Shown here in pieces: positions 1 through 64,000 of a DNA stretch of 64,000 bases (its first letter is position 1; every line of letters begins with the position of its first letter). Source of the DNA: Occultella glacieicola (lineage in GTDB: Bacteria > Actinomycetota > Actinomycetes > Actinomycetales > Beutenbergiaceae); NCBI RefSeq assembly GCF_004353825.1, contig NZ_SMNA01000011.1:62001-126000 (forward strand). Reading direction: 5' to 3'. The notes under the pieces were generated by a model. It was given only the letters and a program-made list of their open reading frames with translations. It did not search any database and had not been told where the DNA came from. Both the position numbers and the translations under genes were made by a program.

Positions 1-2
1 TG

Positions 3-1136
3 CCGGCCGTCGCCGCCGGCGTGGCCCACGCCCGGGAAGTGCCCGCCGACGCCGGCGACGACGCGCCCGGCGCCGATCCTGCCGAGGTCGCCACCCTCCG
101 GATCGGCTACCTGCCCATCACCGACGCTTCGCCGCTGCTGCTCGCCCATGCCGACGGCGACTTCGCCTCGCGGGGCATCGACGTCCCCGAGCCCACCCTG
201 TTCCGCGGCTGGGCGCCCCTGGTCGAGGCACTGCAGGGGGGCCAGGTGGACATCGTGCACCTGCTCATGCCGCTCGCGATCCAACTTCGCTACGGCGCGG
301 GCGTGCCGGTCAAGGTTCTCGGCTGGAACCACACCAACGGATCGGCGCTCGCGGTGGCCCACGACGTGGACGACCTCGCCGACCTCGCTGGCACCACCTT
401 CGCGGTGCCTGGCTGGTACTCCGTGCACAACGTGGTCTTCCAGAAGATGCTGCGCGACGCGGGCCTTGAGCCCGTCATCGACACCGAGCCGGGACCCGGG
501 ACCGTCCAGTTGGTGGTGCTGCCGCCCGCGGACATGCCGACCGCGCTCGAGGCGGGGACGGTCTCCGGCTACATCGTCGCGGAGCCGTTCTGCGCCGTCG
601 CCGAGGTGCAGGGCATCGGGAAGATCCTGCGCTTCACCGGGGACGTCTGGAAGGACCACGCCTGCTGTGTGACCGTGGTGCACGAACGGCTCGTGACGGA
701 ACGGCCCGACGTGGCGGCCCGTGCCCTGGAGGCGATCGTGGCCGCCCAGCTGCGGATCCGCGACGACCGGCACACCGCCGCCGTCGGGCTCTCCGAGGGT
801 GGGTACCTGCCCCAGCCGTTGCCGGCGATCGACCTCACCCTCACCGAGGAGCAGGATCCCGCCTACGTGACCTCCGGGGCCGTGCAGCACCCCGAGTGGG
901 AGTCCCACCGGATCGACTTCCAGCCCTATCCGTTCCCCGGCTACACCGCGGAACTCGTCGACGCGATGCGCGAGACCACGGTGGACGACTCGCTCGACTG
1001 GCTCGACGCCGTCGAGACCGGCGATGTGCACGCCGACCTCGTCGCGACCGATCTGAACCTGGCCGCGATCGAGTCGGTCGGCGGACTCGCCGCGTTCGGG
1101 GTCGGCCCCGACCGAGTGGAGGTGATCGCGCCATGA
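3..1136 (+). CDS. ABC transporter substrate-binding protein, NitT/TauT type (5' end outside window)
   Basis: Periplasmic-type ligand-binding subunit of the nitrate/sulfonate/bicarbonate importer class. The mature part opens with the LRIGYLPITDASPLLLAH pattern typical of CmpA/NrtA-like proteins and runs about 340 residues. A GTG at 21 could start the frame, but the same frame is open to the left edge and reads PAVAAG just before the GTG. That looks like the end of a signal peptide, so the true start is probably left of the window. The stop overlaps the start of the permease gene by ATGA, so the two are translationally coupled. An ATPase gene is expected to the left. The ligand cannot be told from sequence. 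Confidence 0.85.
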   Translation, partial: PAVAAGVAHAREVPADAGDDAPGADPAEVATLRIGYLPITDASPLLLAHADGDFASRGIDVPEPTLFRGWAPLVEALQGGQVDIVHLLMPLAIQLRYGAGVPVKVLGWNHTNGSALAVAHDVDDLADLAGTTFAVPGWYSVHNVVFQKMLRDAGLEPVIDTEPGPGTVQLVVLPPADMPTALEAGTVSGYIVAEPFCAVAEVQGIGKILRFTGDVWKDHACCVTVVHERLVTERPDVAARALEAIVAAQLRIRDDRHTAAVGLSEGGYLPQPLPAIDLTLTEEQDPAYVTSGAVQHPEWESHRIDFQPYPFPGYTAELVDAMRETTVDDSLDWLDAVETGDVHADLVATDLNLAAIESVGGLAAFGVGPDRVEVIAP

Positions 1137-1975
1137 GCGACGTCCAGCTCGCCGAGGCACCGGTCCGAACGCCCGCCCCGACAGTGCGCCCGGCCGGTGA
1201 CGACCGGAGCAGGCCGCCGCGCGGCGCCTCCCTGGCCGCCCGCGTGCTCGCCCGGGTCGCCGTGGTGGCCGTCGTCCTCGCGCTCTGGTGGCTCGCCACC
1301 GGGGTGATCTTCGCCGACAACGCCGTCGTCGCCCGGATGGGTCCGTGGGCCGCGATCTCGGAACTGGTCCTCAGCCTCGGCGACGTGGCGACCCTGGACG
1401 CGGTCGCCGTCTCCCTCGGCCGGCTGCTGGCCGGGCTGGGCCTGTCCATCGTGGTGGCGGTCCCGCTCGGGCTGCTGCTCGGGTCGAACGCGCTGCTCGA
1501 CTACGCCTCGGCACCGGTGGTGCAGTTCCTGCGGATGACGTCGCCGCTGGCCTGGGCGCCGCTGGTGATCGTGCTGCTCGGCAGCGGTACCCCCGCGGTG
1601 ATCGCGCTGGTCGCGCTCGCGACCACCTGGCCCGTGGTGCTCGGCACTGCGAGCGGCCGCCGGGCCATCGACGCCGGCATGCTGGACATGGTCCGCTCGC
1701 TCGGCGCCACCCGGTGGGAGGGGATCCGCACCGTCGTCCTGCCCGGACTCGTCACGCACCTACGGACTGCGGTCCGGGTGGCCCTCGGGGTCGGTTGGGT
1801 CGTGCTGGTCCCGGCCGAGATGTTCGGGGTCACGAACGGGCTCGGCTACGCGATCCTGAACGCCCGCGACAACCTCGACTACGAGGCCCTCGCCGCCACC
1901 ATGCTGCTGATCGGGGTGGTCGGGTTCCTCCTGGACTCGATCCTGCGCGCGGTCGGCGCCGACGACCAGGCCTGA
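1133..1975 (+). CDS. ABC transporter permease, NitT/TauT (SsuC-like) type
   Basis: Integral membrane subunit, 280 residues, pairing with the upstream binding protein. The start is the ATG overlapping the previous stop. A charged, Pro/Arg-rich N-terminus of about 35 residues precedes the first membrane segment (VLARVAVVAVVLALWW). Several further hydrophobic segments follow, with a cytoplasmic loop near residues 180-200 (MLDMVRSLGATRWEGIRTVVLPG) that matches the EAA-type loop contacting the ATPase. The 3' 216 bases lie antisense to the tail of the DUF817 open frame; the permease reading is the well-conserved one there. Confidence 0.88.
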   Translation: MSDVQLAEAPVRTPAPTVRPAGDDRSRPPRGASLAARVLARVAVVAVVLALWWLATGVIFADNAVVARMGPWAAISELVLSLGDVATLDAVAVSLGRLLAGLGLSIVVAVPLGLLLGSNALLDYASAPVVQFLRMTSPLAWAPLVIVLLGSGTPAVIALVALATTWPVVLGTASGRRAIDAGMLDMVRSLGATRWEGIRTVVLPGLVTHLRTAVRVALGVGWVVLVPAEMFGVTNGLGYAILNARDNLDYEALAATMLLIGVVGFLLDSILRAVGADDQA

Positions 1976-2821
1976 CCGGCCGGCGAGCTCGACCCGCGGT
2001 CGCGCACCCGCCTCGCCGTAGAAGCGACCCTCGCGCGCCTTCACGGCGGCCACGAGCACGAAGCTCAAGGAGACCAGCAGCGCCCACGAGCCCCACTTCC
2101 CGGCGTGCACCATGCGCCAGATCTCGGTCTGGTCGGGGTACTGCCACGCCCCCAGGAACGTCGCCGCGTTCTCGGCGACCCACAGGAAGAAGCCGATCAG
2201 GACGAACGAGACGGTGAGCGGCATCGAGTACCGGCGTGCGCCGACGACGTAGAACACCCGGCTGCGCCAGAGGGCCACGACGAACCCGGCGGCGATCAGC
2301 CACCTCAGGTCCGCGATCACGTGGTGGGTGTAGAAGTTCGCGTACGCGGCCGCGGCCAGGACCACGGCCGGCACCCAGCGGAAGTCGGTCACCCGCAGGT
2401 CGAACCGGCGGAACGCCTGGCACAGGTAGGAGCCGACGGCCGCGTACATGAAGCCCGAGTACAGCGGGACCCCGCCGACCTTCGCCCACGCGTCCTCGGG
2501 GTAGGCCCACGACCCGGCGTTCACCTTGTACAGCTCGAGCGCGAGCCCGAGCAGGTGGAACGCCGCGATCACGGCGATCTCACGTCCGGTCTCGAGGCGG
2601 AGCAGGTAGAACACGACCGTGATCGCCACGCCGTACAGGGCCAGGGCGTCATAGCGGGCGATCGGCAGCGGCACCACCGCGCTGGCCGCGAGACCGGCGA
2701 AGATCGCCGCGGCGAACAGGCAGCACTGCACCTGGAGCCAGCCGAACCGCAGCAACTGCCCAACGGCGGCCGCCACCCCTCTCGAAGGAGCGGCGGCGAG
2801 GGCGATGGGCGTGTCGGTCAC
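1760..2821 (-). CDS. DUF817 family integral membrane protein
   Basis: Open frame of 353 residues from a GTG start. The first roughly 285 residues are strongly hydrophobic, with many membrane spans and features I associate with DUF817 (LELYKVNAGSWAYPED, YSGFMYAAVGSYLCQAFRRF, NAATFLGAWQYPDQ). Function of this family is unknown. After residue about 285 the sequence becomes charged and non-conserved, and it runs 216 bases into the convergent permease gene. This extension probably exists only because no stop occurs in GC-rich antisense sequence, unless the protein really carries a long tail. The gene is divergent from ligD. Confidence 0.7.
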   Translation of the reverse strand: MTDTPIALAAAPSRGVAAAVGQLLRFGWLQVQCCLFAAAIFAGLAASAVVPLPIARYDALALYGVAITVVFYLLRLETGREIAVIAAFHLLGLALELYKVNAGSWAYPEDAWAKVGGVPLYSGFMYAAVGSYLCQAFRRFDLRVTDFRWVPAVVLAAAAYANFYTHHVIADLRWLIAAGFVVALWRSRVFYVVGARRYSMPLTVSFVLIGFFLWVAENAATFLGAWQYPDQTEIWRMVHAGKWGSWALLVSLSFVLVAAVKAREGRFYGEAGARPRVELAGRSGLVVGADRAQDRVQEEPDHPDQQHGGGEGLVVEVVAGVQDRVAEPVRDPEHLGRDQHDPTDPEGHPDRSP

Positions 2822-3145
2822 GGCCAGAAGCGTGCCAGCGCCACCGGCCGACCTGCGCGCCCGGACCGCCGGTTCCGCAAGACCCGCCCATCAGTCCCAC
2901 CCAACCTCCCCGCGGTGTCCACGATCGGCCGGGCCACCGACACCCGGGCGAGCGTGCGATTCCCCGGCGCGTCCGGCCCATCGGCCGTGCAACGGCACCC
3001 TCGCGCCGATCGGCTCCCGGCGAGCGTGCGGATCTTCGGCCCACGTGACCGATCGGCCGCAACATGCCTCTCTCGCACCACCGACCGCGGCGAGGGCGAG
3101 CACCTGAGCGAGCGGACGCCGTCGTCGGCCTGTCACCATGGGTGG
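2822..3145. other. Intergenic spacer between divergent DUF817 and ligD genes
   Basis: GC-rich 324-base stretch with no recognisable gene, repeat or RNA. It must contain the promoters of both divergent genes, but I see no convincing -10/-35 pair or operator. The open frames across it are antisense or out-of-frame shadows without family features. Confidence 0.5.
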
Positions 3146-5812
3146 ATGGCCCGCAACTCCGAGACGTCCGTCGCCGTCGACGGTCGGCGGGTGCGCCTGA
3201 CGAACCTGGACAAGGTCCTCTACCCCGCGACCGGCACCACGAAGGCCGAGGTGATCGCGTACTACTCGGAGATCGCACCGGTGATGCTGCCGCACTGCTC
3301 GGGCCGGCCGGCGACGCGGAAGCGGTGGGTGAACGGGGTGGGTACCGAGGACGACCCCGGCCAGGTGTTCTTCACGAAGAACCTCGACTCCGGCACGCCG
3401 GACTGGGTGGTGCGCGCCGAGCTGACCCACAGCGACCACACGAACGTCTACCCCCTCGTCGGCGACCGGGCGACCCTCGTCTGGCTGGCGCAGATGGCGG
3501 CGTTGGAGATCCACGTCCCGCAGTGGCGGTTCGACTCCGCGGGGCGCCCACGCAACCCCGATCGGATCGTCTTCGACCTCGACCCCGGCCCCGGCATCGA
3601 GCTGGCGCAGGTGGCGCAGGTGGCCCGGTTCGTGCGCGAGGTGCTGAGCGGAATGGGCATGGACGCCGTTCCGGTGACCAGTGGCTCCAAGGGCATCCAC
3701 GTGTACGCGGCGCTGCCCGGCGTGCATACCTCCAGCCAGATCAGCGACCTGGCCAAGGAGCTGGCGCGGAGCCTGGAGGCCGACCATCCGGACCTGGTGG
3801 TCTCGGAGATGGCGAAGGCCAAGCGGGTCGGCAAGGTCTTCATCGACTGGAGCCAGAACCACTCGAACAAGACGACCGTGGCCCCGTACTCGCTGCGCGG
3901 GCGCCATCATCCGACCGTCGCGGTCCCCCGCACCTGGGACGAGCTCGCCGAGAAGGACCTGCGCCACCTGGACCTGACCGAGGTGCCCGCCCTCGTCGCC
4001 GAGCGCGGGGACCCGATGGCGGCGCTGGAGAGCGTGGCCCACTCGACGGACACCGCCGGGGGGCATGGTCCGGACCGGCTGACCGCCTACCGCGCCAAGC
4101 GGGACGCGGCCCGGACCCCCGAGCCGGTGCCGCACGCGGCGCCACCGGAGGTCACCGAGCCGGTGTTCGTGATCCAGGAGCACGACGCCAGCCGGCTGCA
4201 CTGGGACCTGCGCCTGGCCCACGAGGGCGTCCTGGTGAGCTGGGCGCTTCCGAAGGGGGTGCCGACCGATCCGGCCGGCAACCACCTGGCCGTGCAGACC
4301 GAGGACCACCCGATGGAGTACCTGACCTTCCACGGATCGATCCCGCGGGGCGAGTACGGTGCCGGCGAGATGACGATCTGGGACACCGGTACCTACGACC
4401 TGGAGAAGTGGCGCGAGGGCAAGGAGGTCATCGTCACCCTGACCGGGGCCGACGGCGGTGGGCTGGCCGGGTCGGTCGGGCGCAGCGCCCGGTTCGCCCT
4501 GATCCGGACCGGCCGCCGTGACGGCGACGATAACCACTGGCTGATCCACCTCATGAAGCCCCCCGGGCCGGCCCCGAACGGGATGACCGCCGACGGCGGA
4601 GGGCGGGTCCCGAAGGATGGCTCGCCCGGTCGCGTCTCACCGGCCCGAGCCGGCCGCGCCGTCAGCGCTTCCGCGGAAGCACCGACACCGGGGACGAGGA
4701 TCACCACCACACCCCCACCACGACCCGCTTCCGCGCAAGCGCTCCCGAACCACACCCGCACCGCCGGACCGCCCACCACCGCTTCCGCGAAAGCGCGCGA
4801 CCGCGTCGGCGGCTCGACCTCCGCCGCCCGCTCCGCGGCTCCGCCGCTCCCGATGCTCGCGACGCTCGGCTCGCCCGTCGACGTACCGGACGGGCCGGGG
4901 TGGGCGCTGGAGATGAAGTGGGACGGGATGCGCGCGGTCGCCGTCGTGGACCGGGACGCGGACCCGGTCGTGAGGTTGTGGGCCCGGAGCGGACGTGACA
5001 TCACCGCGACGTTCCCGGAACTGGCGGCGCTCACCGACGCGGTCTCGGTCGAGCGGGCCGTGCTCGACGGCGAGATCGTCGCCCTGGACGCCGGCGGGCG
5101 CCCGGACTTCGCCGATCTGCAACCCCGGATGCAGGCCACCAACCCCCGGGAGATCGCGGCCGCCGCAGCCCGCCGCCCCGTCCACCTCATGCTCTTCGAC
5201 GTCCTGGAGGTGGACGGCACCGAACTCCTGGACCAGCGCTATGACGACCGACGGGCCGCACTCGAGACCGTCGTCGACGCCCCGGCCGGCGGCATCGTCC
5301 AGGTGCCGCCGGTGTTCGACGGCGACCTCGACGCCGCCGTCGAGGCGTCGCTGGCCTGGAACCTGGAGGGGGTCGTGGCCAAGCGGCGCGACTCGCGCTA
5401 CCTGCCCGGGCGGCGCGCCTCGAGTTGGATCAAGATCAAGCACACCCGCACGCAGGATGTGGTCGTCGGGGGTTGGCGCCCCGGGCAGGGCGGCCGCACC
5501 GGGCAGGTCGGCTCGCTCCTGGCCGGGGTCTTCGACGACGACGGCGCTCTGCACTACGTGGGCCGGGTGGGCTCGGGCTTCACGGCGGCCGAGACCTCTG
5601 CGTGGGTCCGCGAGTTCACGTCCACCGCCCGGGACCGCAGCCCGTTCGAGGAGGTGCCCGCCCTGGACGCCCGGGACGCGCACTGGCTCGAGCCGACCCG
5701 GGTCGGGGAGGTCGCGTTCGGCGAGTGGACCCCGACGGGCCGGCTGCGCCACCCGCGCTGGCGCGGCTGGCGGCCGGACCTCGACCCGGCCACCGTCCGG
5801 CGCAACGGCTGA
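3146..5812 (+). CDS. ligD: Multifunctional non-homologous end-joining DNA ligase LigD (POL-PE-LIG)
   Basis: ATP-dependent ligase of bacterial NHEJ, 888 residues, normally partnered with Ku. Domain order is the mycobacterial one. The primase-type polymerase occupies residues 1 to about 310, with the metal-binding DLD at 144-146 and SGSKGIHVY after it. The 3'-phosphoesterase starts near residue 341 (FVIQEHDASRLHWDLRL). A Pro/Ala/Thr-rich linker spans about 500-565, and the ligase begins near 570 with the nucleotidyl lysine K591 in KWDG. I chose the ATG that begins MARNSETSVAVDGRRVRLTN because homology starts there; the frame is open about 1 kb further upstream with no conserved sequence. No ku gene is in the window. 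The linker DNA carries three short palindromes. Confidence 0.95.
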   Translation: MARNSETSVAVDGRRVRLTNLDKVLYPATGTTKAEVIAYYSEIAPVMLPHCSGRPATRKRWVNGVGTEDDPGQVFFTKNLDSGTPDWVVRAELTHSDHTNVYPLVGDRATLVWLAQMAALEIHVPQWRFDSAGRPRNPDRIVFDLDPGPGIELAQVAQVARFVREVLSGMGMDAVPVTSGSKGIHVYAALPGVHTSSQISDLAKELARSLEADHPDLVVSEMAKAKRVGKVFIDWSQNHSNKTTVAPYSLRGRHHPTVAVPRTWDELAEKDLRHLDLTEVPALVAERGDPMAALESVAHSTDTAGGHGPDRLTAYRAKRDAARTPEPVPHAAPPEVTEPVFVIQEHDASRLHWDLRLAHEGVLVSWALPKGVPTDPAGNHLAVQTEDHPMEYLTFHGSIPRGEYGAGEMTIWDTGTYDLEKWREGKEVIVTLTGADGGGLAGSVGRSARFALIRTGRRDGDDNHWLIHLMKPPGPAPNGMTADGGGRVPKDGSPGRVSPARAGRAVSASAEAPTPGTRITTTPPPRPASAQALPNHTRTAGPPTTASAKARDRVGGSTSAARSAAPPLPMLATLGSPVDVPDGPGWALEMKWDGMRAVAVVDRDADPVVRLWARSGRDITATFPELAALTDAVSVERAVLDGEIVALDAGGRPDFADLQPRMQATNPREIAAAAARRPVHLMLFDVLEVDGTELLDQRYDDRRAALETVVDAPAGGIVQVPPVFDGDLDAAVEASLAWNLEGVVAKRRDSRYLPGRRASSWIKIKHTRTQDVVVGGWRPGQGGRTGQVGSLLAGVFDDDGALHYVGRVGSGFTAAETSAWVREFTSTARDRSPFEEVPALDARDAHWLEPTRVGEVAFGEWTPTGRLRHPRWRGWRPDLDPATVRRNG
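4667..4794. repeat. Three 14-bp palindromic units GCTTCCGCGNAAGC inside the LigD linker
   Basis: Units at 4667-4680 (N=G, a perfect palindrome), 4727-4740 (N=C) and 4781-4794 (N=A). Starts are 60 and 54 bases apart, so the frame is preserved. They encode the Ser/Ala-rich inter-domain linker. The sequence between the units is not repeated, so these look like short mobile or iterated palindromes rather than a tandem array. Confidence 0.75.
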
Positions 5813-5845
5813 CGGCGCGCCCGACCCGAACCGCGGCGGGCCCGC

Positions 5846-7702
5846 TCAGAGTGCGGCCGGGACCCGCCGGCGTCGAGCCCCATGGGGGTGCGAGGCCCGG
5901 TCGAACGGGTCCGGGTCGTCGAGCGAGTCGGTGTCGTCGTAGGACGCCCGGTCCTCGGTCAGCCGCGGCCTGACCGCCACGACGTCCTCGGGCGACTCGG
6001 CGTCGGCGAGCGGCGTGACCTCGGTGCGGGGCGACCCGTTCCCGAGCGACGTGCCGTCGGCGGTGGGCCCGACGTCGGCGACCGCGACGTGCCCGGCGAA
6101 CGGCTCAGGCTCGGCGAACGGCTCAGGCTCGACGAACAGCTCGGGCTCGGCGATCGGGCCCCCATCGGTGACCGACCCCGCATCGGCGACCCGCTCGCCC
6201 GACGCACGCTCCGCCGTCGGCCCGGTTACCGCGGTGACCGCTACCGGCACCGCGACCTCCTCGACAGCCTCCGCCGCTCGCGGCGGGGGGACGTCGAGAC
6301 CCGCCTCGGGGGCCGGCCCAGCCACGGCAGCGACGGGCACGACCGGTGCCGCCGAGACCGTGCCGGCGCCGTGCACCCGCGGCACGACGTAGACGAAGCC
6401 GCGCCCCGGCCGGTTGCGAAGCCGCAGCACCGGCTTGAGGTCACCGCGGCGGGCGAGGATGGCGCCGACCACGGCGACCCCAAGCAAGGGGCCGACGGCG
6501 CACGCCGCCAGGCCGGCGTGGGCACCATGGTGCTCGGCGACCCAGCCGATCAGTAGGCCGGAGAAAGCCTGCGCGCCCATGTTGATGAGCACGTACAGGG
6601 ACAGCACCCGGCCACGCATCGCCGGGTCGGCGCTCGTCTGCACGAGCGTGTTGCTCCGGGTCAGGTAGAGCAGGCAGCTCAGCCCGACGCCGAAGAGTGC
6701 CACCAGGAACAGCCAGAACACGGACAGCGCGGAGGCCACCAGGAGCAGAACCCCGAGCGTGGCGGCACCACCGACGAGGGTCCGCAGCCGCAACCGTCGG
6801 GCGCGGCCGGCGAAGATCGCGCCTGTGCACGCCCCGGCGGCGAGCGTCGAGGTGAGCAGGCCGTAGCCGCTGGCGCCGGCGCCGACCACCTCGCTGGCGT
6901 ACTGCGCGAGCACCGTGGCCATGTTCACCCCGGTGATCGCGACGAACCCGACCAACACGCAGGCCCAGAGGATCTCGGGCTTGCTCCGCACGTGGGCCAG
7001 GCCCTCGCGCAACTGTCCCTTGGCCCGTGCCACCACCGGCGCGAGGTGCATCTCCGCTCGCCTCATCCGGAAGATCAGGAACGCCGCGATCCAGCAGGCG
7101 AGCGCGTTGGCGACGAACGCCCAGCCGTTGCCGACCAGGGCGATCAGCGCGGCGGCAAAGGCCGGGCCGATCAGCGCGCCGAGCTGGAACACGGAGGTGT
7201 TCAGGCTGATCGCGCGGCGGAGCAGCTTCGGGCCGGCGATCTCGTGGATGAACGCCTGACGGGCCGGGTTGTCGATGACGATCGCCATCCCCCCGAGCAG
7301 GGCCGAGGCGAGCACGTGCCAGACCTCGACCACACCGAGCAGGGTGAGCACCCCGACCACGAGCGTGAACGTGCCGAACAGCGTCTGGGTCACGGTCAGG
7401 ATCCGCTGACGGTCGTACCGGTCCGCGATCACACCGCCGAACAGGCCGAACAGCAGCATCGGCGCGAACTGCAGCGCGACGGTGAGACCGACCAGCGCGG
7501 CGGAACCGCTCAGTTCCAGCACCAGCCAGTCCTGGGCCACGCGGGCGGCCCAGCCGCAGGTGCTGGTGAGCACCTGGGAGGAGACGTAGTACCGATAGTT
7601 GCGCACGCGCAGGGCATCGAGGATGCCGGAGCCGGCGGCCGGCGAGCGGAGGGGGCGGAGGGCGAACGGGGACGGGAGCCTGGGGAGGCGGGCCGAAGAC
7701 AC
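5846..7702 (-). CDS. MFS exporter (EntS-like, MFS_3) with long acidic C-terminal tail
   Basis: Major facilitator of 618 residues starting at GTG with AAGGA upstream. Residues about 25-420 form the twelve-helix transporter (YYVSSQVLTSTCGWAARVAQDWLVLEL, GGVIADRYDRQRIL, DNPARQAFIHEI), closest in pattern to the EntS/MFS_3 drug and siderophore exporters. About 190 C-terminal residues are hydrophilic and Pro/Glu/Ala-rich, with tandem EPEPFAEPEPF units; this tail is unusual and probably disordered in the cytoplasm. The gene is divergent from a LysR-type regulator, the classical arrangement for a regulated exporter. Substrate unknown. Confidence 0.85.
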   Translation of the reverse strand: MSSARLPRLPSPFALRPLRSPAAGSGILDALRVRNYRYYVSSQVLTSTCGWAARVAQDWLVLELSGSAALVGLTVALQFAPMLLFGLFGGVIADRYDRQRILTVTQTLFGTFTLVVGVLTLLGVVEVWHVLASALLGGMAIVIDNPARQAFIHEIAGPKLLRRAISLNTSVFQLGALIGPAFAAALIALVGNGWAFVANALACWIAAFLIFRMRRAEMHLAPVVARAKGQLREGLAHVRSKPEILWACVLVGFVAITGVNMATVLAQYASEVVGAGASGYGLLTSTLAAGACTGAIFAGRARRLRLRTLVGGAATLGVLLLVASALSVFWLFLVALFGVGLSCLLYLTRSNTLVQTSADPAMRGRVLSLYVLINMGAQAFSGLLIGWVAEHHGAHAGLAACAVGPLLGVAVVGAILARRGDLKPVLRLRNRPGRGFVYVVPRVHGAGTVSAAPVVPVAAVAGPAPEAGLDVPPPRAAEAVEEVAVPVAVTAVTGPTAERASGERVADAGSVTDGGPIAEPELFVEPEPFAEPEPFAGHVAVADVGPTADGTSLGNGSPRTEVTPLADAESPEDVVAVRPRLTEDRASYDDTDSLDDPDPFDRASHPHGARRRRVPAAL

Positions 7703-7888
7703 AGGGGGTCCTTGGAGAAGAGCGCGAGTGAGTGAGTCGGAGTCGGACCGAACGAACGGTTTCGAGGTAGTACCGGGGGGCTCACGGCAGTGCGAACGGC
7801 ACCGGGGCGACCCCTCGGAAGTGAGGCGGTACCGCCAACCCTAGGTAGCCTTGACCCATAAGTCGAAGCCATACATCCTATAAGTGCC

Positions 7889-7903
7889 ATTGCCAATCGC
7901 AAT
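7889..7903. promoter_or_regulatory. Candidate LysR-box between MFS exporter and LysR gene
   Basis: Perfect inverted repeat ATTGC-N5-GCAAT that fits the T-N11-A rule for LysR-type regulators. It lies about 37 bases before the regulator start and 190 bases before the exporter start, as expected for a divergent autoregulated pair. Confidence 0.6.
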
Positions 7904-7940
7904 GAGTAGCACGACATGATCGAATCGTTACGACGACAAG

Positions 7941-8816
7941 GTGCGGCCTTTGTTCGATCCCACCCTGCTGCGTACCTTCCTGGTACTGAGCGAGACGCTG
8001 AGCTTCACCCGGACCGCCGAGCGGCTGGGCATCTCGCAGCCGACGGTGAGCCAACACGTGGGCCGATTGGAGCGCGCCTCGGGCCGTTCCCTGGTCCTTC
8101 GGGACACCCGGGCGGTCACGCTGACGGACAACGGTGAGGCGATGGCCGGCTTTGCCCGCACCATTCTCGCCGCCCACGACCAGGCCGTGGCGTACTTCAC
8201 AGGCTCGGCGATGAGCGGCCGGCTCCGGTTCGGCGCGGCCGACGACCTGGCCCTGACCCAACTCCCCCGGATCCTGCGGGACTACCGCCAGTTGCACCCG
8301 CGGGTCAGCCTCGAGCTCACGGTGGCCCAGTCCGGCCTGCTGCACCGGCGGCTGCTGGCCGGGCACCTGGACCTGGTTTTCATCAAGGAGAACCCCGGCG
8401 AGACCGAGGGACAACTGGTCCGCCGGGACCGTCTGGTCTGGGCCGGACTGCCGAGCACCCACATCGACCCCGGCGACGTGGTGCCGCTGATCACGTACCC
8501 GAACCCGAGCCTGAGCCGGCTCACGGCGGTGCGCGCGCTCGAGGACGCCGGCCGCACCTGGCGGGTGACCTGCACGACGCGGGAGATCAACGGGGTGCTG
8601 GCGGCGGTCCGCGCGGGCCTGGGCGTCACCCCGCTCGCCCAGAGCCTGATCCCGCAGGACCTCTCGATCCCGCCGGCGGCGTCGGGCCTGCCCCCGCTCG
8701 GTGACGTCGACCTGACCCTGGTCGCCAACCCCCGCGCACCGGTCGCCCCGGTCGCCGCGCTGTCGGCCGCGATCCTGGGCCGCGGCGGCGACCCGCTGGT
8801 GCCGGTGCAGCGCTGA
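7941..8816 (+). CDS. LysR family transcriptional regulator
   Basis: 291 residues. The N-terminal winged HTH is complete (LLRTFLVLSETLSFTRTAERLGISQPTVSQHVGRLE), followed by a periplasmic-binding-type effector domain from about residue 90. The GTG start is used; ribosome binding sequence is weak. Divergent from the MFS exporter with a T-N11-A box between them, so it most likely controls the exporter and itself. Converges on the DUF4282 gene with a 44-base gap. Confidence 0.9.
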   Translation: MRPLFDPTLLRTFLVLSETLSFTRTAERLGISQPTVSQHVGRLERASGRSLVLRDTRAVTLTDNGEAMAGFARTILAAHDQAVAYFTGSAMSGRLRFGAADDLALTQLPRILRDYRQLHPRVSLELTVAQSGLLHRRLLAGHLDLVFIKENPGETEGQLVRRDRLVWAGLPSTHIDPGDVVPLITYPNPSLSRLTAVRALEDAGRTWRVTCTTREINGVLAAVRAGLGVTPLAQSLIPQDLSIPPAASGLPPLGDVDLTLVANPRAPVAPVAALSAAILGRGGDPLVPVQR

Positions 8817-8860
8817 CGGCGGCCGGCTTGGCGGGAACTACCCGCCGCAGGTCGTGCGCG

Positions 8861-9472
8861 TCAGACCTCGGACTTCGTGGACTCGAGCGCCTTCGCCTGC
8901 TGCACGAAGTAGTCGACGAACAGCCGGCCCACCGTCAGCACCACGAACCCGAGGGCTGCACCGCTGACCAGCGAGACGATCCCGCCGAGCAGGCTCCCCA
9001 CGCTGCCGTACGGGCCGAACGCCCAGAACTGTCCGATCGCGTTGAACAGCCCACCCACTGCGAGCACGCCCGCCAGCACGATGATCGCGATATACGCGAG
9101 CTTCGCCGTCTTCAGCGTCGAGGGTTGCGCGAACTCGGTGTCGAAGAGCCCGGGCCCACCCGGCGCCGTCGGGTACGGCGCGCCGCCGTACTGACCACCG
9201 AAGCCCTGCTGGCCCGGCTGGCCGTACTGGCCCTGTTGACCGTGCGGGCCCTCCTGGCCGTATTGGCCCTGCTGTGCTGGTTGCCCGGGCTGCTGGCCGT
9301 GCTGCGGGTAGCCGGCGGGCTGCCCGTAGGCGCCCGGAGCCTGGCTCGCCTGCCCGTACGCATCCTGGACCGGAGCCTGGCTCGCCTGCCCGTACTCACC
9401 GGACGGGTTCTGTGGTGCGCCGTACTGCCCGGGGACACCCTGCGGCGACTGTGGTGGCTGGTACTGGCTCAT
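8861..9472 (-). CDS. DUF4282 membrane protein with Q/G/Y/P-rich N-terminus
   Basis: 203 residues from an ATG with GAGGGG upstream; a longer frame begins 45 bases earlier but lacks a ribosome site. Residues 1 to about 105 are low-complexity GQYGQ/GQASQAP repeats. From about residue 110 (LFDTEFAQPSTLKTAKLAYI) the protein matches the DUF4282 pattern, with two membrane helices and an amphipathic tail (LFVDYFVQQAKALEST). Function unknown; such Gly/Gln-rich membrane proteins are common in actinobacteria. Confidence 0.8.
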   Translation of the reverse strand: MSQYQPPQSPQGVPGQYGAPQNPSGEYGQASQAPVQDAYGQASQAPGAYGQPAGYPQHGQQPGQPAQQGQYGQEGPHGQQGQYGQPGQQGFGGQYGGAPYPTAPGGPGLFDTEFAQPSTLKTAKLAYIAIIVLAGVLAVGGLFNAIGQFWAFGPYGSVGSLLGGIVSLVSGAALGFVVLTVGRLFVDYFVQQAKALESTKSEV

Positions 9473-9703
9473 GTGTCGAAACCCCTCGGAGAACGTGATC
9501 GGCTGCGCAGGCATCACCCGCGCTCAGCAACCTTAGGCCCCCAGCCCCACGGGTCCGGCAGGGCGGGTGGGCAGTCCTACCCGTCGGACGCCGGCGGCCG
9601 GCCGGCTCCGCGACCGCCCCACCACCCGCGGACCCCGGTCTTGTGCCCGGCAGCGGGCGCTCAGTACGGTCGGTCCTGACCGACCAGGAACAGGAGACAC
9701 CAC

Positions 9704-10198
9704 GTGAGCGACGCCCGCGCCACCGGCTACCTGCGGGAGAACACCAGTGGCCTGGAACTCGTGTTCGAGCGCACCCTCGAGGCTCCGGTCGCCGAGATCT
9801 GGTCCGCGCTGACCACTTCCGAGGGCACGGCCTCCTGGATCGGCACCTGGACCGGCGACGCCCGGGAGGGCGGCACCGTCTCGTTCACGATGACCGCCGA
9901 GGACAGCGCCGAGCCGGAGGACGTCACGATCCTGGAGTGCCAGGCACCGAGCCGGCTCCAGGTCGAGTTCTCCAGCGAGGCCGGGGTGTGGCACCTGGAG
10001 GCCGACCTGCAGGAGGTCGACGGCGTCACCAGGCTCGAGTTCTCGCAGCTGCTCGATCAGGGCCAGGACATCACCGGCATCGGCCCTGGTTGGGACTTCT
10101 ACCTGGACCGCCTGGTGGCGTCCCGCACCGGCGCGGCGATGCCGTCCTGGGACGACTACCACCCCGCCCTCGCCGAGCACTACGCCGGACTCGGCTGA
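9704..10198 (+). CDS. SRPBCC (AHSA1-like) domain protein
   Basis: 164 residues from a GTG preceded by AGGAACAGGAG. The Bet v1-like fold is recognisable from FERTLEAPVAEIWSALTTSEGTASWIGTW at the N-terminus and the final helix (GWDFYLDRLVASRTG). Members bind hydrophobic ligands or act as Hsp90 co-chaperone-like proteins; no specific role can be assigned. Followed after 69 bases by the cupin gene on the same strand. Confidence 0.85.
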   Translation: MSDARATGYLRENTSGLELVFERTLEAPVAEIWSALTTSEGTASWIGTWTGDAREGGTVSFTMTAEDSAEPEDVTILECQAPSRLQVEFSSEAGVWHLEADLQEVDGVTRLEFSQLLDQGQDITGIGPGWDFYLDRLVASRTGAAMPSWDDYHPALAEHYAGLG

Positions 10199-10267
10199 TC
10201 CACTGTCGCGCGGCGGCGCCGTCGGGCAGGATGGGTGCAGCACACACCCGCCTGCGAAGGAGCGACG

Positions 10268-10654
10268 ATGACCAGCCACGAGGTCCGCGCCGGGGTCACG
10301 GACCTGGACGGTCTGGCCCGTGAACACCTGGCCCTGGCCGCCGAGTCCCCACACGGGCGCAGCGCGCACCTGTTCGTCCACGACGGGCCACTGCGTCAGA
10401 CCATCGTCGCGATCCTCGCCGGCTCCGAACTGCCCGAGCACAACGCCCCGCCGGCCGCGAGCCTGCAGGTACTGACCGGCCGGATCGTGCTCTGGAGCGC
10501 CGACGCCGAGGACGAGGTGGCCGCCGGCGGGGTCATCTCGATCCCGCAGACCCGGCACGGCGTGCGCGCCGTCGAGGACTCCGCGTTCGTGCTGACGGCG
10601 GTCACCTCGACCCCGCTGGGCGGTCGGGACTGGGGCATCAGCCAGGCGCACTGA
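10268..10654 (+). CDS. Small single-domain cupin protein
   Basis: 128 residues from an ATG with GAAGGAG upstream. The barrel pattern is visible in LPEHNAPPAASLQVLTGRIVLWSADAEDEVAAGGVISIPQTRHGV, with one cupin motif pair. The first motif has HN rather than the usual HxH, so metal binding is uncertain. Role unknown. Confidence 0.75.
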   Translation: MTSHEVRAGVTDLDGLAREHLALAAESPHGRSAHLFVHDGPLRQTIVAILAGSELPEHNAPPAASLQVLTGRIVLWSADAEDEVAAGGVISIPQTRHGVRAVEDSAFVLTAVTSTPLGGRDWGISQAH

Positions 10655-10707
10655 CCCTGCCGCGGACCGCCGGGAATGCCGGGCTACCCGTGCTCGTTGC
10701 CACCGAT

Positions 10708-11376
10708 ATGACGAAACCCTCCCTCACCGTTGACATCTGGTCCGACATCGCCTGCCCGTGGTGCTACATCGGCAAGCGGAAGTTCGAGGAGGGGCGCCGC
10801 GCCTACGACGGCGAGGTCGAGGTGCGCTACCACTCGTTCGAGCTCTCGCCGGACACGCCCGTCGACTTCGAGGGCAGTGAGGTGGACTTCCTCGCGACCC
10901 ACAAGGGCATGCCGGCCGGCCAGGTGCGGCAGATGCTCGACCGAGTCACCGCGATCGCCGCCGAGGTCGGGCTGACCTACGACTTCGGCACGCTTCGCCA
11001 CACGAACACCCTCCTCGCCCACCAGGCGCTGCACTACGCGAAGGCCGAGGGAAAGCAGCACGACCTCCTGGAGCGACTGTTCGCCGCGTACTTCGAGCAG
11101 GGCCGCCACCTCGGTCACGCCGAGGAACTTGCCGACCTCGGGGCCGAGGTCGGGCTGGACCGGGAAGCCCTGCTCGCCGCGCTCGAGGCGCAGACCTACG
11201 CCGACGACGTCCGCGCCGACCTCGACCAGGCCCGTGCGCTCGGGATCTCGGGCGTGCCGTTCTTCGTCATTGACGGCAAGTACGGCGTGTCCGGAGCCCA
11301 GAGCCCGGAGACGTTCACCGAGGTTTTGGAGCACGTCGCCGCCGACGAGGCTCGCGCCGGAGCCGGCGTTGAGTGA
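10708..11376 (+). CDS. DsbA family (FrnE-like) thiol oxidoreductase, probably cut short by a +1 frameshift
   Basis: 222 residues in this frame. The thioredoxin active site CPWC is at residues 16-19 (VDIWSDIACPWCYIGKRKFEEG) and the inserted helical domain and cis-Pro region (GVPFFVIDGKYGVSGAQ) are intact. The ATG at 10708 is preferred over a GTG at 10690 because homologues begin a few residues before the VDIWSD strand. The frame stops at GAGVE. The +1 frame continues in high-GC3 codons to CGPDGVC, which resembles the CGPDGC tail I recall for many FrnE-like proteins. The gene therefore probably lost its tail by a one-base change, or the sequence contains an error. Confidence 0.85.
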   Translation: MTKPSLTVDIWSDIACPWCYIGKRKFEEGRRAYDGEVEVRYHSFELSPDTPVDFEGSEVDFLATHKGMPAGQVRQMLDRVTAIAAEVGLTYDFGTLRHTNTLLAHQALHYAKAEGKQHDLLERLFAAYFEQGRHLGHAEELADLGAEVGLDREALLAALEAQTYADDVRADLDQARALGISGVPFFVIDGKYGVSGAQSPETFTEVLEHVAADEARAGAGVE

Positions 11377-11527
11377 GCCGGCGTTCCCTCCGCCGGCCAT
11401 GCCGGGCCCGGCCGGCCTCGCCTCGATCCCCGGGCTGCCGGACCTCGAGGCGGTCGGCTGGTGCGGGCCCGACGGCGTCTGTCACGTTGCTCAGGACCAC
11501 GCTCCTCAGGACCACGTTCCTCAGGAC
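11377..11527 (+). pseudogene. Out-of-frame C-terminal tail of the DsbA-like gene, with 15-bp tandem repeat
   Basis: In the +1 frame relative to the stop at 11376 this stretch encodes a Pro-rich linker followed by GWCGPDGVCHV. From 11492 it is followed by two 15-bp repeats (CAGGACCACG[CT]TCCT) plus a partial third, read as [12 protein letters not shown] at third positions stays high through the CGPDGVC part, as in coding DNA. The end overlaps the last codons of pckG on the other strand. Confidence 0.5.
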
Positions 11528-13488
11528 GCGGCGGCCGCCCGTACGGGCGCCGAGCCCGCCGACGAGACCGAGAGCCGGTGGCGCAGCGCGGCCAGCTGAC
11601 CCGTCAGCTCGGCCGGCAGCCGGTCGCCGAACCGCGCGAAGAAGTCCTCGGTGAGGTCGGCCTCAGCGAGCCACGCCTGCTCGTCGACGTCGAACAGGGC
11701 CGCCAGTGCGCCGTCGGACAGTTCGAGGCCGGCCAGGTCCAACTCGCCGGTGGCGGGCACCGTGCCGACCGGGCTCGGCCGGCCGGGCACCTCTCCGGCA
11801 ACCCGGCGCAGGACCCAGTCCAGCACCCTGGCGTTCTCCGAGAACCCGGGCCACAGGAAGCTCCCGTCGGTGCCCTTGCGGAACCAGTTCACGGCGAAGA
11901 TCTTCGGTGCACGCTCGCCGAGGACCTCACCGACGTCGAGCCAGTGCCCCCAGTGGTCGGCCATGTTGTAGCCGCAGAACGGGAGCATTGCGAACGGGTC
12001 CCGGCGCAGCTGCCCGACCGTGCCCTCGGCCGCCGCCGTCTGCTCCGAGGACACGGTGGCGCCGTAGAACACCCCGTGGGCCCAGTCCTGGCTCTGTGAG
12101 ACCAGCGGCACGTTGGTGGCGCGGCGGCCTCCGAACAGGATCGCGTCGACCGGCACGCCGGCGGGGTCGTCCCAGTGCTCGTCGATGACCGGGCACTGGT
12201 CCGCCGCCACCGTGAAGCGTGAGTTCGGGTGGGCCGCGGGCCGGCCCTGCGCCGCCCCGAGTTCGGGGGTCCAGTCCCGGCCCTGCCAGTCGACGAGATG
12301 CGCCGGCGCCTGCGGTGTGAGCCCTTCCCACCAGACGTCGCCGTCGTCGGTCAGAGCGACGTTCGTGAAGATGACGTCGTGGGCGAGGGTCTCGATCGCC
12401 GTCGGGTTCGTGGTGATCCCGGTGCCGGGAGCGACACCGAAGAAGCCGGCCTCGGGGTTGATCGCGCGGAGCCGGCCGTCGGGTCCGGGCCGCATCCAGA
12501 CGATGTCGTCGCCGAGGGTGGTCACCTGCCAGCCGGGGATCGACGGGCGCAGCATGGCCAGGTTCGTCTTGCCGCACGCGCTCGGGAACGCCGCGGCCAC
12601 GTGGTACGCGCGGCCGGAGGAGTGGGTGAGCCGGATCAGCAGCATGTGTTCGGCCAGCCAACCCTCGTCCCGGGCGATCGCTGAGGCGATCCGCAGGGCG
12701 TAGCACTTCTTGCCGAGCAGGGCGTTCCCGCCGTAGCCGGAGCCGTAGGACCAGATCTCCCGGGACTCGGGGAAGTGCGTGATGTATTTCGTGTCGTTGC
12801 AGGGCCAGGGCACGTCATCGATCGGCTCGCCGGAGGCACCGACCAGGGGCATGCCGACCGAGTGCACCGCGGGCACCCAGGAGGCGCCACCGGCGATCTG
12901 GTCCAGGGCCGCCGCGCCGACGCGCGTCATGATCCGCATGCTCGCCACGACGTACGGGGAGTCCGTGATCTCGATGCCGACCTGGGAGATCGGTCCGCCG
13001 ACCGGGCCCATGGAGAACGGCACCACGTACATCGTGCGACCACGCATGCTGCCGGCGAACACGTCGTCGAGGACCTCGCGCATCTCGGCGGGGTCCATCC
13101 AGTTGTTCGTCGGGCCGGCATCGACCTCACGCGCCGAGCAGATGTACGTGGCGGACTCGACCCGTGCCACGTCCGACGGCGCCGAGCGGGCCAGGTAGGA
13201 GCCGGGCCGGATCCGGGGGTTCAGCGGGATCAGGGTGCCGGCGTCGACGAGCGTCTCGATGATCCGGTCGTTCTCCGCGTCGGAGCCGTCGCACCAGTGC
13301 ACGGCGTCGGGCCGGGTGAGGGCGGCGATCCGGTCGACCCAGGCGCTCACCTCGGCCAGTGGGCGGCTCGGCAGCCGGGGGGCAGCCGCGCGGCGGTTGT
13401 CGAGTGCGCGGGACGGCCGCTCGGCGGTCAGCGCGACCGGGGACTCGATGACGTCGTCGTCGGATTCGTCGATGGCGGAGAGGAACAT
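11521..13488 (-). CDS. pckG: Phosphoenolpyruvate carboxykinase (GTP)
   Basis: 655 residues; converts oxaloacetate to PEP for gluconeogenesis. Family features include the nucleotide loop [15 protein letters not shown] with the reactive cysteine, the metal/substrate region [26 protein letters not shown], and [11 protein letters not shown]. Length matches the GTP-dependent enzyme. Start at the ATG with AAAGGTCC upstream; the frame continues to another ATG at 13560 that would overlap the promoter region. Divergent from a RamB-type regulator, with a perfect inverted repeat between them, which points to control by acetate or fatty-acid availability. Confidence 0.95.
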
Positions 13489-13565
13489 GTGCGGGACCTT
13501 TCGTCGCTGCGGGCCGGTGAGACCACACTGACGCGACTCGGATCGGATTCCCCGGTACATTCGCT

Positions 13566-13587
13566 GGCAACTTCTGCCGAAGTTGCC
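13566..13587. promoter_or_regulatory. Inverted repeat GGCAACTTC-N4-GAAGTTGCC, candidate RamB-type operator
   Basis: Perfect 9-bp arms with a 4-base spacer, located 14 bases before the ATG of the ramB-like gene and 78 bases before the pckG start. It resembles the known corynebacterial RamB motif only loosely (AACTT core). The position suggests autoregulation and control of pckG. Confidence 0.65.
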
Positions 13588-13600
13588 TTATCGTCAACTC

Positions 13601-15154
13601 ATGCGTCAGACCGGCGAGCCGTCGACTCAGCCCACGATCACCGCGCCGGTGATCCCGCTCGGCGGTGGCGTGCCCGGCGCCGAGCCCCCTGCCTCGCCGG
13701 CACCGGACGGGCTCACGCTCGGCCGCCGAATCCGGCACTTCCGGACCGAACGTGGTCTGACCCTCAAGGAACTCGCCGCGCGGGTCTCCTCCACCACCAG
13801 CCAGCTCTCGCACGTCGAGAACGGCAACCGGGAGCCGCGGCTGTCCCTGATCTCCGCGATCGCCACGGAGCTCGAGGTGGGCGTGGCCGACCTGCTCGAG
13901 CCGGCGCCGCCGCCGGACCGCCGCGCGGCGCTCGAGATCGCGCTCGACCGGGCCCAACGGAGCACTCTGTACGCCGGGCTCGGGGTCGCGCCGGTCCGGC
14001 CCGGCCGCACCGTGCCGCTGGGCGTCCTCGAGTCCTTGGTCGCGCTGCACACCGAGCTCGCCCGGCGCGCCGCGGAGGCCGTCGCCACCCCGGAGGAGGC
14101 CCGTCGGGCGAACACCGAGATCCGGAGGTTCATGCGGACCCGGGACAACTACCTACCCGAGATCGAGGAACTCGGCGAGGACCTGATCCGACGCGCCGGG
14201 TACACCTCCGGCGCGCTGACCCACAGCACCGTCTCCGAGATGGCTCGCACGCTCGGCTTCGAGATCATCCACGTGCCGGACCTGCCGCACTCCACGCGCA
14301 CCGTGACCGACCTCGCGAACGGACGGATCTATCTGCCTCCGGCCTCGATCCCCGGCGGGCACGGCCTGCGGTCCCTGGCGCTGCAGGCGATCGCGCACCG
14401 CGTGCTCGGACACACCCGTCCGGTCAGCTACGCGGACTTCCTGCGCCAGCGCTTGGAGATCACCTACTTCGCGGCGACCTGCCTGATCCCCCGCAGCGCC
14501 GCCGTCGAGTATCTCTCCGAGCGCAAGCGGAGCCGCGACCTCGCCATCGAGGACTTCCGCGACGCGTTCGGAGTGACCCATGAGGCGGCCGCGCTGCGGT
14601 TCACGAACCTGGCCACCTCGCACCTGGACCTGCCGCTCCACTTCCTGCGGGTCTCCGACGACGGCGCCCTCTACAAGGGCTACGAGAACGACGGGGTCGG
14701 CCTGCCCGCGGACGTGCACGGCGCGATCGAGGGCCAGTACGTCTGCCGGCACTGGGCGGCCCGGGCCGCGTTCGAGCGACGGACCCGCACCACCGAGTTC
14801 CACCAATACACCGACACCCCGGCCGGCACGTTCTGGTGCTCGACGCAGACCGGACGCTCGGACGCCGGGGAGTTCGCGATCACCGTGGGTGTGCCGTTCA
14901 ACCACGCCAAGTGGTTCCGCGGCCGCGAGACCGCCCGGCGGGCCGCCTCGACGTGTCCGGACGAGGCCTGCTGCCGGCGTCCGGCCGCCGACCTGAGCCG
15001 GCGCTGGCACGAGCACTCCTGGCCGAGCGCCGCGCTGCACGCGCAGATCCTCGCACCGCTCCCCTCCGGCACGTTCCCCGGCGTGGACGATGCCGAGGTG
15101 TACGCCTTCCTCGAGGCGAACGCGCCCGACGCCCGCTCGCGGGAGATCCCGTAG
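13601..15154 (+). CDS. RamB/ScfR-type transcriptional regulator (XRE HTH + ImmA/IrrE-like + ScfRs domain)
   Basis: 517 residues. An XRE helix-turn-helix lies at about residues 35-90 (LGRRIRHFRTERGLTLKELAARVSSTTSQLSHVENGNREPRL). A degenerate ImmA/IrrE-like region follows at about 230-330, where the metalloprotease HExxH reads AIAHRVLGH. The C-terminal short-chain-fatty-acyl regulator region contains the cysteine cluster CPDEACCRRP. This is the architecture of RamB, which senses acetate metabolism. The ATG at 13601 is chosen; a TTG 18 bases earlier lies inside the palindrome. No Shine-Dalgarno is visible, so translation may be leaderless. Likely regulates pckG and itself. Confidence 0.88.
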   Translation: MRQTGEPSTQPTITAPVIPLGGGVPGAEPPASPAPDGLTLGRRIRHFRTERGLTLKELAARVSSTTSQLSHVENGNREPRLSLISAIATELEVGVADLLEPAPPPDRRAALEIALDRAQRSTLYAGLGVAPVRPGRTVPLGVLESLVALHTELARRAAEAVATPEEARRANTEIRRFMRTRDNYLPEIEELGEDLIRRAGYTSGALTHSTVSEMARTLGFEIIHVPDLPHSTRTVTDLANGRIYLPPASIPGGHGLRSLALQAIAHRVLGHTRPVSYADFLRQRLEITYFAATCLIPRSAAVEYLSERKRSRDLAIEDFRDAFGVTHEAAALRFTNLATSHLDLPLHFLRVSDDGALYKGYENDGVGLPADVHGAIEGQYVCRHWAARAAFERRTRTTEFHQYTDTPAGTFWCSTQTGRSDAGEFAITVGVPFNHAKWFRGRETARRAASTCPDEACCRRPAADLSRRWHEHSWPSAALHAQILAPLPSGTFPGVDDAEVYAFLEANAPDARSREIP

Positions 15155-15259
15155 GGACGCGACCGCGACCGCGGTCACCGTGCTCACGCCAACCGGCGCA
15201 TCGCCCGCTGGAGCTACCGACGATGCCCGAACGCCGCCCAGCAGCGCTAGCCTCACCGA

Positions 15260-16609
15260 GTGATCAACGACGTCGCGCCCGGCGCCCCCACCGACGACGA
15301 CGCCGTCGCCGCGCTGGTGGCCCTGGTCCGTATCCCGACCGTCTCGGTGGGCGGTGAGCCCTCCACGGGAGTCCCGTTCACGGACTTCCTCGCCGAGCAC
15401 GCCCGCCGCTTCCCGCTGATGCACGCACGCCTGGACCTGACCCTGCTGGAAGGCACGGCGATGCTGTTCCACTGGCGCGGCGCATCGAGCGAGCGTCCCG
15501 TGGTGCTGATGGCGCACCTGGACGTCGTCGGCGTCGAGGAGGCCGATCCCTGGCGCCATCCGGCCTTCTCCGCAGAGATCTCCGACGGCGAGATCTGGGG
15601 GCGCGGCACGCTGGACGACAAGGGCTCCCTGGCCGCGCTGTGCGTCGCCGTGGAACGCCTGCTCGCGCGCGGCGTCACGCCGGCCCAGGACGTCTGGCTC
15701 AGCTTCGGCAACGGCGAGGAGGTGTCCGGTGCCGCCGCGTCGGCCGCGGTCGAGCAGCTACGGACCACCGGCGTGCGGCCCTGGTTCGTGCTCGACGAGG
15801 GCGGTGCGGTGGCGGCGCGCGCGTTCCCGGGCGTGTCCCGGCCGCTCGCCGTGATCGGGGTCGCCGAGAAGGGCACCACGACGGTCGAGCTCACGGTCGC
15901 CGGCCGCGGGGGCCACTCGTCCACGCCCGCCCGCGGGGACGCCGTCGCCCGACTGGCCCGCGCGATCGTGCGGCTGGACAGGTACAGCTTCCCCGCTTCC
16001 CTACCGGCTCCGACGATCGAGATGCTCACCCGCCTGGCCCCGCACGCCGCACCCGCGATGCGCCCGGTCCTCTCCCGCACCGGGCGGTTCGGCGGGGCGA
16101 TCACCAAGGCGCTGCAGGCGGCCGGGCCCGAGTCGGCCGCGATGACCCGCACGACGGCGGTGGTCACCACCCTGGCCGGCTCACCCGGGCACAACGTCCT
16201 CGCGTCGGTTGCCCGGGCCGGGGTGAACCTGCGGATCATGGTCGGGGACACCGTGGCCGGTACGGTCGAGCGGATCCGCCGGGTGATCGGGGACGACCGC
16301 GTCCGGATCACCGTGATCGATGCCAACGAGCCGTCGCCGATCTCCCCGTGGGACGACGACGCGTTCCGGCTGATCGAGACCGTGATCGCCGGGTCCCACC
16401 CGGACGCCATTCCCACGCCGTACGTGATGATGGGCGGCACCGATGCGCGGTTCTTCACGACGATCTGCCCACGCGTCTACCGCTTCGCACCCCTGCGGAT
16501 GAGCAAGGAGCAACGGGCCTCGATCCATGCCTATGACGAGCGGGTCGGGGTGCGCGACTACCTCGACGGCATCGGTTTCTATGTCGACCTGATCGAGCGG
16601 ATCGGCTGA
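15260..16609 (+). CDS. M20 family metallopeptidase (dipeptidase/carboxypeptidase)
   Basis: 449 residues from a GTG. Zinc-site motifs of clan MH are present: VVLMAHLDVVGV, then WGRGTLDDKG, the general-base pair GNGEEVSG, and the C-terminal MMGGTDARFF. The lid (dimerisation) domain lies between about residues 200 and 330 with GRGGHSSTP. Probably hydrolyses dipeptides or N-acyl amino acids (PM20D1/CNDP-like); substrate not predictable. The stop overlaps the start of the next gene by one base (TGATG), so it is coupled to an MFS transporter. Confidence 0.88.
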   Translation: MINDVAPGAPTDDDAVAALVALVRIPTVSVGGEPSTGVPFTDFLAEHARRFPLMHARLDLTLLEGTAMLFHWRGASSERPVVLMAHLDVVGVEEADPWRHPAFSAEISDGEIWGRGTLDDKGSLAALCVAVERLLARGVTPAQDVWLSFGNGEEVSGAAASAAVEQLRTTGVRPWFVLDEGGAVAARAFPGVSRPLAVIGVAEKGTTTVELTVAGRGGHSSTPARGDAVARLARAIVRLDRYSFPASLPAPTIEMLTRLAPHAAPAMRPVLSRTGRFGGAITKALQAAGPESAAMTRTTAVVTTLAGSPGHNVLASVARAGVNLRIMVGDTVAGTVERIRRVIGDDRVRITVIDANEPSPISPWDDDAFRLIETVIAGSHPDAIPTPYVMMGGTDARFFTTICPRVYRFAPLRMSKEQRASIHAYDERVGVRDYLDGIGFYVDLIERIG

Positions 16610-18081
16610 TGGACGACCGCGCGGCCCCGGCTCCGGGGTCGACGGAGCCGGCGACCGGGCCGAGTGCCGGCCCCACCCTGACGCACGGCCTGTGGGCGGT
16701 CGTCGGCTTCCTCATCTGCGTGGAACTCGCCTCCGGGATCCTCCAGGGCTTCTACACGCCGATCTTCTCCGACATCGCGACGCATCTGGGCATCCAGGAC
16801 GCGGACGTGAACTGGTTCGAGGCGGCGCAGCTGATCGTGTCCGCGCTGTGTGTGCCACTGCTGGCCCGGCTCGGGGACGTGATCGGGCACCGCAGGGTCC
16901 TGCTGCTCTCGACGGCGGTCACCGCGCTCGGGTCCTGGATGCTCGCGTTCTCTCCCACGTTCTCCACGTTCCTGATCGGCTGGGCGCTCCAGGGTGCGTA
17001 CGTCGTGTGGCTGCCGTTGGAGGTCGCGATCATCCACCGCCGCACGGCGGCGAGCGGCCAGCAGGCGCGCCTCACCCGCCGGGCCGCCGGGTTCCTGGTT
17101 GCCGGGCTGGAGGCCGGGGTGATCGTCGGGGCACTGACGTCCGGGGCGCTGGTCGAGGCGACGTCGATGACGGTGCTGCTGATGCTCCCGGCGGTCGCCG
17201 TGACCGTCTGCTTCGCCGTGATCTGGTTCGGCGTCGAGGACGTCGCCGGCACCTCGACGGGCGGGATCGACTGGGCCGGGCTCGGCATGATCACGACGGT
17301 GCTCGGACTCATCATGGCCGGGTTGATCACGATCCGGCTGCAGGGTCCGGGGAGCCCGCTGGCCTGGGCCCTGATCCTCGCCGGTCTGGTACTGGTGCTG
17401 CCGTTCGTGCGGATCGAGCGCGCGCTGGCCGAGCCGCTCATCGACGTCAGGCTGCTCATGCAGCCGGCGCAGTGGCCGGTGCAGCTGACCGCGTTCCTGT
17501 TCGGGATGTCCGTGCTCGGCGCACAGATCCCGCTGTCCACGTTCGCCCGCACCGACCCGGCGACGGCGGGTTTCGGCCTGGGTGCCAGCGCCGGCTTCGT
17601 CTCCACCTTGGTGGGGCTCTACGTGATCTCGATGGCCGCCGGCGCCCTGCTCGTGCCGGCGCTGGCCGGACTGATCGGCCCGCGCCGTTCACTCGTGGTC
17701 GCGGCGTTGCTGGTCGCGGTCGGCTATGCCCTGTTCCTGCCGTTCCACGACACCACCTGGCAGACGATGACGAACATGGCGGTGGCCGGTCTCGGCTCCG
17801 GCGCCCTGGTCGCCTCGCTCCCGGCTGCGGCTGCCGCGGCCGCGCCGCCGGAGCGGACCGGATTCGCGACCGGGATGACGAACGCCATCAAGACCGTGGG
17901 TGGGGCGATCGCGTCCTCGGTGTTCGCGATCGCGCTGGCCGCGACCGGGTCGCTCGAGGGACCGGCCGCCGGGCACGCACCACTGTCCGGCTACCTCACC
18001 GTCTGGGCGGTGTGCGCCGTGACCGCGCTGGTGGCGGCGGTGTGTCTGCTGCTCGTGCCGAGGACCGCGTTCGGCGACTGA
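16609..18081 (+). CDS. MFS transporter, DHA2-like
   Basis: 490 residues with about 13-14 hydrophobic segments. The A-motif region after helix 2 reads LLARLGDVIGHRRVLLLS. C-terminal helices and length fit the drug:proton antiporter-2 class. Coupled to the upstream M20 peptidase, so it might import or export a peptide-like compound rather than a drug. Followed by a strong hairpin terminator. Confidence 0.83.
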   Translation: MDDRAAPAPGSTEPATGPSAGPTLTHGLWAVVGFLICVELASGILQGFYTPIFSDIATHLGIQDADVNWFEAAQLIVSALCVPLLARLGDVIGHRRVLLLSTAVTALGSWMLAFSPTFSTFLIGWALQGAYVVWLPLEVAIIHRRTAASGQQARLTRRAAGFLVAGLEAGVIVGALTSGALVEATSMTVLLMLPAVAVTVCFAVIWFGVEDVAGTSTGGIDWAGLGMITTVLGLIMAGLITIRLQGPGSPLAWALILAGLVLVLPFVRIERALAEPLIDVRLLMQPAQWPVQLTAFLFGMSVLGAQIPLSTFARTDPATAGFGLGASAGFVSTLVGLYVISMAAGALLVPALAGLIGPRRSLVVAALLVAVGYALFLPFHDTTWQTMTNMAVAGLGSGALVASLPAAAAAAAPPERTGFATGMTNAIKTVGGAIASSVFAIALAATGSLEGPAAGHAPLSGYLTVWAVCAVTALVAAVCLLLVPRTAFGD

Positions 18082-18107
18082 ACCCGGCTCGGCCGGCTCA
18101 CGCACGC

Positions 18108-18142
18108 GAACGCCCGACGGCGGGGGCTGCCGTCGGGCGTTC
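18108..18142. terminator. Strong hairpin between convergent genes
   Basis: 14-bp perfect stem (GAACGCCCGACGGC and its complement) with a 7-base loop. No T-tract, as is usual in high-GC actinobacteria. It sits between the MFS gene and the convergent Ser/Pro/Ala-repeat gene and could serve both. Confidence 0.75.
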
Positions 18143-18185
18143 GGGTGGCCGGATGCCGGTCTCCCGTGGGAGGTCGACCGCGCGG

Positions 18186-18677
18186 TCAGTCGCCGGAGTC
18201 GGCGGAGGGCGCGGACGCGGGGCTGGCCGGGGAGGCGGGGCTCGCCGGGGAGGCGGGGCTCGCCGGGGAGGCTGGCGACGCGGGGCTTGCCGGGCTCGGC
18301 GCGGACACCGGGCTGGGCGCGGAGGCCGGGCTGGCCGGGCTCTGTGCGGACGCGGGGCTGGCCGGGCTGGGTGCCGACACCGGACTGGCCACCGGCGACG
18401 GCGCCGAGACCGAACTGATCGCGGTCACGGCGGAGACCGCGCTGCCCGGGTCGACCGTGGCCGGGTCCGTGGTGGCCGGGGTGGTGGCCGGGGCCGTGGG
18501 GGCGGCGGGCGAGGCCGCCGAGGGGGCCGCCGGTGAGGGGGCGGAGGTGGCCGGGGCCTGGGACTGCTCCGGCGCCGGCGTCGACGTGAACGTGTCCGCG
18601 CTCGCCGCCACGGCTCCCCCGGCAACGGCCACGACACCCAGGGTCCCGGTCACGATCCAGGCGGTGCGCTTGTTCAT
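18186..18677 (-). CDS. Secreted or membrane-anchored Ser/Pro/Ala-repeat protein
   Basis: 163 residues from an ATG with GGAGGA upstream. A short positive N-terminus (MNKRTAW) and a hydrophobic stretch (IVTGTLGVVAVAGGAVAASA) form a signal peptide or anchor. The rest is low-complexity Ser/Pro/Ala/Thr with many SPAS and SAPSP units and ends in an acidic DSGD. The DNA shows tandem 9- and 18-bp units. No catalytic features; probably a wall-exposed or exported disordered protein. Confidence 0.7.
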   Translation of the reverse strand: MNKRTAWIVTGTLGVVAVAGGAVAASADTFTSTPAPEQSQAPATSAPSPAAPSAASPAAPTAPATTPATTDPATVDPGSAVSAVTAISSVSAPSPVASPVSAPSPASPASAQSPASPASAPSPVSAPSPASPASPASPASPASPASPASPASPASAPSADSGD

Positions 18678-18917
18678 TCTGATTCCTCCGAAGTCCAGGG
18701 CCCCGGTTCGGGACCACCTCATCTGTTGCTGACATCCATCAGATTCCCGGGCCACGATGAGCCCACAAGGAGAGGAATGTGAAAGCCTTCTCATCCGGCC
18801 CGGTGCCCGATCGCCAAGGGACACCGACGCCGATCCCGGCGGGCGGCGACGGCACGGCGGAGCACGCCCGTCGGCACGCGGGCCGGTCCCGGTCGACGGC
18901 CTCAGGCAGATCCGCTG

Positions 18918-19322
18918 TCAGGCGGTGACGACGTTGCCCTCTCGGATCTGCACGGCGACCTCGGGAAGCGGCTGGTCGGCCGGGCCGGAGACGACCGCCC
19001 CGGTGAGTTGCTCGAACTCCGACCCGTGGCACGGGCAGTACAACACGTCCTCCCGCACCCGCACGCTGCAGCCCTGGTGGGTGCAGATCGCGCTGAACGC
19101 GACCACCTCACCGTCCGTAGGCTGCGCGACGACCAGTTCCACGCCGTCATCCGTGGTGAGCACGAGCGAGCCCCCCACCGGGACGTCTGCGAGCGCGACC
19201 AGGGTCTCCCCCGCCGTCGGTTCCTCGACCTCGGGTGCGCCGGTGCAGGCGGCGAGCCCGGCGAGGGTGACCCCGCCCCCGGAGGCGAGCAGGACCTGGC
19301 GGCGGCTGGGGCAGGGGCACAT
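18918..19322 (-). CDS. Rieske [2Fe-2S] lipoprotein
   Basis: 134 residues. The N-terminus has a Tat-like RRQVLLASGG and a lipobox (LAGLAAC), so the protein is likely a Tat-exported lipoprotein. Both Rieske cluster motifs are intact (CTHQGC and CPCHGSEF). The ATG at 19322 is preferred to a TTG nine bases earlier. Not part of a visible bc1 operon; similar stand-alone Rieske lipoproteins in actinobacteria are thought to carry electrons at the outer membrane face. Confidence 0.88.
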   Translation of the reverse strand: MCPCPSRRQVLLASGGGVTLAGLAACTGAPEVEEPTAGETLVALADVPVGGSLVLTTDDGVELVVAQPTDGEVVAFSAICTHQGCSVRVREDVLYCPCHGSEFEQLTGAVVSGPADQPLPEVAVQIREGNVVTA

Positions 19323-19353
19323 GGGGGTCAATCTAGTCCGGCCGGACGCACGG

Positions 19354-19384
19354 CGCCCGCCCCACCGCGAGGGTGGGACGGGCG
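19354..19384. terminator. Hairpin downstream of the Gfo/Idh gene
   Basis: Imperfect 13-14-base stem with a GCGA loop (arms CGCCCG-C-CCCACC and GGTGGG-A-CGGGCG). It lies between the stop of the minus-strand oxidoreductase and the start of the Rieske gene. Confidence 0.6.
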
Positions 19385-19419
19385 ACGGTCGGCGACGGGC
19401 CGCCGGTCACGAAGGCAGG

Positions 19420-20586
19420 TCAGGAACGCTCGGCGAACTTACCCTCGTCGCGGATGCGCTTGTTCAGCTCGTCGAGGTAGCGGTCCTCGTCGAGGTCCAG
19501 CGGGACCTCCTCGCCGAGCCAGCTCGAGAGGTGGATGGCGTTGGCGAGGCGGACCCCGTTGATGCCCTCCGACCCGGGTGCCAGCAGCGGTGTCCCGTCG
19601 AGGATGTTCGCCGCGAAGTTCTCCAGGACGCCCGCATGCTGCTGGCCCCACGGGCGGTCGTACTCGATGGTCTCGGTCTCCTGGTAGGAGTCGAGGTTCA
19701 TCTCGCCCATGAACATCTTCTTGACGTCGTCCGGGCCGATCGAGTCCGAGATCTCCTGTTCGGTCTTGGACAGCCGGGTCACGTACGCGGTCTTGGAGCC
19801 CTCGACGACGATCTTGCCGGAGTCCCCGAGGATCTCGAACCGGTCGGTGCCGATCAGGTCGTGGGTCGCGGTCACGAGCACCCCGGTGGCACCCTCGCCG
19901 TAGTCGACGACCACGGTGACCTCGTCCTCGGTGGCGATGTTGCGCCGGAAGCCGTAGGCGACCTTCGCGAAGACGGACTTCGGCACACCGGCGATCCACT
20001 GCAGCAGGTCGAGCTGGTGCGGGACCTGGTTGACCAGGACTCCACCGCCCTCGCCGCCCCAGGTGGCGCGCCAGTCGCTCTGCTCGTAGTAGCCCTGCGG
20101 CCGCCACCAGGTGGTGATGATCCAGTTGGTGCGGCGGATCTTCCCGATCTCGCCGGCCTCCACGATCTCCTTGATGCGCTGGTAAAGCGGATTGTTGCGC
20201 TGGTTGAACATGATCCCGAAGGTCAGTTCGGGCTTCGTCGCCGCGTACTCGTTGAGTTCCTTGACCTGCTTGGTGTAGACCCCGGCAGGCTTCTCGACGA
20301 GCGGGTGGATCCCGCGGGACAGGGCCGCGATACCCATCTCCGGGTGCAGGTAGTGCGGCACGGTCGTGACGACCGCGTCGACGTCACCGCTGTCGAGAAC
20401 GCTCTCGAAGTCCTCGTACACCGGGACGCCCGGGTAGGTCGACGCAGCCAGTTCGCGCTTGGCCGGGTCGTGATCGACGATCGCGCCGATCACCATGTTG
20501 GGGACCTTGCCGTCGGAGATGAGCCTGGCGTAGAGCCCGCCCTGGGCGCCGAGCCCGATGATGCCGAGTCTGACCTTGTCTGCCAC
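19420..20586 (-). CDS. Gfo/Idh/MocA family oxidoreductase
   Basis: 388 residues from a GTG preceded by AGGAG. The N-terminal Rossmann fold carries GIIGLGAQG and the catalytic EKP signature in HPLVEKPAGVYTKQ. The C-terminal domain has GGGVLVNQVPHQLDLLQWI, where the histidine of the GG-D/Q-H motif is present. Family members oxidise or reduce sugars, inositols or sugar acids with NAD(P). No sugar transporter is adjacent, so the substrate is open. Confidence 0.9.
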   Translation of the reverse strand: MADKVRLGIIGLGAQGGLYARLISDGKVPNMVIGAIVDHDPAKRELAASTYPGVPVYEDFESVLDSGDVDAVVTTVPHYLHPEMGIAALSRGIHPLVEKPAGVYTKQVKELNEYAATKPELTFGIMFNQRNNPLYQRIKEIVEAGEIGKIRRTNWIITTWWRPQGYYEQSDWRATWGGEGGGVLVNQVPHQLDLLQWIAGVPKSVFAKVAYGFRRNIATEDEVTVVVDYGEGATGVLVTATHDLIGTDRFEILGDSGKIVVEGSKTAYVTRLSKTEQEISDSIGPDDVKKMFMGEMNLDSYQETETIEYDRPWGQQHAGVLENFAANILDGTPLLAPGSEGINGVRLANAIHLSSWLGEEVPLDLDEDRYLDELNKRIRDEGKFAERS

Positions 20587-20794
20587 GTTGGAGTCTCCTG
20601 ATGTCGTTCGAGGGAAGCATCGCTGCCGATCCCCCGAGGCTAGGGCGCGCCCGCCGGGCCGGACCATCGGTTGCCGCCTGTTGCCACCCGGCCCGCGCGC
20701 GGGCACCGGAAGCGGTTCCGTGGTTGCAGCCGGCGCGAGGATGCAGACCTCTGCCCATGTCACCGGCCCGAGGATTGGTGCGAGGATGTGGCCC

Positions 20795-21376
20795 ATGATC
20801 GTTGTGACCACGAATGAGATCCCCGGCTACCGCATCGACGCAGTGATGGGTGAGGTGATGGGCCTGACCGTCCGCTCCGCGAACATCGGTCAGAACTTCG
20901 TCGCGTCGTTCCGCTCGATCGGCGGTGGTGAGGTGACCGAGTACACCCGGCTGGTCTACGAGAGCCGCCAGGAGGTCATGAACCGGATGACGGTCGAGGC
21001 CCAGCGGCGCGGGGCCAACGCGGTGATCGGGATGCGGTTCGACACCGGTGACATCGCCCAGGCATTCAGCGAGGTCTGCGCGTACGGCACGGCCGTGTAT
21101 GCCACGCCGATCGGCGAGGACGAGGACGGGCACACCAAGCAGTCCGTCGAGCAGGCGAAGAACCCCGCCAACGTCGGCCCGGCCCCGGCCCCGAACCCGG
21201 GTCAGCCGCCGGCCCAGGGCTACGGCGGCGCGTCCGGCCAGCCGCAGGGCGGATACGGCCAGCAGCCGGGGTACGGCCAGCAGCCGGGCTACGGTCAGCA
21301 GCCCGGTCCGCCCGGCCCGCCGCCGGCCGGTGGCTACCAGCAGCCGCCCGCGGGGGGCTACCAGCCGGGCTACTGA
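20795..21376 (+). CDS. YbjQ/UPF0145 family protein with Gly/Gln/Pro-rich tail
   Basis: 193 residues. The first about 110 residues match YbjQ throughout (MIVVTTNEIPGYRI, ANIGQNFVASFRSIGGGEVTEYTRL, RRGANAVIGMRFD), a small pentameric domain of unknown role once called heavy-metal binding. The C-terminal 80 residues are low complexity (GYGQQPGYGQQPG). Start at MIVV by homology; an ATG nine bases upstream is an alternative. Confidence 0.88.
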   Translation: MIVVTTNEIPGYRIDAVMGEVMGLTVRSANIGQNFVASFRSIGGGEVTEYTRLVYESRQEVMNRMTVEAQRRGANAVIGMRFDTGDIAQAFSEVCAYGTAVYATPIGEDEDGHTKQSVEQAKNPANVGPAPAPNPGQPPAQGYGGASGQPQGGYGQQPGYGQQPGYGQQPGPPGPPPAGGYQQPPAGGYQPGY

Positions 21377-21420
21377 CGCCGCGAGCGGTCCGCGCGGGGG
21401 TCCTCCTCCCGGGGACGGAC

Positions 21421-22680
21421 CTAGAAGTCGACGGGGTCGCGAGCGATCGGGCAGGTCATGCAGTGCCCGCCGCCGCGGCCCCGGCCGAGTTCGGCCCCGA
21501 CGATCTCGACCACCTCGATGCCGGCGTTGCGCAGCAGCGCGTTCGTCTGGGTGTTGCGGTCGTAGGTGATCACCACGCCGGGCTCGAGGGCGACCGCGTT
21601 GTTGCCGCTGTCCCACTGCTGGCGCTCGGAGGCGTAGAAGTCCCCACCGGTCTCGATGACGTGCATCCCGGAGAGCCCGAGGGCCTCGGTGACGACCTTG
21701 ACGAAGGTGCCCTCACCCTCGTCGATGACGTCGAGCCCGGCGGGCCCGTCACCGGGCACCAGGGTGAACGTGTGCACGCCGTCCATGATCCGCGGGTAGA
21801 GCGTGACGACGTCCCGGTCGGCGAACGTGAACACCGTGTCCAGGTGCATGGCCGCGCGCAGCTTCGGCAGCGCGGCCACGACCACGCGTTCCGCCGCGCC
21901 GTGCGCGAACAGATTCGCCGCCACCTGCGTCACCGCCTGGCGGGACGTCCGTTCGCTCATGCCCATCAGCACCACCCCGTTGCCTACCGGCATGACGTCG
22001 CCGCCCTCGAACGTGGCCTGGCCCCAGTCCGCCTCCGGGTCACCCCACCACACCCGCGACCCGGCCAGCCCGGGGTGGAACTCGTAGATGGCTTTCATCA
22101 GCAGGCTCTCCCCGCGGCGTGCCGGCCAGTACAGCGGATTCAGGGTGAGCCCGCCGTAGAGCCAGCAGGTGGTGTCCCGGGTGTAGAGGGTGTTCGGCAG
22201 CGGCGGCATCAGGAACTCCTGCGCCCCGCGGGACTCCCGGGCCATGGACAGCGCCGCGGACCGGAACTGTGCCGGCAGGTCGCCGGTCGCGAGTCCGCCG
22301 ATGAGGTACTCGGCCAGGGTCGCCGCGTCCAGGGTGTCCAGGTAGGCGCGGATGTCGTCGATGACCCCCAGCCCGACGACGTTCGCCACGATCTTGCGGT
22401 CGAGCAGCCAGGCCCGCGCCTGCGGGATGGCCATGGTCTCGGCGAGGACGTCGTGGAGCTCGAGCACGTGGATCCCGCGCTCGACCATCCGGGTCACGAA
22501 GTCGGCGTGGTCGCGCTGGGCATTCTCCACCCACATGACGTCGTCGAACAGAAGCGCGGCGCTGTTGCTCGGCGTGAGTCTGTGGTGCGCCAGCCCGGGG
22601 CGACAGACCAGCACCGTCCGGAGCCTGCCGACCTCCGAGTGCACGCCGGGGATGAGGGTGGCATCCGCTGCGATGGGCAT
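21421..22680 (-). CDS. arcA: Arginine deiminase
   Basis: 419 residues; hydrolyses arginine to citrulline and ammonia. Guanidino-group-modifying enzyme motifs are complete: [23 protein letters not shown] and the C-terminal nucleophile in [12 protein letters not shown]. No arcB, arcC or antiporter gene is adjacent, so it stands alone. The ATG at 22680 (MPIAAD) is chosen over an upstream codon 15 bases earlier. Upstream lies a 14-bp tandem repeat. Confidence 0.95.
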
Positions 22681-22705
22681 GCCCGAGCCTCTCACGCCGG
22701 CTGGT

Positions 22706-22803
22706 CGGGGCGCGACGGTCGGGGCGCGACGGCCGGGGCGCGACGGTCGGGGCGCGACGATCAGGGCGCGACGATCAGGGCGCGACGATCAGGGTGCGAT
22801 GAT
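22706..22803. repeat. Seven tandem copies of a 14-bp unit
   Basis: Units read C[GA]GGG[CT]GCGA[CT]G[AG][TC]. The first four copies begin CGGGG and the last three CAGGG, so variants are grouped as expected from recent local expansion. The array fills the space upstream of arcA and extends over the last codons of the broken thioesterase gene. Confidence 0.9.
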
Positions 22804-23288
22804 CAGGCAGGGGCTCGACGCGGTGGCGAGCACCCGACCGTGGGCGTCGCGCAGGTCCGCCTCCGCGAACGCGGCCCGGCGGCCGGGCTTGGTCACCCAC
22901 CCGTGCGCCGTCACTGGACCGGTCTCGACCGAGATCGGCCGCAGCAGTGAGATCTTGATCTCCAGCGTCGTGTATCCGACGCCGGCCGGGGGAGCGTCGA
23001 GTGCACCGCGCAGCCGCAGGCGGAGTCCAGGAGGGTGGCGGCGAAGCCGGCGTAGACGGACCCGATCGGGTTGTCGTGGGAGTCGTCCGGCACCCCGGTG
23101 AGCACGACGTCCCCTTCGGCCACGGAGACGAGGTCCATCCCGACGTGAGCGGCGATCGGAGGTGGTGGCGTGGTGCCGGCGATCAGGGCCTGCAGTTGCT
23201 CGACGCCGGTGCGCTCGAAGGAGCCGGCAGCATGCGGCAGCGGATCCTCGTAGCGCAGCGTCCTGGTCCGTTCGGCGTCCGTGCTCAC
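22789..23288 (-). pseudogene. PaaI-type hotdog thioesterase interrupted by a frameshift
   Basis: The gene is split over two frames. The N-terminal half starts at GTG 23288 (GAAGGAG upstream) and runs through VGMDLVSVAEGDVVL and GSVYAGFAATLLDSACGCAVHSTLP, the hotdog active-site helix. The C-terminal half in another frame begins at AGVGYTTLEIKISLLRPI and ends in SSPCLIIAP. The switch falls at a run of five G (five C on the coding strand) at 22988-22992; one extra C there would restore a single frame. Either a real polymorphic or inactivated gene or a homopolymer error. Substrate would have been an acyl-CoA. Confidence 0.85.
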
Positions 23289-23397
23289 GCATCCACTCCT
23301 TCGTCGGGGGTCGGGCCGGCCCGCCTCCATTGCCGGGTCGGCTCAGCCACCGTACCGTCGCCACCAGCAGATCCGACTCACGGCAGGAGCGCGGCAC

Positions 23398-23961
23398 ATG
23401 ACGGACTGGGTGGCCCAACCGGGGCACGACGACGACCTCGTGCGCTCGAACACCGGACACGGCTGGGACGAATGGGTCCGCCTCCTCGACGCCGGTCCGG
23501 GGCGCGCGGCCGGCCACACCGAGCAGGCCCGGTGGGTCCGCGAGGAGCATGGCGTCGACGGGTGGTGGGCGCAGAGCGTTGTGGTCGGCTACGAACGGAT
23601 CGTCGGGATCCGGCTACCCGGACAGATGCCGGACGGAACCTTCACGGTGTCCCGATCCCGCATCCTCGACATGGACGCGGACACCTGGCGGGCCCGGCTC
23701 CTCGACGACGCCACCCGCGCAGCGCTGTTCGAGCCACTGGGCACCACCCTGCGTTCGAAGCCGGAGGCGCGCAGCCTGCGCTTCGACCTCGCCGACGGCG
23801 ACACCTCGCTCGGTGTCGTCGCGGTCGCCCTCGACCCGCTGGCCGAGCGGGTCCGGCTCACGATCACCCACGAGAAGCTGGCGGACCCGGGCGCGGCCGA
23901 GCGGTGGAAGGACCACTGGTCGGCCTGGATCGGCGGGCTCGGGACGGAGCAGTCCTCCTAG
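23398..23961 (+). CDS. DUF4287-like protein of unknown function
   Basis: 187 residues. The N-terminal part (GHGWDEWVRLLDA, then ARWVREEHGVDGWWAQSVVVGYERI) is a short helical domain found fused to SRPBCC or alone. The C-terminal half resembles a truncated START-like fold (SKPEARSLRFDLADGDTSLGVVAVALDPL, then ERWKDHWSAWIGGLG). No catalytic residues can be named. Confidence 0.75.
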   Translation: MTDWVAQPGHDDDLVRSNTGHGWDEWVRLLDAGPGRAAGHTEQARWVREEHGVDGWWAQSVVVGYERIVGIRLPGQMPDGTFTVSRSRILDMDADTWRARLLDDATRAALFEPLGTTLRSKPEARSLRFDLADGDTSLGVVAVALDPLAERVRLTITHEKLADPGAAERWKDHWSAWIGGLGTEQSS

Positions 23962-24009
23962 CCGCATAGGCTGGACCGTTGGAGCTACACCCGAGGAGAG
24001 GCGGTCACG

Positions 24010-24561
24010 ATGCCGGGTGGCGAAGAGATCCTGGTCGAGACGGTCGACGAGCAGGGCCGGGCGGTCGGCACCGCCGAGAAGCTCGAGGCCCATCGTGAGC
24101 CCGGGGTGTTGCACCGGGCGTTCTCGCTGTTCGCGTTCGACGGCGCCGGCCGGCTCCTGCTGCAGCGCCGCGCCGCCGGCAAGTACCACTCGCCGCTGAT
24201 GCTCACGAACAGCGCCTGCGGCCACCCGTTCCCGGGTGAGGCCCCGGCGACGGCGGTGGCCAGGCGTGCCGCCGAGGAGTTGGGCGCGCCCGTGCGGGAC
24301 CTGACCGAGCTCGGGATCGTGCAGTACCACGTCCACGACGACGCGACCGGGCTCTACGAGCGCGAGTACAACCACGTGTTCGCGGGCCTGGTCGACGCCG
24401 AGTCCCTGGCGCACGACCCCGACGAGATCGCCGAGATCGTGTTCGTGACCGGTGCCGAACTGGCCGCCCTGCGTGCCGCGGAGCCGTTCACGGCCTGGTT
24501 CGACGACGTCTGGGGCGTCACCCGCGGGCATCTCAGCCACTGGGGCTTCCGGGACGCGTGA
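24010..24561 (+). CDS. idi: Isopentenyl-diphosphate delta-isomerase, type I
   Basis: 183 residues from an ATG with GAGGAGAGG upstream. Nudix-fold type I isomerase interconverting IPP and DMAPP. Active-site pieces are visible: NSACGHPFPGE (catalytic Cys), AARRAAEELG (Nudix helix) and YEREYNHVF (catalytic Glu region). It lies 232 bases upstream of the mevalonate operon on the same strand and provides the step after it. The operon of Streptomyces CL190 instead carries an unrelated type II enzyme inside the operon. Confidence 0.95.
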   Translation: MPGGEEILVETVDEQGRAVGTAEKLEAHREPGVLHRAFSLFAFDGAGRLLLQRRAAGKYHSPLMLTNSACGHPFPGEAPATAVARRAAEELGAPVRDLTELGIVQYHVHDDATGLYEREYNHVFAGLVDAESLAHDPDEIAEIVFVTGAELAALRAAEPFTAWFDDVWGVTRGHLSHWGFRDA

Positions 24562-24793
24562 TCCGCTGGGATGCCGCCGGGCTGCGCGAGACGCACACCG
24601 GTCCCCCACGACACCTCCGCGACACCGGCTCCGCCACGGCCGCCACACGCATGGCACGGCGGCACGAGTCACTAGACTCAAGCCCGTTCCGCCCATGGCG
24701 ACCGGCGCCGTGGGCCACGACCCCACCCACACACGAAAGCCCTGCGATGCCACGAACCCCTCCCGCCCGGTACGACCGGGTCGAGGCCTCGTG

Positions 24794-25780
24794 ATGGTGG
24801 CGTCGTCCCCGATCGTGGGCGCGGGCCGGAGTACCGGCGTCGGCGCGGTCGACCCGGTGGCCGTCGGCGCGGGCCACGCCAAGGCGATCCTGATCGGTGA
24901 GCACTCGGTCGTCTACGGGCACCCGGCCATCGCCCTGCCGCTCCTGCCCCTGCGCACCGTCGCCCGGCTGCGGGCCGTGCCCGGCCCGCTCAGCGCCCGG
25001 CACGGGGACCGGCGGCTCCCGGTGGCGGACCTGCCCGAGCGATTCGCACCGGTCGGTGCCGCCGTCACGGCCGCGCTGGCCCACTTCGGCCTGCCCGGGG
25101 ACGACCTCGAGATCGAGCTCGACAGCGACATCCCACCGGGCGCCGGCCTGGGCGCGAGCGCCGCATCCGCGCACGCCATCGTCGAGGCCGTGCGCGCCCA
25201 CGCCGACCGGGAACTCGACGAGGAGGCCCGGTTCGAACTCGTCCAGACGGCTGAACGGGTGGCACACGGCAACCCCAGCGGTCTGGATGCGCGAGCCACC
25301 CGGGCCCGCACCCCGGTGGCGTTCAACGACGGCGTGACGTCCAGGCTCGAACTCGGCGCGTCGTTCTCGTTCGCGGTCGCCGACACCGGCGTGCGCTCGC
25401 CCACCCGCGACGCCGTCGCCGGGGTCCGCAGCCTCGTCGAAGCCGACCCCGACCACGGCAGGGAGCTCCTCGAACGCCTCGCCGAACTGACCCGGACCGC
25501 GGCCGAGGATCTGCGCGACGGCCGGATCGGTGACCTCGGCGCACGACTCCACGCCGCGCAGGACACCCTCGATGCGCTCGGCGTCGGGCACCCCGCCATC
25601 GACCGGCTGGTCGCCGCGGCCCGGGCCGCGGGCGCAGCCGGGGCGAAGCTCACGGGCGCCGGGCGCGGCGGCTGCGTCATCGCGGTCACGGACTCCCCCG
25701 AGCGCGCCGCGGAGATCGTGACCGCGATGCGGCAGGCGGGCGCGGTCGGGGGCTGGATCGTCACGGCGGGTGGCCGGTGA
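24794..25780 (+). CDS. Mevalonate kinase
   Basis: 328 residues. GHMP kinase with GHAKAILIGEHSVVYGHPAIALPL at the N-terminus, the phosphate loop PPGAGLGASAASAHAIVEA and the C-terminal GAGRGGCVIAV. First gene of the overlapping mevalonate operon; phosphorylates mevalonate with ATP. The ATG at 24794 (or GTG at 24791) gives the expected N-terminus; the open frame extends about 340 bases upstream without homology. Confidence 0.93.
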   Translation: MVASSPIVGAGRSTGVGAVDPVAVGAGHAKAILIGEHSVVYGHPAIALPLLPLRTVARLRAVPGPLSARHGDRRLPVADLPERFAPVGAAVTAALAHFGLPGDDLEIELDSDIPPGAGLGASAASAHAIVEAVRAHADRELDEEARFELVQTAERVAHGNPSGLDARATRARTPVAFNDGVTSRLELGASFSFAVADTGVRSPTRDAVAGVRSLVEADPDHGRELLERLAELTRTAAEDLRDGRIGDLGARLHAAQDTLDALGVGHPAIDRLVAAARAAGAAGAKLTGAGRGGCVIAVTDSPERAAEIVTAMRQAGAVGGWIVTAGGR

Positions 25781-26751
25781 GCGTCACCGCCGTCGCGCAC
25801 CCCAACATCGCGCTGATCAAGTACTGGGGCAAGGCCGACGAGCGGCTGTCGCTGCCCGCGACCGGCAGCCTCTCCCTCACCCTCGACATCGCCCCGACCC
25901 GAACCACGGTCACGCTCGACCCCGAGGCGGACACCCACGTCGCGTCCTGGAGCGGTGAGCCGATGACCGGCGGGGAACTGGCGCGGGTGAGCGCGTTCCT
26001 GGACCTGGTCGCCGAGCGCGCCGGCAGCCGCGCCCGCGCCGTCGTGGAGACGGCCAACGAGATCCCCACCGGTGCCGGCCTGGCCTCCTCGGCGGCCGGG
26101 TTCGCGGCGCTCGCGGCCGCCGCGAGCAGCGCCTACGGGCTCACCCTCACCCCCCGCGAGCTGTCCCGGCTCGCCCGGCGCGGCTCCGGGTCGGCGTCCC
26201 GGTCGGTCTTCGGGGGGCTCGTCCAGTGGCACCCGGGCGACGACGAGGGCTCGTTCGCCGAGCCGATCGATGCCCCGGGCCTGGACCTCGCGCTCGTCGT
26301 CGCCGTGCTCACCGCCGGACGCAAGCCGATCGGCAGCCGGGAGGCGATGCGTCGCACGGTGGCGACCTCACCGTTCTTCGACGCCTGGGTCGCGAGCGTG
26401 CCCGGCGACCTGGACGCGATGCGAGCGGCGATCGCCCGGGCCGACTTCACGGCCGTCGGCGAACTGGCCGAGTCGAACGCGATGCGCATGCACGCGACCA
26501 TGCTCGGCGCCGTCCCGCCGGTCCGGTACTGGAACGCGGACACGGTCGCCGCGCTCGACGTCGTCGCCCGGTGCCGGCGCGATGGCATCGAGGCCTACGC
26601 GACCATCGACGCCGGACCGAACGTCAAGGTGCTCTGCCGGCCCGAGGCGACCTCCGCCGTCGCCGAACGGTTCGCGGACGCGTTCGACGGCGTCAAGCTG
26701 CTGGTCTCGGGGACCGGCCCGGGCGTTCGGATCGTCGGGCCGACCGCATGA
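25777..26751 (+). CDS. mvaD: Diphosphomevalonate decarboxylase
   Basis: 324 residues from a GTG that overlaps the previous stop (GTGA). Signature AHPNIALIKYWGKAD at the N-terminus, the phosphate loop PTGAGLASSAAGFAALAAAA and SGSASRSVFGGLVQW are diagnostic. Produces isopentenyl diphosphate in the last step of the pathway. Confidence 0.96.
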   Translation: MSVTAVAHPNIALIKYWGKADERLSLPATGSLSLTLDIAPTRTTVTLDPEADTHVASWSGEPMTGGELARVSAFLDLVAERAGSRARAVVETANEIPTGAGLASSAAGFAALAAAASSAYGLTLTPRELSRLARRGSGSASRSVFGGLVQWHPGDDEGSFAEPIDAPGLDLALVVAVLTAGRKPIGSREAMRRTVATSPFFDAWVASVPGDLDAMRAAIARADFTAVGELAESNAMRMHATMLGAVPPVRYWNADTVAALDVVARCRRDGIEAYATIDAGPNVKVLCRPEATSAVAERFADAFDGVKLLVSGTGPGVRIVGPTA

Positions 26752-27848
26752 TCACCGCCCGGGCACCCGGCAAGCTCTTCATCGCCGGCGAGTACGCCGT
26801 CGTCGAACCCGGCGGGGACGCGGTGGTCGTGGCCGTGGACCGGCACGTCGTCGTGACCCTGGGTCCGGCGCGGGACCGCGGCAGGATCGACTCCGACCAG
26901 CCCGGCTGGGCACCGCTGACCTGGTCGCGGGAGGCCACCGGCGTGGTGGCCGAGGACGGTCGCGGCCTCGATCATGCGCTCTCGGCCGTCCGGACGATCG
27001 ATGAGTTCGTGATCGGTCTCGGCATCGACCCCCGCAACCACTCCCTGCGGATCTCCAGCGACCTCGACGACGCCGACGGGCACAAGTATGGGCTCGGCTC
27101 CAGCGGCGCCGTCACGGTCGCCACGATCCGGGCACTCGACGAGTTCTACGGGCTGGGGCTCACGCGACTCGAGCAGTTCCGGCTCGCCCTGCTCGCGATC
27201 GTCGACGTCGCGCCGTCGTCCTCCGGCGGCGACGTCGCTGCGAGCACGTTCGGCGGCTGGGTCTCCTACCGCTCCCCCGACCGGGCCGCACTGGCCGAGC
27301 TACGCGCCCGCGACGGAGTGCTCGCCGCGTTCCGGGCGCCTTGGGCGCCGCTCGCGATCACCCCGCTGCCGTCCCCGGACGCGCTCGAGCTCGTGGTCGG
27401 TTGGACCGGCGCCGCGGCGTCGACGGCGCGACTCGTCGATGACGTGCAGGCTGCGGTGGGCGCCGGCACGTCGGCGATCCAGGCGCTGCCCTACGAGGAA
27501 TTCCTGACCGAGAGCCGCGCCCGCGTCGCGGACGTGGCCGCCGGCCTCACCGACGGCGACCCCGCGCGGGTCCTGGCCGCGGTGCGCGCGGCGCGGCGGT
27601 TGCTCGTCGGACTCGGGTCCACCCTCGACGTCGGGATCGAGACGCCGACGCTGACCCGGCTGTGCGACGAGGCCGAGGCCATCGGGGCAGCGGCGAAGTC
27701 CTCCGGTGCCGGCGGCGGCGACTGTGGAATCGTGCTGGTGCCCCGCGGCACCGACCTGACCGCGATGCTGGCCGGCTGGGAACGCGCGGGAGTGCGCAGG
27801 CTCACGCTCGCGGTGGCGCCCCCGGAGCCGCTGGTCGGTGCGCGATGA
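26748..27848 (+). CDS. Phosphomevalonate kinase
   Basis: 366 residues from an ATG overlapping the previous stop (ATGA). GHMP kinase of the bacterial PMK type: ARAPGKLFIAGEYAVVEPG, KYGLGSSGAVTVATI, and the C-terminal KSSGAGGGDCGIVL. Converts 5-phosphomevalonate to the diphosphate. Confidence 0.94.
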   Translation: MITARAPGKLFIAGEYAVVEPGGDAVVVAVDRHVVVTLGPARDRGRIDSDQPGWAPLTWSREATGVVAEDGRGLDHALSAVRTIDEFVIGLGIDPRNHSLRISSDLDDADGHKYGLGSSGAVTVATIRALDEFYGLGLTRLEQFRLALLAIVDVAPSSSGGDVAASTFGGWVSYRSPDRAALAELRARDGVLAAFRAPWAPLAITPLPSPDALELVVGWTGAAASTARLVDDVQAAVGAGTSAIQALPYEEFLTESRARVADVAAGLTDGDPARVLAAVRAARRLLVGLGSTLDVGIETPTLTRLCDEAEAIGAAAKSSGAGGGDCGIVLVPRGTDLTAMLAGWERAGVRRLTLAVAPPEPLVGAR

Positions 27849-28933
27849 CAGACAATAGGGCGATGAGCGAATCCGTGGCAGCGGTCCCCATGCGCTGGGT
27901 CGGTCCGATCCGACTCAGTGGCAACGTGCTCTCCGGCGAACAGGAGGTGCCGCTGGCCACGTACGAGTCGCCGCTGTGGCCGTCGGTGGGCCGCGGCGCC
28001 CGGATCTCCCGACTGATCGAGAGCGGCATCGCCACGACCCTGGTATCGGAGCGGATGAGCCGCTCGGTCTATTTCGAGACCGACGGCGCCGGGGTCTCCG
28101 TCCGCACCCTGGCCGAGATCCGCGCCGCCTTCACCGAACTCCAGGAGATCGTGGCGGCGAGCAGCAGGTTCGCCCAGCTCATCGACCTGCACAGCGAGAT
28201 CGCGGGCCGGCTGCTGTTCCTGCGTTTCGAGTTCCTCACCGGCGACGCCTCCGGCCACAACATGGCCACGCTCGCGGCGGAACGGCTGATGTCCCACCTC
28301 ATGGCGACGTGGCCGCACCTGCGGTACGGCTCGATCTCCGGCAACTACTGCTCCGACAAGAAGGCGACGGCCGTCAACGGCATCCTCGGGCGCGGCAAGC
28401 ACGTGGTGACCGAGGCGGTCATCCCGCGGGACGTCGTCGTGAAGCGGTTGCGCTCCACCCCCGAGCAGATCGCCGCGCTCAACACGAACAAGAACCTGGT
28501 CGGCACCATCCTGGCCGGCGGGCTGCGCTCGGCGAACGCCCACTACGCGAACATGCTGCTGGGCTTCTACCTCGCGACCGGGCAGGACGCCGCGAACATC
28601 GTGGAGGGGTCGCAGGGCGTCACGCAGGCGGAGGTCGACGACGGCGACCTGTACTTCTCCTGCACGCTGCCGAACCTGATCGTCGGCACCGTGGGCAACG
28701 GCAAGGGGCTACCGTTCGTGGAGGAGAACCTGCAGCGGCTCGGTTGCCGCGAGGAACGCGAGTCGGGCGAGAACGCGCATCGGCTCGCCGCCCTGTGCGC
28801 GGCGTCGGTGTGGTGCGGCGAACTCTCACTGCTCGCGGCGCAGACCAATCCCGGCGAGCTGATGGCCGCTCACGTGGCCATCGAACGCTCCGCTCGCCAC
28901 AATGCAGACACCAGCACCTCGACCCAGGAGTGA
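27845..28933 (+). CDS. Hydroxymethylglutaryl-CoA reductase
   Basis: 362 residues from an ATG overlapping the PMK stop. Class I-like motifs are present: LRFEFLTGDASGHNM, ISGNYCSDKKATAVNG (catalytic Lys region), GTVGNGKGLPF and LAAQTNPGELMAAHVAIER with the catalytic His near the end. Reduces HMG-CoA to mevalonate with NADPH. Ends four codons after the last conserved block; the synthase gene begins three bases after its stop. Confidence 0.95.
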   Translation: MTDNRAMSESVAAVPMRWVGPIRLSGNVLSGEQEVPLATYESPLWPSVGRGARISRLIESGIATTLVSERMSRSVYFETDGAGVSVRTLAEIRAAFTELQEIVAASSRFAQLIDLHSEIAGRLLFLRFEFLTGDASGHNMATLAAERLMSHLMATWPHLRYGSISGNYCSDKKATAVNGILGRGKHVVTEAVIPRDVVVKRLRSTPEQIAALNTNKNLVGTILAGGLRSANAHYANMLLGFYLATGQDAANIVEGSQGVTQAEVDDGDLYFSCTLPNLIVGTVGNGKGLPFVEENLQRLGCREERESGENAHRLAALCAASVWCGELSLLAAQTNPGELMAAHVAIERSARHNADTSTSTQE

Positions 28934-28936
28934 GAC

Positions 28937-30109
28937 ATTTCCCCCGCAATCGGCATCGATGACCTCGCCTTCGCCACAGGCTCCTTCCGTATCGACCTCG
29001 CGGTCCTCGCCGCCAGGCTCGGCGCCGACCCCGAGAAGTACTACCGCGGGCTCGGACAGTCCGAGATGAGCGTGGTGGCCGAGGACGAGGACATCGTGAC
29101 GATGGGCGCGGCCGCAGCGCAGCAGATCCTCGACCGCAGTGGCGGCGCGGGCGTGCGGACCCTGATGTTCGCGACCGAGACCGGCATCGACCAGTCCAAG
29201 GCGGCCGGGGTGTACGCGCACCGGCTGCTCGGACTCGGCCCGAACGTCCGGGTCGTCGAGCTCAAGCAGGCCTGCTACTCGGCGACGGCCGCGATGCAGT
29301 TCGCGGTGGCGCTGGTGGCGCGGGACCCGAGCGAGAAGGTGCTCGTGATCGCGAGCGACATCGCCCGCTACCAACTCGACAGTGCCGCGGAGCCGACCCA
29401 GGGCGCCGGCGCGGTGGCGTTCACGGTCGCCGCGAACCCCGCCCTGCTCGAGCTCCACCCCGCGAACGGCGTCTACACCGACGACGTCATGGACTTCTGG
29501 CGGCCGAACCACTCCACGACCGCGATCGTGGACGGCAAGAGTTCGATCACGGCGTACCTGGACGCCGTCGCCGGGGCGTTCGACGACTACCTGGCCCACG
29601 GTGGTGTGCCGTTCGAGCAGATCGACCGGTTCTGCTACCACCAGCCGTTCACGAAGATGGCCGTCAAGGCGCATCGCCACCTTGCCGCGCGCGCCGGCTC
29701 CGAGCTCGACCCGGCGGCCCTGCAGGCGCAGATCGAGCCGACCATGGGCTACAACCGGCGGATCGGGAACAGCTACACGGCCTCGGTGTACCTGGCGCTG
29801 CTCGCGTTGCTGGACGGCGACGAGGACCTGACCGGCAAGCGGGTCGCGATCGCCAGCTACGGTTCCGGCGCCGTCGCGGAGTTCCTCACCGGAACCGTCG
29901 CGGACGGCTACCGGGCGGGGCTGCGTCGCGCCGAGAACGAGGAGCGGCTCACCGGACGGACGCCCGTGGACGACGCCGCCTATCTGGCCCTGCAGCGCAC
30001 GGCCGCCCGCCCCGACCCCTCGAACTTCGAAACCGCCCGGCAGACGCCGTCCCCGTTCCGGTTCGGTGGGGTCCGGCAGGACCAGCGGGTCTACGAGCCC
30101 ACGGCCTGA
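28937..30109 (+). CDS. Hydroxymethylglutaryl-CoA synthase, apparent ATT start
   Basis: 390 residues if it starts at ATT 28937. The frame from the HMG-CoA reductase stop onward contains no ATG, GTG or TTG until 29066, yet the conserved N-terminus (AIGIDDLAFATGSFRIDLAVLA, then YYRGLGQSEMSV) lies before that ATG. AGGAG ends exactly six bases before the ATT, ideal spacing. So translation starts at a rare ATT codon, or an original ATG was changed by one base. Catalytic Glu (in MSVVAEDED), Cys (KQACYSATAAMQ) and His (FCYHQPFTKMA) are all present. Makes HMG-CoA from acetyl-CoA and acetoacetyl-CoA. Confidence 0.9.
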   Translation: MSPAIGIDDLAFATGSFRIDLAVLAARLGADPEKYYRGLGQSEMSVVAEDEDIVTMGAAAAQQILDRSGGAGVRTLMFATETGIDQSKAAGVYAHRLLGLGPNVRVVELKQACYSATAAMQFAVALVARDPSEKVLVIASDIARYQLDSAAEPTQGAGAVAFTVAANPALLELHPANGVYTDDVMDFWRPNHSTTAIVDGKSSITAYLDAVAGAFDDYLAHGGVPFEQIDRFCYHQPFTKMAVKAHRHLAARAGSELDPAALQAQIEPTMGYNRRIGNSYTASVYLALLALLDGDEDLTGKRVAIASYGSGAVAEFLTGTVADGYRAGLRRAENEERLTGRTPVDDAAYLALQRTAARPDPSNFETARQTPSPFRFGGVRQDQRVYEPTA

Positions 30110-30145
30110 GCCCTCCAGCACCAACGGCTCGGTGCCCGCCCGAAC

Positions 30146-30769
30146 TCACGCCGGCGGTTCGGTGATCGCCGCCACCAGCACATCGAGCGAGGAGTCGTCG
30201 TCGCCGGCCCGGAGCATGATGGCCGTGCGCGGGTAGCGGTCCAGGTCCAGCCGCTCCAAGGCCGCGGTGAACCCCGGCGGTGCCGCGTTCGATCCGGACA
30301 GCAGCAGCCGGCCGTGCAGCCACTCGGTGACCAGCATGGTCAGGCTCGCGGCCCGGGCACTCGGATGTCCGACCGCATCGACGAAGAAGTCGAGCAGGGC
30401 CTCGTTCAGGGCCAGGGTGCGTGGCCCGGCGATCCGCTGCGCGGCCAGGATCGCGACCTGGCCGGGTGCCCCCTCGGCGACCCCGAGCACATGAGCCAGG
30501 AACTGCCGGAGCGCGTGCGCCGGGCACGCCTGGCGCAACAGACCCAGGTCGAACCGCCCGACGAAGTCGTCACCGATGCGGTTGCGGAGGGCCGCCATAT
30601 CCTCGAAGTAGGTGTAGATGGCGTTCGGGGTGACGCCCGCCTCGGAGGCGACGGCCCGCAACGTCAGTGCCGCGGCACCACCGGTACCCAGGACCCGCTG
30701 CGCGGCCTCCAGAAGGTCCTCGGGACGGATGTCCCCACGGGGGCCACGGCGGTGGTGCCGACTCGTCAT
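30146..30769 (-). CDS. TetR family transcriptional regulator
   Basis: 207 residues. N-terminal HTH (ILLEAAQRV-type helix 1, then ALTLRAVASEAGVTPNAIYTYFEDM) with a C-terminal ligand domain. Divergent from a CPBP-family gene with only 24 bases between the start codons. A perfect 16-bp palindrome in that gap is the likely operator. Converges with the mevalonate operon. Confidence 0.9.
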   Translation of the reverse strand: MTSRHHRRGPRGDIRPEDLLEAAQRVLGTGGAAALTLRAVASEAGVTPNAIYTYFEDMAALRNRIGDDFVGRFDLGLLRQACPAHALRQFLAHVLGVAEGAPGQVAILAAQRIAGPRTLALNEALLDFFVDAVGHPSARAASLTMLVTEWLHGRLLLSGSNAAPPGFTAALERLDLDRYPRTAIMLRAGDDDSSLDVLVAAITEPPA

Positions 30770-30772
30770 CCG

Positions 30773-30808
30773 GTCACGCTAGCGTGACGATTTGTGCAGC
30801 GAACAAAT
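30773..30808. promoter_or_regulatory. Two inverted repeats in the TetR/CPBP divergent gap
   Basis: A perfect 16-bp palindrome, GTCACGCTAGCGTGAC, lies at 30773-30788. A second repeat, ATTTGT-N7-ACAAAT, lies at 30790-30808 across the putative GTG start of the CPBP gene. The first is the best TetR operator candidate. The second overlaps coding sequence only if the GTG is the real start. Confidence 0.65.
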
Positions 30809-31681
30809 AAGGCTGAGATCCGCGCAGCGCGTATCTTCGTGAGCATCGTCATGGGCGCCATCATGGCGATCTGCGCCGTCTTCCTCGCGGTTGGCGCCAC
30901 CATCCCGGAATGGTTCGTCATCGCCGGCCGGTGGCTGCCCGCCCTGGTCTCGCTCCTCGTGCTGCGGGTGGTGGCACTACCCGGCGGGCCGGTTCGCTGG
31001 TGGGCCTTGCGGGCGGGCGGATGGCGCCAACTCCTCGGGGGCAGTGCACTGACGATCCTCGCCCTGCTCACCGTCTACGTCCTGAGCGTGCTGCCCGTCC
31101 TGATCCTGGGGACCGCGCAGCCACAGCCCGCGGCCGCCCTTGGCCAGGTGGCCCTCGCGCTGATCCCGACGATCGTGCTGTTCTCGCTCAGTACGTTCGG
31201 GGAGGAGGTCGGCTGGCGGGGCTTCCTGCAACGGACCCTGGCCGACCGGGGGTTCTGGCGCGCGTCGCTCACGGTCGCCGCCGCCTGGGCGGCCTTCCAC
31301 GTTCCGCTGCACGGTGCGATGGCGATCCAGGGCACGATCCCCTGGCTGATCGCGGCCACCTCGACGGTCGGCCTGATTCCCCTCGGCCTGTTCCTGAGCG
31401 CCGCGGTGGTTCGGTTCGGCAGCGTCTGGCCGGCGGTCTTCGCCCATGCCGTGCCGCTGTCCGCACTGAACCTGATCTCGAACGCCGGCGACCTGCCGCC
31501 GGGCACGCACTGGATCCTGACGGCGGTCACGGCCGTGCTGCTGACCGGCGCCGCGGCCCTGCTCGCGCGGCGTCAGCCCGCCGCGGACAGCGCCCGCAAC
31601 GGCCGCATGCCCTCCTCGACGACGTCGGCGATCGGGCGGGTACCGCCGTCGTCGAACCAGCGCTCCAACGCGGCGAAGTAG
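30794..31681 (+). CDS. CPBP family intramembrane metalloprotease (Abi/CAAX-like)
   Basis: 295 residues with about eight membrane segments. Family motifs are visible: FGEEVGWRGFLQ (EExxxR), AAWAAFHVPLHG and the later H in WPAVFAHAV. Role may be prenyl-protein-type proteolysis or bacteriocin immunity; unknown here. The GTG at 30794 is the longest start; a GTG at 30839 just before the first helix is also plausible, because the intergenic gap would otherwise be only 24 bases. The last 109 bases run antisense into the next TetR gene and are not conserved. Confidence 0.82.
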   Translation: MQRTNKAEIRAARIFVSIVMGAIMAICAVFLAVGATIPEWFVIAGRWLPALVSLLVLRVVALPGGPVRWWALRAGGWRQLLGGSALTILALLTVYVLSVLPVLILGTAQPQPAAALGQVALALIPTIVLFSLSTFGEEVGWRGFLQRTLADRGFWRASLTVAAAWAAFHVPLHGAMAIQGTIPWLIAATSTVGLIPLGLFLSAAVVRFGSVWPAVFAHAVPLSALNLISNAGDLPPGTHWILTAVTAVLLTGAAALLARRQPAADSARNGRMPSSTTSAIGRVPPSSNQRSNAAK

Positions 31682-32157
31682 CCGAACGCGAGGGCGTGGG
31701 CGACGACCTGGGCCTGCGTGCCGCTGCGCCCCGGCCCGGCGAGCAGGGGTGCGATCCGGTTGGCGGCGCGGTCGAGAGTGACCAGCACCGCCGCTCGGAC
31801 CGACGGTTCGGCGAAGAAGTAGCGGACCCGGCGCCGTGAGGTGGGCTCCGCGGACCCGCCGCCGAGATCGGTGGGCGTCTCGTACCTCAGCACGGACTCG
31901 AGCAGGCTGCCGACCGGGTCCGCCGGGTCGAACCTCTCCGCGAGCTCGGCGTCCGTGAGCGTGTCGAAGTCATCGGCAACGAGCAGGCCCTCCTTGGTGC
32001 CGAAGTAGCGATACACCGAGGACGGCGAGACCTCGGCCGCGGCCGCGATCTGCTCGATCGTGACGGCCGCGTAGCCGTGCTCGTCGAAGAGGTCGAGGGC
32101 ACGTTCGGTGATGGTGTGCATGGCGGCTCGGCGCCACTGCTCGCGAAGTCCCGACAT
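31573..32157 (-). CDS. TetR family transcriptional regulator
   Basis: 194 residues beginning MSGLREQWRRAAMHTI; the open frame extends further upstream but only through promoter sequence. The HTH is clear (ALDLFDEHGYAAVTIEQIAAAAEVSPSSVYRYFGTKEGLL). Divergent from a two-gene operon with two copies of the same operator core in the gap. Confidence 0.9.
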   Translation of the reverse strand: MSGLREQWRRAAMHTITERALDLFDEHGYAAVTIEQIAAAAEVSPSSVYRYFGTKEGLLVADDFDTLTDAELAERFDPADPVGSLLESVLRYETPTDLGGGSAEPTSRRRVRYFFAEPSVRAAVLVTLDRAANRIAPLLAGPGRSGTQAQVVAHALAFGYFAALERWFDDGGTRPIADVVEEGMRPLRALSAAG

Positions 32158-32177
32158 ACCCAGGATCCTAGTCAGGA

Positions 32178-32257
32178 GACAGTTACTGTCCAGTTGATGT
32201 TGACTGCCTTGGTACCGAATGGCAGAGTTGCTTTCGTACAGACAGTCACTGTCTGTA
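32178..32257. promoter_or_regulatory. Paired TetR operators with core GACAGTNACTGTC
   Basis: Site 1 at 32178-32190 is a perfect 13-bp palindrome. Site 2 at 32237-32257 has the same core at 32241-32253 extended to a perfect 21-bp palindrome. Centres are 63 bases apart, six helical turns. Site 1 is next to the tetR start and site 2 lies before the divergent membrane-protein gene. Confidence 0.85.
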
Positions 32258-32284
32258 TTCCCCAAGAGATTCTGGAGGGTCTCC

Positions 32285-32779
32285 ATGACCGCCATGTCCA
32301 CGTCGCCCCCACGTCCGAGCCAGCGGGCCGCGCTGCCCGCACTGTGGCTCGGGCTCGTGCTCACGATCGCCGTCGGTGCCTACGCCGCGCTCGACAACAT
32401 GACCACCCACGTGCTCGCCGATCACATCCGAGCCACCTACCCGGCCGTCGGCGAGCCCGGCGTCCAAGCGGGCGTGACCACGTATGTCGCGATCCTGCTG
32501 ACCGTAGGCGGCCTCGGCGCCCTTGGGTGGCTCGCGACCATCTGGGTGGCCCACGGCGGCCGGCGCGGGACGCACTGGGTCGCGACCGGCCTGCTCGGCG
32601 CCGCCGTCGCGGTCGCCGTGGTGGGCCTGACCACGCTGGACACGTCCGGCGAGGTCGGCCTCGCGCCGCTGATGGGCTGGCTGGTGCTGCTCCCCTGCGT
32701 GCCCGGCCTGGTCGCCGTCGTCATGCTGTGGGCCCGGCGTCGCACGGCGAGCACACGTGGCTCGGCGAACACACCATGA
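32285..32779 (+). CDS. Four-helix membrane protein of unknown function
   Basis: 164 residues from an ATG with CTGGAGGG upstream. Four hydrophobic segments (ALPALWLGLVLTIAVGAYAAL, GVTTYVAILLTVGGLGALGWLATIW, THWVATGLLGAAVAVAVVG, LVLLPCVPGLVAVVMLW) with short loops. Overlaps the following F420-type gene by ATGA. It is the first target gene of the upstream TetR regulator; I do not recognise a family with certainty. Confidence 0.75.
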   Translation: MTAMSTSPPRPSQRAALPALWLGLVLTIAVGAYAALDNMTTHVLADHIRATYPAVGEPGVQAGVTTYVAILLTVGGLGALGWLATIWVAHGGRRGTHWVATGLLGAAVAVAVVGLTTLDTSGEVGLAPLMGWLVLLPCVPGLVAVVMLWARRRTASTRGSANTP

Positions 32780-33306
32780 GCCGTGCCACGGCCCGGCCGC
32801 GGGCCCCGGCCTCCCGGCTCGGCCGGGCCGTGGTGCACCGCGCCGGGGCTCTCAAGCGTGCGCTCTACCGGACCGGCCGACCGACGGCACCGATGCGCTG
32901 CTGGAACCGTCTCGATGCCCGGCTGTACGCACTCTGTGGGCTCGTCCCCCGGCGGGCAGCCGTGCTCGAGGTCCCCGGTCGGCACTCCGGCCAGGTGCAC
33001 CGGGTCCCTGTCGCCATCGCGGATCTCGACGGCGATGAGTACCTGGTCTCGATGCTGGGGCCCGGGGCGAACTGGGTGGGCAACGTCGAGGCGACCGGCG
33101 CGCGGGCAACGCTGCGTCGGCGCGGGCGGAGTGTCCGGGTACGCCTGGAGCCCGTGCCCGTGGCCGAGCGCGCGCCGATCCTACGGCGCTATCTCGCGGT
33201 CGCCCGAGGAGCGCGGCCGCATCTGGCGGTGTCCCCGGAGGCGCCGCTGACCGAGTTCGCCCGGATCGCGGCCAACCATCCGACGTTCCGCGTCCAGGAT
33301 CGGTGA
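32776..33306 (+). CDS. Nitroreductase/deazaflavin-dependent oxidoreductase family protein (DDN-like)
   Basis: 176 residues. The split-barrel fold is seen from AVLEVPGRHSGQVHRVPVAIADLDGDEYLVSMLGPGANWVGNVEATG, which matches the F420H2-dependent DDN family. A basic N-terminal 40 residues precede it. Translationally coupled to the membrane protein and thus probably under the same TetR control, as is common for redox-detoxification modules. Confidence 0.85.
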   Translation: MSRATARPRAPASRLGRAVVHRAGALKRALYRTGRPTAPMRCWNRLDARLYALCGLVPRRAAVLEVPGRHSGQVHRVPVAIADLDGDEYLVSMLGPGANWVGNVEATGARATLRRRGRSVRVRLEPVPVAERAPILRRYLAVARGARPHLAVSPEAPLTEFARIAANHPTFRVQDR

Positions 33307-33314
33307 GCCGGCCG

Positions 33315-34178
33315 CTATCGCTCCAGGACCGCACGCAGCTTCTCGGCGAACGCCGCCGGATCGTTGTCGGGCGTCCACTCGTTGGCGGCGAAGCCGCCAT
33401 GGTCGCCGGGGAACACGACGGGCTCGACGCCCAGCCGGGCGGCCAGTGCCTGGCCACCGCGCCGCGCCATCGTGCCCTCACCCTCGGCGCCCACGGCCGG
33501 GACGATCCGCGCCGGCGAGCCGAGCAGGGCCGCGACGTCCGGCGTGTAGGGCGGTGCCGCCATCGTGTGGGCGAGCAGCGGGTCGGCGCGCGAGCCGTCG
33601 TCGCCGGTGGGCAGACCGTACTGCGCGGGATCGGGTTCGGGCTGTTCCAGGTAGTCCGCCGGTAACGGGCCGGCCTGGGTGACCAGCCGAAGGAACTTGG
33701 CCATGGCGGGCCCGAACCCACGGTCCCGGTAGGTGGAGACGATGTCGGCGTTGACCTCGGCCAGGATGTCGGCGTCCTCGAGCAGCGTGGCGAGGGGCGG
33801 TTCATGGGCGACCAGCGTCCGAACCTGATCCGGGTGGCTCACCACCCAGCAGAGCGCGACCGTCGCTCCCCCACTCGAACCGAACACGTCGACCGGACCC
33901 GGTCCGACCGCCTCCCACACCCGGTGGATGTCGTCAGCGTGGATCTCGGTGGTCGCCACGCCGCCGGTGGTGAGGTGGCTGCGGTCCGCCATCCGGGGGT
34001 CATAGGTGATCACCACCCGGTCGTCGAGATGGGACACCAGCTGCTCGAAGCCCGAGGCACCCATGGGCGAGCCGACGATGACGAGCGGCAGGTGCTGCGC
34101 CGGACGCTCCGGCTCATGCACGTCGTAGGTCAGCACGGCTCCGGGCACGTCCAGGGTCCGCGTCGTGGTCATCGTCAT
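33315..34178 (-). CDS. Alpha/beta hydrolase
   Basis: 287 residues from an ATG with GGAGGGA upstream. Nucleophile elbow GSSGG (VDVFGSSGGATVALCW), oxyanion region VGSPMGASG and the C-terminal histidine in FPGDHGGFAANEW are present. A general hydrolase of unknown substrate. Its stop is 8 bases from the convergent DDN-like gene. Confidence 0.85.
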   Translation of the reverse strand: MTMTTTRTLDVPGAVLTYDVHEPERPAQHLPLVIVGSPMGASGFEQLVSHLDDRVVITYDPRMADRSHLTTGGVATTEIHADDIHRVWEAVGPGPVDVFGSSGGATVALCWVVSHPDQVRTLVAHEPPLATLLEDADILAEVNADIVSTYRDRGFGPAMAKFLRLVTQAGPLPADYLEQPEPDPAQYGLPTGDDGSRADPLLAHTMAAPPYTPDVAALLGSPARIVPAVGAEGEGTMARRGGQALAARLGVEPVVFPGDHGGFAANEWTPDNDPAAFAEKLRAVLER

Positions 34179-34206
34179 GCTCGAATCCCTCCGGCGGTCG
34201 CGTCAG

Positions 34207-34746
34207 TCAGTCGGTGGATCGGTAGGTCAGGAGCAGGCTCCCCTTAGGGGTGTGCTCGGCGGCGACGAGGTCAAGCCTCGGATGGTGCCCGGCGCCGTCC
34301 AGGAGCCGCCGCCCGCTGCCCGCGATGGACGCCGCGACCACGAGCCGGAGCTCGTCGACCAGCCCCGCGGCCAGGAGTGCACGCGCCAGGGTGATGCTGC
34401 CGTGCACGCCGATGTCACCGCCGTCGCCGCGACACAGCTCGGCGACGTACTCGGGCGCCGGGCGGTCGACCGGGATCGTATTGGCCCACTCCCCGTCCAG
34501 CGGCCGGGAACTGAAGACGTGCTTGGGCGTGGTGTTGATGAAGGTCGCGAACGGCTCCACCTCGGACGTCGGCCAGTAGCCGGACCAATAGTCGTAGGTG
34601 CCACGCCCCAACAGGACGTCCTCCTGGCGCGCGATGATCGTCGCGAGATTGTCGAAGATGGGCCGGTCGCCGTCATGCATCCAGTCGCCCGGCTCCTCGG
34701 CGACGCCGTCCAGGGAGATCAGTTCGTAGAGCACCACTCGGCGCAT
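34207..34746 (-). CDS. Dihydrofolate reductase family (RibD C-terminal-like) protein
   Basis: 179 residues starting MRRVVLYELISLDGVAEEPGDW. The DHFR/RibD-C fold is recognisable (VLLGRGTYDYWSGYWP, then GDGGDIGVHGSITLARALLAAGLVDEL). Members reduce small molecules with NADPH and are rarely true DHFRs. An 18-bp inverted repeat shared with the two-component system promoter lies 77 bases upstream of the start. Confidence 0.85.
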   Translation of the reverse strand: MRRVVLYELISLDGVAEEPGDWMHDGDRPIFDNLATIIARQEDVLLGRGTYDYWSGYWPTSEVEPFATFINTTPKHVFSSRPLDGEWANTIPVDRPAPEYVAELCRGDGGDIGVHGSITLARALLAAGLVDELRLVVAASIAGSGRRLLDGAGHHPRLDLVAAEHTPKGSLLLTYRSTD

Positions 34747-34822
34747 GGTCGGACCCGTTCCCTCGCTCGTTCGGTCTGGCGGTCGCCACGCGTCGATCAT
34801 GCCCGCCGGTCTCGGACGGAGC

Positions 34823-34840
34823 ATACGCCGGTGGGCGTAT
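34823..34840. promoter_or_regulatory. Operator copy A: ATACG-N8-CGTAT upstream of the DHFR-like gene
   Basis: Inverted repeat with 7-bp arms (ATACGCC and GGCGTAT) and a 4-base spacer. Copy B at 36721-36738, read on the other strand, matches 16 of 18 positions, and the match extends by GC on one side. The site is between the histidine kinase stop and the DHFR-like start, placed to control the latter. Confidence 0.75.
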
Positions 34841-34870
34841 CTTCCTCGAGGGCCCCGCGATGGGACGGGC

Positions 34871-35983
34871 TCAACCGGGCAGGACCGCGATGACCCGGAA
34901 CCGACCGTCGCCGGTGCCCACCAAGATCTCGCCACCCACGGCGTCGACCCGTCGGCGCATCCCCGTGATCCCGAAACCCTCGCTGACCGGCCCGGCGTGC
35001 GCCGTCGGGTTGACCACCTCGAGGTGCACGGCCGCGAGGACGTACCGCAGGGTGACCGTCGCATGGCGTCGGCTCGCATGCTTGGCGACGTTGGTGAGCG
35101 ATTCCTGGACCACGCGGTATCCGGCGACGTCCACTGCCGGGTCGAGCACCCGCGGCGTTCCGGTGATGGCCAGGTCGACGTCGACACCCGACTCTCGCAT
35201 TCGGGCGCACAGGTCCGCGAGCCGGGCCAGACCCGGAGTCGGGGCGCGGGACTCGGTGGACGCAGTGGTGGCGTCGTGCGGGGCGATGGCCGCGAGCGTG
35301 ACGCGCAGCTCGGCCAGCGCCTCGGCGCTGGCCCGGCTGATGGCGTCGAGGGCGATGTCCGCCTGCTCCGGCTTGCGGCCGCGGACGTGCCGCGCGATGT
35401 CGGCCTGCATCTGGATCGCGGCCAGGCCGTGTCCGACGATGTCATGGACCTCGGACGCGAGCCGGAGCCGCTCCTCGTCCAGAGCACGTCGCTCGGTCTC
35501 GGCTCGCTGTCGCGCGGCCGACTCGACGACCAGGCGCCGAGTCAGTCCCACGCTGAAGGGCACCACGATCCAGGCCGATCCGGGCAGGAAGCCCCAGAGC
35601 CCGTCGAGCGCCGCCGCGTTGGTGAACACGTGCACGAGCAGGAGTGGCAGAGCGATCCCCGCGGCCAGCACGGCCGGCCGCATCCGCTCCCGGCGGGCCA
35701 TCGTGTAGGTCGCGACCGCGACGCAGAGCAGGATCGACCCGTAGGGGTAGCCGACGATCAGGTACACCGACGCTGAGATGGTGCAGATCCCGAAGGAGAT
35801 CAGCGGCCACCATCGCAGCCCCGCGGAGATGGCCGCCACCACCACGAGGACCACGGCCCAGGCGTCGATCGGTCGGGACTGGGTCCCCCAGACGTTCAGC
35901 AACGGAAGGCTGACCACGCCCAGGACCGCGAGGAACCCCATCAGGACGAGGTTCCCGATGAGGTCGCGGTTCGCGCGCGTCAC
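34871..35983 (-). CDS. Sensor histidine kinase (NarL-type, HisKA_3)
   Basis: 370 residues from a GTG a few bases after the preceding stop. About five membrane helices occupy residues 10-150, then a dimerisation helix with the phospho-acceptor His in LASEVHDIVGHGLAAIQMQADIA. The C-terminal HATPase part has VVQESLTNVAKHA and GFGITGMRRRVDAVGG. Follows a membrane-protein gene in the same operon; the cognate response regulator is encoded divergently at 37,395-38,045. The signal is unknown. Confidence 0.88.
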   Translation of the reverse strand: MTRANRDLIGNLVLMGFLAVLGVVSLPLLNVWGTQSRPIDAWAVVLVVVAAISAGLRWWPLISFGICTISASVYLIVGYPYGSILLCVAVATYTMARRERMRPAVLAAGIALPLLLVHVFTNAAALDGLWGFLPGSAWIVVPFSVGLTRRLVVESAARQRAETERRALDEERLRLASEVHDIVGHGLAAIQMQADIARHVRGRKPEQADIALDAISRASAEALAELRVTLAAIAPHDATTASTESRAPTPGLARLADLCARMRESGVDVDLAITGTPRVLDPAVDVAGYRVVQESLTNVAKHASRRHATVTLRYVLAAVHLEVVNPTAHAGPVSEGFGITGMRRRVDAVGGEILVGTGDGRFRVIAVLPG

Positions 35984-35987
35984 CACC

Positions 35988-36662
35988 TCACCATGGTGCC
36001 GTACCCGGCGCGGCGGGCACGGCCGCACGCGCGCGGTGGTAGGCGGTGCCGGCGACGACCAGGGTGACCATGCACGCCAGACGTCCCAGGGGCAGGAACA
36101 GGGAGGCGTAGTAGATCGCGATCGACAGCAGCGACAGGACCGCCAGGCTCCCCGCGATCCGGGCAACCACCCGGACCGACCGGCTCCAGCCGTGGGCCAC
36201 ACTGATCGACAGCACGAAGACGCCGAGGGCGACCACGTGGGTCACACCGCCGGCGTAGAACGAGACGCTGCGCACCGTGGCGACCACGCCGGTGCCGGCG
36301 GTCTCGGCGATGAGGCCGAGGACGACCGAGAGGATCGCGCTGGTGAGGATCGCCGCCACCGCGACCCAGCCGGCGACCCGGCCCAGTCGCTCCAGCCGCC
36401 CGCGCGCCGGCTCCGTTGCGGTCGTTCGGGTGAGCGGCCCGGCGACGACGATGGCGAGGCCGAGCCCGGAGACGCCCTGGAGCAGCCCGGTGAGCAGCGA
36501 CGGGGTCGTGTTCGCCGCGAGGTACTCCTGCACCTGCGCCGGCGGGGACCCGGGCAACGGCAGGTCCCCGACGCTGAACGCGCCGGCGACCGGCGAGACG
36601 GCCAGATAGAACAACAGGAAGAGCAGGGCGCCGAGCAAGGGCGAGGGAGTGCGTGCGGTCAT
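35988..36662 (-). CDS. Six-helix membrane protein, two-component operon
   Basis: 224 residues. Hydrophobic segments alternate with short loops (LLGALLFLLFYLAVSPVAGAF, GLGLAIVVAGPL, VAGWVAVAAILTSAILSVVLGLI, VTHVVALGVFVLSISVAHGW and others). No family recognised. The stop is 2-5 bases before the kinase GTG, so the two are likely cotranslated. It may sense or transport the kinase signal; that is inference from position only. Confidence 0.7.
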   Translation of the reverse strand: MTARTPSPLLGALLFLLFYLAVSPVAGAFSVGDLPLPGSPPAQVQEYLAANTTPSLLTGLLQGVSGLGLAIVVAGPLTRTTATEPARGRLERLGRVAGWVAVAAILTSAILSVVLGLIAETAGTGVVATVRSVSFYAGGVTHVVALGVFVLSISVAHGWSRSVRVVARIAGSLAVLSLLSIAIYYASLFLPLGRLACMVTLVVAGTAYHRARAAVPAAPGTAPW

Positions 36663-36720
36663 GCAGGTCAGCCTCGTCGTGCGGCGACGTCGCGTCGTCC
36701 TGCCACGAGCGTCATTCTGA

Positions 36721-36738
36721 ATACGTCCACCGCCGTAT
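36721..36738. promoter_or_regulatory. Operator copy B: ATACG-N8-CGTAT in the divergent two-component promoter
   Basis: 18-bp inverted repeat between the divergent starts at 36662 (minus) and 36796 (plus). It is near-identical to copy A at 34823-34840. The two together suggest a small regulon of the locally encoded response regulator. Confidence 0.75.
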
Positions 36739-36795
36739 GCACCGCGCCGGGACGTGTGCCGATACTGGGGTCCCGACCGGACCGGAGGAGCCCAG

Positions 36796-37398
36796 ATGAC
36801 CACCACGGTACCCACCGCGCCCGACCAGTCCACCGCGTCGGCGGGCCGAGCGCCGCGCCGGACCAGCCCGATGGAGCCTCGCCCGCGCTCGTGGCCGCGA
36901 CTCGGTGCCCGCGCGCGTCGGGTGGTGCTGATCGTGCACCTGGCCTCCGCCGGGTCGTGGCTCGGTCTCGACGTGGTCCTCGGGGTCCTGGTCGTCACCG
37001 CGCTCGGTGCGGCACCCGCCACGGCCGCAGCCCTCACGGTCGCGATCGGCACGTTCGTCGGCTGGCCGCTCGTCGCCGTCGCCCTGATCACCCTGCTCAG
37101 CGGCGGTGTGCTCGGGCTGGGGTCCAAGTACGGGCTGGTGCGCTACCGGTGGGTCCTGACCAAACTCGTCCTGACCCTGGTGCTGATCGGGCTGGTCGTC
37201 GGCGTGCTGGTCCCGTCCGTCGCCGAGCTCGCGGCGACGGCGACGGCGTCGGCGCCGCCTGTCGGGACAGGCACCTTCGAGGTCGGTCGGCAGTTGATCT
37301 TCCCTCCGATCGTGTCCTCGCTCGCCCTGTTGTTCGCCATCACGCTCTCGGTCACCAAGCCATGGGGTCGCCGCCGGGCCGCCGGGTTGGCCCGATGA
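36796..37398 (+). CDS. Integral membrane protein (DUF2269-like)
   Basis: 200 residues from an ATG with GGAGGAG upstream. A 45-residue hydrophilic N-terminus is followed by four hydrophobic segments, with HLASAGSWLGLDVVLGVLVV and VRYRWVLTKLVLTLVLIGLVVG as the best-defined pieces; the HLAsaGSWLG pattern recalls DUF2269-type proteins. Overlaps the response regulator by ATGA. Unknown function. Confidence 0.72.
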   Translation: MTTTVPTAPDQSTASAGRAPRRTSPMEPRPRSWPRLGARARRVVLIVHLASAGSWLGLDVVLGVLVVTALGAAPATAAALTVAIGTFVGWPLVAVALITLLSGGVLGLGSKYGLVRYRWVLTKLVLTLVLIGLVVGVLVPSVAELAATATASAPPVGTGTFEVGRQLIFPPIVSSLALLFAITLSVTKPWGRRRAAGLAR

Positions 37399-38045
37399 TC
37401 CGGGTGCTCCTGGTCGACGACCAGGACCTGGTCAGGATCGGGCTGCGGACGCTGATCGAGAACGAGGACGGGTTCGAGGTCGCCGGCGAGGCGGCGGACG
37501 GCCTGGCCGCCGTGGACGAGGCGATCCGGACCCGGCCGGACGTCGTCCTGATGGACATCAGGATGCCCGGGATCGACGGCCTCGAGGCGACCAGGCGGAT
37601 CGTCGCCGAGGCGGACCTGGCCGGGACCCGGGTGATCGTACTGACCACGTTCGAGCGGGACGAGTACGTGTTCGAGGCCCTGCACGTCGGGGCGTCGGGA
37701 TTCCTGCTGAAGGACACCCCGCCGGCGCACCTGCTCGACGCGATCACCACGGTGGTCGACGGCGGTGCGCTGTTGGCACCGAGCGTCACCCGGACCCTCA
37801 TCGCCGAGTTCGTCACGGCCGGCCGCCGGGTGTTGACGCCCCACCCGCAACTCGACCAACTGACCGCCCGGGAGACCGAGATCGTGACCCTGGTCGCCGA
37901 GGGTCTCAACAATCACGAGATCGCGCAGCGGCTGTTCCTCAGTCCGGCCACCGCCCGCACCCACGTCAGCCGGGCCATGATCAAACTCGGCGCACGCGAC
38001 CGCGCGCAACTCGTGGTCTTCGCCTTCCAGTCGGGCCTCGCCTGA
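37395..38045 (+). CDS. Response regulator, NarL/FixJ family
   Basis: 216 residues. Receiver domain with acidic pair (VLLVDDQDLV), phospho-acceptor Asp in VVLMDIRMPGIDG, Thr in VIVLTTFERDEY and Lys in FLLKDTPP. The C-terminal LuxR-type HTH reads LTARETEIVTLVAEGLNNHEIAQRLFLSPATARTHVSRAMIKLGARDRAQL. Partner of the kinase encoded on the other strand. The ATACG-N8-CGTAT sites are the likely targets. The gene is last before the hairpin that borders the island. Confidence 0.95.
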   Translation: MIRVLLVDDQDLVRIGLRTLIENEDGFEVAGEAADGLAAVDEAIRTRPDVVLMDIRMPGIDGLEATRRIVAEADLAGTRVIVLTTFERDEYVFEALHVGASGFLLKDTPPAHLLDAITTVVDGGALLAPSVTRTLIAEFVTAGRRVLTPHPQLDQLTARETEIVTLVAEGLNNHEIAQRLFLSPATARTHVSRAMIKLGARDRAQLVVFAFQSGLA

Positions 38046-38073
38046 GACCGAGGTGCCGGGTTGGACAACGAGA

Positions 38074-38108
38074 AGAACCCCGCTCCGCGAACACGCGGGC
38101 CGGGTTCT
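38074..38108. terminator. Hairpin after the response regulator
   Basis: Stem AGAACCC with GGGTTCT, extended inside by CGC with GCG. In orientation it would also terminate a minus-strand transcript ending at the adjacent tRNA-like fragment, which is where a tRNA terminator would sit. Confidence 0.65.
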
Positions 38109-38125
38109 GCTTACTTCGCATTCTG

Positions 38126-38140
38126 TGGAGCTAAGGGGAA
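38126..38140 (-). repeat. tRNA-Ala (or tmRNA) 3'-end fragment, candidate attachment site
   Basis: Read on the minus strand the segment is TTCCCCTTAGCTCCA. It fits the T-stem 3' half and acceptor 3' half of an alanine tRNA, including U at position 70 (the G3:U70 identity pair; tmRNA shares it). No T-loop, anticodon arm or 5' half follows, so it is a fragment. Such a 15-base remnant next to a terminator is typical of the att site left by integration into the tRNA 3' end. Confidence 0.65.
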
Positions 38141-38417
38141 ACGCACCAGCATCGCGCTGGCCAGGTCAGACACCAAGAAGCTGAGAGTTGTGCCAGCCTT
38201 GTGCCAGTTCTGCGGATATCCGGTGCTGGCCACCGGCATAGGTTGCAAGGGAGGTGGACGGATGGGCTCTTGCACCCCTTGACCAGCTCCGTTCCGCAAG
38301 CAACGCAAGGATCCGACCCATTGGGTGCAACGAACATCGCGCGTGGCTCACGCCGTTCGGGTGGGCTGGGCGTCAGCATGCCCCACCGGGGTTTCCCATG
38401 CTGAGCAGTTGACGTTG

Positions 38418-38960
38418 TCACCGGCGAGTTGAGGCTGGCTCTGGCATGTCGTCCCACGTGCGGCCCTCAAGCTGACGACCGTTCGCTTTCGGTGTCCGAC
38501 CACCCCACTGCTTGAAGAAGAACGCCACGTCTGCTTCTAGGCACTGATCGCGGAGGTCCTCCACCCAGGCCGGGTCCATGGCACGCGCGCGAGGGCCGGA
38601 CTCTCCGCCGGCGATGAGCCAGTCGATCCTGTCGAGATTCAGCGCAGGCAGCGCAGTGATGAGCGGTTCACAGGATAGGAACCGGGTAGATGCGGGGACC
38701 GCTCGGAGATGGTCGATCCTGTCGACGGCATCGTACGACTCTATCGAGACTCCCATCCAGAGGTTGTCGGGCCAGTCGAGTCTGTCCGCCACTCTCGCCA
38801 TCCGGTGGGCACGCTTCGTCAGCACCTGGTAGGTATGCTGGGGAGTCCGGCGGATGACGTCGAAGATGCCACGGATGAAGTCGATTGGGACCTTGGCATG
38901 GAACAAGTCACTCATTGAGTTCACGATGACCCTGTCCTGGTGGAAGCAAGAGCGCATCAC
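38418..38960 (-). pseudogene. Truncated DUF5131 (phage Gp37/Gp68-like) protein
   Basis: The frame encodes the C-terminal two thirds of the family: RVIVNSMSDLFHAKVPIDFI, then TYQVLTKRAHRM, WMGVSIES, RFLSCEPLI, WLIAGGESGPRARAM and FFFKQWGG. The N-terminal third with the cysteine cluster (CxxCY-type) is missing. The sequence upstream is out of frame and not recognisable. No ribosome site precedes the first ATG. A phage or island gene that has decayed. Confidence 0.8.
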
Positions 38961-39291
38961 CCCGGCTGATCGACACGCTCGGTGACGAATTGCTTGAGGT
39001 GCTCCTCACCTTTGAAGTCCCTGGTGCAGTCCCACATTCGACTGCCAGACGTGCGCGAGCACCTTGCGCGGGATGGCCGAGTGATGCTGGCGGATGCGGT
39101 ACGGCGTACGTAGCCGCGGCTGGTGTTCTCCGCGCACGAGACCAGCGAGTGTCCGGGGCATTGAACGAGGGACGAACGTGGGTTGAGGTCTTGATCATCG
39201 AGCCCAAGCCCGGGTCGACTCTCGTGCGGAACTTGGCGAGACTGTCCGTCGACCGGGAGTCCATCTGCGCACACTCACCTGCCAAGAACTG
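38961..39291. other. Degenerate island DNA without a recognisable gene
   Basis: Short overlapping open frames occur on both strands (for example ending HLKQFVTERVDQPG on the minus strand just before the DUF5131 remnant), but none shows a family signature, a ribosome site or consistent codon bias. Some may be decayed N-terminal DUF5131 sequence. Confidence 0.4.
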
Positions 39292-39314
39292 TTGATTCCC
39301 GAATCAATCTTGAC
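39292..39314 (+). promoter_or_regulatory. Shared island operator, copy 1 (upstream of FAD oxidoreductase 1)
   Basis: Inverted repeat TTGATTC-CC-GAATCAA followed by TCTTGAC, where TTGACA at 39310-39315 looks like a -35 box. Copies 2 (41698-41720) and 3 (51916-51938) have the same length and agree at 17 of 23 columns, with an identical final eleven bases TCAATCTTGAC. A bound repressor would cover the -35 region. The start codon is 192 bases downstream, leaving a long leader. Confidence 0.85.
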
Positions 39315-39505
39315 AGCATGGACAACCCGCATATCTACTCGGTACATAGTTGCGACCGTGCCACCTTGCCCTTCTGTCACATCGGCGGCGCGGCCGGGCG
39401 CATTCTGCGCAAGCAGTAGCAGCGGGTCGATGTTCGGCACTTCGTTCGGAAGGTTCCACCGAAGAGCAGTCACTACTCGCTCACGAGACATCTGGGAGAA
39501 CACAC

Positions 39506-40879
39506 ATGGCCCGCTCCGAATATCGGAGTTCGCTTCACGAGCCGAGACGTCAGATCCCGCTCGACGACGAGTCCGATGTTGTCGTGTGTGGAGGTGGACC
39601 AGCCGGCGTCGCCGCCGCACTAGGTGCTGCGCGGCTCGGCGCACGCACCACACTCGTCGAGTCTCAGGGCGCGCTAGGCGGTGTCTGGACCTCGGGCGCG
39701 TTGTCCTGGATCATCGATGCCGCTCTAAAGCCGGGAATCATGGCTGAGATCGTGGAAGCGCTGGAGGCAGCTGGTGCGGACACCCCCGTCGGCTTCCCTG
39801 ACTTCTCCTACGACGTCGAGAGAATGAAACTCGTGCTCGAGAGTATGTGCACAGCCGCCGGGATACGGATGCTATTCAACACCGATGTAGTCGGCGCTCG
39901 GGTCCACGAAGGCCGACTCCAGGCAATCATCACTGAGTCGAAGAGTGGCCGCATTGCCTTCTCCGCGTCGACATTCGTCGACTGCACGGGCGACGGCGAC
40001 GTCGCTGCACTGGCCGGTTGCCAGTTCGAGATCGGCCACCCTCAGACTGGGCAACTGCAACCCATGTCTCTCATGGCACTGGTCAGCGGCATCTCCGTCG
40101 ACGAGATGCACGACGTGATTATAGCCAACGACGTGGTTCGCGCAGATGAGGAGGACTTTTCACTGGCACGCAGGCGAAAGATCTCCAAGCACAATCTTCT
40201 TCGCGAGCTCGGAAGGGCTGGATTCGACCCGAGCTATACGGGTATCAGCCTCTTCAAGGTTCACGACGATGTCTTCGCGCTGATGGCGAACCACCAGTAC
40301 GACGTTCGGCCAGACGATGTCGGCGCGATTACCTCGGCAACGATCGAAGCGCGCCGTGAGATCAATCAGGTCGTCGAGGCCCTCCGTCTGTTGGGGGGGC
40401 GCTGGTCGGGTTTGCGCCTCATCAACACTGCTGCTCAAATAGGGGTACGTGAAGGGCGGCGCATCGCTGGGCGCTACCACATCACGCGAGACGACGTCAT
40501 GCGGGGCGCTGAGCACGAGGACGCTGTGGCGCGAGTCGCCTTCGGCTTCGACGTGCATGCCCTCACACGCGCGGAAGGCGGCTACCGCAGTCCGACAATG
40601 TCTGATGTCGAGACCCGCGCGCGGCCCTACGAGATCCCGCTTCGCGCCCTCATCGCGCGGGATGTCGATGGCCTGCTGATGGCCGGACGGTGCATCTCTG
40701 GCGACTTCTGGGCTCACTCGAGCTACCGCGTCACGGGCAATGCCGTTGCCACCGGCGAGGCGGCAGGGGTCGCGGCGGCGGTAACAAACTCATTGGGATG
40801 CACGGTCGCCCAGACCCCGTGGGCCGCGATCGCCAAGGCACTGCCATACCAAGCTGAACGGATTCTCGAACAGGCCTAA
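39506..40879 (+). CDS. FAD-dependent oxidoreductase 1 (FAD_oxidored family)
   Basis: 457 residues from an ATG with GGGAG upstream. An N-terminal 20-residue extension precedes the dinucleotide fold (DVVVCGGGPAGVAAALGAARLGARTTLVES). The middle has TFVDCTGDGDVAALAG and the C-terminal FAD motif DGLLMAGRCISGDFWAHSSYRVTGNAVATGEAAGVAAA. No signal peptide, so cytoplasmic. Members of this family are often found in polysaccharide loci and may oxidise sugar acids; no substrate is proven. Shares its promoter operator with the first heparinase and FAD oxidoreductase 2. Confidence 0.88.
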   Translation: MARSEYRSSLHEPRRQIPLDDESDVVVCGGGPAGVAAALGAARLGARTTLVESQGALGGVWTSGALSWIIDAALKPGIMAEIVEALEAAGADTPVGFPDFSYDVERMKLVLESMCTAAGIRMLFNTDVVGARVHEGRLQAIITESKSGRIAFSASTFVDCTGDGDVAALAGCQFEIGHPQTGQLQPMSLMALVSGISVDEMHDVIIANDVVRADEEDFSLARRRKISKHNLLRELGRAGFDPSYTGISLFKVHDDVFALMANHQYDVRPDDVGAITSATIEARREINQVVEALRLLGGRWSGLRLINTAAQIGVREGRRIAGRYHITRDDVMRGAEHEDAVARVAFGFDVHALTRAEGGYRSPTMSDVETRARPYEIPLRALIARDVDGLLMAGRCISGDFWAHSSYRVTGNAVATGEAAGVAAAVTNSLGCTVAQTPWAAIAKALPYQAERILEQA

Positions 40880-40977
40880 TCCGGCTCATCGCACACGAGG
40901 GTGTAGCGGTGGTGCCCGGGTAAGGGCCGAGGTCCCAGGATGGAAATTCTCACACTGCCCATCCGGAAGACCTCGAC

Positions 40978-41522
40978 GTGGACGACGCTACCTTCTGGAC
41001 TCCTGACCTGACGAGGCTCTGCCGCTTGGACGAGCTTGGCCTCGTGGCTGTCGGGCAGGCACTGGAGCCCGATCGGGGAGTGCTGGCTTGCAGGGTGGTC
41101 GAGCCCGATGGGTGGTGCCGCCGCTGCGGGTGCGAAGGCGTGCCGCGGGGAACTGTGTGCGCGGCTTGCGCATGAGCCGTTTGGCTGGCGTCCCACGGTC
41201 TGTTGGTCCGGATGCATCGCTAACGGTGCTGCGGGTGTGGGCACGTGTGGCGTCAGGACTCCACCACAGCGGCGCCGCCGCGGGCGAAGCTGTCCCGGGC
41301 GGCAGTGCGCTGGGCCTTGGTCGCCCTGGTCGGCCACCTGACAGTCGCCACGATCGCCGAAGCCCTCGCGGTGTCGTGGCACACCGCTAACGACGCCGTC
41401 CTGGCCGGGGCCGTCGGGTCCTGATCGACGACCCAACCCGGTTCGATGGCGTCGCCGTGATCGGAGTCGAGGAGCACGTGTCGCGCCACACGTCACTTCA
41501 CGTCAGACGCCCAGCACGAGCA
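40978..41522 (+). pseudogene. Decayed ISL3-family transposase
   Basis: Pieces of one transposase appear in order but in different frames. They are the N-terminus (FWTPDLTRLCRLDELGLVAV, then WCRRCGCEG), RLAHEPFGWRPT, the zinc ribbon CGCGHVWRQDSTTAAPPRAKL, the HTH-like AVRWALVALVGHLTVATIAEALAVSWHTANDAV, and finally LIDDPTRFDGVAVIGVEEHVSRHT. The last contains the DDE start, where the catalytic Asp of GVDEH has become Glu. At least three frameshifts and no C-terminal half. No clear terminal inverted repeats. Confidence 0.85.
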
Positions 41523-41697
41523 TGCTTCACCATCGGCAACAACGGCGGTGGGTGTGTTTGCGATGGGCGGCCAAGCACCCCAGATCGGGACTCGCGAGCC
41601 GACCTGCCCACTGCCGGAGAGCTGACCCGCGACACTGCCCGTGCGGGTGTTCTGTGTTCCGAAGTCTTCGACCCAGGCAATCGCGAACGGCGATGAG

Positions 41698-41720
41698 TTG
41701 ATTGCCCGATCAATCTTGAC
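41698..41720 (+). promoter_or_regulatory. Shared island operator, copy 2 (upstream of heparinase 1)
   Basis: TTGAT-N6-ATCAA followed by TCTTGAC, aligned without gaps to copies 1 and 3. A further TTGACT at 41739-41744 and the flanking CAACTGG/CAGCTGG sequences add partial half-sites. 149 bases before the heparinase start. Confidence 0.85.
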
Positions 41721-41868
41721 TCAACTGGATCGGAACAGTTGACTCAGCTGGTCGAGCCGTCCGGTTCCCTGCCGTAGGTTGGGCCTCACATCCTGGCGAA
41801 ACGGCACACCACAGCAGGATTTCAGCACGTCACCATGGCGTTGAAGCCACGAGAAGGAGTAGCAGTCA

Positions 41869-43833
41869 ATGGCGAAGCATCTACTCTTCGGCACCTCATA
41901 CAGTCGGCGGACTGCACTGAAGGTGGCCGCAGCGGCGTCCGCCGGTGTCGCGTCCGGGCCACAGGCGCAAGCCTGGACTCACGGGTCCGGTCCAAGCAGG
42001 ACCGACGACTCCCATCCGCGTCTCCTCGCGAGGCCCAGCGACTTCGACGCAGTGGCCTCTCGCGTCGTCACGGACGAGGTATCCCAGGGATGGTTCAGCA
42101 CGCTGGAGGAGCTCGGGACGGAGTTGTTGGCGGTACCCACGCCGACCTTCCCGAACGGCGCAAGCCTGCTCAACACCGCCAGAACTGCCGTCAATCGCAT
42201 CTACACACTCGCCCTGCTCGAGCAACTCGCCGCCGACCCCTCCTACGCACAGCGCGCGCGAGCTGAGATCGCGGCAATCGCGGAGTTTCCTCAATGGAGC
42301 CGAACGAACCCACCGAAACTCGCCGACGACTTCCTCTCGGTTGCGGAGATGACCCACGCGATGGCAATCGGGTACGACTGGCTGTTCCACACCATGAGCG
42401 ACGACGAGCGTGCCGATGCCCGCGAAGCCATCATTGAAAAGGGGCTGCGCACAGCCCTGAACGCCTACCGGGAAGATTCGATCTACACCGGTTCACCAAA
42501 CAACGTCGGGATCGTCACCAACGCTGGATTCGGTGTGGGGGCACTCGCCATCGAGCCAGAGTCGCCCTTGATCGCACGGGACATCCTGCGCAGGAGCCTG
42601 CACTGCATCCGACCAGCCGTCCAGCAGCTCAGCCCCGACGGGAGCAGCCCCGAGGGCGGCTATTGGGGATATGTCATCAGGTACCTCGGCATCTACCTCG
42701 CAGCACTGGAGTCCTCTGGCGTCCGCGATAACGGGATCTCACAAACCGTCGGGCTGTCCGAAACAGGAAACTATGCGATCTACCTGACCGGTCCCGCGGG
42801 GCAGTTCTTCAACTACTCGGACTCCGATCCAACGTCGCAGCAGCCTCCGGAACTGCTGTGGCTCTCTGAGCGGTACTCGAATCCCGTCTACACATGGTGG
42901 GGCAGCCGGAGCCGGTCGACGAGCACCCTCTACCTGCCCCGCTACTTGTTGTGGTACGACCCCAGCAAGGACGTCGGTCCGCTCGAGTCCGACCTGCCAC
43001 TCGACATCCATTTCGCCAGCGTGGAGGTTGCAACCTTCCGCAGCGCGTGGGAGGACCCGGACGCCCTGTTCGCCGGCTTCAAGGCGGGCGACAACGCCAG
43101 CAGCCACGGTGACCTCGATCAGGGCACCTTCGTCATCGATGCGAATGGGCGCAGGTGGGCGACAGAACTAGGCAAGGACAGTTACGGCCTTTCCGGCTAC
43201 TTCGACTACGGCGGTGGCAGGCGCTGGAACTACTATCGCAAACGCGCCGAGGGCCAGAACACCCTGGTCATCAACCCGACCTCGGCACCCGACCAACTCC
43301 CCAACGCCTCCTGCCACATCTCCCGCTACGAGTCATCCGCCGCCGGCGGATACGCGATCGCGGACCTCACCGGTGCAGTCCCCGGAGATGCGGTCACGTC
43401 CTGGCAGCGCGGCGTCGCCATGGTCGACCAGCGTCGGCGCACCCTGGTGCAGGACGAGGTGACTCCGAACGGTCACATCACGGCGTGGTGGTTCATGCAC
43501 ACGACCGCACAGGTAGCGGTCTCCGAGGATGGCCGGTCCGCATCGTTGACCATGGCGGATGAGGACGGCGGCAACCCCGCCACTCTCCTGGTCCAGATGG
43601 TGTCCGCTCCCCCGGACTCGGCATTCACGGTTCGTGCTGCAACACCACTTCCGACGTCTCCCACCCCCCAGGGACAATCGGCGAACGCAGGCGTCTCGAA
43701 ACTCACGATCGAACTGGCGGCTGATGACGCGTTCACGCTGGCGGTGCTCTTCAGCCCGATCACCGAGCCGGCCAACCCGGATTTGACGACTCCCAGCGTC
43801 GTCGCGCTGCATGATTGGTCGACGGACATGTAA
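41869..43833 (+). CDS. Heparinase II/III-like polysaccharide lyase 1, Tat-exported
   Basis: 654 residues from an ATG with GAAGGAG upstream. The signal peptide has twin arginines (SRRTALKVAAAASAG). An alpha/alpha toroid covers about residues 50-340 (FLSVAEMTHAMAIGYDWLFH, GSPNNVGIVTNAGFGVG, SSPEGGYWGYVIRYLG). The beta-sandwich follows with the metal/catalytic region FKAGDNASSHGDLDQGTFVIDANGRRW and RWNYYRKRAEGQNTLVINP. Probably cleaves an acidic polysaccharide outside the cell; the PL family cannot be named by eye. No carbohydrate-binding module, unlike the other two copies. Driven by operator copy 2. Confidence 0.9.
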   Translation: MAKHLLFGTSYSRRTALKVAAAASAGVASGPQAQAWTHGSGPSRTDDSHPRLLARPSDFDAVASRVVTDEVSQGWFSTLEELGTELLAVPTPTFPNGASLLNTARTAVNRIYTLALLEQLAADPSYAQRARAEIAAIAEFPQWSRTNPPKLADDFLSVAEMTHAMAIGYDWLFHTMSDDERADAREAIIEKGLRTALNAYREDSIYTGSPNNVGIVTNAGFGVGALAIEPESPLIARDILRRSLHCIRPAVQQLSPDGSSPEGGYWGYVIRYLGIYLAALESSGVRDNGISQTVGLSETGNYAIYLTGPAGQFFNYSDSDPTSQQPPELLWLSERYSNPVYTWWGSRSRSTSTLYLPRYLLWYDPSKDVGPLESDLPLDIHFASVEVATFRSAWEDPDALFAGFKAGDNASSHGDLDQGTFVIDANGRRWATELGKDSYGLSGYFDYGGGRRWNYYRKRAEGQNTLVINPTSAPDQLPNASCHISRYESSAAGGYAIADLTGAVPGDAVTSWQRGVAMVDQRRRTLVQDEVTPNGHITAWWFMHTTAQVAVSEDGRSASLTMADEDGGNPATLLVQMVSAPPDSAFTVRAATPLPTSPTPQGQSANAGVSKLTIELAADDAFTLAVLFSPITEPANPDLTTPSVVALHDWSTDM

Positions 43834-44058
43834 CGGGCTCTCATTCTGGCTCGCAGGTGCGTCGCCGGGCAGCTCACCGAGGTCACCACGGGGCGACCGA
43901 ACTGCCGCCCAGCACCTACACAATTCTGCTCCGACAGAAGTCCCTCGGAACTCACCGCAGCGATCAGCACCAACCGCGGTCGGCAAGCGTATGCCGGTCA
44001 TCGGTCCGTGTTGACGCGCCCTCCTAGACCGCTCCGCACACAAGATTCGGGAGTACCC

Positions 44059-45684
44059 ATGCAGCACCCATCCTTCGACCGACGCACTTTCCTCCTGGGA
44101 GCGGGCGGAGCCCTCACTCTCGCAGCCTTGCCAAGTTGCTCCACCGGCGGCACTGGTTCCGAAGCTCCGACGACTGACAACAGTGGCGTCGAGCTACCCT
44201 CCTACATCCCCTCGACGGGTGTTAAGCCGGACCTTCAAGGTACGCCGGAGGGCGTGCCGGACGGGTTCTTCAACTACCCCGCCGATCAGCATCGTTCCGT
44301 CACCGAAACACCGGGGGCGGGTGAGTCGATCAGCGGGATGGCGATGATCTCCACGGCGGTCCCGCCGACCCGATCCGAGAACGCCTACTGGCGAGAGCTG
44401 GAGGACCGGCTCGGTGTATCGCTCGACCTGATGATGACCCCGTCGGCCGATTACGATCAGAAGTTGGCCACCGTCGTTGCAGGCGGCGACATCCCTGACA
44501 TGGTTCAGATTCGGGATGCCCCGGATCTTCCTCGACTGCTCGAGTCGCAGTTCCAAGACCTGTCCGAGTACCTCTCCGGCGATGCGATCCAGGACTACCC
44601 GAACCTGGCCACCTTGCCGCCTCTGACGTGGCGGGGGGCCATCTACAACGGTGGCATCTACGGCATCCCGAATCCACGGCAGGCGATCGGGAGTTACGTG
44701 TTCGTACGCCAGGACATCTTCGACTCGCTGGGGCTGTCGACCGAACCCGAGAACCTTGATGAGTTCCTCGAGACCTGTCGCGCGCTCACCAACGCCCAGG
44801 AGAACAGGTGGGCGATGGGCGATTCCGGATCGGCGGCTGCGCTCGTGATCATGGGCATGTTGTCCGGAGTGCCGAACGAATGGCGCAACGAGAACGGCTC
44901 GCTCACCCATAAGTACGAGACGGACGAGTTCGCGCGTTCGGTCGAATGGGTTACGCAGCTCTGGCAGGACGGCTTGATGCACCCGGATACGTTCGCGAGC
45001 TCCGACACGAGTGGTCAGTGGTTCCATGCGGGCCGAACCGGGATCTGGCTGACGGGCAACGGACACTGGAACAGCGCATTGAAGAACCATCCGACGTCAG
45101 AGCTCGGACTGATGACCCTGCCGAACTGGGATGGTGGCGGCCTCGCACCGTGGCGGCTCGGGTCAGGCTTCTTCTCGATCAATGCCTTCAAGAAGGCCGA
45201 ACCCGAGCGAATCAAGTTGCTGCTCCGGGTCTGCAACTGGCTCGCTGCTCCGTTCGGCAGTGAGGAGAACTACCTCCGCGCGTATGGGCTGGACGGCGTT
45301 CATCACACCGTCGACGCCGATGGGAATCCGACTCTCACCGAGTTGGGTCAGGCAGAGCTGCGGCTCCCGGTCAGTTATCTGGCGGCGCCGCCGACTCCGC
45401 TGTACACACCCGGGCGGCCCGACGACACGAGGGTCCAGCATGCCTATCAGTCCGAGGTGATTCCCGTGGGCGAGCCCAACCCGGTGATCGGTCTCTACTC
45501 GGCCACGGACGCCGACGACGGGGTCAGGCTGAAGCAGACCTTCGACGACGCCGTCAACGACATCATCACTGGCCGGGCGACCATCTCCACACTCACCGAG
45601 TCCGTGGACGCGTGGAAGCGCGATGGAGGCGACGCGATGAGGGCCGAGTACGAGGAACAACTCGCCGCCTACCCGATCGACTGA
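44059..45684 (+). CDS. Extracellular solute-binding lipoprotein (LplA/YtcQ type)
   Basis: 541 residues from an ATG with CGGGAG upstream. Tat motif DRRTFLLGAGG and a lipobox ending in PSC anchor it outside the membrane. The class 1 sugar-binding protein fold is visible (YWRELEDRLGVSLDLMM, VVAGGDIPDMVQI, SYVFVRQDIFDSLGL). The long size and partner permeases match the LplABC/YtcQP group that binds oligosaccharides. The ligand is probably the oligosaccharide released by the neighbouring heparinases. Confidence 0.9.
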   Translation: MQHPSFDRRTFLLGAGGALTLAALPSCSTGGTGSEAPTTDNSGVELPSYIPSTGVKPDLQGTPEGVPDGFFNYPADQHRSVTETPGAGESISGMAMISTAVPPTRSENAYWRELEDRLGVSLDLMMTPSADYDQKLATVVAGGDIPDMVQIRDAPDLPRLLESQFQDLSEYLSGDAIQDYPNLATLPPLTWRGAIYNGGIYGIPNPRQAIGSYVFVRQDIFDSLGLSTEPENLDEFLETCRALTNAQENRWAMGDSGSAAALVIMGMLSGVPNEWRNENGSLTHKYETDEFARSVEWVTQLWQDGLMHPDTFASSDTSGQWFHAGRTGIWLTGNGHWNSALKNHPTSELGLMTLPNWDGGGLAPWRLGSGFFSINAFKKAEPERIKLLLRVCNWLAAPFGSEENYLRAYGLDGVHHTVDADGNPTLTELGQAELRLPVSYLAAPPTPLYTPGRPDDTRVQHAYQSEVIPVGEPNPVIGLYSATDADDGVRLKQTFDDAVNDIITGRATISTLTESVDAWKRDGGDAMRAEYEEQLAAYPID

Positions 45685-45786
45685 CCAGGGAGGCAATGCG
45701 ATGAGACGCCCAGTGATGGGACACACTGACCTCGGCATCGAGATCTCGCAACCGAGGACGACGATACGGCCAACGCGGGGGTCACG

Positions 45787-46782
45787 ATGGTGATCGTCAA
45801 AACCGCTCCGAACGCGGGTGGACGAGAGCAGATGACGAGTTCCCGTGGCCCCAGTCCTTCAGAGCAACGCCGTGGACGGCGCCGTGGTCGCTGGCGGCGG
45901 GACAGGTTACTGCTGTTGTTGGGTCTGCCGGGGCTCGCGGTCGTAGTGCTGTTCAACTACGTTCCGCTTCTGGGGAATGTCATTGCCTTCAAGGACTATG
46001 TGCCGTATGTCGGGATTCTCGAGTCTCCCTGGGTGGGCTGGCAGAACTTCCAAGTCATATTCAATGGGGATCCGGAGTTTCTGACGGCGCTGTCGAACAC
46101 GTTGATCATCTCGCTCGTGCAGATTGCATTCGTGTTTCCGGTACCCATCGCGCTCGCACTGCTGCTGAACAGTCTGGTCAGTGAACGAATCAAGCGCGTG
46201 GTGCAGTCGGTTCTGTACCTGCCCCACTTCATGTCGTGGGTGGTCGTCGTCGCGATCTTCCAGCACATGCTCGGAAACGCTGGACTGTTGAACAGCTGGC
46301 TACGCTCGCAAGAATTGGTCACACTCCCGATTATCGGCAACCCGGACCTGTTCATCGGGCTCATCACGTCGCAGGTGATCTGGAAGGATGCCGGTTGGGG
46401 CACGATCATCTTCCTGGCGGCGTTGTCCAACATCGACGTGCAACTGTATGAGGCGGCCGCGGTCGACGGCGCCAGTAGGTTAAGGCAGCTGTGGCACGTC
46501 ACCCTGCCGGGAATCCGGAGTGTGATCTTCTTGATGCTGATCCTCAAGCTGGGTGACGTACTGACCGTCGGTTTCGAGCAGATCCTGCTGCAGCAGGGTC
46601 CGGTCGGACTGCATGCGTCAGAAGTGCTGGATACCTACGTGTATCGGAACGGCGTCCTGAGCGGCGACTGGGGCGTGGCCGCGGCCGTCGGCCTGGTGAA
46701 GGGCCTCGTCGGAGTGATGCTGGTTCTTGGCGCCAACAGGCTGGCCCACGTGTTCGGCGAACGAGGGGTCTACTCACGATGA
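45787..46782 (+). CDS. ABC transporter permease, LplB type
   Basis: 331 residues; a start at 45832 is also possible. A basic hydrophilic N-terminus of about 35 residues is followed by six membrane helices, and the EAA loop reads YEAAAVDGASRLRQLWHVTLPGI. The family features VLFNYVPLLGNVIAFKDY and VLYLPHFMSWVVV are present. First of two overlapping permeases. Confidence 0.92.
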   Translation: MVIVKTAPNAGGREQMTSSRGPSPSEQRRGRRRGRWRRDRLLLLLGLPGLAVVVLFNYVPLLGNVIAFKDYVPYVGILESPWVGWQNFQVIFNGDPEFLTALSNTLIISLVQIAFVFPVPIALALLLNSLVSERIKRVVQSVLYLPHFMSWVVVVAIFQHMLGNAGLLNSWLRSQELVTLPIIGNPDLFIGLITSQVIWKDAGWGTIIFLAALSNIDVQLYEAAAVDGASRLRQLWHVTLPGIRSVIFLMLILKLGDVLTVGFEQILLQQGPVGLHASEVLDTYVYRNGVLSGDWGVAAAVGLVKGLVGVMLVLGANRLAHVFGERGVYSR

Positions 46783-47699
46783 GAGCCAAGATCATTCCCG
46801 GGCGACCGTCGACGGCGCGAAGCACAACTGGTGCGATGGCCCCGCCAAGTCCGCTGATGCGTGGCTCCAAGGGACTCCTCCTGATGCTGTGCTGCGCCGT
46901 GGTCATCGTCCCATTCCTTTCGGTGGTCTCCACCAGCCTGGCAAGTCCGGCGGAGGTCACGGCCGCCGGCGGGTACGTGCTCTGGCCATCGCAGCCAAGC
47001 CTGGATGCCTACCGAGCGATCTTTGCCGGAGGGGTGGTCACTCGTGCCTTGCTGGTATCGGTCGGGATCACAGTGGTGGGCACCACACTCTCGCTGGCCT
47101 GCACGACCCTCTTGGCCTACTCCCTCAGCCGCCCGGGCTCGTTCGGTAGCAAACCCGTGCTGATGATCGTGCTGTTCACGCTGCTGTTCAGCCCGGGCAT
47201 GATCCCCATGTACCTGCTGATCAAGCAGCTTGGGTTGCTCGACTCCTACTGGTCGCTCATTTTGCCTGGCCTCATCAGCGGATTCCTCGTGATCATCATG
47301 CGCGGGTTCTTCCTTGACCTCCCCGGGGAACTGTTCGACGCAGCGCGTATCGACGGCGCCAATGAGGTGCAGACCTTGCTGCGTATCGTGGTGCCGCTGT
47401 CGAAGGCGGTGATGGCCGTGGTCGGCCTATTTATGGCTGTGGCCTATTGGAACGCCTTCTTCAGCGCATTGCTGTACATCAACGACACAGACAAGTGGCC
47501 GCTACAGCTCGTGCTGCGAAGTTACGTCGTGAACGATACCCCGGTCGGCGCAGAGGGCTTCGTTGGGGAGGTCGCACCTCCCCAACAATCCCTGCAGATG
47601 GCGATCCTCGTCGTCAGCCTGATCCCGATCGTCCTCGTCTACCCGTTCCTGCAACGCCATTTTGCCAAGGGCATGCTCATCGGCGCCGTCAAGGGGTGA
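46779..47699 (+). CDS. ABC transporter permease, LplC/YtcP type
   Basis: 306 residues, overlapping the previous gene by ATGA. Six helices; EAA loop ELFDAARIDGANEVQTLLRIVVPLSKAV. Family features LFSPGMIPMYLLIKQLGL and PLQLVLRS are present. No ATPase gene is nearby, which is usual for this class because a shared MsmX/MsiK-type ATPase serves many importers. Confidence 0.92.
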   Translation: MRAKIIPGRPSTARSTTGAMAPPSPLMRGSKGLLLMLCCAVVIVPFLSVVSTSLASPAEVTAAGGYVLWPSQPSLDAYRAIFAGGVVTRALLVSVGITVVGTTLSLACTTLLAYSLSRPGSFGSKPVLMIVLFTLLFSPGMIPMYLLIKQLGLLDSYWSLILPGLISGFLVIIMRGFFLDLPGELFDAARIDGANEVQTLLRIVVPLSKAVMAVVGLFMAVAYWNAFFSALLYINDTDKWPLQLVLRSYVVNDTPVGAEGFVGEVAPPQQSLQMAILVVSLIPIVLVYPFLQRHFAKGMLIGAVKG

Positions 47700-47861
47700 G
47701 CGTCAAAACCGCGACGTGCAATCGGACCGGCGCCGCGGCAAGCCTTCCTGGGCGAACGCCGGTGATGAGCCCGTCTGGTGCCGCCCTGGTCCGGGCGACG
47801 GCCCCGATGTGTCCCAGGGCGTGCACTCACACACCGCAACCATCCCGATGGAGGTCCCACG

Positions 47862-50633
47862 TTGGAGTCAGACTCGAAGAACGGTCGGGAGGTCGCGCAG
47901 CATCCGCGGCTCTTCGGCAGCGACCTTTCTCATGTTCAGGAGCTGATCCTCGACGACGATCGTTCGCGCGGCTGGTACCGCAACGTCGAGCAGCAAGCCG
48001 AACAGCTCCTGTCCACGCCTGCTTGTGAGTACCTGATTCCCGATGGCAAGCGTCTACTGGACACGAGCAGGGAGGTCCTCCGGCGAACCTATTTGCTAGC
48101 GCTGGCACACCATGTCTCGCGTCGAAAGGAATTCGCCGACCGACTCTGGCTGGAATTGCTGACCGCGTCGCGATTCTCCAACTGGAACCCAAGCCACTTC
48201 CTCGACGTGGCGGAGATGGCTCACGCTTTTGCAGTCGGATACGACTGGCTGTACGAAGAGTGGGACGCCACCCAACGAGAGCACCTCGAGCACGCAATTG
48301 TGATGCACGCTCTGCGCCCTGGACTCCAGGCGTACAGGGAAGCTCATCGATGGACGGTCCGCACTAGCAATTGGAATCTTGTGTGCAACGCCGGCCTCCT
48401 GATGGCGGCTCTGGCCATCGCCGACGTGCACGGTAATCTCGCACAGGAGGTGATCGACGCGGCGATGGCGTCCATGGCCCGGGCGGTCGCTGTGTACGGC
48501 CCGGACGGCGCCTACCCCGAAGGCCTGGGCTACTGGAGCTACGGCACCCAGTACCTCGTCTTGGGCCTCGCCGCGTTCACGACTGCGACGGGCATGCCTG
48601 AGCAGCTCAGTTCCGTGCCAGGTCTCGACCGCACGGCGAGATTCGCCGTCCACGTCACTGGTCCCCTGGGGTTGGCGTTCAACTACTACGACGGCGCGGC
48701 GCGCGTCACGGTGCCGCCGGCTGGTTTCTGGCTCGCGCGCCGCTTCGACGATGGCTTGGCGGCCGGGTTGGCAGCCCAAGGCGCCGATGAGCTGCTCACG
48801 GACTGGGATCAGCTTCCGACCAGCCTGCTGTGGTACCGGCCGAGGTCAGAGGTCGATCCCGCAACAGCAGGCGAGCCACTCGACTCCTACTTCCGGGCAT
48901 CGGAGGTCGTCACCATGCGCAGCGCGTGGCAGCAGCGAACTGCGGTGTGGCTGGCAGGCAAGGCTGGCGACAACGCAACCCCGCACGGCGACCTAGACCT
49001 GGGTACCTTCGTACTCGATGCGCTGGGCACCCGTTGGCTGCACGACCTCGGGTGGGACAACTACAGCCTGCCGGGGTACTTCGACTTCACGGGAGGTCAG
49101 CGCTGGACCTACTACCGCAAGCGCACCGAGGGACACAACACGCTGGTGGCCAACCCAGACGCCACCGGGGGCCAGTCGTGCTCGACGACTCTTGGCGAGG
49201 CGGCCGGGACGGGAACCGGGGCTGTGATCGCACATCAGAGCAACGCTTCGGAGGCCTACGTCGTGCTCGACTTGACCAGTGCCGATCCCGCGTACCGCTC
49301 CTGGAAGCGTGGATGGCGCCTGTTCGACTTCCGCAGGCAGGTGCTCCTGCAGGACGAAGTCACCCTGCACGAAGCCGGCGAGGTCTGGTCGTTCCTTCAC
49401 ACGTCGGCGCAGATCGACATTGCCGACGACGGGCGAGGCGCCGTGCTCCGCGACGGGCCCAAGCGCCTAATCGTGCGACTGTCGGATCAGACTCCGGGTC
49501 TACTCGTGGAAATGGAAGCCACCCCGATGTGGACCTCGCCCGCCCCTCGGGGACAGAGCACCAACACGGCGATACGGAAACTCGCGCTACGGGTCTCAGT
49601 CGAGGGTCCGGTCACCCTCGTCGTCCAATTGTCACCAGTAACCGAGCACGAGCCAGTACCCCCACCGACCTCGGTGATGCCGCTTGCGAACTGGACTGTG
49701 AGCACCGAACCCGTCGCGCAACTGGAGCGCCTCGCCATCGACGGAGAAGACGTTCCCGGGTTCTCACCAGAAGTTTGGAGCTACGAGATCCCCGCATCGC
49801 AGATCGGACAAATCCAGGCGACTGCTCCCGCCGGCAGCACCGTCGACCAAATCCGCGAGCCCGGAGGCGATGTCGTGCTCGACGTCCACGCTCGAGGTGC
49901 CCGGACCGGCAGTTACCGACTCCGACGACTCCTCGATGACTCTCCACAGGCGATGACCTCGCCGATCTTCGCGAGAAGTGACGACGGGAACGTCGCCGCC
50001 AACGCTTTCGACGGGACGGCGGACTCGTTCTGGCGACCCGGTACCGCGGGCCCCGAGTGGATCGGATGCGATCTCGGTGTCGAGACCGGGTTGGGTGCCG
50101 TCCTGATCGCTTGGCACGAGGGCGCGCGCGCTTCAGTCCAGTTCGATGTCGAACTGGCCGGAGCGGAGGGGACGTGGCAGCAAGTCTGGACCGGATCGTC
50201 CTCTGGTACAACAACAGCGGCTCAACGGGTGACCTGGCCACCGCGGAAGGCTCGTCACGTACGCATCGTGCGGCGAGATGACGGGCCCGCCTCGCTGTTC
50301 GCCGTCACCTCGATGGAGCTGCCTGGGCGCCTCCCGCGTCAACCGTCGCAGCTGCGAAGCACTGACATCCACCTTTTGGTGCCGGCCTTGCGGGCGGGCT
50401 CCGCCCAACAAGCTTCCGTTTCGTTGAGATCGCCGCAGGGAGGAATCGTCCCAAGTTCTGACTACACCGTCGAACTCATCTCTTCCGATTCCTCGGTTCT
50501 CCAGATCGCTGGTGACCGCCTGGCCCCAATCTCGCCGGGCACCGTCGTCGTGACCGCCGTCGTCCGAACCAAGGAGCGACTCCTGCTTCATCACAGCGTG
50601 AATGTGCAGGTGCAACCGCCACAGCCTGCCTGA
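47862..50633 (+). CDS. Heparinase II/III-like protein 2 with F5/8C-type module, no signal peptide
   Basis: 923 residues from a TTG with GGAGG seven bases upstream; the longer frame to 47778 has no ribosome site. The start shows no signal peptide or Tat motif, so the enzyme may act inside the cell on imported oligosaccharides. The toroid domain (FLDVAEMAHAFAVGYDWLYEEW, SNWNLVCNAGLLMAALAIADV) and sandwich (GKAGDNATPHGDLDLGTFVLDA, RWTYYRKRTEGHNTLVANP) extend to about residue 600. An Ig-like linker follows, then a discoidin/CBM32-type domain (SPIFARSDDGNVAANAFDGTADSFW) and a Big_2-like end. Export by another route cannot be excluded, as CBM32 modules are usually extracellular. Confidence 0.87.
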   Translation: MESDSKNGREVAQHPRLFGSDLSHVQELILDDDRSRGWYRNVEQQAEQLLSTPACEYLIPDGKRLLDTSREVLRRTYLLALAHHVSRRKEFADRLWLELLTASRFSNWNPSHFLDVAEMAHAFAVGYDWLYEEWDATQREHLEHAIVMHALRPGLQAYREAHRWTVRTSNWNLVCNAGLLMAALAIADVHGNLAQEVIDAAMASMARAVAVYGPDGAYPEGLGYWSYGTQYLVLGLAAFTTATGMPEQLSSVPGLDRTARFAVHVTGPLGLAFNYYDGAARVTVPPAGFWLARRFDDGLAAGLAAQGADELLTDWDQLPTSLLWYRPRSEVDPATAGEPLDSYFRASEVVTMRSAWQQRTAVWLAGKAGDNATPHGDLDLGTFVLDALGTRWLHDLGWDNYSLPGYFDFTGGQRWTYYRKRTEGHNTLVANPDATGGQSCSTTLGEAAGTGTGAVIAHQSNASEAYVVLDLTSADPAYRSWKRGWRLFDFRRQVLLQDEVTLHEAGEVWSFLHTSAQIDIADDGRGAVLRDGPKRLIVRLSDQTPGLLVEMEATPMWTSPAPRGQSTNTAIRKLALRVSVEGPVTLVVQLSPVTEHEPVPPPTSVMPLANWTVSTEPVAQLERLAIDGEDVPGFSPEVWSYEIPASQIGQIQATAPAGSTVDQIREPGGDVVLDVHARGARTGSYRLRRLLDDSPQAMTSPIFARSDDGNVAANAFDGTADSFWRPGTAGPEWIGCDLGVETGLGAVLIAWHEGARASVQFDVELAGAEGTWQQVWTGSSSGTTTAAQRVTWPPRKARHVRIVRRDDGPASLFAVTSMELPGRLPRQPSQLRSTDIHLLVPALRAGSAQQASVSLRSPQGGIVPSSDYTVELISSDSSVLQIAGDRLAPISPGTVVVTAVVRTKERLLLHHSVNVQVQPPQPA

Positions 50634-50677
50634 TGCCCTGAGCCAGGGGGTGTCTGGACCTCAAGTTGTTGAGCGCT

Positions 50678-51871
50678 TCAGTCCTGGGTCTGCGGCCACC
50701 CACGTTCGACCGCCCGATGCGGTTCGCGCAATCGTGAGATGGTGCCCATCTCATATTCGTCGATCGCGTGCGCAATCCACCCTGCGGACCGTGCGATACC
50801 AAACATGACCTCGCTGGCACCGTGCTCCATTGATGACGAGTCGGCAATCATGCCGAGCGCCAGGTACACGTTCGGGGGCGGGAGCCGGCGACTCTTGAGG
50901 AGCGCCAGCATCTCGAACGATCGCTGAAGTCTGGCGTCTTCTGTTGCGAGCGGCTTGAGCAGCTTCAGTAGGTGGCTGGCCCTAGCGTCCCCTTGCGGGT
51001 GCTGTGGGTGCCCGAATCCAGGTAGCCGTCCTTCGTCCCGGAGTCGTGCACTCAACACGAACATGGTCCCGTGTGTGTCTCCGAAGGTGCTCAGCATTGC
51101 TTCAACGGCAGTCGCGGACGCACCGAGTACGGCACTGCTGCCCACTCCTAGCCCTGCGGCTAGAACACCGTAGAGGTCGGCGTGTGCCGACGCTGCGATC
51201 TGTGCGGCGTACGTGGACGGCGACAACCCGTGATCCGCGAGCAACACAAGGGCGGCGTTCAGGACACGGACCTGCTCCTCGTTGGGCGTGATGGTCGAAA
51301 GGCGTGACCAGAGCATGGATGCCAAATCAACATCGATCGGTTCCGATCTCTGAGGCATTGCCTCCACCAGAGTCCGCAAGAGCGGTCCCGCAGCGTGCGC
51401 AGCCGATTGGATACTGGAGTCGGAGCGAAACGGATCCGCGGCAGTGACGGCGGCAAGCATGACACGGAGCCGGTCAGAGGAGATGGTTTCCTGCGGCAAC
51501 GACGTACCCACTCGCCGGGCCACGGCCACGGATTCCGCGTTGGCCACCCATCCGACGCTCTCCTCCCACCGCCCGGTCCAGAGGAAGTGCGCCACCGACT
51601 CGAAGGGTTGCTCAACGAGTTCAGACACAGGTCTGGCCCGGTAGTGGAGCATGTCGTCCTTCAACGTGCTCAAACGGGAGGTCTTGCCAAACTCGTTGAG
51701 CGAGGGCCGACGGCCTTCCTGCAGCAATCGGTCCACGTCCTCAGGGCGAAAGTAACTGATCCTGCCATCCCGCTGCCGTGGCAATGCTCCACGGCTGACA
51801 TAGGCGTAGATCGTCTCGCGCTTGACTCCCAGCCGTGCCGCGGCCTGTGTCGCTGTCAGCAAGTCATTCAT
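50678..51871 (-). CDS. HTH-citrate synthase fusion, probable catalytically dead transcription factor
   Basis: 397 residues from an ATG with AGAGGAG upstream. Residues 1-55 are an excisionase/MerR-type HTH (LLTATQAAARLGVKRETIYAYVSRGALP). The rest is citrate synthase-like (FESVAHFLWTGRWE, DLYGVLAAGLG, LPGFGHPQHPQGDARA, FGIARSAGWIAHAIDEYE). By eye, two of the three catalytic residues are gone: the His of the usual GPLHGGA is Leu249 and the Asp of PNVDFALG is Tyr336, while the His in GFGH (288) remains. Divergent from FAD oxidoreductase 2, with operator copy 3 between them. It is the best candidate for the regulator of the three shared operators, sensing an acyl-CoA, keto acid or citrate-like ligand. 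Confidence 0.85.
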   Translation of the reverse strand: MNDLLTATQAAARLGVKRETIYAYVSRGALPRQRDGRISYFRPEDVDRLLQEGRRPSLNEFGKTSRLSTLKDDMLHYRARPVSELVEQPFESVAHFLWTGRWEESVGWVANAESVAVARRVGTSLPQETISSDRLRVMLAAVTAADPFRSDSSIQSAAHAAGPLLRTLVEAMPQRSEPIDVDLASMLWSRLSTITPNEEQVRVLNAALVLLADHGLSPSTYAAQIAASAHADLYGVLAAGLGVGSSAVLGASATAVEAMLSTFGDTHGTMFVLSARLRDEGRLPGFGHPQHPQGDARASHLLKLLKPLATEDARLQRSFEMLALLKSRRLPPPNVYLALGMIADSSSMEHGASEVMFGIARSAGWIAHAIDEYEMGTISRLREPHRAVERGWPQTQD

Positions 51872-51915
51872 CTGGGTCTCCTCTGACGTCCCGCACCCAA
51901 GATAGCGGACCATAG

Positions 51916-51951
51916 TTGATTCATGACTCAATCTTGACGCGACTTGATCAA
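51916..51951. promoter_or_regulatory. Shared island operator, copy 3, plus an extra TTGATCAA palindrome
   Basis: 51916-51938 aligns gaplessly with copies 1 and 2 (TTGATT-N6-TCAATCTTGAC). An extra 8-bp palindrome TTGATCAA follows at 51944-51951. The site is 44 bases from the HTH-citrate synthase start and 60 bases from the FAD oxidoreductase 2 start, so one bound protein could control both divergent genes. Confidence 0.85.
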
Positions 51952-51997
51952 CTCTGGTTCGCTCGCCGAGACCGAACAACACCGAAGAAGGAGCAAC

Positions 51998-53395
51998 GTG
52001 GCCGAGCAGTTGGCAACGAGTCATCACGACATCGTGATCGTCGGAGGCGGAGCAGCAGGAGTCGCCGCTGCGATCGCAGCGCGCCGCAGCGGCCTCGACA
52101 CCGTGCTAATCGAGGCAGGACCGTTCTTCGGCGGCGAGCTCGTCAGCGGATTGCCCATCGACGGCTGTCTCAACGCCCGGGGTGAGTGGATCGTTGGAGG
52201 CGTCGCACGACAGCTGTTCGACGCCGTCGAGTCGGCCGGGAGCTTTGCCCGGGCGATGTCCGACTACCGCCAGATGTGGGCGGTGTGCGTCGATCCGGAG
52301 ATGCTCAAGATGAGCATCATCGAGGCATTGGCCGAAGCCAGGGTCAACCCACGGCTGTACCTCACCAGCCAGGATGTGGTGGTACGCCGCAACCGCGTCG
52401 AGGGAATCATCGCGGTAGGAAAGGGGAAGCGCTACCTCATCACCGGAGACGTCTTCATCGACTGCACCGGCGACGGACAGTTGGCTGTCTCTGCGGGTGC
52501 GCCCTTCGAATTCGGCGGCCGAGCGGGCGAGCTGCAGCCGGTGTCACTGACCTACCGACTCACGAACGTCGACTACAGCAAGTACCTGGACTGGGTGGCC
52601 GCCGAACCGGACCTCTTCCTCCTCGCAGAGAACCCCGCCCTGGGCTACGCCGGCAAGCGCGAGGCAGCACGTGCGGCGCGAGATGGCGGGTTTCCATTCG
52701 TCGCCCTCGATGCGAACGGAACTGTCCTTGGGGACGCGATCGAGCGTGGCGCGATGGACCCCTGCACCGCGTTGTACTTGTGGCCGACATCGCCAGCGCG
52801 CAACGAAGTTGGCATGAACACCACGCGATTGTCAGGGGTCGATGGCACCAACCCCCAAGAACTGAGCGAATCCCTCTCCACCCTCACCGCCCAGATCAAC
52901 CGCTGCATCGATTTCTGCCAGAAGAACATTCCGGGCTTTGCGGATGCGCGCCTTGCCGGAATCGCACCCCGAGTTGGGGTCAGGGAGACCAGGCGCGTGG
53001 TCGGCGAGTACGTCCTCACTGAGGAAGACGTGGTCGAGGGCAAGAAGTCTGATCGCGGCGTCGCCAAGGGCGGTCACCACGTCGACATCCATGGCGAAGG
53101 CACCGCACAAGTTCGACGGGCAGTGAATGATGGCCGCTCGTACGACATTCCCTACGAGGCACTCGTGCCCAAGAATATCAAGAACGTGCTGATGGCCGGC
53201 CGGTGCCTCTCCTCTACTAGGGAGGCCAACGGCTCGGCTCGCGTCATGGGCACCTGCATGGCGACTGGAGAGGCCGTCGGCGTGGCCGCAGCAATGATGG
53301 TCGAGGCTGGTCTGCGTGATGTCCGCGAAGTCGATGTCGCGACGCTGCGCTCTCGACTCACGGCAGACGGCGCCGTCGTCGACGGCACCAACTGA
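51998..53395 (+). CDS. FAD-dependent oxidoreductase 2 (FAD_oxidored family)
   Basis: 465 residues from a GTG with AAGGAG upstream. Dinucleotide fold DIVIVGGGAAGVAAAIAARRSGLDTVLIEAG, then VFIDCTGDGQLAVSAGAPFEFGG, RVGVRETRRVVGEYVLTEEDV and a C-terminal FAD motif (NVLMAGRCLSSTREANGSARVMGTCMATGEAVGVAAAM). Cytoplasmic. A distant paralogue of FAD oxidoreductase 1 with the same operator, so the two may oxidise related intermediates. Confidence 0.88.
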   Translation: MAEQLATSHHDIVIVGGGAAGVAAAIAARRSGLDTVLIEAGPFFGGELVSGLPIDGCLNARGEWIVGGVARQLFDAVESAGSFARAMSDYRQMWAVCVDPEMLKMSIIEALAEARVNPRLYLTSQDVVVRRNRVEGIIAVGKGKRYLITGDVFIDCTGDGQLAVSAGAPFEFGGRAGELQPVSLTYRLTNVDYSKYLDWVAAEPDLFLLAENPALGYAGKREAARAARDGGFPFVALDANGTVLGDAIERGAMDPCTALYLWPTSPARNEVGMNTTRLSGVDGTNPQELSESLSTLTAQINRCIDFCQKNIPGFADARLAGIAPRVGVRETRRVVGEYVLTEEDVVEGKKSDRGVAKGGHHVDIHGEGTAQVRRAVNDGRSYDIPYEALVPKNIKNVLMAGRCLSSTREANGSARVMGTCMATGEAVGVAAAMMVEAGLRDVREVDVATLRSRLTADGAVVDGTN

Positions 53396-53568
53396 GCAAT
53401 CGTGAATCAACATGCCGATTTGACCACGGAATGGCAATGATCGCGCGTCGACCCGGAGTCTCTCGGCGCTCAGCACCCCAATGCTTCACACCCAGCGGAC
53501 ACCAGACGGTCGTACTGCCACCGGTAGTCGAAATTGCTGCGCCGGTTCTCGAAGGGCAGGTGATCTGA

Positions 53569-54585
53569 ATGCCGGCTGTGTTGTTTCCTGGCGACGCAGT
53601 GACGTTGGCCGTCGAGATGGAACCGCCAGAGCCGACACCCGGTGAAGTGCTCATCCGGCTCACCAAGTCCGGTGTGTGTGGCACGGATGTCCACTACTGG
53701 CGCGAGACTCCACAACAGCGCGGGCACAGACGCGACGTCGTGCCGGGACACGAGGCCGTCGGCGTGGTGGATTGCGTGGGACCGGGTGTCGTGGCATTCG
53801 GACCGGGTGATCGCGTCGTCGTCGGCATGCTCCATATCGGCTGCGGGCGATGCCGAGACTGTGCGTCCGGAAACTACTCCCATTGTCTCGACAAGCAGGT
53901 CTTGGGACGGACCCTGCATGGCTCGTACGGGCAGTACGTGTGCGTGCCCGACCGAGCGGTGTACCGACTGCCGGACGCCCTGACGGACAGCGTCGCGGTC
54001 ATGACCGCGTGCAACCTGTCCACCGCTCACTCCGCGGTGCGCAAGGCGGCCTTGTCTGCTGGCGGCAAGGTCGCGATCTTCGGACTGGGAGGGGTGGGGT
54101 TGTGCGCGCTGATGGCCGCCGCCACACACGGCGTCGAAGTCACCGCCATCGATCCCATCGCCGGTCGACGGGACATGGCAGCTTCGTTGGGCGCGACTCT
54201 CGTGAGCGACCCAGAAGACTTCCACGCCTCGCTGGCCGCCGGTCACACACGTGGCTACGACGCCACGATCGAGTGCAGTGGGCACCCAGGTGCACAAGCA
54301 GATTCGATTCGGGCACTGGTCCCCGGAGGGCGGTCCGTGGTCGTCGGCGGTGGAGGTCGGTTCACGTTCCGAGCCGAAGAACTGCTGGCACGTGAGTTGA
54401 CCCTGGTCGGCTCCTCGGTGTGCCCCGCCGATCTGTTCTACGACGTGCTGGACTTCGCTGCCACACACCATCGAGAACTTGAGGGGCTACTCGGGCCGAC
54501 GTTCGGCATCACCGACGCAGAGCAAGCCTTGCGACACTCTGCCGACGGGGGCATAGGCAAGCCGATCTTCGACTGGCCGCACTGA
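53569..54585 (+). CDS. Zinc-dependent medium-chain alcohol dehydrogenase
   Basis: 338 residues. Catalytic zinc ligands in VCGTDVHYW and PGHEAVGVV, structural zinc cysteines in GCGRCRDCASGNYSHC, and the NAD fold GLGGVGLCALMAA. Likely oxidises a sugar or polyol alcohol (sorbitol/threonine dehydrogenase-like). The ribosome site AGGTGA is moderate. About 170 bases after FAD oxidoreductase 2; a TTGATTCACGA half-site on the minus strand at 53400-53410 resembles the shared operator but is incomplete. Confidence 0.88.
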   Translation: MPAVLFPGDAVTLAVEMEPPEPTPGEVLIRLTKSGVCGTDVHYWRETPQQRGHRRDVVPGHEAVGVVDCVGPGVVAFGPGDRVVVGMLHIGCGRCRDCASGNYSHCLDKQVLGRTLHGSYGQYVCVPDRAVYRLPDALTDSVAVMTACNLSTAHSAVRKAALSAGGKVAIFGLGGVGLCALMAAATHGVEVTAIDPIAGRRDMAASLGATLVSDPEDFHASLAAGHTRGYDATIECSGHPGAQADSIRALVPGGRSVVVGGGGRFTFRAEELLARELTLVGSSVCPADLFYDVLDFAATHHRELEGLLGPTFGITDAEQALRHSADGGIGKPIFDWPH

Positions 54586-55205
54586 ACCCGATCCAGGACG
54601 GCCCGGACCCCGCTTCCAGTGCCCGAGCAGGCACCGCCTGACGCGGAGTTGAGGCCACCTGGACCTCGACTCACGGACTGACCGACCCGCACTACACGGT
54701 GCCGCCCACGTGTCAGGCGAGGTCTTGACCCGAAGTTTCGAAGAGAGCGACTAGGTGTTGAAGCGGAACTCCACCGAGTTCCGGTACCGACCAACCTCGG
54801 ATCGAGCGGCACCATGGAGCTACTCCGGCGGTTGCAGCCGCGGGTTCCCCGACAGCGCCCGATCCCACCCGTGACGCTCATGGACGGTCTTAACGTGGGC
54901 CTCGGCGTTCGCCTTGGGCGCCGACAATTTGCTGCAGGTCATGCCCGACCGAGCGGAAACGCTTGTGCCCGATGGATTTCCAGTCCTCTCCGAGCACTCC
55001 GTGAAAGCCGAAGAGAGGCAGACGATGCTTGCCCAGCGCTTGATCGAGTCGGCAACGGCCGCACGCAACTCTCGCTCGAGGGGTCGAAGTCCGCACCTTC
55101 CCGTGTGCGTCGATCTTGCCCCCCACGTCCAGCGTGGTCGCGCCGACGAGGCTTGTGCCGGCGCGCTCCCGTAGCACCTTGGAAACGACGACGGCTTGCG
55201 AAGGG
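54586..55205. other. 620-base gap without a recognisable intact gene
   Basis: Two minus-strand frames (about 54820-55233 and 54890-55354) have readable pieces such as QAVVVSKVLRERAGTSLVGATTLDVGGKID and PLERELRAAVADSIKRWASIVCL. They overlap, switch frame and match no family I know. The strand and decay suggest an eroded mobile or regulatory gene. No ribosome site or terminator stands out. Confidence 0.4.
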
Positions 55206-56693
55206 TCAGTGCGCCACTGTGATGAACGTGCACGAGGCCGCTGGCAGGTGCAGGTCGCCGACGGATGTCGCGACGCGAGTCTCGTGCTCGAGAGCGTCCG
55301 TGCCGAGCGGTGACCGGTACGACTCGGCCATGGTGATAGTGCCTGCAGGGACATCGAGCGTTGCGCTCAGCGTCTGCTCACTGCGGTTGAGGATCGCGAT
55401 CTGTAGGACGCCGTCGGTGTTTCTGGTGGCCACGGCGTCCAGCGCTGGGACCTGTCGCGGAACGCTGCTGGGATCGACACGGACGGAGGGGTTGCGGCTG
55501 TGCAGGTCGGGGACCTCGACCTCGGGTGCGTCGATTTGTACGTCCATGCGAGTCCCGGTCAGGCGTTCCCGGTAGGTGCGGAAGATGGGAAACAGTGCTG
55601 ATCGCATCACGGTCCCATGACGGGCGTCGAGGACTGCGTTTCCGTTGACGAGGAATACGTAGTTCGCCATGGTGACGACATCCGCAGCGCGGAGCATGGC
55701 GTGGAACACACCAGCGACGAAGATGGCGTCGCTGCCCGTCCGCGGTGCCGTCCGATCCAGGCGAAAGGTGTCGTCTGCCTCCTGTCGGTAGTGTCGAATG
55801 TTCCACTCGTCGATGGCGATTCCGACTACCCGCGAGGCAGTTAGGTTGTGCTTGCGGACCAGTTGGCCCATCGCCTCGATCTGTGCCTCGAAGTGCAGGG
55901 GTGCCAGCATGACGGCTCGGCGTGCCTCGCTGCTGGCGGCAGGGTGCCCATCGCGATCGACTCTCGACCCGTAGAGGTGGAGGGAGAGGAGATCGATGCT
56001 GCTTCCTGCCACATCGAGGACCGTCGAATCCCAATCGGGGTCGGTGGCGCCGCTCGAGCCGACCCCGACGAGGCGGACGTCAGGCTGGTAGCGGCGGAAG
56101 AAGCGCGCCCAGCTGTCTAGCGTGTCTGCGTATTTCGCCGCCGTCATCCGCCCGGCCTCCCAGGCACCCCAGGTCTCATTGCCCAGGCCCCAGTACGCGA
56201 CGGGCCACGGATCGTGGCGCCCGTTGCGCATCCGCTCGAGGACGTCGCTCGTGGGCTGGGAGCCGGTGGTGTAGTCGAGCCATCGGAGCGCCTCGATCAT
56301 GGTGCCGGTGCCCATGTTGACGTTGATGTAGGAAGCTGCGCCCACGCGTTCGCACCAGTTGAGGAACTCGTGTGTTCCGAACTGGTGACTCTCGAGCTGG
56401 CCGCCGCCCCAGTGCCAGTTGGGTCGCACGGGGCGCCGCTCGAGGGGGCCGACGCCTTCCTCCCAGTGATAGCAGTCGGCGAAGCAGCCCCCGGGCCAGC
56501 GCACGACCGGTACCTGCAGCTCGGCCGCGGCAGCAATCACGTCCTCGCGGAGCCCGTCGTCGTCCATTAACCCCGGGTAGACGCAGTCTTCTACGTGCTC
56601 GAAGTACTGTCCGTAGATGTCGCGGTTGATCTCAATCGGTGCCGCGGGTTCCGCCACCGTGATCGTGCTGGTCAGAGTCCTGGCGTTGGTCAT
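55206..56693 (-). CDS. Alpha-L-arabinofuranosidase, GH51
   Basis: 495 residues from an ATG with AAGGA upstream (a GTG 18 bases earlier has none). Removes terminal arabinofuranose. The (beta/alpha)8 barrel has the acid/base Glu in YWGLGNETWGAWEAG and the nucleophile Glu in VGIAIDEWNIRHY; RWPGGCFADCYHWEEGVGP and the C-terminal jelly roll (GVLQIAILNRSEQTLSATLDVP) match the family. No signal peptide, so it acts on imported arabino-oligosaccharides. This hints that the cluster's polysaccharide carries arabinose. Confidence 0.93.
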   Translation of the reverse strand: MTNARTLTSTITVAEPAAPIEINRDIYGQYFEHVEDCVYPGLMDDDGLREDVIAAAAELQVPVVRWPGGCFADCYHWEEGVGPLERRPVRPNWHWGGGQLESHQFGTHEFLNWCERVGAASYINVNMGTGTMIEALRWLDYTTGSQPTSDVLERMRNGRHDPWPVAYWGLGNETWGAWEAGRMTAAKYADTLDSWARFFRRYQPDVRLVGVGSSGATDPDWDSTVLDVAGSSIDLLSLHLYGSRVDRDGHPAASSEARRAVMLAPLHFEAQIEAMGQLVRKHNLTASRVVGIAIDEWNIRHYRQEADDTFRLDRTAPRTGSDAIFVAGVFHAMLRAADVVTMANYVFLVNGNAVLDARHGTVMRSALFPIFRTYRERLTGTRMDVQIDAPEVEVPDLHSRNPSVRVDPSSVPRQVPALDAVATRNTDGVLQIAILNRSEQTLSATLDVPAGTITMAESYRSPLGTDALEHETRVATSVGDLHLPAASCTFITVAH

Positions 56694-56854
56694 GAGGTCC
56701 TTCTGGTTCACTTTGCGCAGCGGGTAGATGAAGGCTCCCGCGAAGCGAGAGGGACCTGCTCAAGACTCCGTCACTATGAGTCCGCCTCCCGCTGTCGCCG
56801 TACATCTAGGCGGTCTCAATCTGCTCGGCGGATTTGGGACGGCGGAACGCGCTG

Positions 56855-57184
56855 CTACTGCTTGAGCACGAGGTAGAGGTCATACTTGAACGCGGTCGCA
56901 TCGGGCCCGTCGATCCTCAGCCGCAGCCAGCCACCGAAGTGCGAGATCGGGACCCGGATGCCCTCGGCACCGGCTGGCAGCACGGCAGATGTCCCATGGG
57001 GCAGCCAGCGTCGTCCGTCTGCGGAGACCTCGACCTCCAGTGCGATCGGGTCGGGGCAGGGGACAACCGCATACAGGAACGCCGTGGCTTCCCCTGCCCA
57101 GGCGCACTCGTACGGCTCGGTGTGATGGGTGCCGGAGAAGTCGGCATGCCGCTCCAGGATCGCGGTGTGGCTCTCACGGATCAT
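56855..57184 (-). CDS. Small beta-rich protein, last gene of the SDR operon
   Basis: 109 residues from an ATG overlapping the previous stop by ATGA. Beta-strand-like pattern (ATAFLYAVVPCPDPIALEVEVSADGRRWLPHG, then RVPISHFGGWLRLRIDGPDATAFKYDLYLVL) recalls small carbohydrate-binding jelly rolls. No signal peptide and no family recognised. Conserved coupling to the three upstream genes shows it is a real gene. Confidence 0.7.
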   Translation of the reverse strand: MIRESHTAILERHADFSGTHHTEPYECAWAGEATAFLYAVVPCPDPIALEVEVSADGRRWLPHGTSAVLPAGAEGIRVPISHFGGWLRLRIDGPDATAFKYDLYLVLKQ

Positions 57185-58011
57185 CCGATAACTCCCGTCG
57201 ACAGCATCACCGAGTCCACGTAGAGGAAGGATCGGGAGTCGGTGTTCGCGTCCACCCAGAACCCGACGTTGAGCATCCCGCGCAGGTTGGGCCAGGCGGG
57301 CATAGTCAGCGGTTCGAGCGAGGCGCCGGACCAGACACGGTCGTTGCACTGGAACTCCAGGTAGCGCATCGTCGCCAGATCGAAGTCCACCCTCAGGTAG
57401 TGCCAGTTCTGTTTCGTGGCCAACTCGTTGTAACAGAGGTCCTGACGGCCGTCGGGGACGTCAGTCCACTGATCGTTTCCAAGGTGGAAGTGGGTCCTGG
57501 TCTCGGAGGAGATCGTCTGCGCGCGGCGGGGACTCGCCTTGTATTGCCATTGGTGCCGTGGCGGGCCGTCGCCGTCGGCGTTGAGGAAGCGCAGGTGCGG
57601 CATCACCCGGTGTTCGTCGTCCTGTAGGTCGAGGAAGATGCCAAAGCTGCGCACGTCACGGTCAGACAGCGTCATCGACGTCGCCTCCGGTTTGGAGGTG
57701 ACCCATCCCTCGACGCGGATCGGCTGCGCCCGCCGGAACGTCAGGCGCTTCAGGGCAACGGCGATGCTGTCGCGGCGGGCACGGGTGGCCAGTTTCATCG
57801 CGTAACTGCCATGCAGCGAGCCCGCGGTGCCGGTGTCCCACATGGTGAGGTTGCTGAGCATCGGGGGTCGGAAGTCGCGTTGCTCGGGAAGGATCGTGTC
57901 CAGCGAGCCCTCGTAGTTCCCGGTCAGCAGCGTCCAGCCCTGCAGCCCGCGGTCGAAGTCGTCGTCGAGCAGTATCTGGGATAGCGGCTCGAAGCCGTCG
58001 GCGGCGTTCAC
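57181..58011 (-). CDS. Concanavalin/jelly-roll-like protein of unknown function, SDR operon
   Basis: 276 residues from a GTG overlapping the cyclase stop. Begins DGFEPLSQILLDDDFDRGLQGW, a pattern common at the start of jelly-roll or laminin-G-like domains (a short strand with D-D-F, then GW). Aromatic-rich strands follow (HQWQYKASP, WHYLRVDFDLATMRYLEFQCNDRVW, LNVGFWVDANTDSRSFLYVDSVML). No signal peptide. It could bind or modify a glycan fragment; no catalytic residues can be named. Confidence 0.72.
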   Translation of the reverse strand: MNAADGFEPLSQILLDDDFDRGLQGWTLLTGNYEGSLDTILPEQRDFRPPMLSNLTMWDTGTAGSLHGSYAMKLATRARRDSIAVALKRLTFRRAQPIRVEGWVTSKPEATSMTLSDRDVRSFGIFLDLQDDEHRVMPHLRFLNADGDGPPRHQWQYKASPRRAQTISSETRTHFHLGNDQWTDVPDGRQDLCYNELATKQNWHYLRVDFDLATMRYLEFQCNDRVWSGASLEPLTMPAWPNLRGMLNVGFWVDANTDSRSFLYVDSVMLSTGVIG

Positions 58012-58658
58012 AGCGGAAGCAGTACGGCTCGGCTGGGCGAGGCCTCTGCCTCGGCCAGGGGCAGAGGCAGGCAGATGAGCAGGTATTCCCCGGGGTCGAC
58101 GTGGTGCAGCACGAGGCCCTCCACAACGGTGACGTCGGCGCCCAGCAACGTGTGGTGTACCGCGCGATCCGTTGAGCCGAAAGGTTCGATGGAAGGTGCG
58201 TCGATCCCGATCAGGGCGACGCCGGCGGTGACCAGCCGCTCGGCCGCCGCTCCGGAGAGCGCGCGGAAGTGAGGGTCGAACGACTCGCCTGCGCGTGCTG
58301 GCGCCGGGGTTCGCAGGAGCAGTCGCTCCTGCGGCTGCGGCTGCAGGGCGTCGATCTCGGCGGCCTCGATTGTGCCGGTCGGCGCGGCGACCTCGGCCAC
58401 CCGGCAGCGGCCGATCAGCGGTGCCAGTGACTGCCCGCCAATCCGGGCGCCTCCGGCGAGGTGGTGGTAGGGGGCGTCGACGTGGGTGCCGGTGTGGCTG
58501 TTGAGCAACCAGCTGCTGTGAGCGGTCCGTTCGCCGGGTCGATGCCTGGAGTGCCAGCGCACCTCCGGCGGGAAACGATCCTCCCACGATGCCATTCCCG
58601 GCAGGATCGGTGCGGAGATGTCGATGATCGGCCCGAGCGACGTCGAGAGTGCACTCAT
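58008..58658 (-). CDS. Cyclase family protein (kynurenine formamidase-like)
   Basis: 216 residues from an ATG overlapping the SDR stop. Metal-binding signature HTGTHVDAPYHHL in the N-terminal half, with IDISAPILPGMASW before it and GIDAPSIEPFG later, as in the cyclase/formamidase family that opens amide or lactone bonds. In this operon a lactone or cyclic sugar-acid derivative is a reasonable substrate, but this is inference. Confidence 0.88.
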   Translation of the reverse strand: MSALSTSLGPIIDISAPILPGMASWEDRFPPEVRWHSRHRPGERTAHSSWLLNSHTGTHVDAPYHHLAGGARIGGQSLAPLIGRCRVAEVAAPTGTIEAAEIDALQPQPQERLLLRTPAPARAGESFDPHFRALSGAAAERLVTAGVALIGIDAPSIEPFGSTDRAVHHTLLGADVTVVEGLVLHHVDPGEYLLICLPLPLAEAEASPSRAVLLPL

Positions 58659-59404
58659 CGCGCCAGCACCCCCCCGTCGACGGCGATCGCGTCGCCCGTC
58701 ATGAAGGAGGCGTCCGGGCCGCACAGCCAGGTAGCGAGTCGGGCGACCTCGTCGGGGTCGCCGAGCCGCCGCAGCGCCGCGTTGTCCAGATACGCCTGTT
58801 CCTTGACCGGCTCTTTGGTGATGACGCGCTCCACCATCGGTGTCCGAATGTGGCCAGGCAGGATCGCGTTGACCCGAATGCCGTGCTCGGCCTCTTCCAG
58901 CGCGGCGCAACGGGTGAGGCCGATGATCCCGTGCTTGGCAGCTACATAGGCGGCGGCACCTCGGACGCCGCGCACTCCGACGACCGATGAGGTATTGACA
59001 ATCGCGCCGCCGCCCGCGCGCCGCAGCAGCGGGATCTCGTGCTTCATCGACAGCCAGATGCCCTTGAGGTCGATGTCGATCGTCCGGTCCCAGTTCTCCT
59101 CGGTGCAGTCTGCGATAATCGCGCGCTGCTGCTCCACGCCGGCGCAGTTGACGGCGTGATCGAGCCGGCCCCAACGCTCTTCGATGACGGCGGCCAGGGC
59201 GCGCATGTCGTCTTCGCGTTGCACGGCACAGGGCACGAACAGCGCAGTCCCACCCGCCGATTCGATCTCGGCGGCGGTGCGAGCACCACCGTCGGCATCG
59301 ACGTCAGCGATCACCACCGCGGCGTCCCCGGCGGCGAAACGCAGTGCGACAGCCCGGCCGATACCGGACCCACCGCCCGTAACTAAAGCGACTCGTTGAC
59401 TCAT
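58655..59404 (-). CDS. Short-chain dehydrogenase/reductase
   Basis: 249 residues. Classical SDR motifs: TGGGSGIGRAVA for NAD(P), NCAG, the catalytic Ser-Tyr-Lys in NTSSVVG and AAYVAAKHG, and PGHIRTPM. An acidic residue after the second strand (IADVDADG) favours NAD. First gene of a four-gene overlapping operon; a LacI palindrome lies ten bases upstream of its start. Likely oxidises a sugar-derived alcohol. Confidence 0.93.
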   Translation of the reverse strand: MSQRVALVTGGGSGIGRAVALRFAAGDAAVVIADVDADGGARTAAEIESAGGTALFVPCAVQREDDMRALAAVIEERWGRLDHAVNCAGVEQQRAIIADCTEENWDRTIDIDLKGIWLSMKHEIPLLRRAGGGAIVNTSSVVGVRGVRGAAAYVAAKHGIIGLTRCAALEEAEHGIRVNAILPGHIRTPMVERVITKEPVKEQAYLDNAALRRLGDPDEVARLATWLCGPDASFMTGDAIAVDGGVLAR

Positions 59405-59413
59405 GTGGAGTAC

Positions 59414-59425
59414 TGTAGCGCTACA
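59414..59425. promoter_or_regulatory. LacI operator copy 1 (TGTAGCGCTACA), before the SDR operon
   Basis: Perfect 12-bp palindrome with central CG, the shape expected for LacI/GalR regulators. It lies between the divergent SDR and lacI-type genes and is identical to the copy at 60575-60586. Confidence 0.88.
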
Positions 59426-59473
59426 AGCGACCTGTGAAGCGCAGATCCGAGAATCGTGGGGTAAAACTGTCCG

Positions 59474-60499
59474 ATGACCACGCTGCAAGACGTAGCGGCG
59501 CACGCCGGAGTCTCACCGATGACAGTTTCCAACGTGGTCAACGGTCGCCCCGGGGTCGCTGAGTCCACGAGGCTGCTGGTTGACGCTTCCATTCGGCACC
59601 TCGGGTACAAGCCGAACCTCTCCGCGCGACGCCTGGCCAAGGGCCGCACCGGCATGCTGACTCTCAGCATCCCCGAGGTGGAGATCCCGTATTTCGCGGA
59701 GATCTCCAGTGCGATGCTGCGGGCCGCTCTTGAGCGCTCGATGGACATCCTCATCAACCAGAGCGACTGGGACCGCGATCGCGAGCTGGATCTGATCCAC
59801 GGCTCGATGAGCCTGCTGACCGATGGAATCCTGCTCTACCCCTCGACCCTGACGCAATCCGATCTGAACGGTGCCCGTCCTGGCGTCCCGCTGGTGCTGT
59901 TCGGGGGTTCGGAGGTGTTCACCAACGTCGATCATGTGGTGATCGACAACGTCGCGGCGGCTCAGGAGGCCACCGAGCACCTGGTCTCGCTCGGGCATCG
60001 GCGGATAGCCTTGATCGGTCCCCACCTGGAGCCGAATAGCCGCAAGCCGAACGGGCGTCTCGCGGGTTACGCCCGGGCACTAGAGGTAGCACGGATCAAG
60101 CGCAGCCAGGAGCTACTGGTCAACGTGCCCACCTATCACCGGGTCGACGGCTACCGCGCGATGCAGCAACTGTTCGAACTCCCGCAGCCGCCCACCGCGG
60201 TGTTCTGTCTCAGCGACCTGCTGGCGGTTGGCGCGCTGCACGCGGCCTACGACCGCGGCGTCGCGGTTCCCGGGGAGCTATCGATCATGGGGTTCGACGA
60301 CGTCGAGGAGTCGCGGTACTCGAACCCGGCGCTCACCACGATCAAACCGGACAAGCTTGCGATCGCCAGGCACGCGCTCGACCTCATCTCCGGGCCAGGC
60401 GAGGGTTCCGAACAGAACGGGCCCCGCACCGTGATCACCAACCACGAGTTGGTTATCCGGGCAAGCACCGCGGCGCCGGGCCGCACTGCCGCCCACTGA
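59474..60499 (+). CDS. LacI family transcriptional regulator
   Basis: 341 residues. HTH with hinge (TLQDVAAHAGVSPMTVSNVVNGRPGVAESTRLLVDASIRHLGYKPNLSARRLAKGRTG) and the periplasmic-binding-type effector domain ending in SIMGFDDVEESRYSNPALTTI. Identical palindromes on both sides indicate control of the SDR operon, of itself, and of the third heparinase. The inducer is probably a product of that polysaccharide. Confidence 0.94.
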   Translation: MTTLQDVAAHAGVSPMTVSNVVNGRPGVAESTRLLVDASIRHLGYKPNLSARRLAKGRTGMLTLSIPEVEIPYFAEISSAMLRAALERSMDILINQSDWDRDRELDLIHGSMSLLTDGILLYPSTLTQSDLNGARPGVPLVLFGGSEVFTNVDHVVIDNVAAAQEATEHLVSLGHRRIALIGPHLEPNSRKPNGRLAGYARALEVARIKRSQELLVNVPTYHRVDGYRAMQQLFELPQPPTAVFCLSDLLAVGALHAAYDRGVAVPGELSIMGFDDVEESRYSNPALTTIKPDKLAIARHALDLISGPGEGSEQNGPRTVITNHELVIRASTAAPGRTAAH

Positions 60500-60574
60500 C
60501 CAGATTAGTCATCGCCGCGACAGTTGCGGACCGTGCATACGTACCTCCGACCGTCCTACTTGCGGGAGGGTGTA

Positions 60575-60586
60575 TGTAGCGCTACA
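60575..60586. promoter_or_regulatory. LacI operator copy 2 (TGTAGCGCTACA), before heparinase 3
   Basis: Second perfect copy, 21 bases upstream of the GTG start of the third heparinase. That is close enough to block the promoter or early elongation. Confidence 0.88.
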
Positions 60587-60607
60587 GTCGCGGTCGGAGG
60601 TTCCACC

Positions 60608-63600
60608 GTGCAACGTCGCCACTTCATGTTCCTTGCCACTGCCGCAGCCGCCGGCGCTCTCAGCCACGTGTCCCTGGAGGCACGACTCGCCGCAGCAGCG
60701 CCGCGGACGATCCGCCCCGAGCACCCCAGGCTGCTGCTCACCGACCTCGATCGGATCCGCAACGTCGCGGTCGGCGACCCGGTCGCCGAGGCGTGGTGTG
60801 CGGAGATCGTCGCCGTCGCCGAGGGGCTGACCGGCCAGCCGGTCTCGGCGTACACGCTCTCGGGCGGCCGACTGCTCGCCGTCAGTCGCGAAGTACTGCA
60901 CCGGGTCTACTCCTTGGCGACCGCCTGGATCCTCACGGACGACCCGCGCTACGCGACGCGGCTGTGGCAGGAGCTCGACGCGGTGTGCGCCTTTCCTGAC
61001 TGGCATCCGTCACACTTCCTCGACACCGCCGAGATGACGCACGCGGTCGCCATCGGCTACGACTGGCTGTACGGCCACTGGACCAGCGCCCAGCGCGGTG
61101 TCTTGGAGACAGCGATCATCGCCCACGGGCTGAGCGCCGCGCTCCCCGCCTATGCGGGATCGCAGCCGTGGCCTGCGTGGCCGAACAACTGGAACATCGT
61201 CTGCAATGGCGGCATGGTCGCGGGTGCTCTCGCTGTCGCCGACGTCGACACCGATCTCGCCGAGGACATCTTGGCCAAGGCGCTCGCCTCGTTGCCGCTC
61301 GCCCTGGAGGCCTACGGTCCCGACGGCGGCTACCCCGAGGGCCCGGCCTACTGGGAGTACGCCTTCAAGTATCTCGTGCTGCTCGTCGCGAGTCTGGAGA
61401 GCGCCACCGGGGACGACGAGGGGATCGCCGACCTGCCTGGCGTCGCGGACACCGGTGACTTTCCCCTGCACCTGACGGGCCCAACTGGCCTGATCTTCAA
61501 CTACTACGATGGCGCGGACACGCCGGTGCATGCGCCTGAACTGCTCTGGCTGGCCCAGCGATTCGGGCGGGACGACGTCGGGTGGATCGGGCTGCGTGGC
61601 GTAGAGGAGCGCAAGTCCGGTTGGCCGAAGTTGGCGAGCGGCCTGATCTGGTATGACCCCGAGCTGGTGCAGGGTCCGGTCGAGGCCGACACGGCTCTGG
61701 ATGCCCGATTCGACCGCTGTTGCGTGGTGACCTTCCGGAGCGGATGGGAGAGCGAGGAGGCGCTCTACCTCGGCGCCAAGGGGGGCGACAATAGCGAGCG
61801 GACGCTGGAGATATCTGGCCACTCGGACATGGACATCGGGACGTTCGTGCTCGATGCGCTCGGGCAGCGCTGGTTCACCGAGCTCGGCAGTGACGACTAC
61901 GGCCTGCCCAGCTATTTCCGGAGCCTGCGCTGGAGCTACTACCGCAAGCGCCCCGAGGGTCAGAACACCCTGGTCATCGGGCCGGGTGACATCGACTCAC
62001 CCGGGCAGGCGCTGCAAGCGGTCGGTACCGTCGTCGCTCGCGCGGTCGGACCCGAGGAGGCGTGGGCCGTCATGGACGGGACTGACGCCCGGGACGGCAT
62101 CGTGTCCTGGCGGCGTGGCTGGCGCCTGTTCGACCACCGTCGCCGGGTCCTGGTCCAGGACGAGTTCGAGCTGGACGAGCCCCAGGACGTCTGGTGGTTC
62201 GCCCACACCGCCGCCGAGGTCGAGATCGCAGCGGATGGTCGCAGCGCGACCCTGACGTCCAGGGGTGAGAGCTTGCTGGCGCGAATTACGACGCCCGGTG
62301 CGGTGTTCCTCGCACTTGCTGCCCGGCCGCTGTGGACCTCGCCGGACCCCGCGGGACAGTCGCAGAACCGAAGCATCTCCAAGCTCGCGATCCGGCTTGT
62401 CGGGGTACAGCAGGGCAGCATCGCCGTGGAGTTCGAGCCGCGCGTGCCCGGCGCTCCGGCGGCAGCGCCGGAGCCGGTGGTGCCACTCGCGGACTGGGTC
62501 GCGCCGGCGAGCGAGGTCGCCATGCTGACGTCGCTTGAGAACGATGACACGCCGATCCCCGCGTTCGCACCCGGCAACTTCAGCTACCGCGTGGGCGAGC
62601 TCGCGAACCTGACCGCTACCGCGGAGTCTGGGGCGAGCGCCACTGTCACCGACGGTGACGCGTCCACCCCGGCCACCGTGGTTGTGACTAAACCTGGCCA
62701 TCGCCCCGGTCGCTACCTCATCTGGCAGCACAACCCGTGGGGTCTGGGCAACTTCGCCCGTCCGATCATCGCCAGCGACGACGACGGCAACGTCCCGGAG
62801 AACACGATGGACGGCCAGACCGGTACCCGCTGGTCCGCGTTCGGCGACGGGCAGTGGATCGCCTTCGACTTGGGCTCGGATGGGCCGATCGGGAGCATCC
62901 GGATTGCCTGGCAGAGCGGCGAGGCCCGGGTCGCGTCCTTCGCGATCGAGGTCGCCGGCGAGGACGACCTGAGCTGGACGCCCGTCTGGCAGGGGCAAAG
63001 CAGCGGCACTACCGCGGGGCTAGAGACGACCACCTTCGGTTCCGTGACCGCGCGCTACATCCGGATCGTGTGCTTCGGCACCTCGACCGGTCAGTGGAAC
63101 TCCATCACCGAGGTCGAGATCCCGGGTCGCGAGGTCGAGACCAGCTGGCTGGAGCGGGTGGAGCGCCTGGAGCTCGCCGTCGGCGATGTTCCGGTCGATG
63201 GCAGCGCGGCCAGTACTCTCGCCGGTATCGCGCGGAGTGGCGCTCAGATCGACGTCGACGACTGGACGGTCGAGTACCTCTCGCTCGATGAGTCGGTGGC
63301 CACCGTTGACCAGAGCGGCGTGATCTCTGGGGAGTCAATCGGTGCGGCCACCGTGGTCGCGATCGCGACGTCGCCTGGTCGGCGCCTGCTTCACACGGCT
63401 TGCACCGTCGCGGTCGGGGATCCGGACCGTCCAAGGTTCGCCTCTATCGGGGACACGTACGTGCGCGCCGGGCAGTACGCCGATACGAACTACGGGACAT
63501 TCGGGGTGCTCCGGGTGAAGGCGACCCTCGACCCGGACGACGACCTCCACCGACGTGCGTTCCTGGAGTTCGCGCCGCAGCCGCAGTCGCGTCCGATCGC

Positions 63601-63934
63601 GCAGGTGCTGCTGCACCTGTCCGCGAGGGTGGCCGATCCAGCCGGATCGAGCATCGACCTGGTGGTCCGTGCGGCCGCTGGTGCGTTCGACGAAGCGGCC
63701 ACGACCTGGAACGACCAACCTGCGCTCGGCGCGGCGCTCGGCGTCGTACCCGTCGACAGCTCCGTCGCGTGGCGCACGGTCGACCTCACCGACGAACTGG
63801 CGGAGCAGATTGGCGCCGGCGAGGCCGTGCTGCTTGCGCTCGTCCAGGAACCGGCCAGCGGTACCGGGCTCGCCACCGAGGTCTCAGGTCGACGCTCCAC
63901 GACGATCCCCTACCTGGAGGTCGTGCTCGCATGA
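60608..63934 (+). CDS. Heparinase II/III-like protein 3 with F5/8C, Big_2-like and DNRLRE-type modules
   Basis: 1108 residues from a GTG with GGAGG upstream. The N-terminus has a Tat motif ([15 protein letters not shown]). Toroid domain: [22 protein letters not shown] and [22 protein letters not shown]. Sandwich: [13 protein letters not shown] and [17 protein letters not shown], where the GDN-to-His loop is six residues longer than in the other two copies. From about 700 a discoidin/CBM32-type module ([27 protein letters not shown]), a Big_2-like segment near 900 and a C-terminal DNRLRE-type domain ([17 protein letters not shown]) follow. An exported, multi-modular depolymerase under LacI control. 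Confidence 0.9.
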   Translation: [1108 protein letters not shown]

Positions 63935-64000
63935 GCCCGACCGGCTCCGAGAGCACCGATTCCAACACATCCATCCCCCGCGACGACCCGAAGGGCCCCA
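63931..64000 (+). CDS. Start of the next gene (3' end outside window)
   Basis: ATG overlaps the heparinase 3 stop by ATGA. Only 23 residues are visible (MSPTGSESTDS followed by a hydrophilic stretch ending DDPKGP), no family can be assigned. The polar N-terminus would suit a transporter permease, but that is a guess. Confidence 0.6.
   Translation, partial: MSPTGSESTDSNTSIPRDDPKGP

Follow-up and report, generated by a model that had tools for sequence, protein, structure and literature searches.

The polysaccharide locus

The window, by which we mean the whole 64-kb stretch of DNA analysed, contains a polysaccharide locus in which the gene of a putative regulator, P0001, lies on the minus strand (50678–51871). 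Its reading frame, Pfam matches and predicted structure identify the product as a helix-turn-helix domain joined to a citrate synthase fold (HTH-CS); the frame starts with ATG and encodes 397 residues. On the other side of the intergenic region is FAD oxidoreductase 1 (51998–53395, plus strand; Pfam FAD_oxidored on the frame 51944–53395, likely GTG start at 51998), which matches solved structures only at E values of 7e-5 or weaker, mostly confined to the FAD-binding end. A Zn-dependent dehydrogenase (53569–54585, plus strand; Pfam) lies downstream and is assumed to be co-transcribed.

FAD oxidoreductase 2 (39350–40879, plus strand; Pfam FAD_oxidored, with a possible ATG start at 39507) is, like FAD oxidoreductase 1, a predicted target of the regulator. 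So is a run of plus-strand genes spanning 41869–50633, which begins with a heparinase II/III-like protein (41869–43833) and continues with the solute-binding protein (44008–45684) and permease (BPD_transp_1, 45787–46782) of an ABC transporter, all three assigned by Pfam, and a second permease-like frame recognised as an ORF only (46779–47699). Its last ORF is a heparinase II/III-like protein with an F5/8 type C domain (47778–50633; Pfam). Throughout the locus, we assumed the start codons, the transcription starts and the limits of operons. The preliminary description of this DNA had placed the gene divergent from an FAD oxidoreductase and among heparinases; the ORF layout agrees with the first statement, and the Hepar_II_III_C domains of the heparinase-like frames with the second. 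The locus also holds an ORF with a strong match to DUF6772 (57181–58587, minus strand, 374 bits) and a frame that reads as LacI-like (59474–60499).

Domain architecture and predicted fold

The DNA-binding domain of P0001 is of the HTH_17/MerR_1 type and occupies residues 4–53 (51713–51862, minus strand; HTH_17 at 1e-10 in Pfam). MerR_1 scores 28.3 bits against a cut-off of 21.6 and the NCBIfam excisionase domain TIGR01764 29.8 bits against 28.8, and the stretch VK..T.YAYVSRG within the domain is conserved in the HTH-CS family alignment. Residues 65–381 (50729–51679, minus strand) form the citrate synthase fold, as delimited by Pfam (Citrate_synt, PF00285, 1e-45) and aligned by phmmer and MAFFT. 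Every NCBIfam citrate synthase model listed for P0001 falls below its cut-off, the best scoring 105.9 against 332, as would also be expected of any distant relative.

An AlphaFold2 model built from 58 sequences of the window and related loci is confident (pLDDT 89.8, pTM 0.81), and in a Foldseek search the best 50 of 240 matches (E ≤ 0.001) are all citrate or methylcitrate synthases, headed by 3hwk (8.1e-14). Within Si-citrate synthase/2-methylcitrate synthase (PF00285), the nearest solved chains are 3hwk and 1ixe by fold, and 2p2w by sequence. The model passes from the HTH through a low-confidence linker (54–61) directly into the citrate synthase fold, and shows no long coiled-coil helix after the HTH. 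Members of the MerR family carry such a helix, which forms their dimer; membership of that family was therefore not adopted for P0001, although its HTH is MerR-like.

Catalytic residues are replaced, oxaloacetate-site residues are kept

In citrate synthase, H264 and D362 (E. coli GltA numbering) activate acetyl-CoA, while H229, H305 and arginines hold oxaloacetate. When P0001 is aligned with E. coli GltA (K-12 record) by MAFFT, Leu249 occupies the H264 column (codon 51125–51127, minus strand) and Tyr336 the D362 column (50864–50866, minus strand), whereas His288 retains H305 (51008–51010, minus strand). H229, R314, R387 and R407 likewise have equivalents, so that H214, H288, R297, R361 and R382 of P0001 correspond to GltA H229, H305, R314, R387 and R407. 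A phmmer alignment with the solved citrate synthase 2p2w agrees, setting 'avlgas' under 'plhgga' and 'ppnvyl' under 'ypnvdl'. The initial claims that an HTH is fused to a citrate synthase fold, and that Leu249 and Tyr336 replace the catalytic His and Asp while His288 stays, are thus borne out, the former by Pfam, the AlphaFold2 model and Foldseek and the latter by both alignments. P0001 has the fold in common with citrate synthase, along with H229, H305 and the three arginines of the oxaloacetate site, and differs by Leu and Tyr at the H264 and D362 positions and by its added N-terminal HTH.

Conservation and selection

Among the four Occultella genomes compared, O. aeris is the only congener with an orthologue. 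This protein is 97% identical to P0001 and carries the same two substitutions in the same frame, by which a frameshift or sequence error is ruled out. Over 397 codons, dN/dS between the two genes is 0.061, compared with 0.14–0.27 for six other gene pairs treated identically, and we conclude that the gene is under strong purifying selection.

The absence of two catalytic residues and a long branch in the tree (see below) could suggest a decaying pseudogene or a functionless chance fusion. The dN/dS value, the identity with the intact O. aeris frame and the conservation of an inverted repeat and of predicted operators described below speak so strongly against this reading that we rejected it, and we regard its probability as negligible.

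The HTH-CS family

Other Actinomycetota, Deinococcus and proteobacteria also encode HTH-CS proteins. Matches to P0001 at E 1e-22 were found in 61 of 394 genomes of a class sample, 23 of 396 of an order sample and 41 of 396 of a phylum sample; these samples overlap and include the source genome, some matches cover part of the protein, and the sampling was even rather than exhaustive, with at most 30, 30, 20 and 20 loci taken. Relatives are also plasmid-borne in Alpha-, Beta- and Gammaproteobacteria and in Deinococcus, where 8 of 98 and 13 of 65 plasmid records were examined.

H264 and D362 are both kept in 71 of the 79 aligned HTH-CS rows, and residue loss as a general trait of the family is thereby rejected. 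The eight exceptions are P0001, its O. aeris orthologue and six proteins on plasmids of Paraburkholderia, Caballeronia and Massilia. H264 is replaced by Leu, Thr or Gln in all eight; the D362 position holds Tyr in P0001 and Ala, Ser or Phe in the burkholderial proteins, three of the six having Glu instead. All eight retain the arginine positions; among the six burkholderial proteins, three have Asn in place of H229 and one has Leu in place of H305. The idea that a citrate synthase was converted into a transcription factor needs to be divided accordingly: the fusion is common to many bacteria and the loss of residues is the rare part, so that, as far as the alignments tell, what sets apart P0001 and its O. 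aeris orthologue, and independently the burkholderial clade, is the catalytic-residue loss and not the HTH-CS fusion.

Several loci were set aside before these counts: L001, which duplicates the window gene, L008, which duplicates L037, L084 (a contig-end fragment with the residues kept) and L078, an HTH-CS that was matched by BLAST only from residue 207 and was grouped with citrate synthases; it retains H264 and D362, with Thr at position 305. L105 was also dropped, a burkholderial HTH-CS copy on an Acidovorax carolinensis plasmid (L105:3411-4729) that lies in two overlapping frames annotated as two genes; in the second piece, Leu stands at both H264 and H305 and Glu at D362.

The tree was of a quick type, with SH-aLRT support only, rooted on 7 citrate synthases and with the catalytic-residue columns included. 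It places P0001 inside the HTH-CS branch (SH-aLRT 100) and resolves the loss of H264 into two changes, one in the P0001 lineage and one in the burkholderial clade. Because the P0001 branch is long (1.32), its sister group is unsure.

A citrate synthase gene adjoins 52 of the 79 HTH-CS genes, 51 of them divergently and one tail to tail (L079). Pairing was defined by a citrate synthase match (tblastn, 1e-15) within a flank of about 1.3–1.5 kb for genome loci and 3.5–4 kb for plasmid loci, and rests on partial matches for L041 and L085. None of the 52 paired rows has lost H264 or D362, but with only two loss events this does not amount to a statistical rule, and the converse rule, that proteins lacking a partner lose the residues, was rejected since 19 unpaired rows keep them and 8 do not. 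The source genome encodes a second HTH-CS protein (L002; 37% identity to P0001) with the triad kept, divergent from a citrate synthase. It also contains two citrate-synthase-domain stretches that lack equivalents of H264 and D362, namely L006 (G000:C18:288167-288631; Tyr/Ala) and L007 (G000:C19:299390-299947; Gly/Met), which are perhaps kin of citryl-CoA lyase.

The partner citrate synthases have Glu rather than Asp at the D362 position in all 49 readable rows (one more is cut off), for example L002:2767-3966, L013:2840-4063 and L093:2794-3972, and the HTH-CS protein beside a Glu-bearing partner has Asp there. Such a pair may function as a mixed complex or a specialised enzyme.

Neighbourhoods vary within the family. 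Six unpaired genes of the tree group of P0001 (L039, L040, L054, L080, L082 and L098) are all divergent from a gene resembling homocitrate synthase, the other five being 75–82% identical to that beside L039. Pfam finds HMGL-like and HCS_D2 domains in the four such neighbours searched, and TIGR02660 scores 248 and 236 bits on two of them against a cut-off of 463, these two lying below every listed NCBIfam cut-off; neighbours of this kind are also present at L112–L116. In Deinococcus the divergent neighbour of the HTH-CS gene is a more distant HMGL-like one, and other HTH-CS genes adjoin CoA transferases, 2-hydroxyacid dehydrogenases (mostly together with MFS transporters) or citrate synthases. 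Exceptions are three plasmid relatives: L091, divergent from a DUF2332 gene, and L096 and L108, which lie downstream of VOC and MFS genes and share their strand. The placing is that of divergent regulators, and many of the neighbours handle carboxylic acids.

The enzymatic alternative can be weighed at this point: P0001 might still carry out a condensation or lyase reaction, perhaps on another substrate, besides binding DNA, i.e. be a trigger enzyme. The retained fold, His288 and oxaloacetate-site residues would suit such a protein, a catalytic ancestor is conceivable given H264 and D362 in 71 of the 79 rows, and the Glu at D362 in three of the six burkholderial proteins, being the residue of the partner citrate synthases, need not end catalysis there. 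Yet Leu and Tyr stand at the H264 and D362 positions in both Occultella species, the NCBIfam citrate synthase scores are far below cut-off (105.9 vs 332), and H264 has been lost independently in all six burkholderial proteins, to Thr, Leu or Gln, as expected if catalysis is dispensable. We consider the trigger enzyme improbable.

A palindromic core precedes most HTH-CS genes

A count of spaced dyads upstream of HTH-CS genes brought out the half-sites TTGAT and ATCAA, the count exceeding the shuffled maximum in five of six groups and tying with it (2 vs 2) in the burkholderial group without H264. The resulting palindromic core, TCAANNTTGA, occurs upstream of 65 of 77 HTH-CS genes (the window gene and its O. 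aeris orthologue being left out), as against 0.18 expected from dinucleotide shuffles of the same stretches, and in none of the 77 cases within or downstream of the gene; 'upstream' here denotes the 230 nt before the trimmed HTH start plus 20 nt. By groups, the names of which are our own, the core is found in 7 of 8 members of the P0001 clade, 18 of 20 of the Streptomyces-like group, 3 of 6 and 18 of 19 of other actinobacterial sets, 5 of 6 of a further group, the single Deinococcus gene, 9 of 11 proteobacterial genes with H264 and 4 of 6 burkholderial genes without it. It is absent upstream of 12 of the 77 relatives, including two of the six burkholderial proteins without H264, as well as the L096 and L108 genes.

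The core is thus seen in Actinomycetota, Deinococcus and Alpha- and Betaproteobacteria beside differing neighbour genes, and we take this to mean that it follows the HTH-CS regulator. The P0001 gene itself combines HTH_17 and citrate synthase domains with a core upstream (51928–51937) and a divergent neighbour, as is usual in the family.

Predicted operators in the locus and the genome

Searches with the core and a 22-bp form predict three operators in the window, all on the minus strand. The first, TCAAGATTGAGTCATGAATCAA (51916–51937), lies between the regulator gene and FAD oxidoreductase 1, 44 bp from the ATG of the former and 60 bp from the likely GTG of the latter. The second, TCAAGATTGATTCGGGAATCAA (39292–39313), precedes FAD oxidoreductase 2, at a distance of 193 bp from the possible ATG start at 39507, and the third, TCAAGATTGATCGGGCAATCAA (41698–41719, one mismatch), precedes the heparinase/ABC run, 149 bp from its first ATG. 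The core has these three sites in the window (51928, 39304 and 41710) where 0.09 would be expected, and none of 100 shuffled windows contained three; a longer form, TCAANATTGANTNNNNAATCAA, fits the same three places and nothing else in the window with up to three mismatches.

In the whole genome, the 22-bp form TCAANNTTGANTNNNNAATCAA with at most two mismatches gives five matches, two of them overlapping, at four places (C2:101292-133018), compared with one match for the backward control of the pattern. All four lie in the polysaccharide locus, three in the window and one 7 kb past its end (L133:7991-8012, G000:C2:132991-133012). This fourth predicted operator precedes by about 56 bp an ORF whose heparinase-like domain scores 23.8 bits, just under the cut-off of 24; the interval from the window end to the operator contains two further ABC permease ORFs. 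The match beside the P0001 gene is not independent, as the pattern was shaped after it had been seen; the matches at the other three places are independent. Genome-wide, the core shows no enrichment in itself, with nine places in 5.34 Mb compared with 13 for the control; four of the nine are in the polysaccharide locus and one is at the paralogue L002.

In O. aeris, four corresponding 22-bp places precede the corresponding genes, one overlapping a mechanically assigned ORF start, and one extra match with two mismatches lies outside the locus. The two congeners without an orthologue have only that extra two-mismatch sequence, which could be trivial if the lyase genes are absent there. At the paralogue L002 the operator is built with a 3-bp spacer. 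All four genomes of the genus carry it at their HTH-CS/CS pair, and three of them together hold four more one-mismatch matches elsewhere; the two paralogues of one cell thus seem to separate their sites by spacing.

Around the operator beside the P0001 gene, a repeat search reveals an inverted repeat of 60 bp (51904–51963) with 17-nt arms, of which 15 of 17 positions pair, and a 26-nt spacer. One of 400 shuffles was as good, for an arm length of 17 nt taken from the repeat itself, and 58 of the 60 bases (counted by eye) are unchanged in O. aeris.

Alternatively, a different regulator within the locus, such as the LacI-type protein encoded at 59474–60499, might bind the four sites, with the citrate-synthase-fold protein playing another role. 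A frame that reads as LacI-like is indeed present in the locus, and palindromes of TTGAT and ATCAA are simple. However, the core tracks HTH-CS genes elsewhere, with different neighbours (65 of 77), and the search of the 64-kb window found no core site at the LacI-like ORF, so that we think this very unlikely.

Read towards the target, all four operators are TTGATTnnnGAnTCAATCTTGAC, give or take a base, and end in TTGAC, a box resembling −35, which a bound protein would therefore overlap. MerR-type operators, by comparison, lie between −35 and −10 boxes with a spacer of 19–20 bp.

Proposed function

We favour, with considerable confidence, a reading in which P0001 is a one-component HTH-CS transcription factor that acts on the operators of its locus, uses the citrate synthase pocket as a sensor and makes no citrate. 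Very probably, to judge from the predicted sites, it switches polysaccharide-degradation genes via one short operator at four promoters of the locus. The original suggestion of a ligand-sensing regulator rather than an enzyme gains support from the core linked to HTH-CS genes across phyla, from the restriction of the four 22-bp places to the locus, from strong purifying selection and from a divergent placing usual for regulators. Its proposed link to a TCA-type or sugar-acid ligand is plausible in view of the kept oxaloacetate-site residues.

We infer DNA binding, a dimer, a ligand class and repression for P0001, for which the architecture, residue changes, selection, family operator and four genomic places were computed. 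By analogy with citrate synthases, the citrate-synthase-fold domain would be dimeric and carry two N-terminal HTH domains, a pair that could bind the palindromic operator at the divergent promoter shared with FAD oxidoreductase 1 and before FAD oxidoreductase 2, the heparinase/ABC genes and the outlying heparinase-like ORF. Lacking the His and Asp that activate acetyl-CoA, the protein would no longer make citrate. Because TTGAC at the target-facing end of the operator resembles a −35 box, the simplest working is that the bound dimer covers it, which would bring about repression and autoregulation, relieved (or imposed) by the ligand. Good −10 boxes were not evident by eye at three of the four targets, for which reason activation is also possible; on balance we lean towards repression with autoregulation.

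The old oxaloacetate pocket, with three arginines and two histidines, would sense a small carboxylate. That the ligand is a carboxylate appears fairly likely, since the arginines and histidines of this site are kept, and it would probably be a 2-oxo or hydroxy acid derived from the degraded polysaccharide or from central metabolism. A narrower version, in which P0001 senses citrate or oxaloacetate itself as a measure of carbon status and not a polysaccharide product, draws on the retention of five of five oxaloacetate-site residues and on relatives divergent from citrate synthase or homocitrate-synthase-like genes. The arginines would hold other dicarboxylates too, however, and the annotated burkholderial relatives without H264 sit in aromatic or other catabolic loci, which suggests pathway-specific ligands; this version therefore seems possible but somewhat doubtful.

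For the family at large, it is reasonably probable that HTH-CS proteins are phylum-spanning transcription factors with the ancestral operator TCAANNTTGA and the citrate synthase site as sensor, in which the chemistry has been dropped twice and the arginines kept. A working or near-working site in the paired proteins would read the substrates of the neighbouring condensing enzyme, while in some unpaired ones, P0001 and those of Burkholderiales, the loss of catalysis may have freed the fold to govern polysaccharide and aromatic catabolism. Many 'citrate synthase' entries may then be regulators, in which case annotation and metabolic models need correction. Annotated HTH-CS genes on plasmids are labelled 'citrate synthase', 'citrate/2-methylcitrate synthase' or 'citrate synthase family protein', and such enzyme labels are likely a widespread misannotation.

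If the reading is true, a sensor with one of the best-understood ligand sites of biochemistry becomes available, in a system of one operator sequence and four predicted promoters in one genome, with the spacer at the paralogue as an internal control. The two independent losses of a catalytic residue offer a comparison, and the heparinase-like locus gains a first handle on its regulation.

Comparison with known systems

In the open-licence PubMed Central literature, we recognised no paper on a regulator with a citrate synthase fold or on an HTH-CS regulator. Enzyme folds that serve as sensors beside an HTH, frequently after losing catalytic residues, are known from ROK repressors, MocR/GabR and Bacillus PurR, the folds of which differ from that of P0001.

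A closer parallel is SCO5831 of Streptomyces coelicolor, which we take to have the HTH-CS architecture and to form a pair with SCO5832 (citA3/citA4). In one report, both are called putative citrate synthases and MtrA is reported to bind between them (PMC12323332). The HTH-CS/CS pairs of our sample are divergent at 51 of 52 paired loci, mostly with the TCAANNTTGA core between the two genes, and keep H264 and D362 in all 52 tree rows, whereas P0001 has no partner, has other targets and has lost the residues.

The burkholderial HTH-CS proteins (BEI72755.1, WP_047824832.1, WP_244808612.1, WP_253045312.1 and two in unannotated records) resemble P0001 in having no citrate synthase partner and in the loss of H264 with the arginines kept. 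The four annotated genes are divergent from catabolic genes, these being a ring-hydroxylating dioxygenase, a ThDP enzyme, an oxygenase ferredoxin and a cupin gene followed by an HpaI-type aldolase. They differ from P0001 in their separate origin in the tree (24–29% identity), in the pathways they adjoin, and in having Glu at D362 in three, Asn at H229 in three and H305 lost in one.
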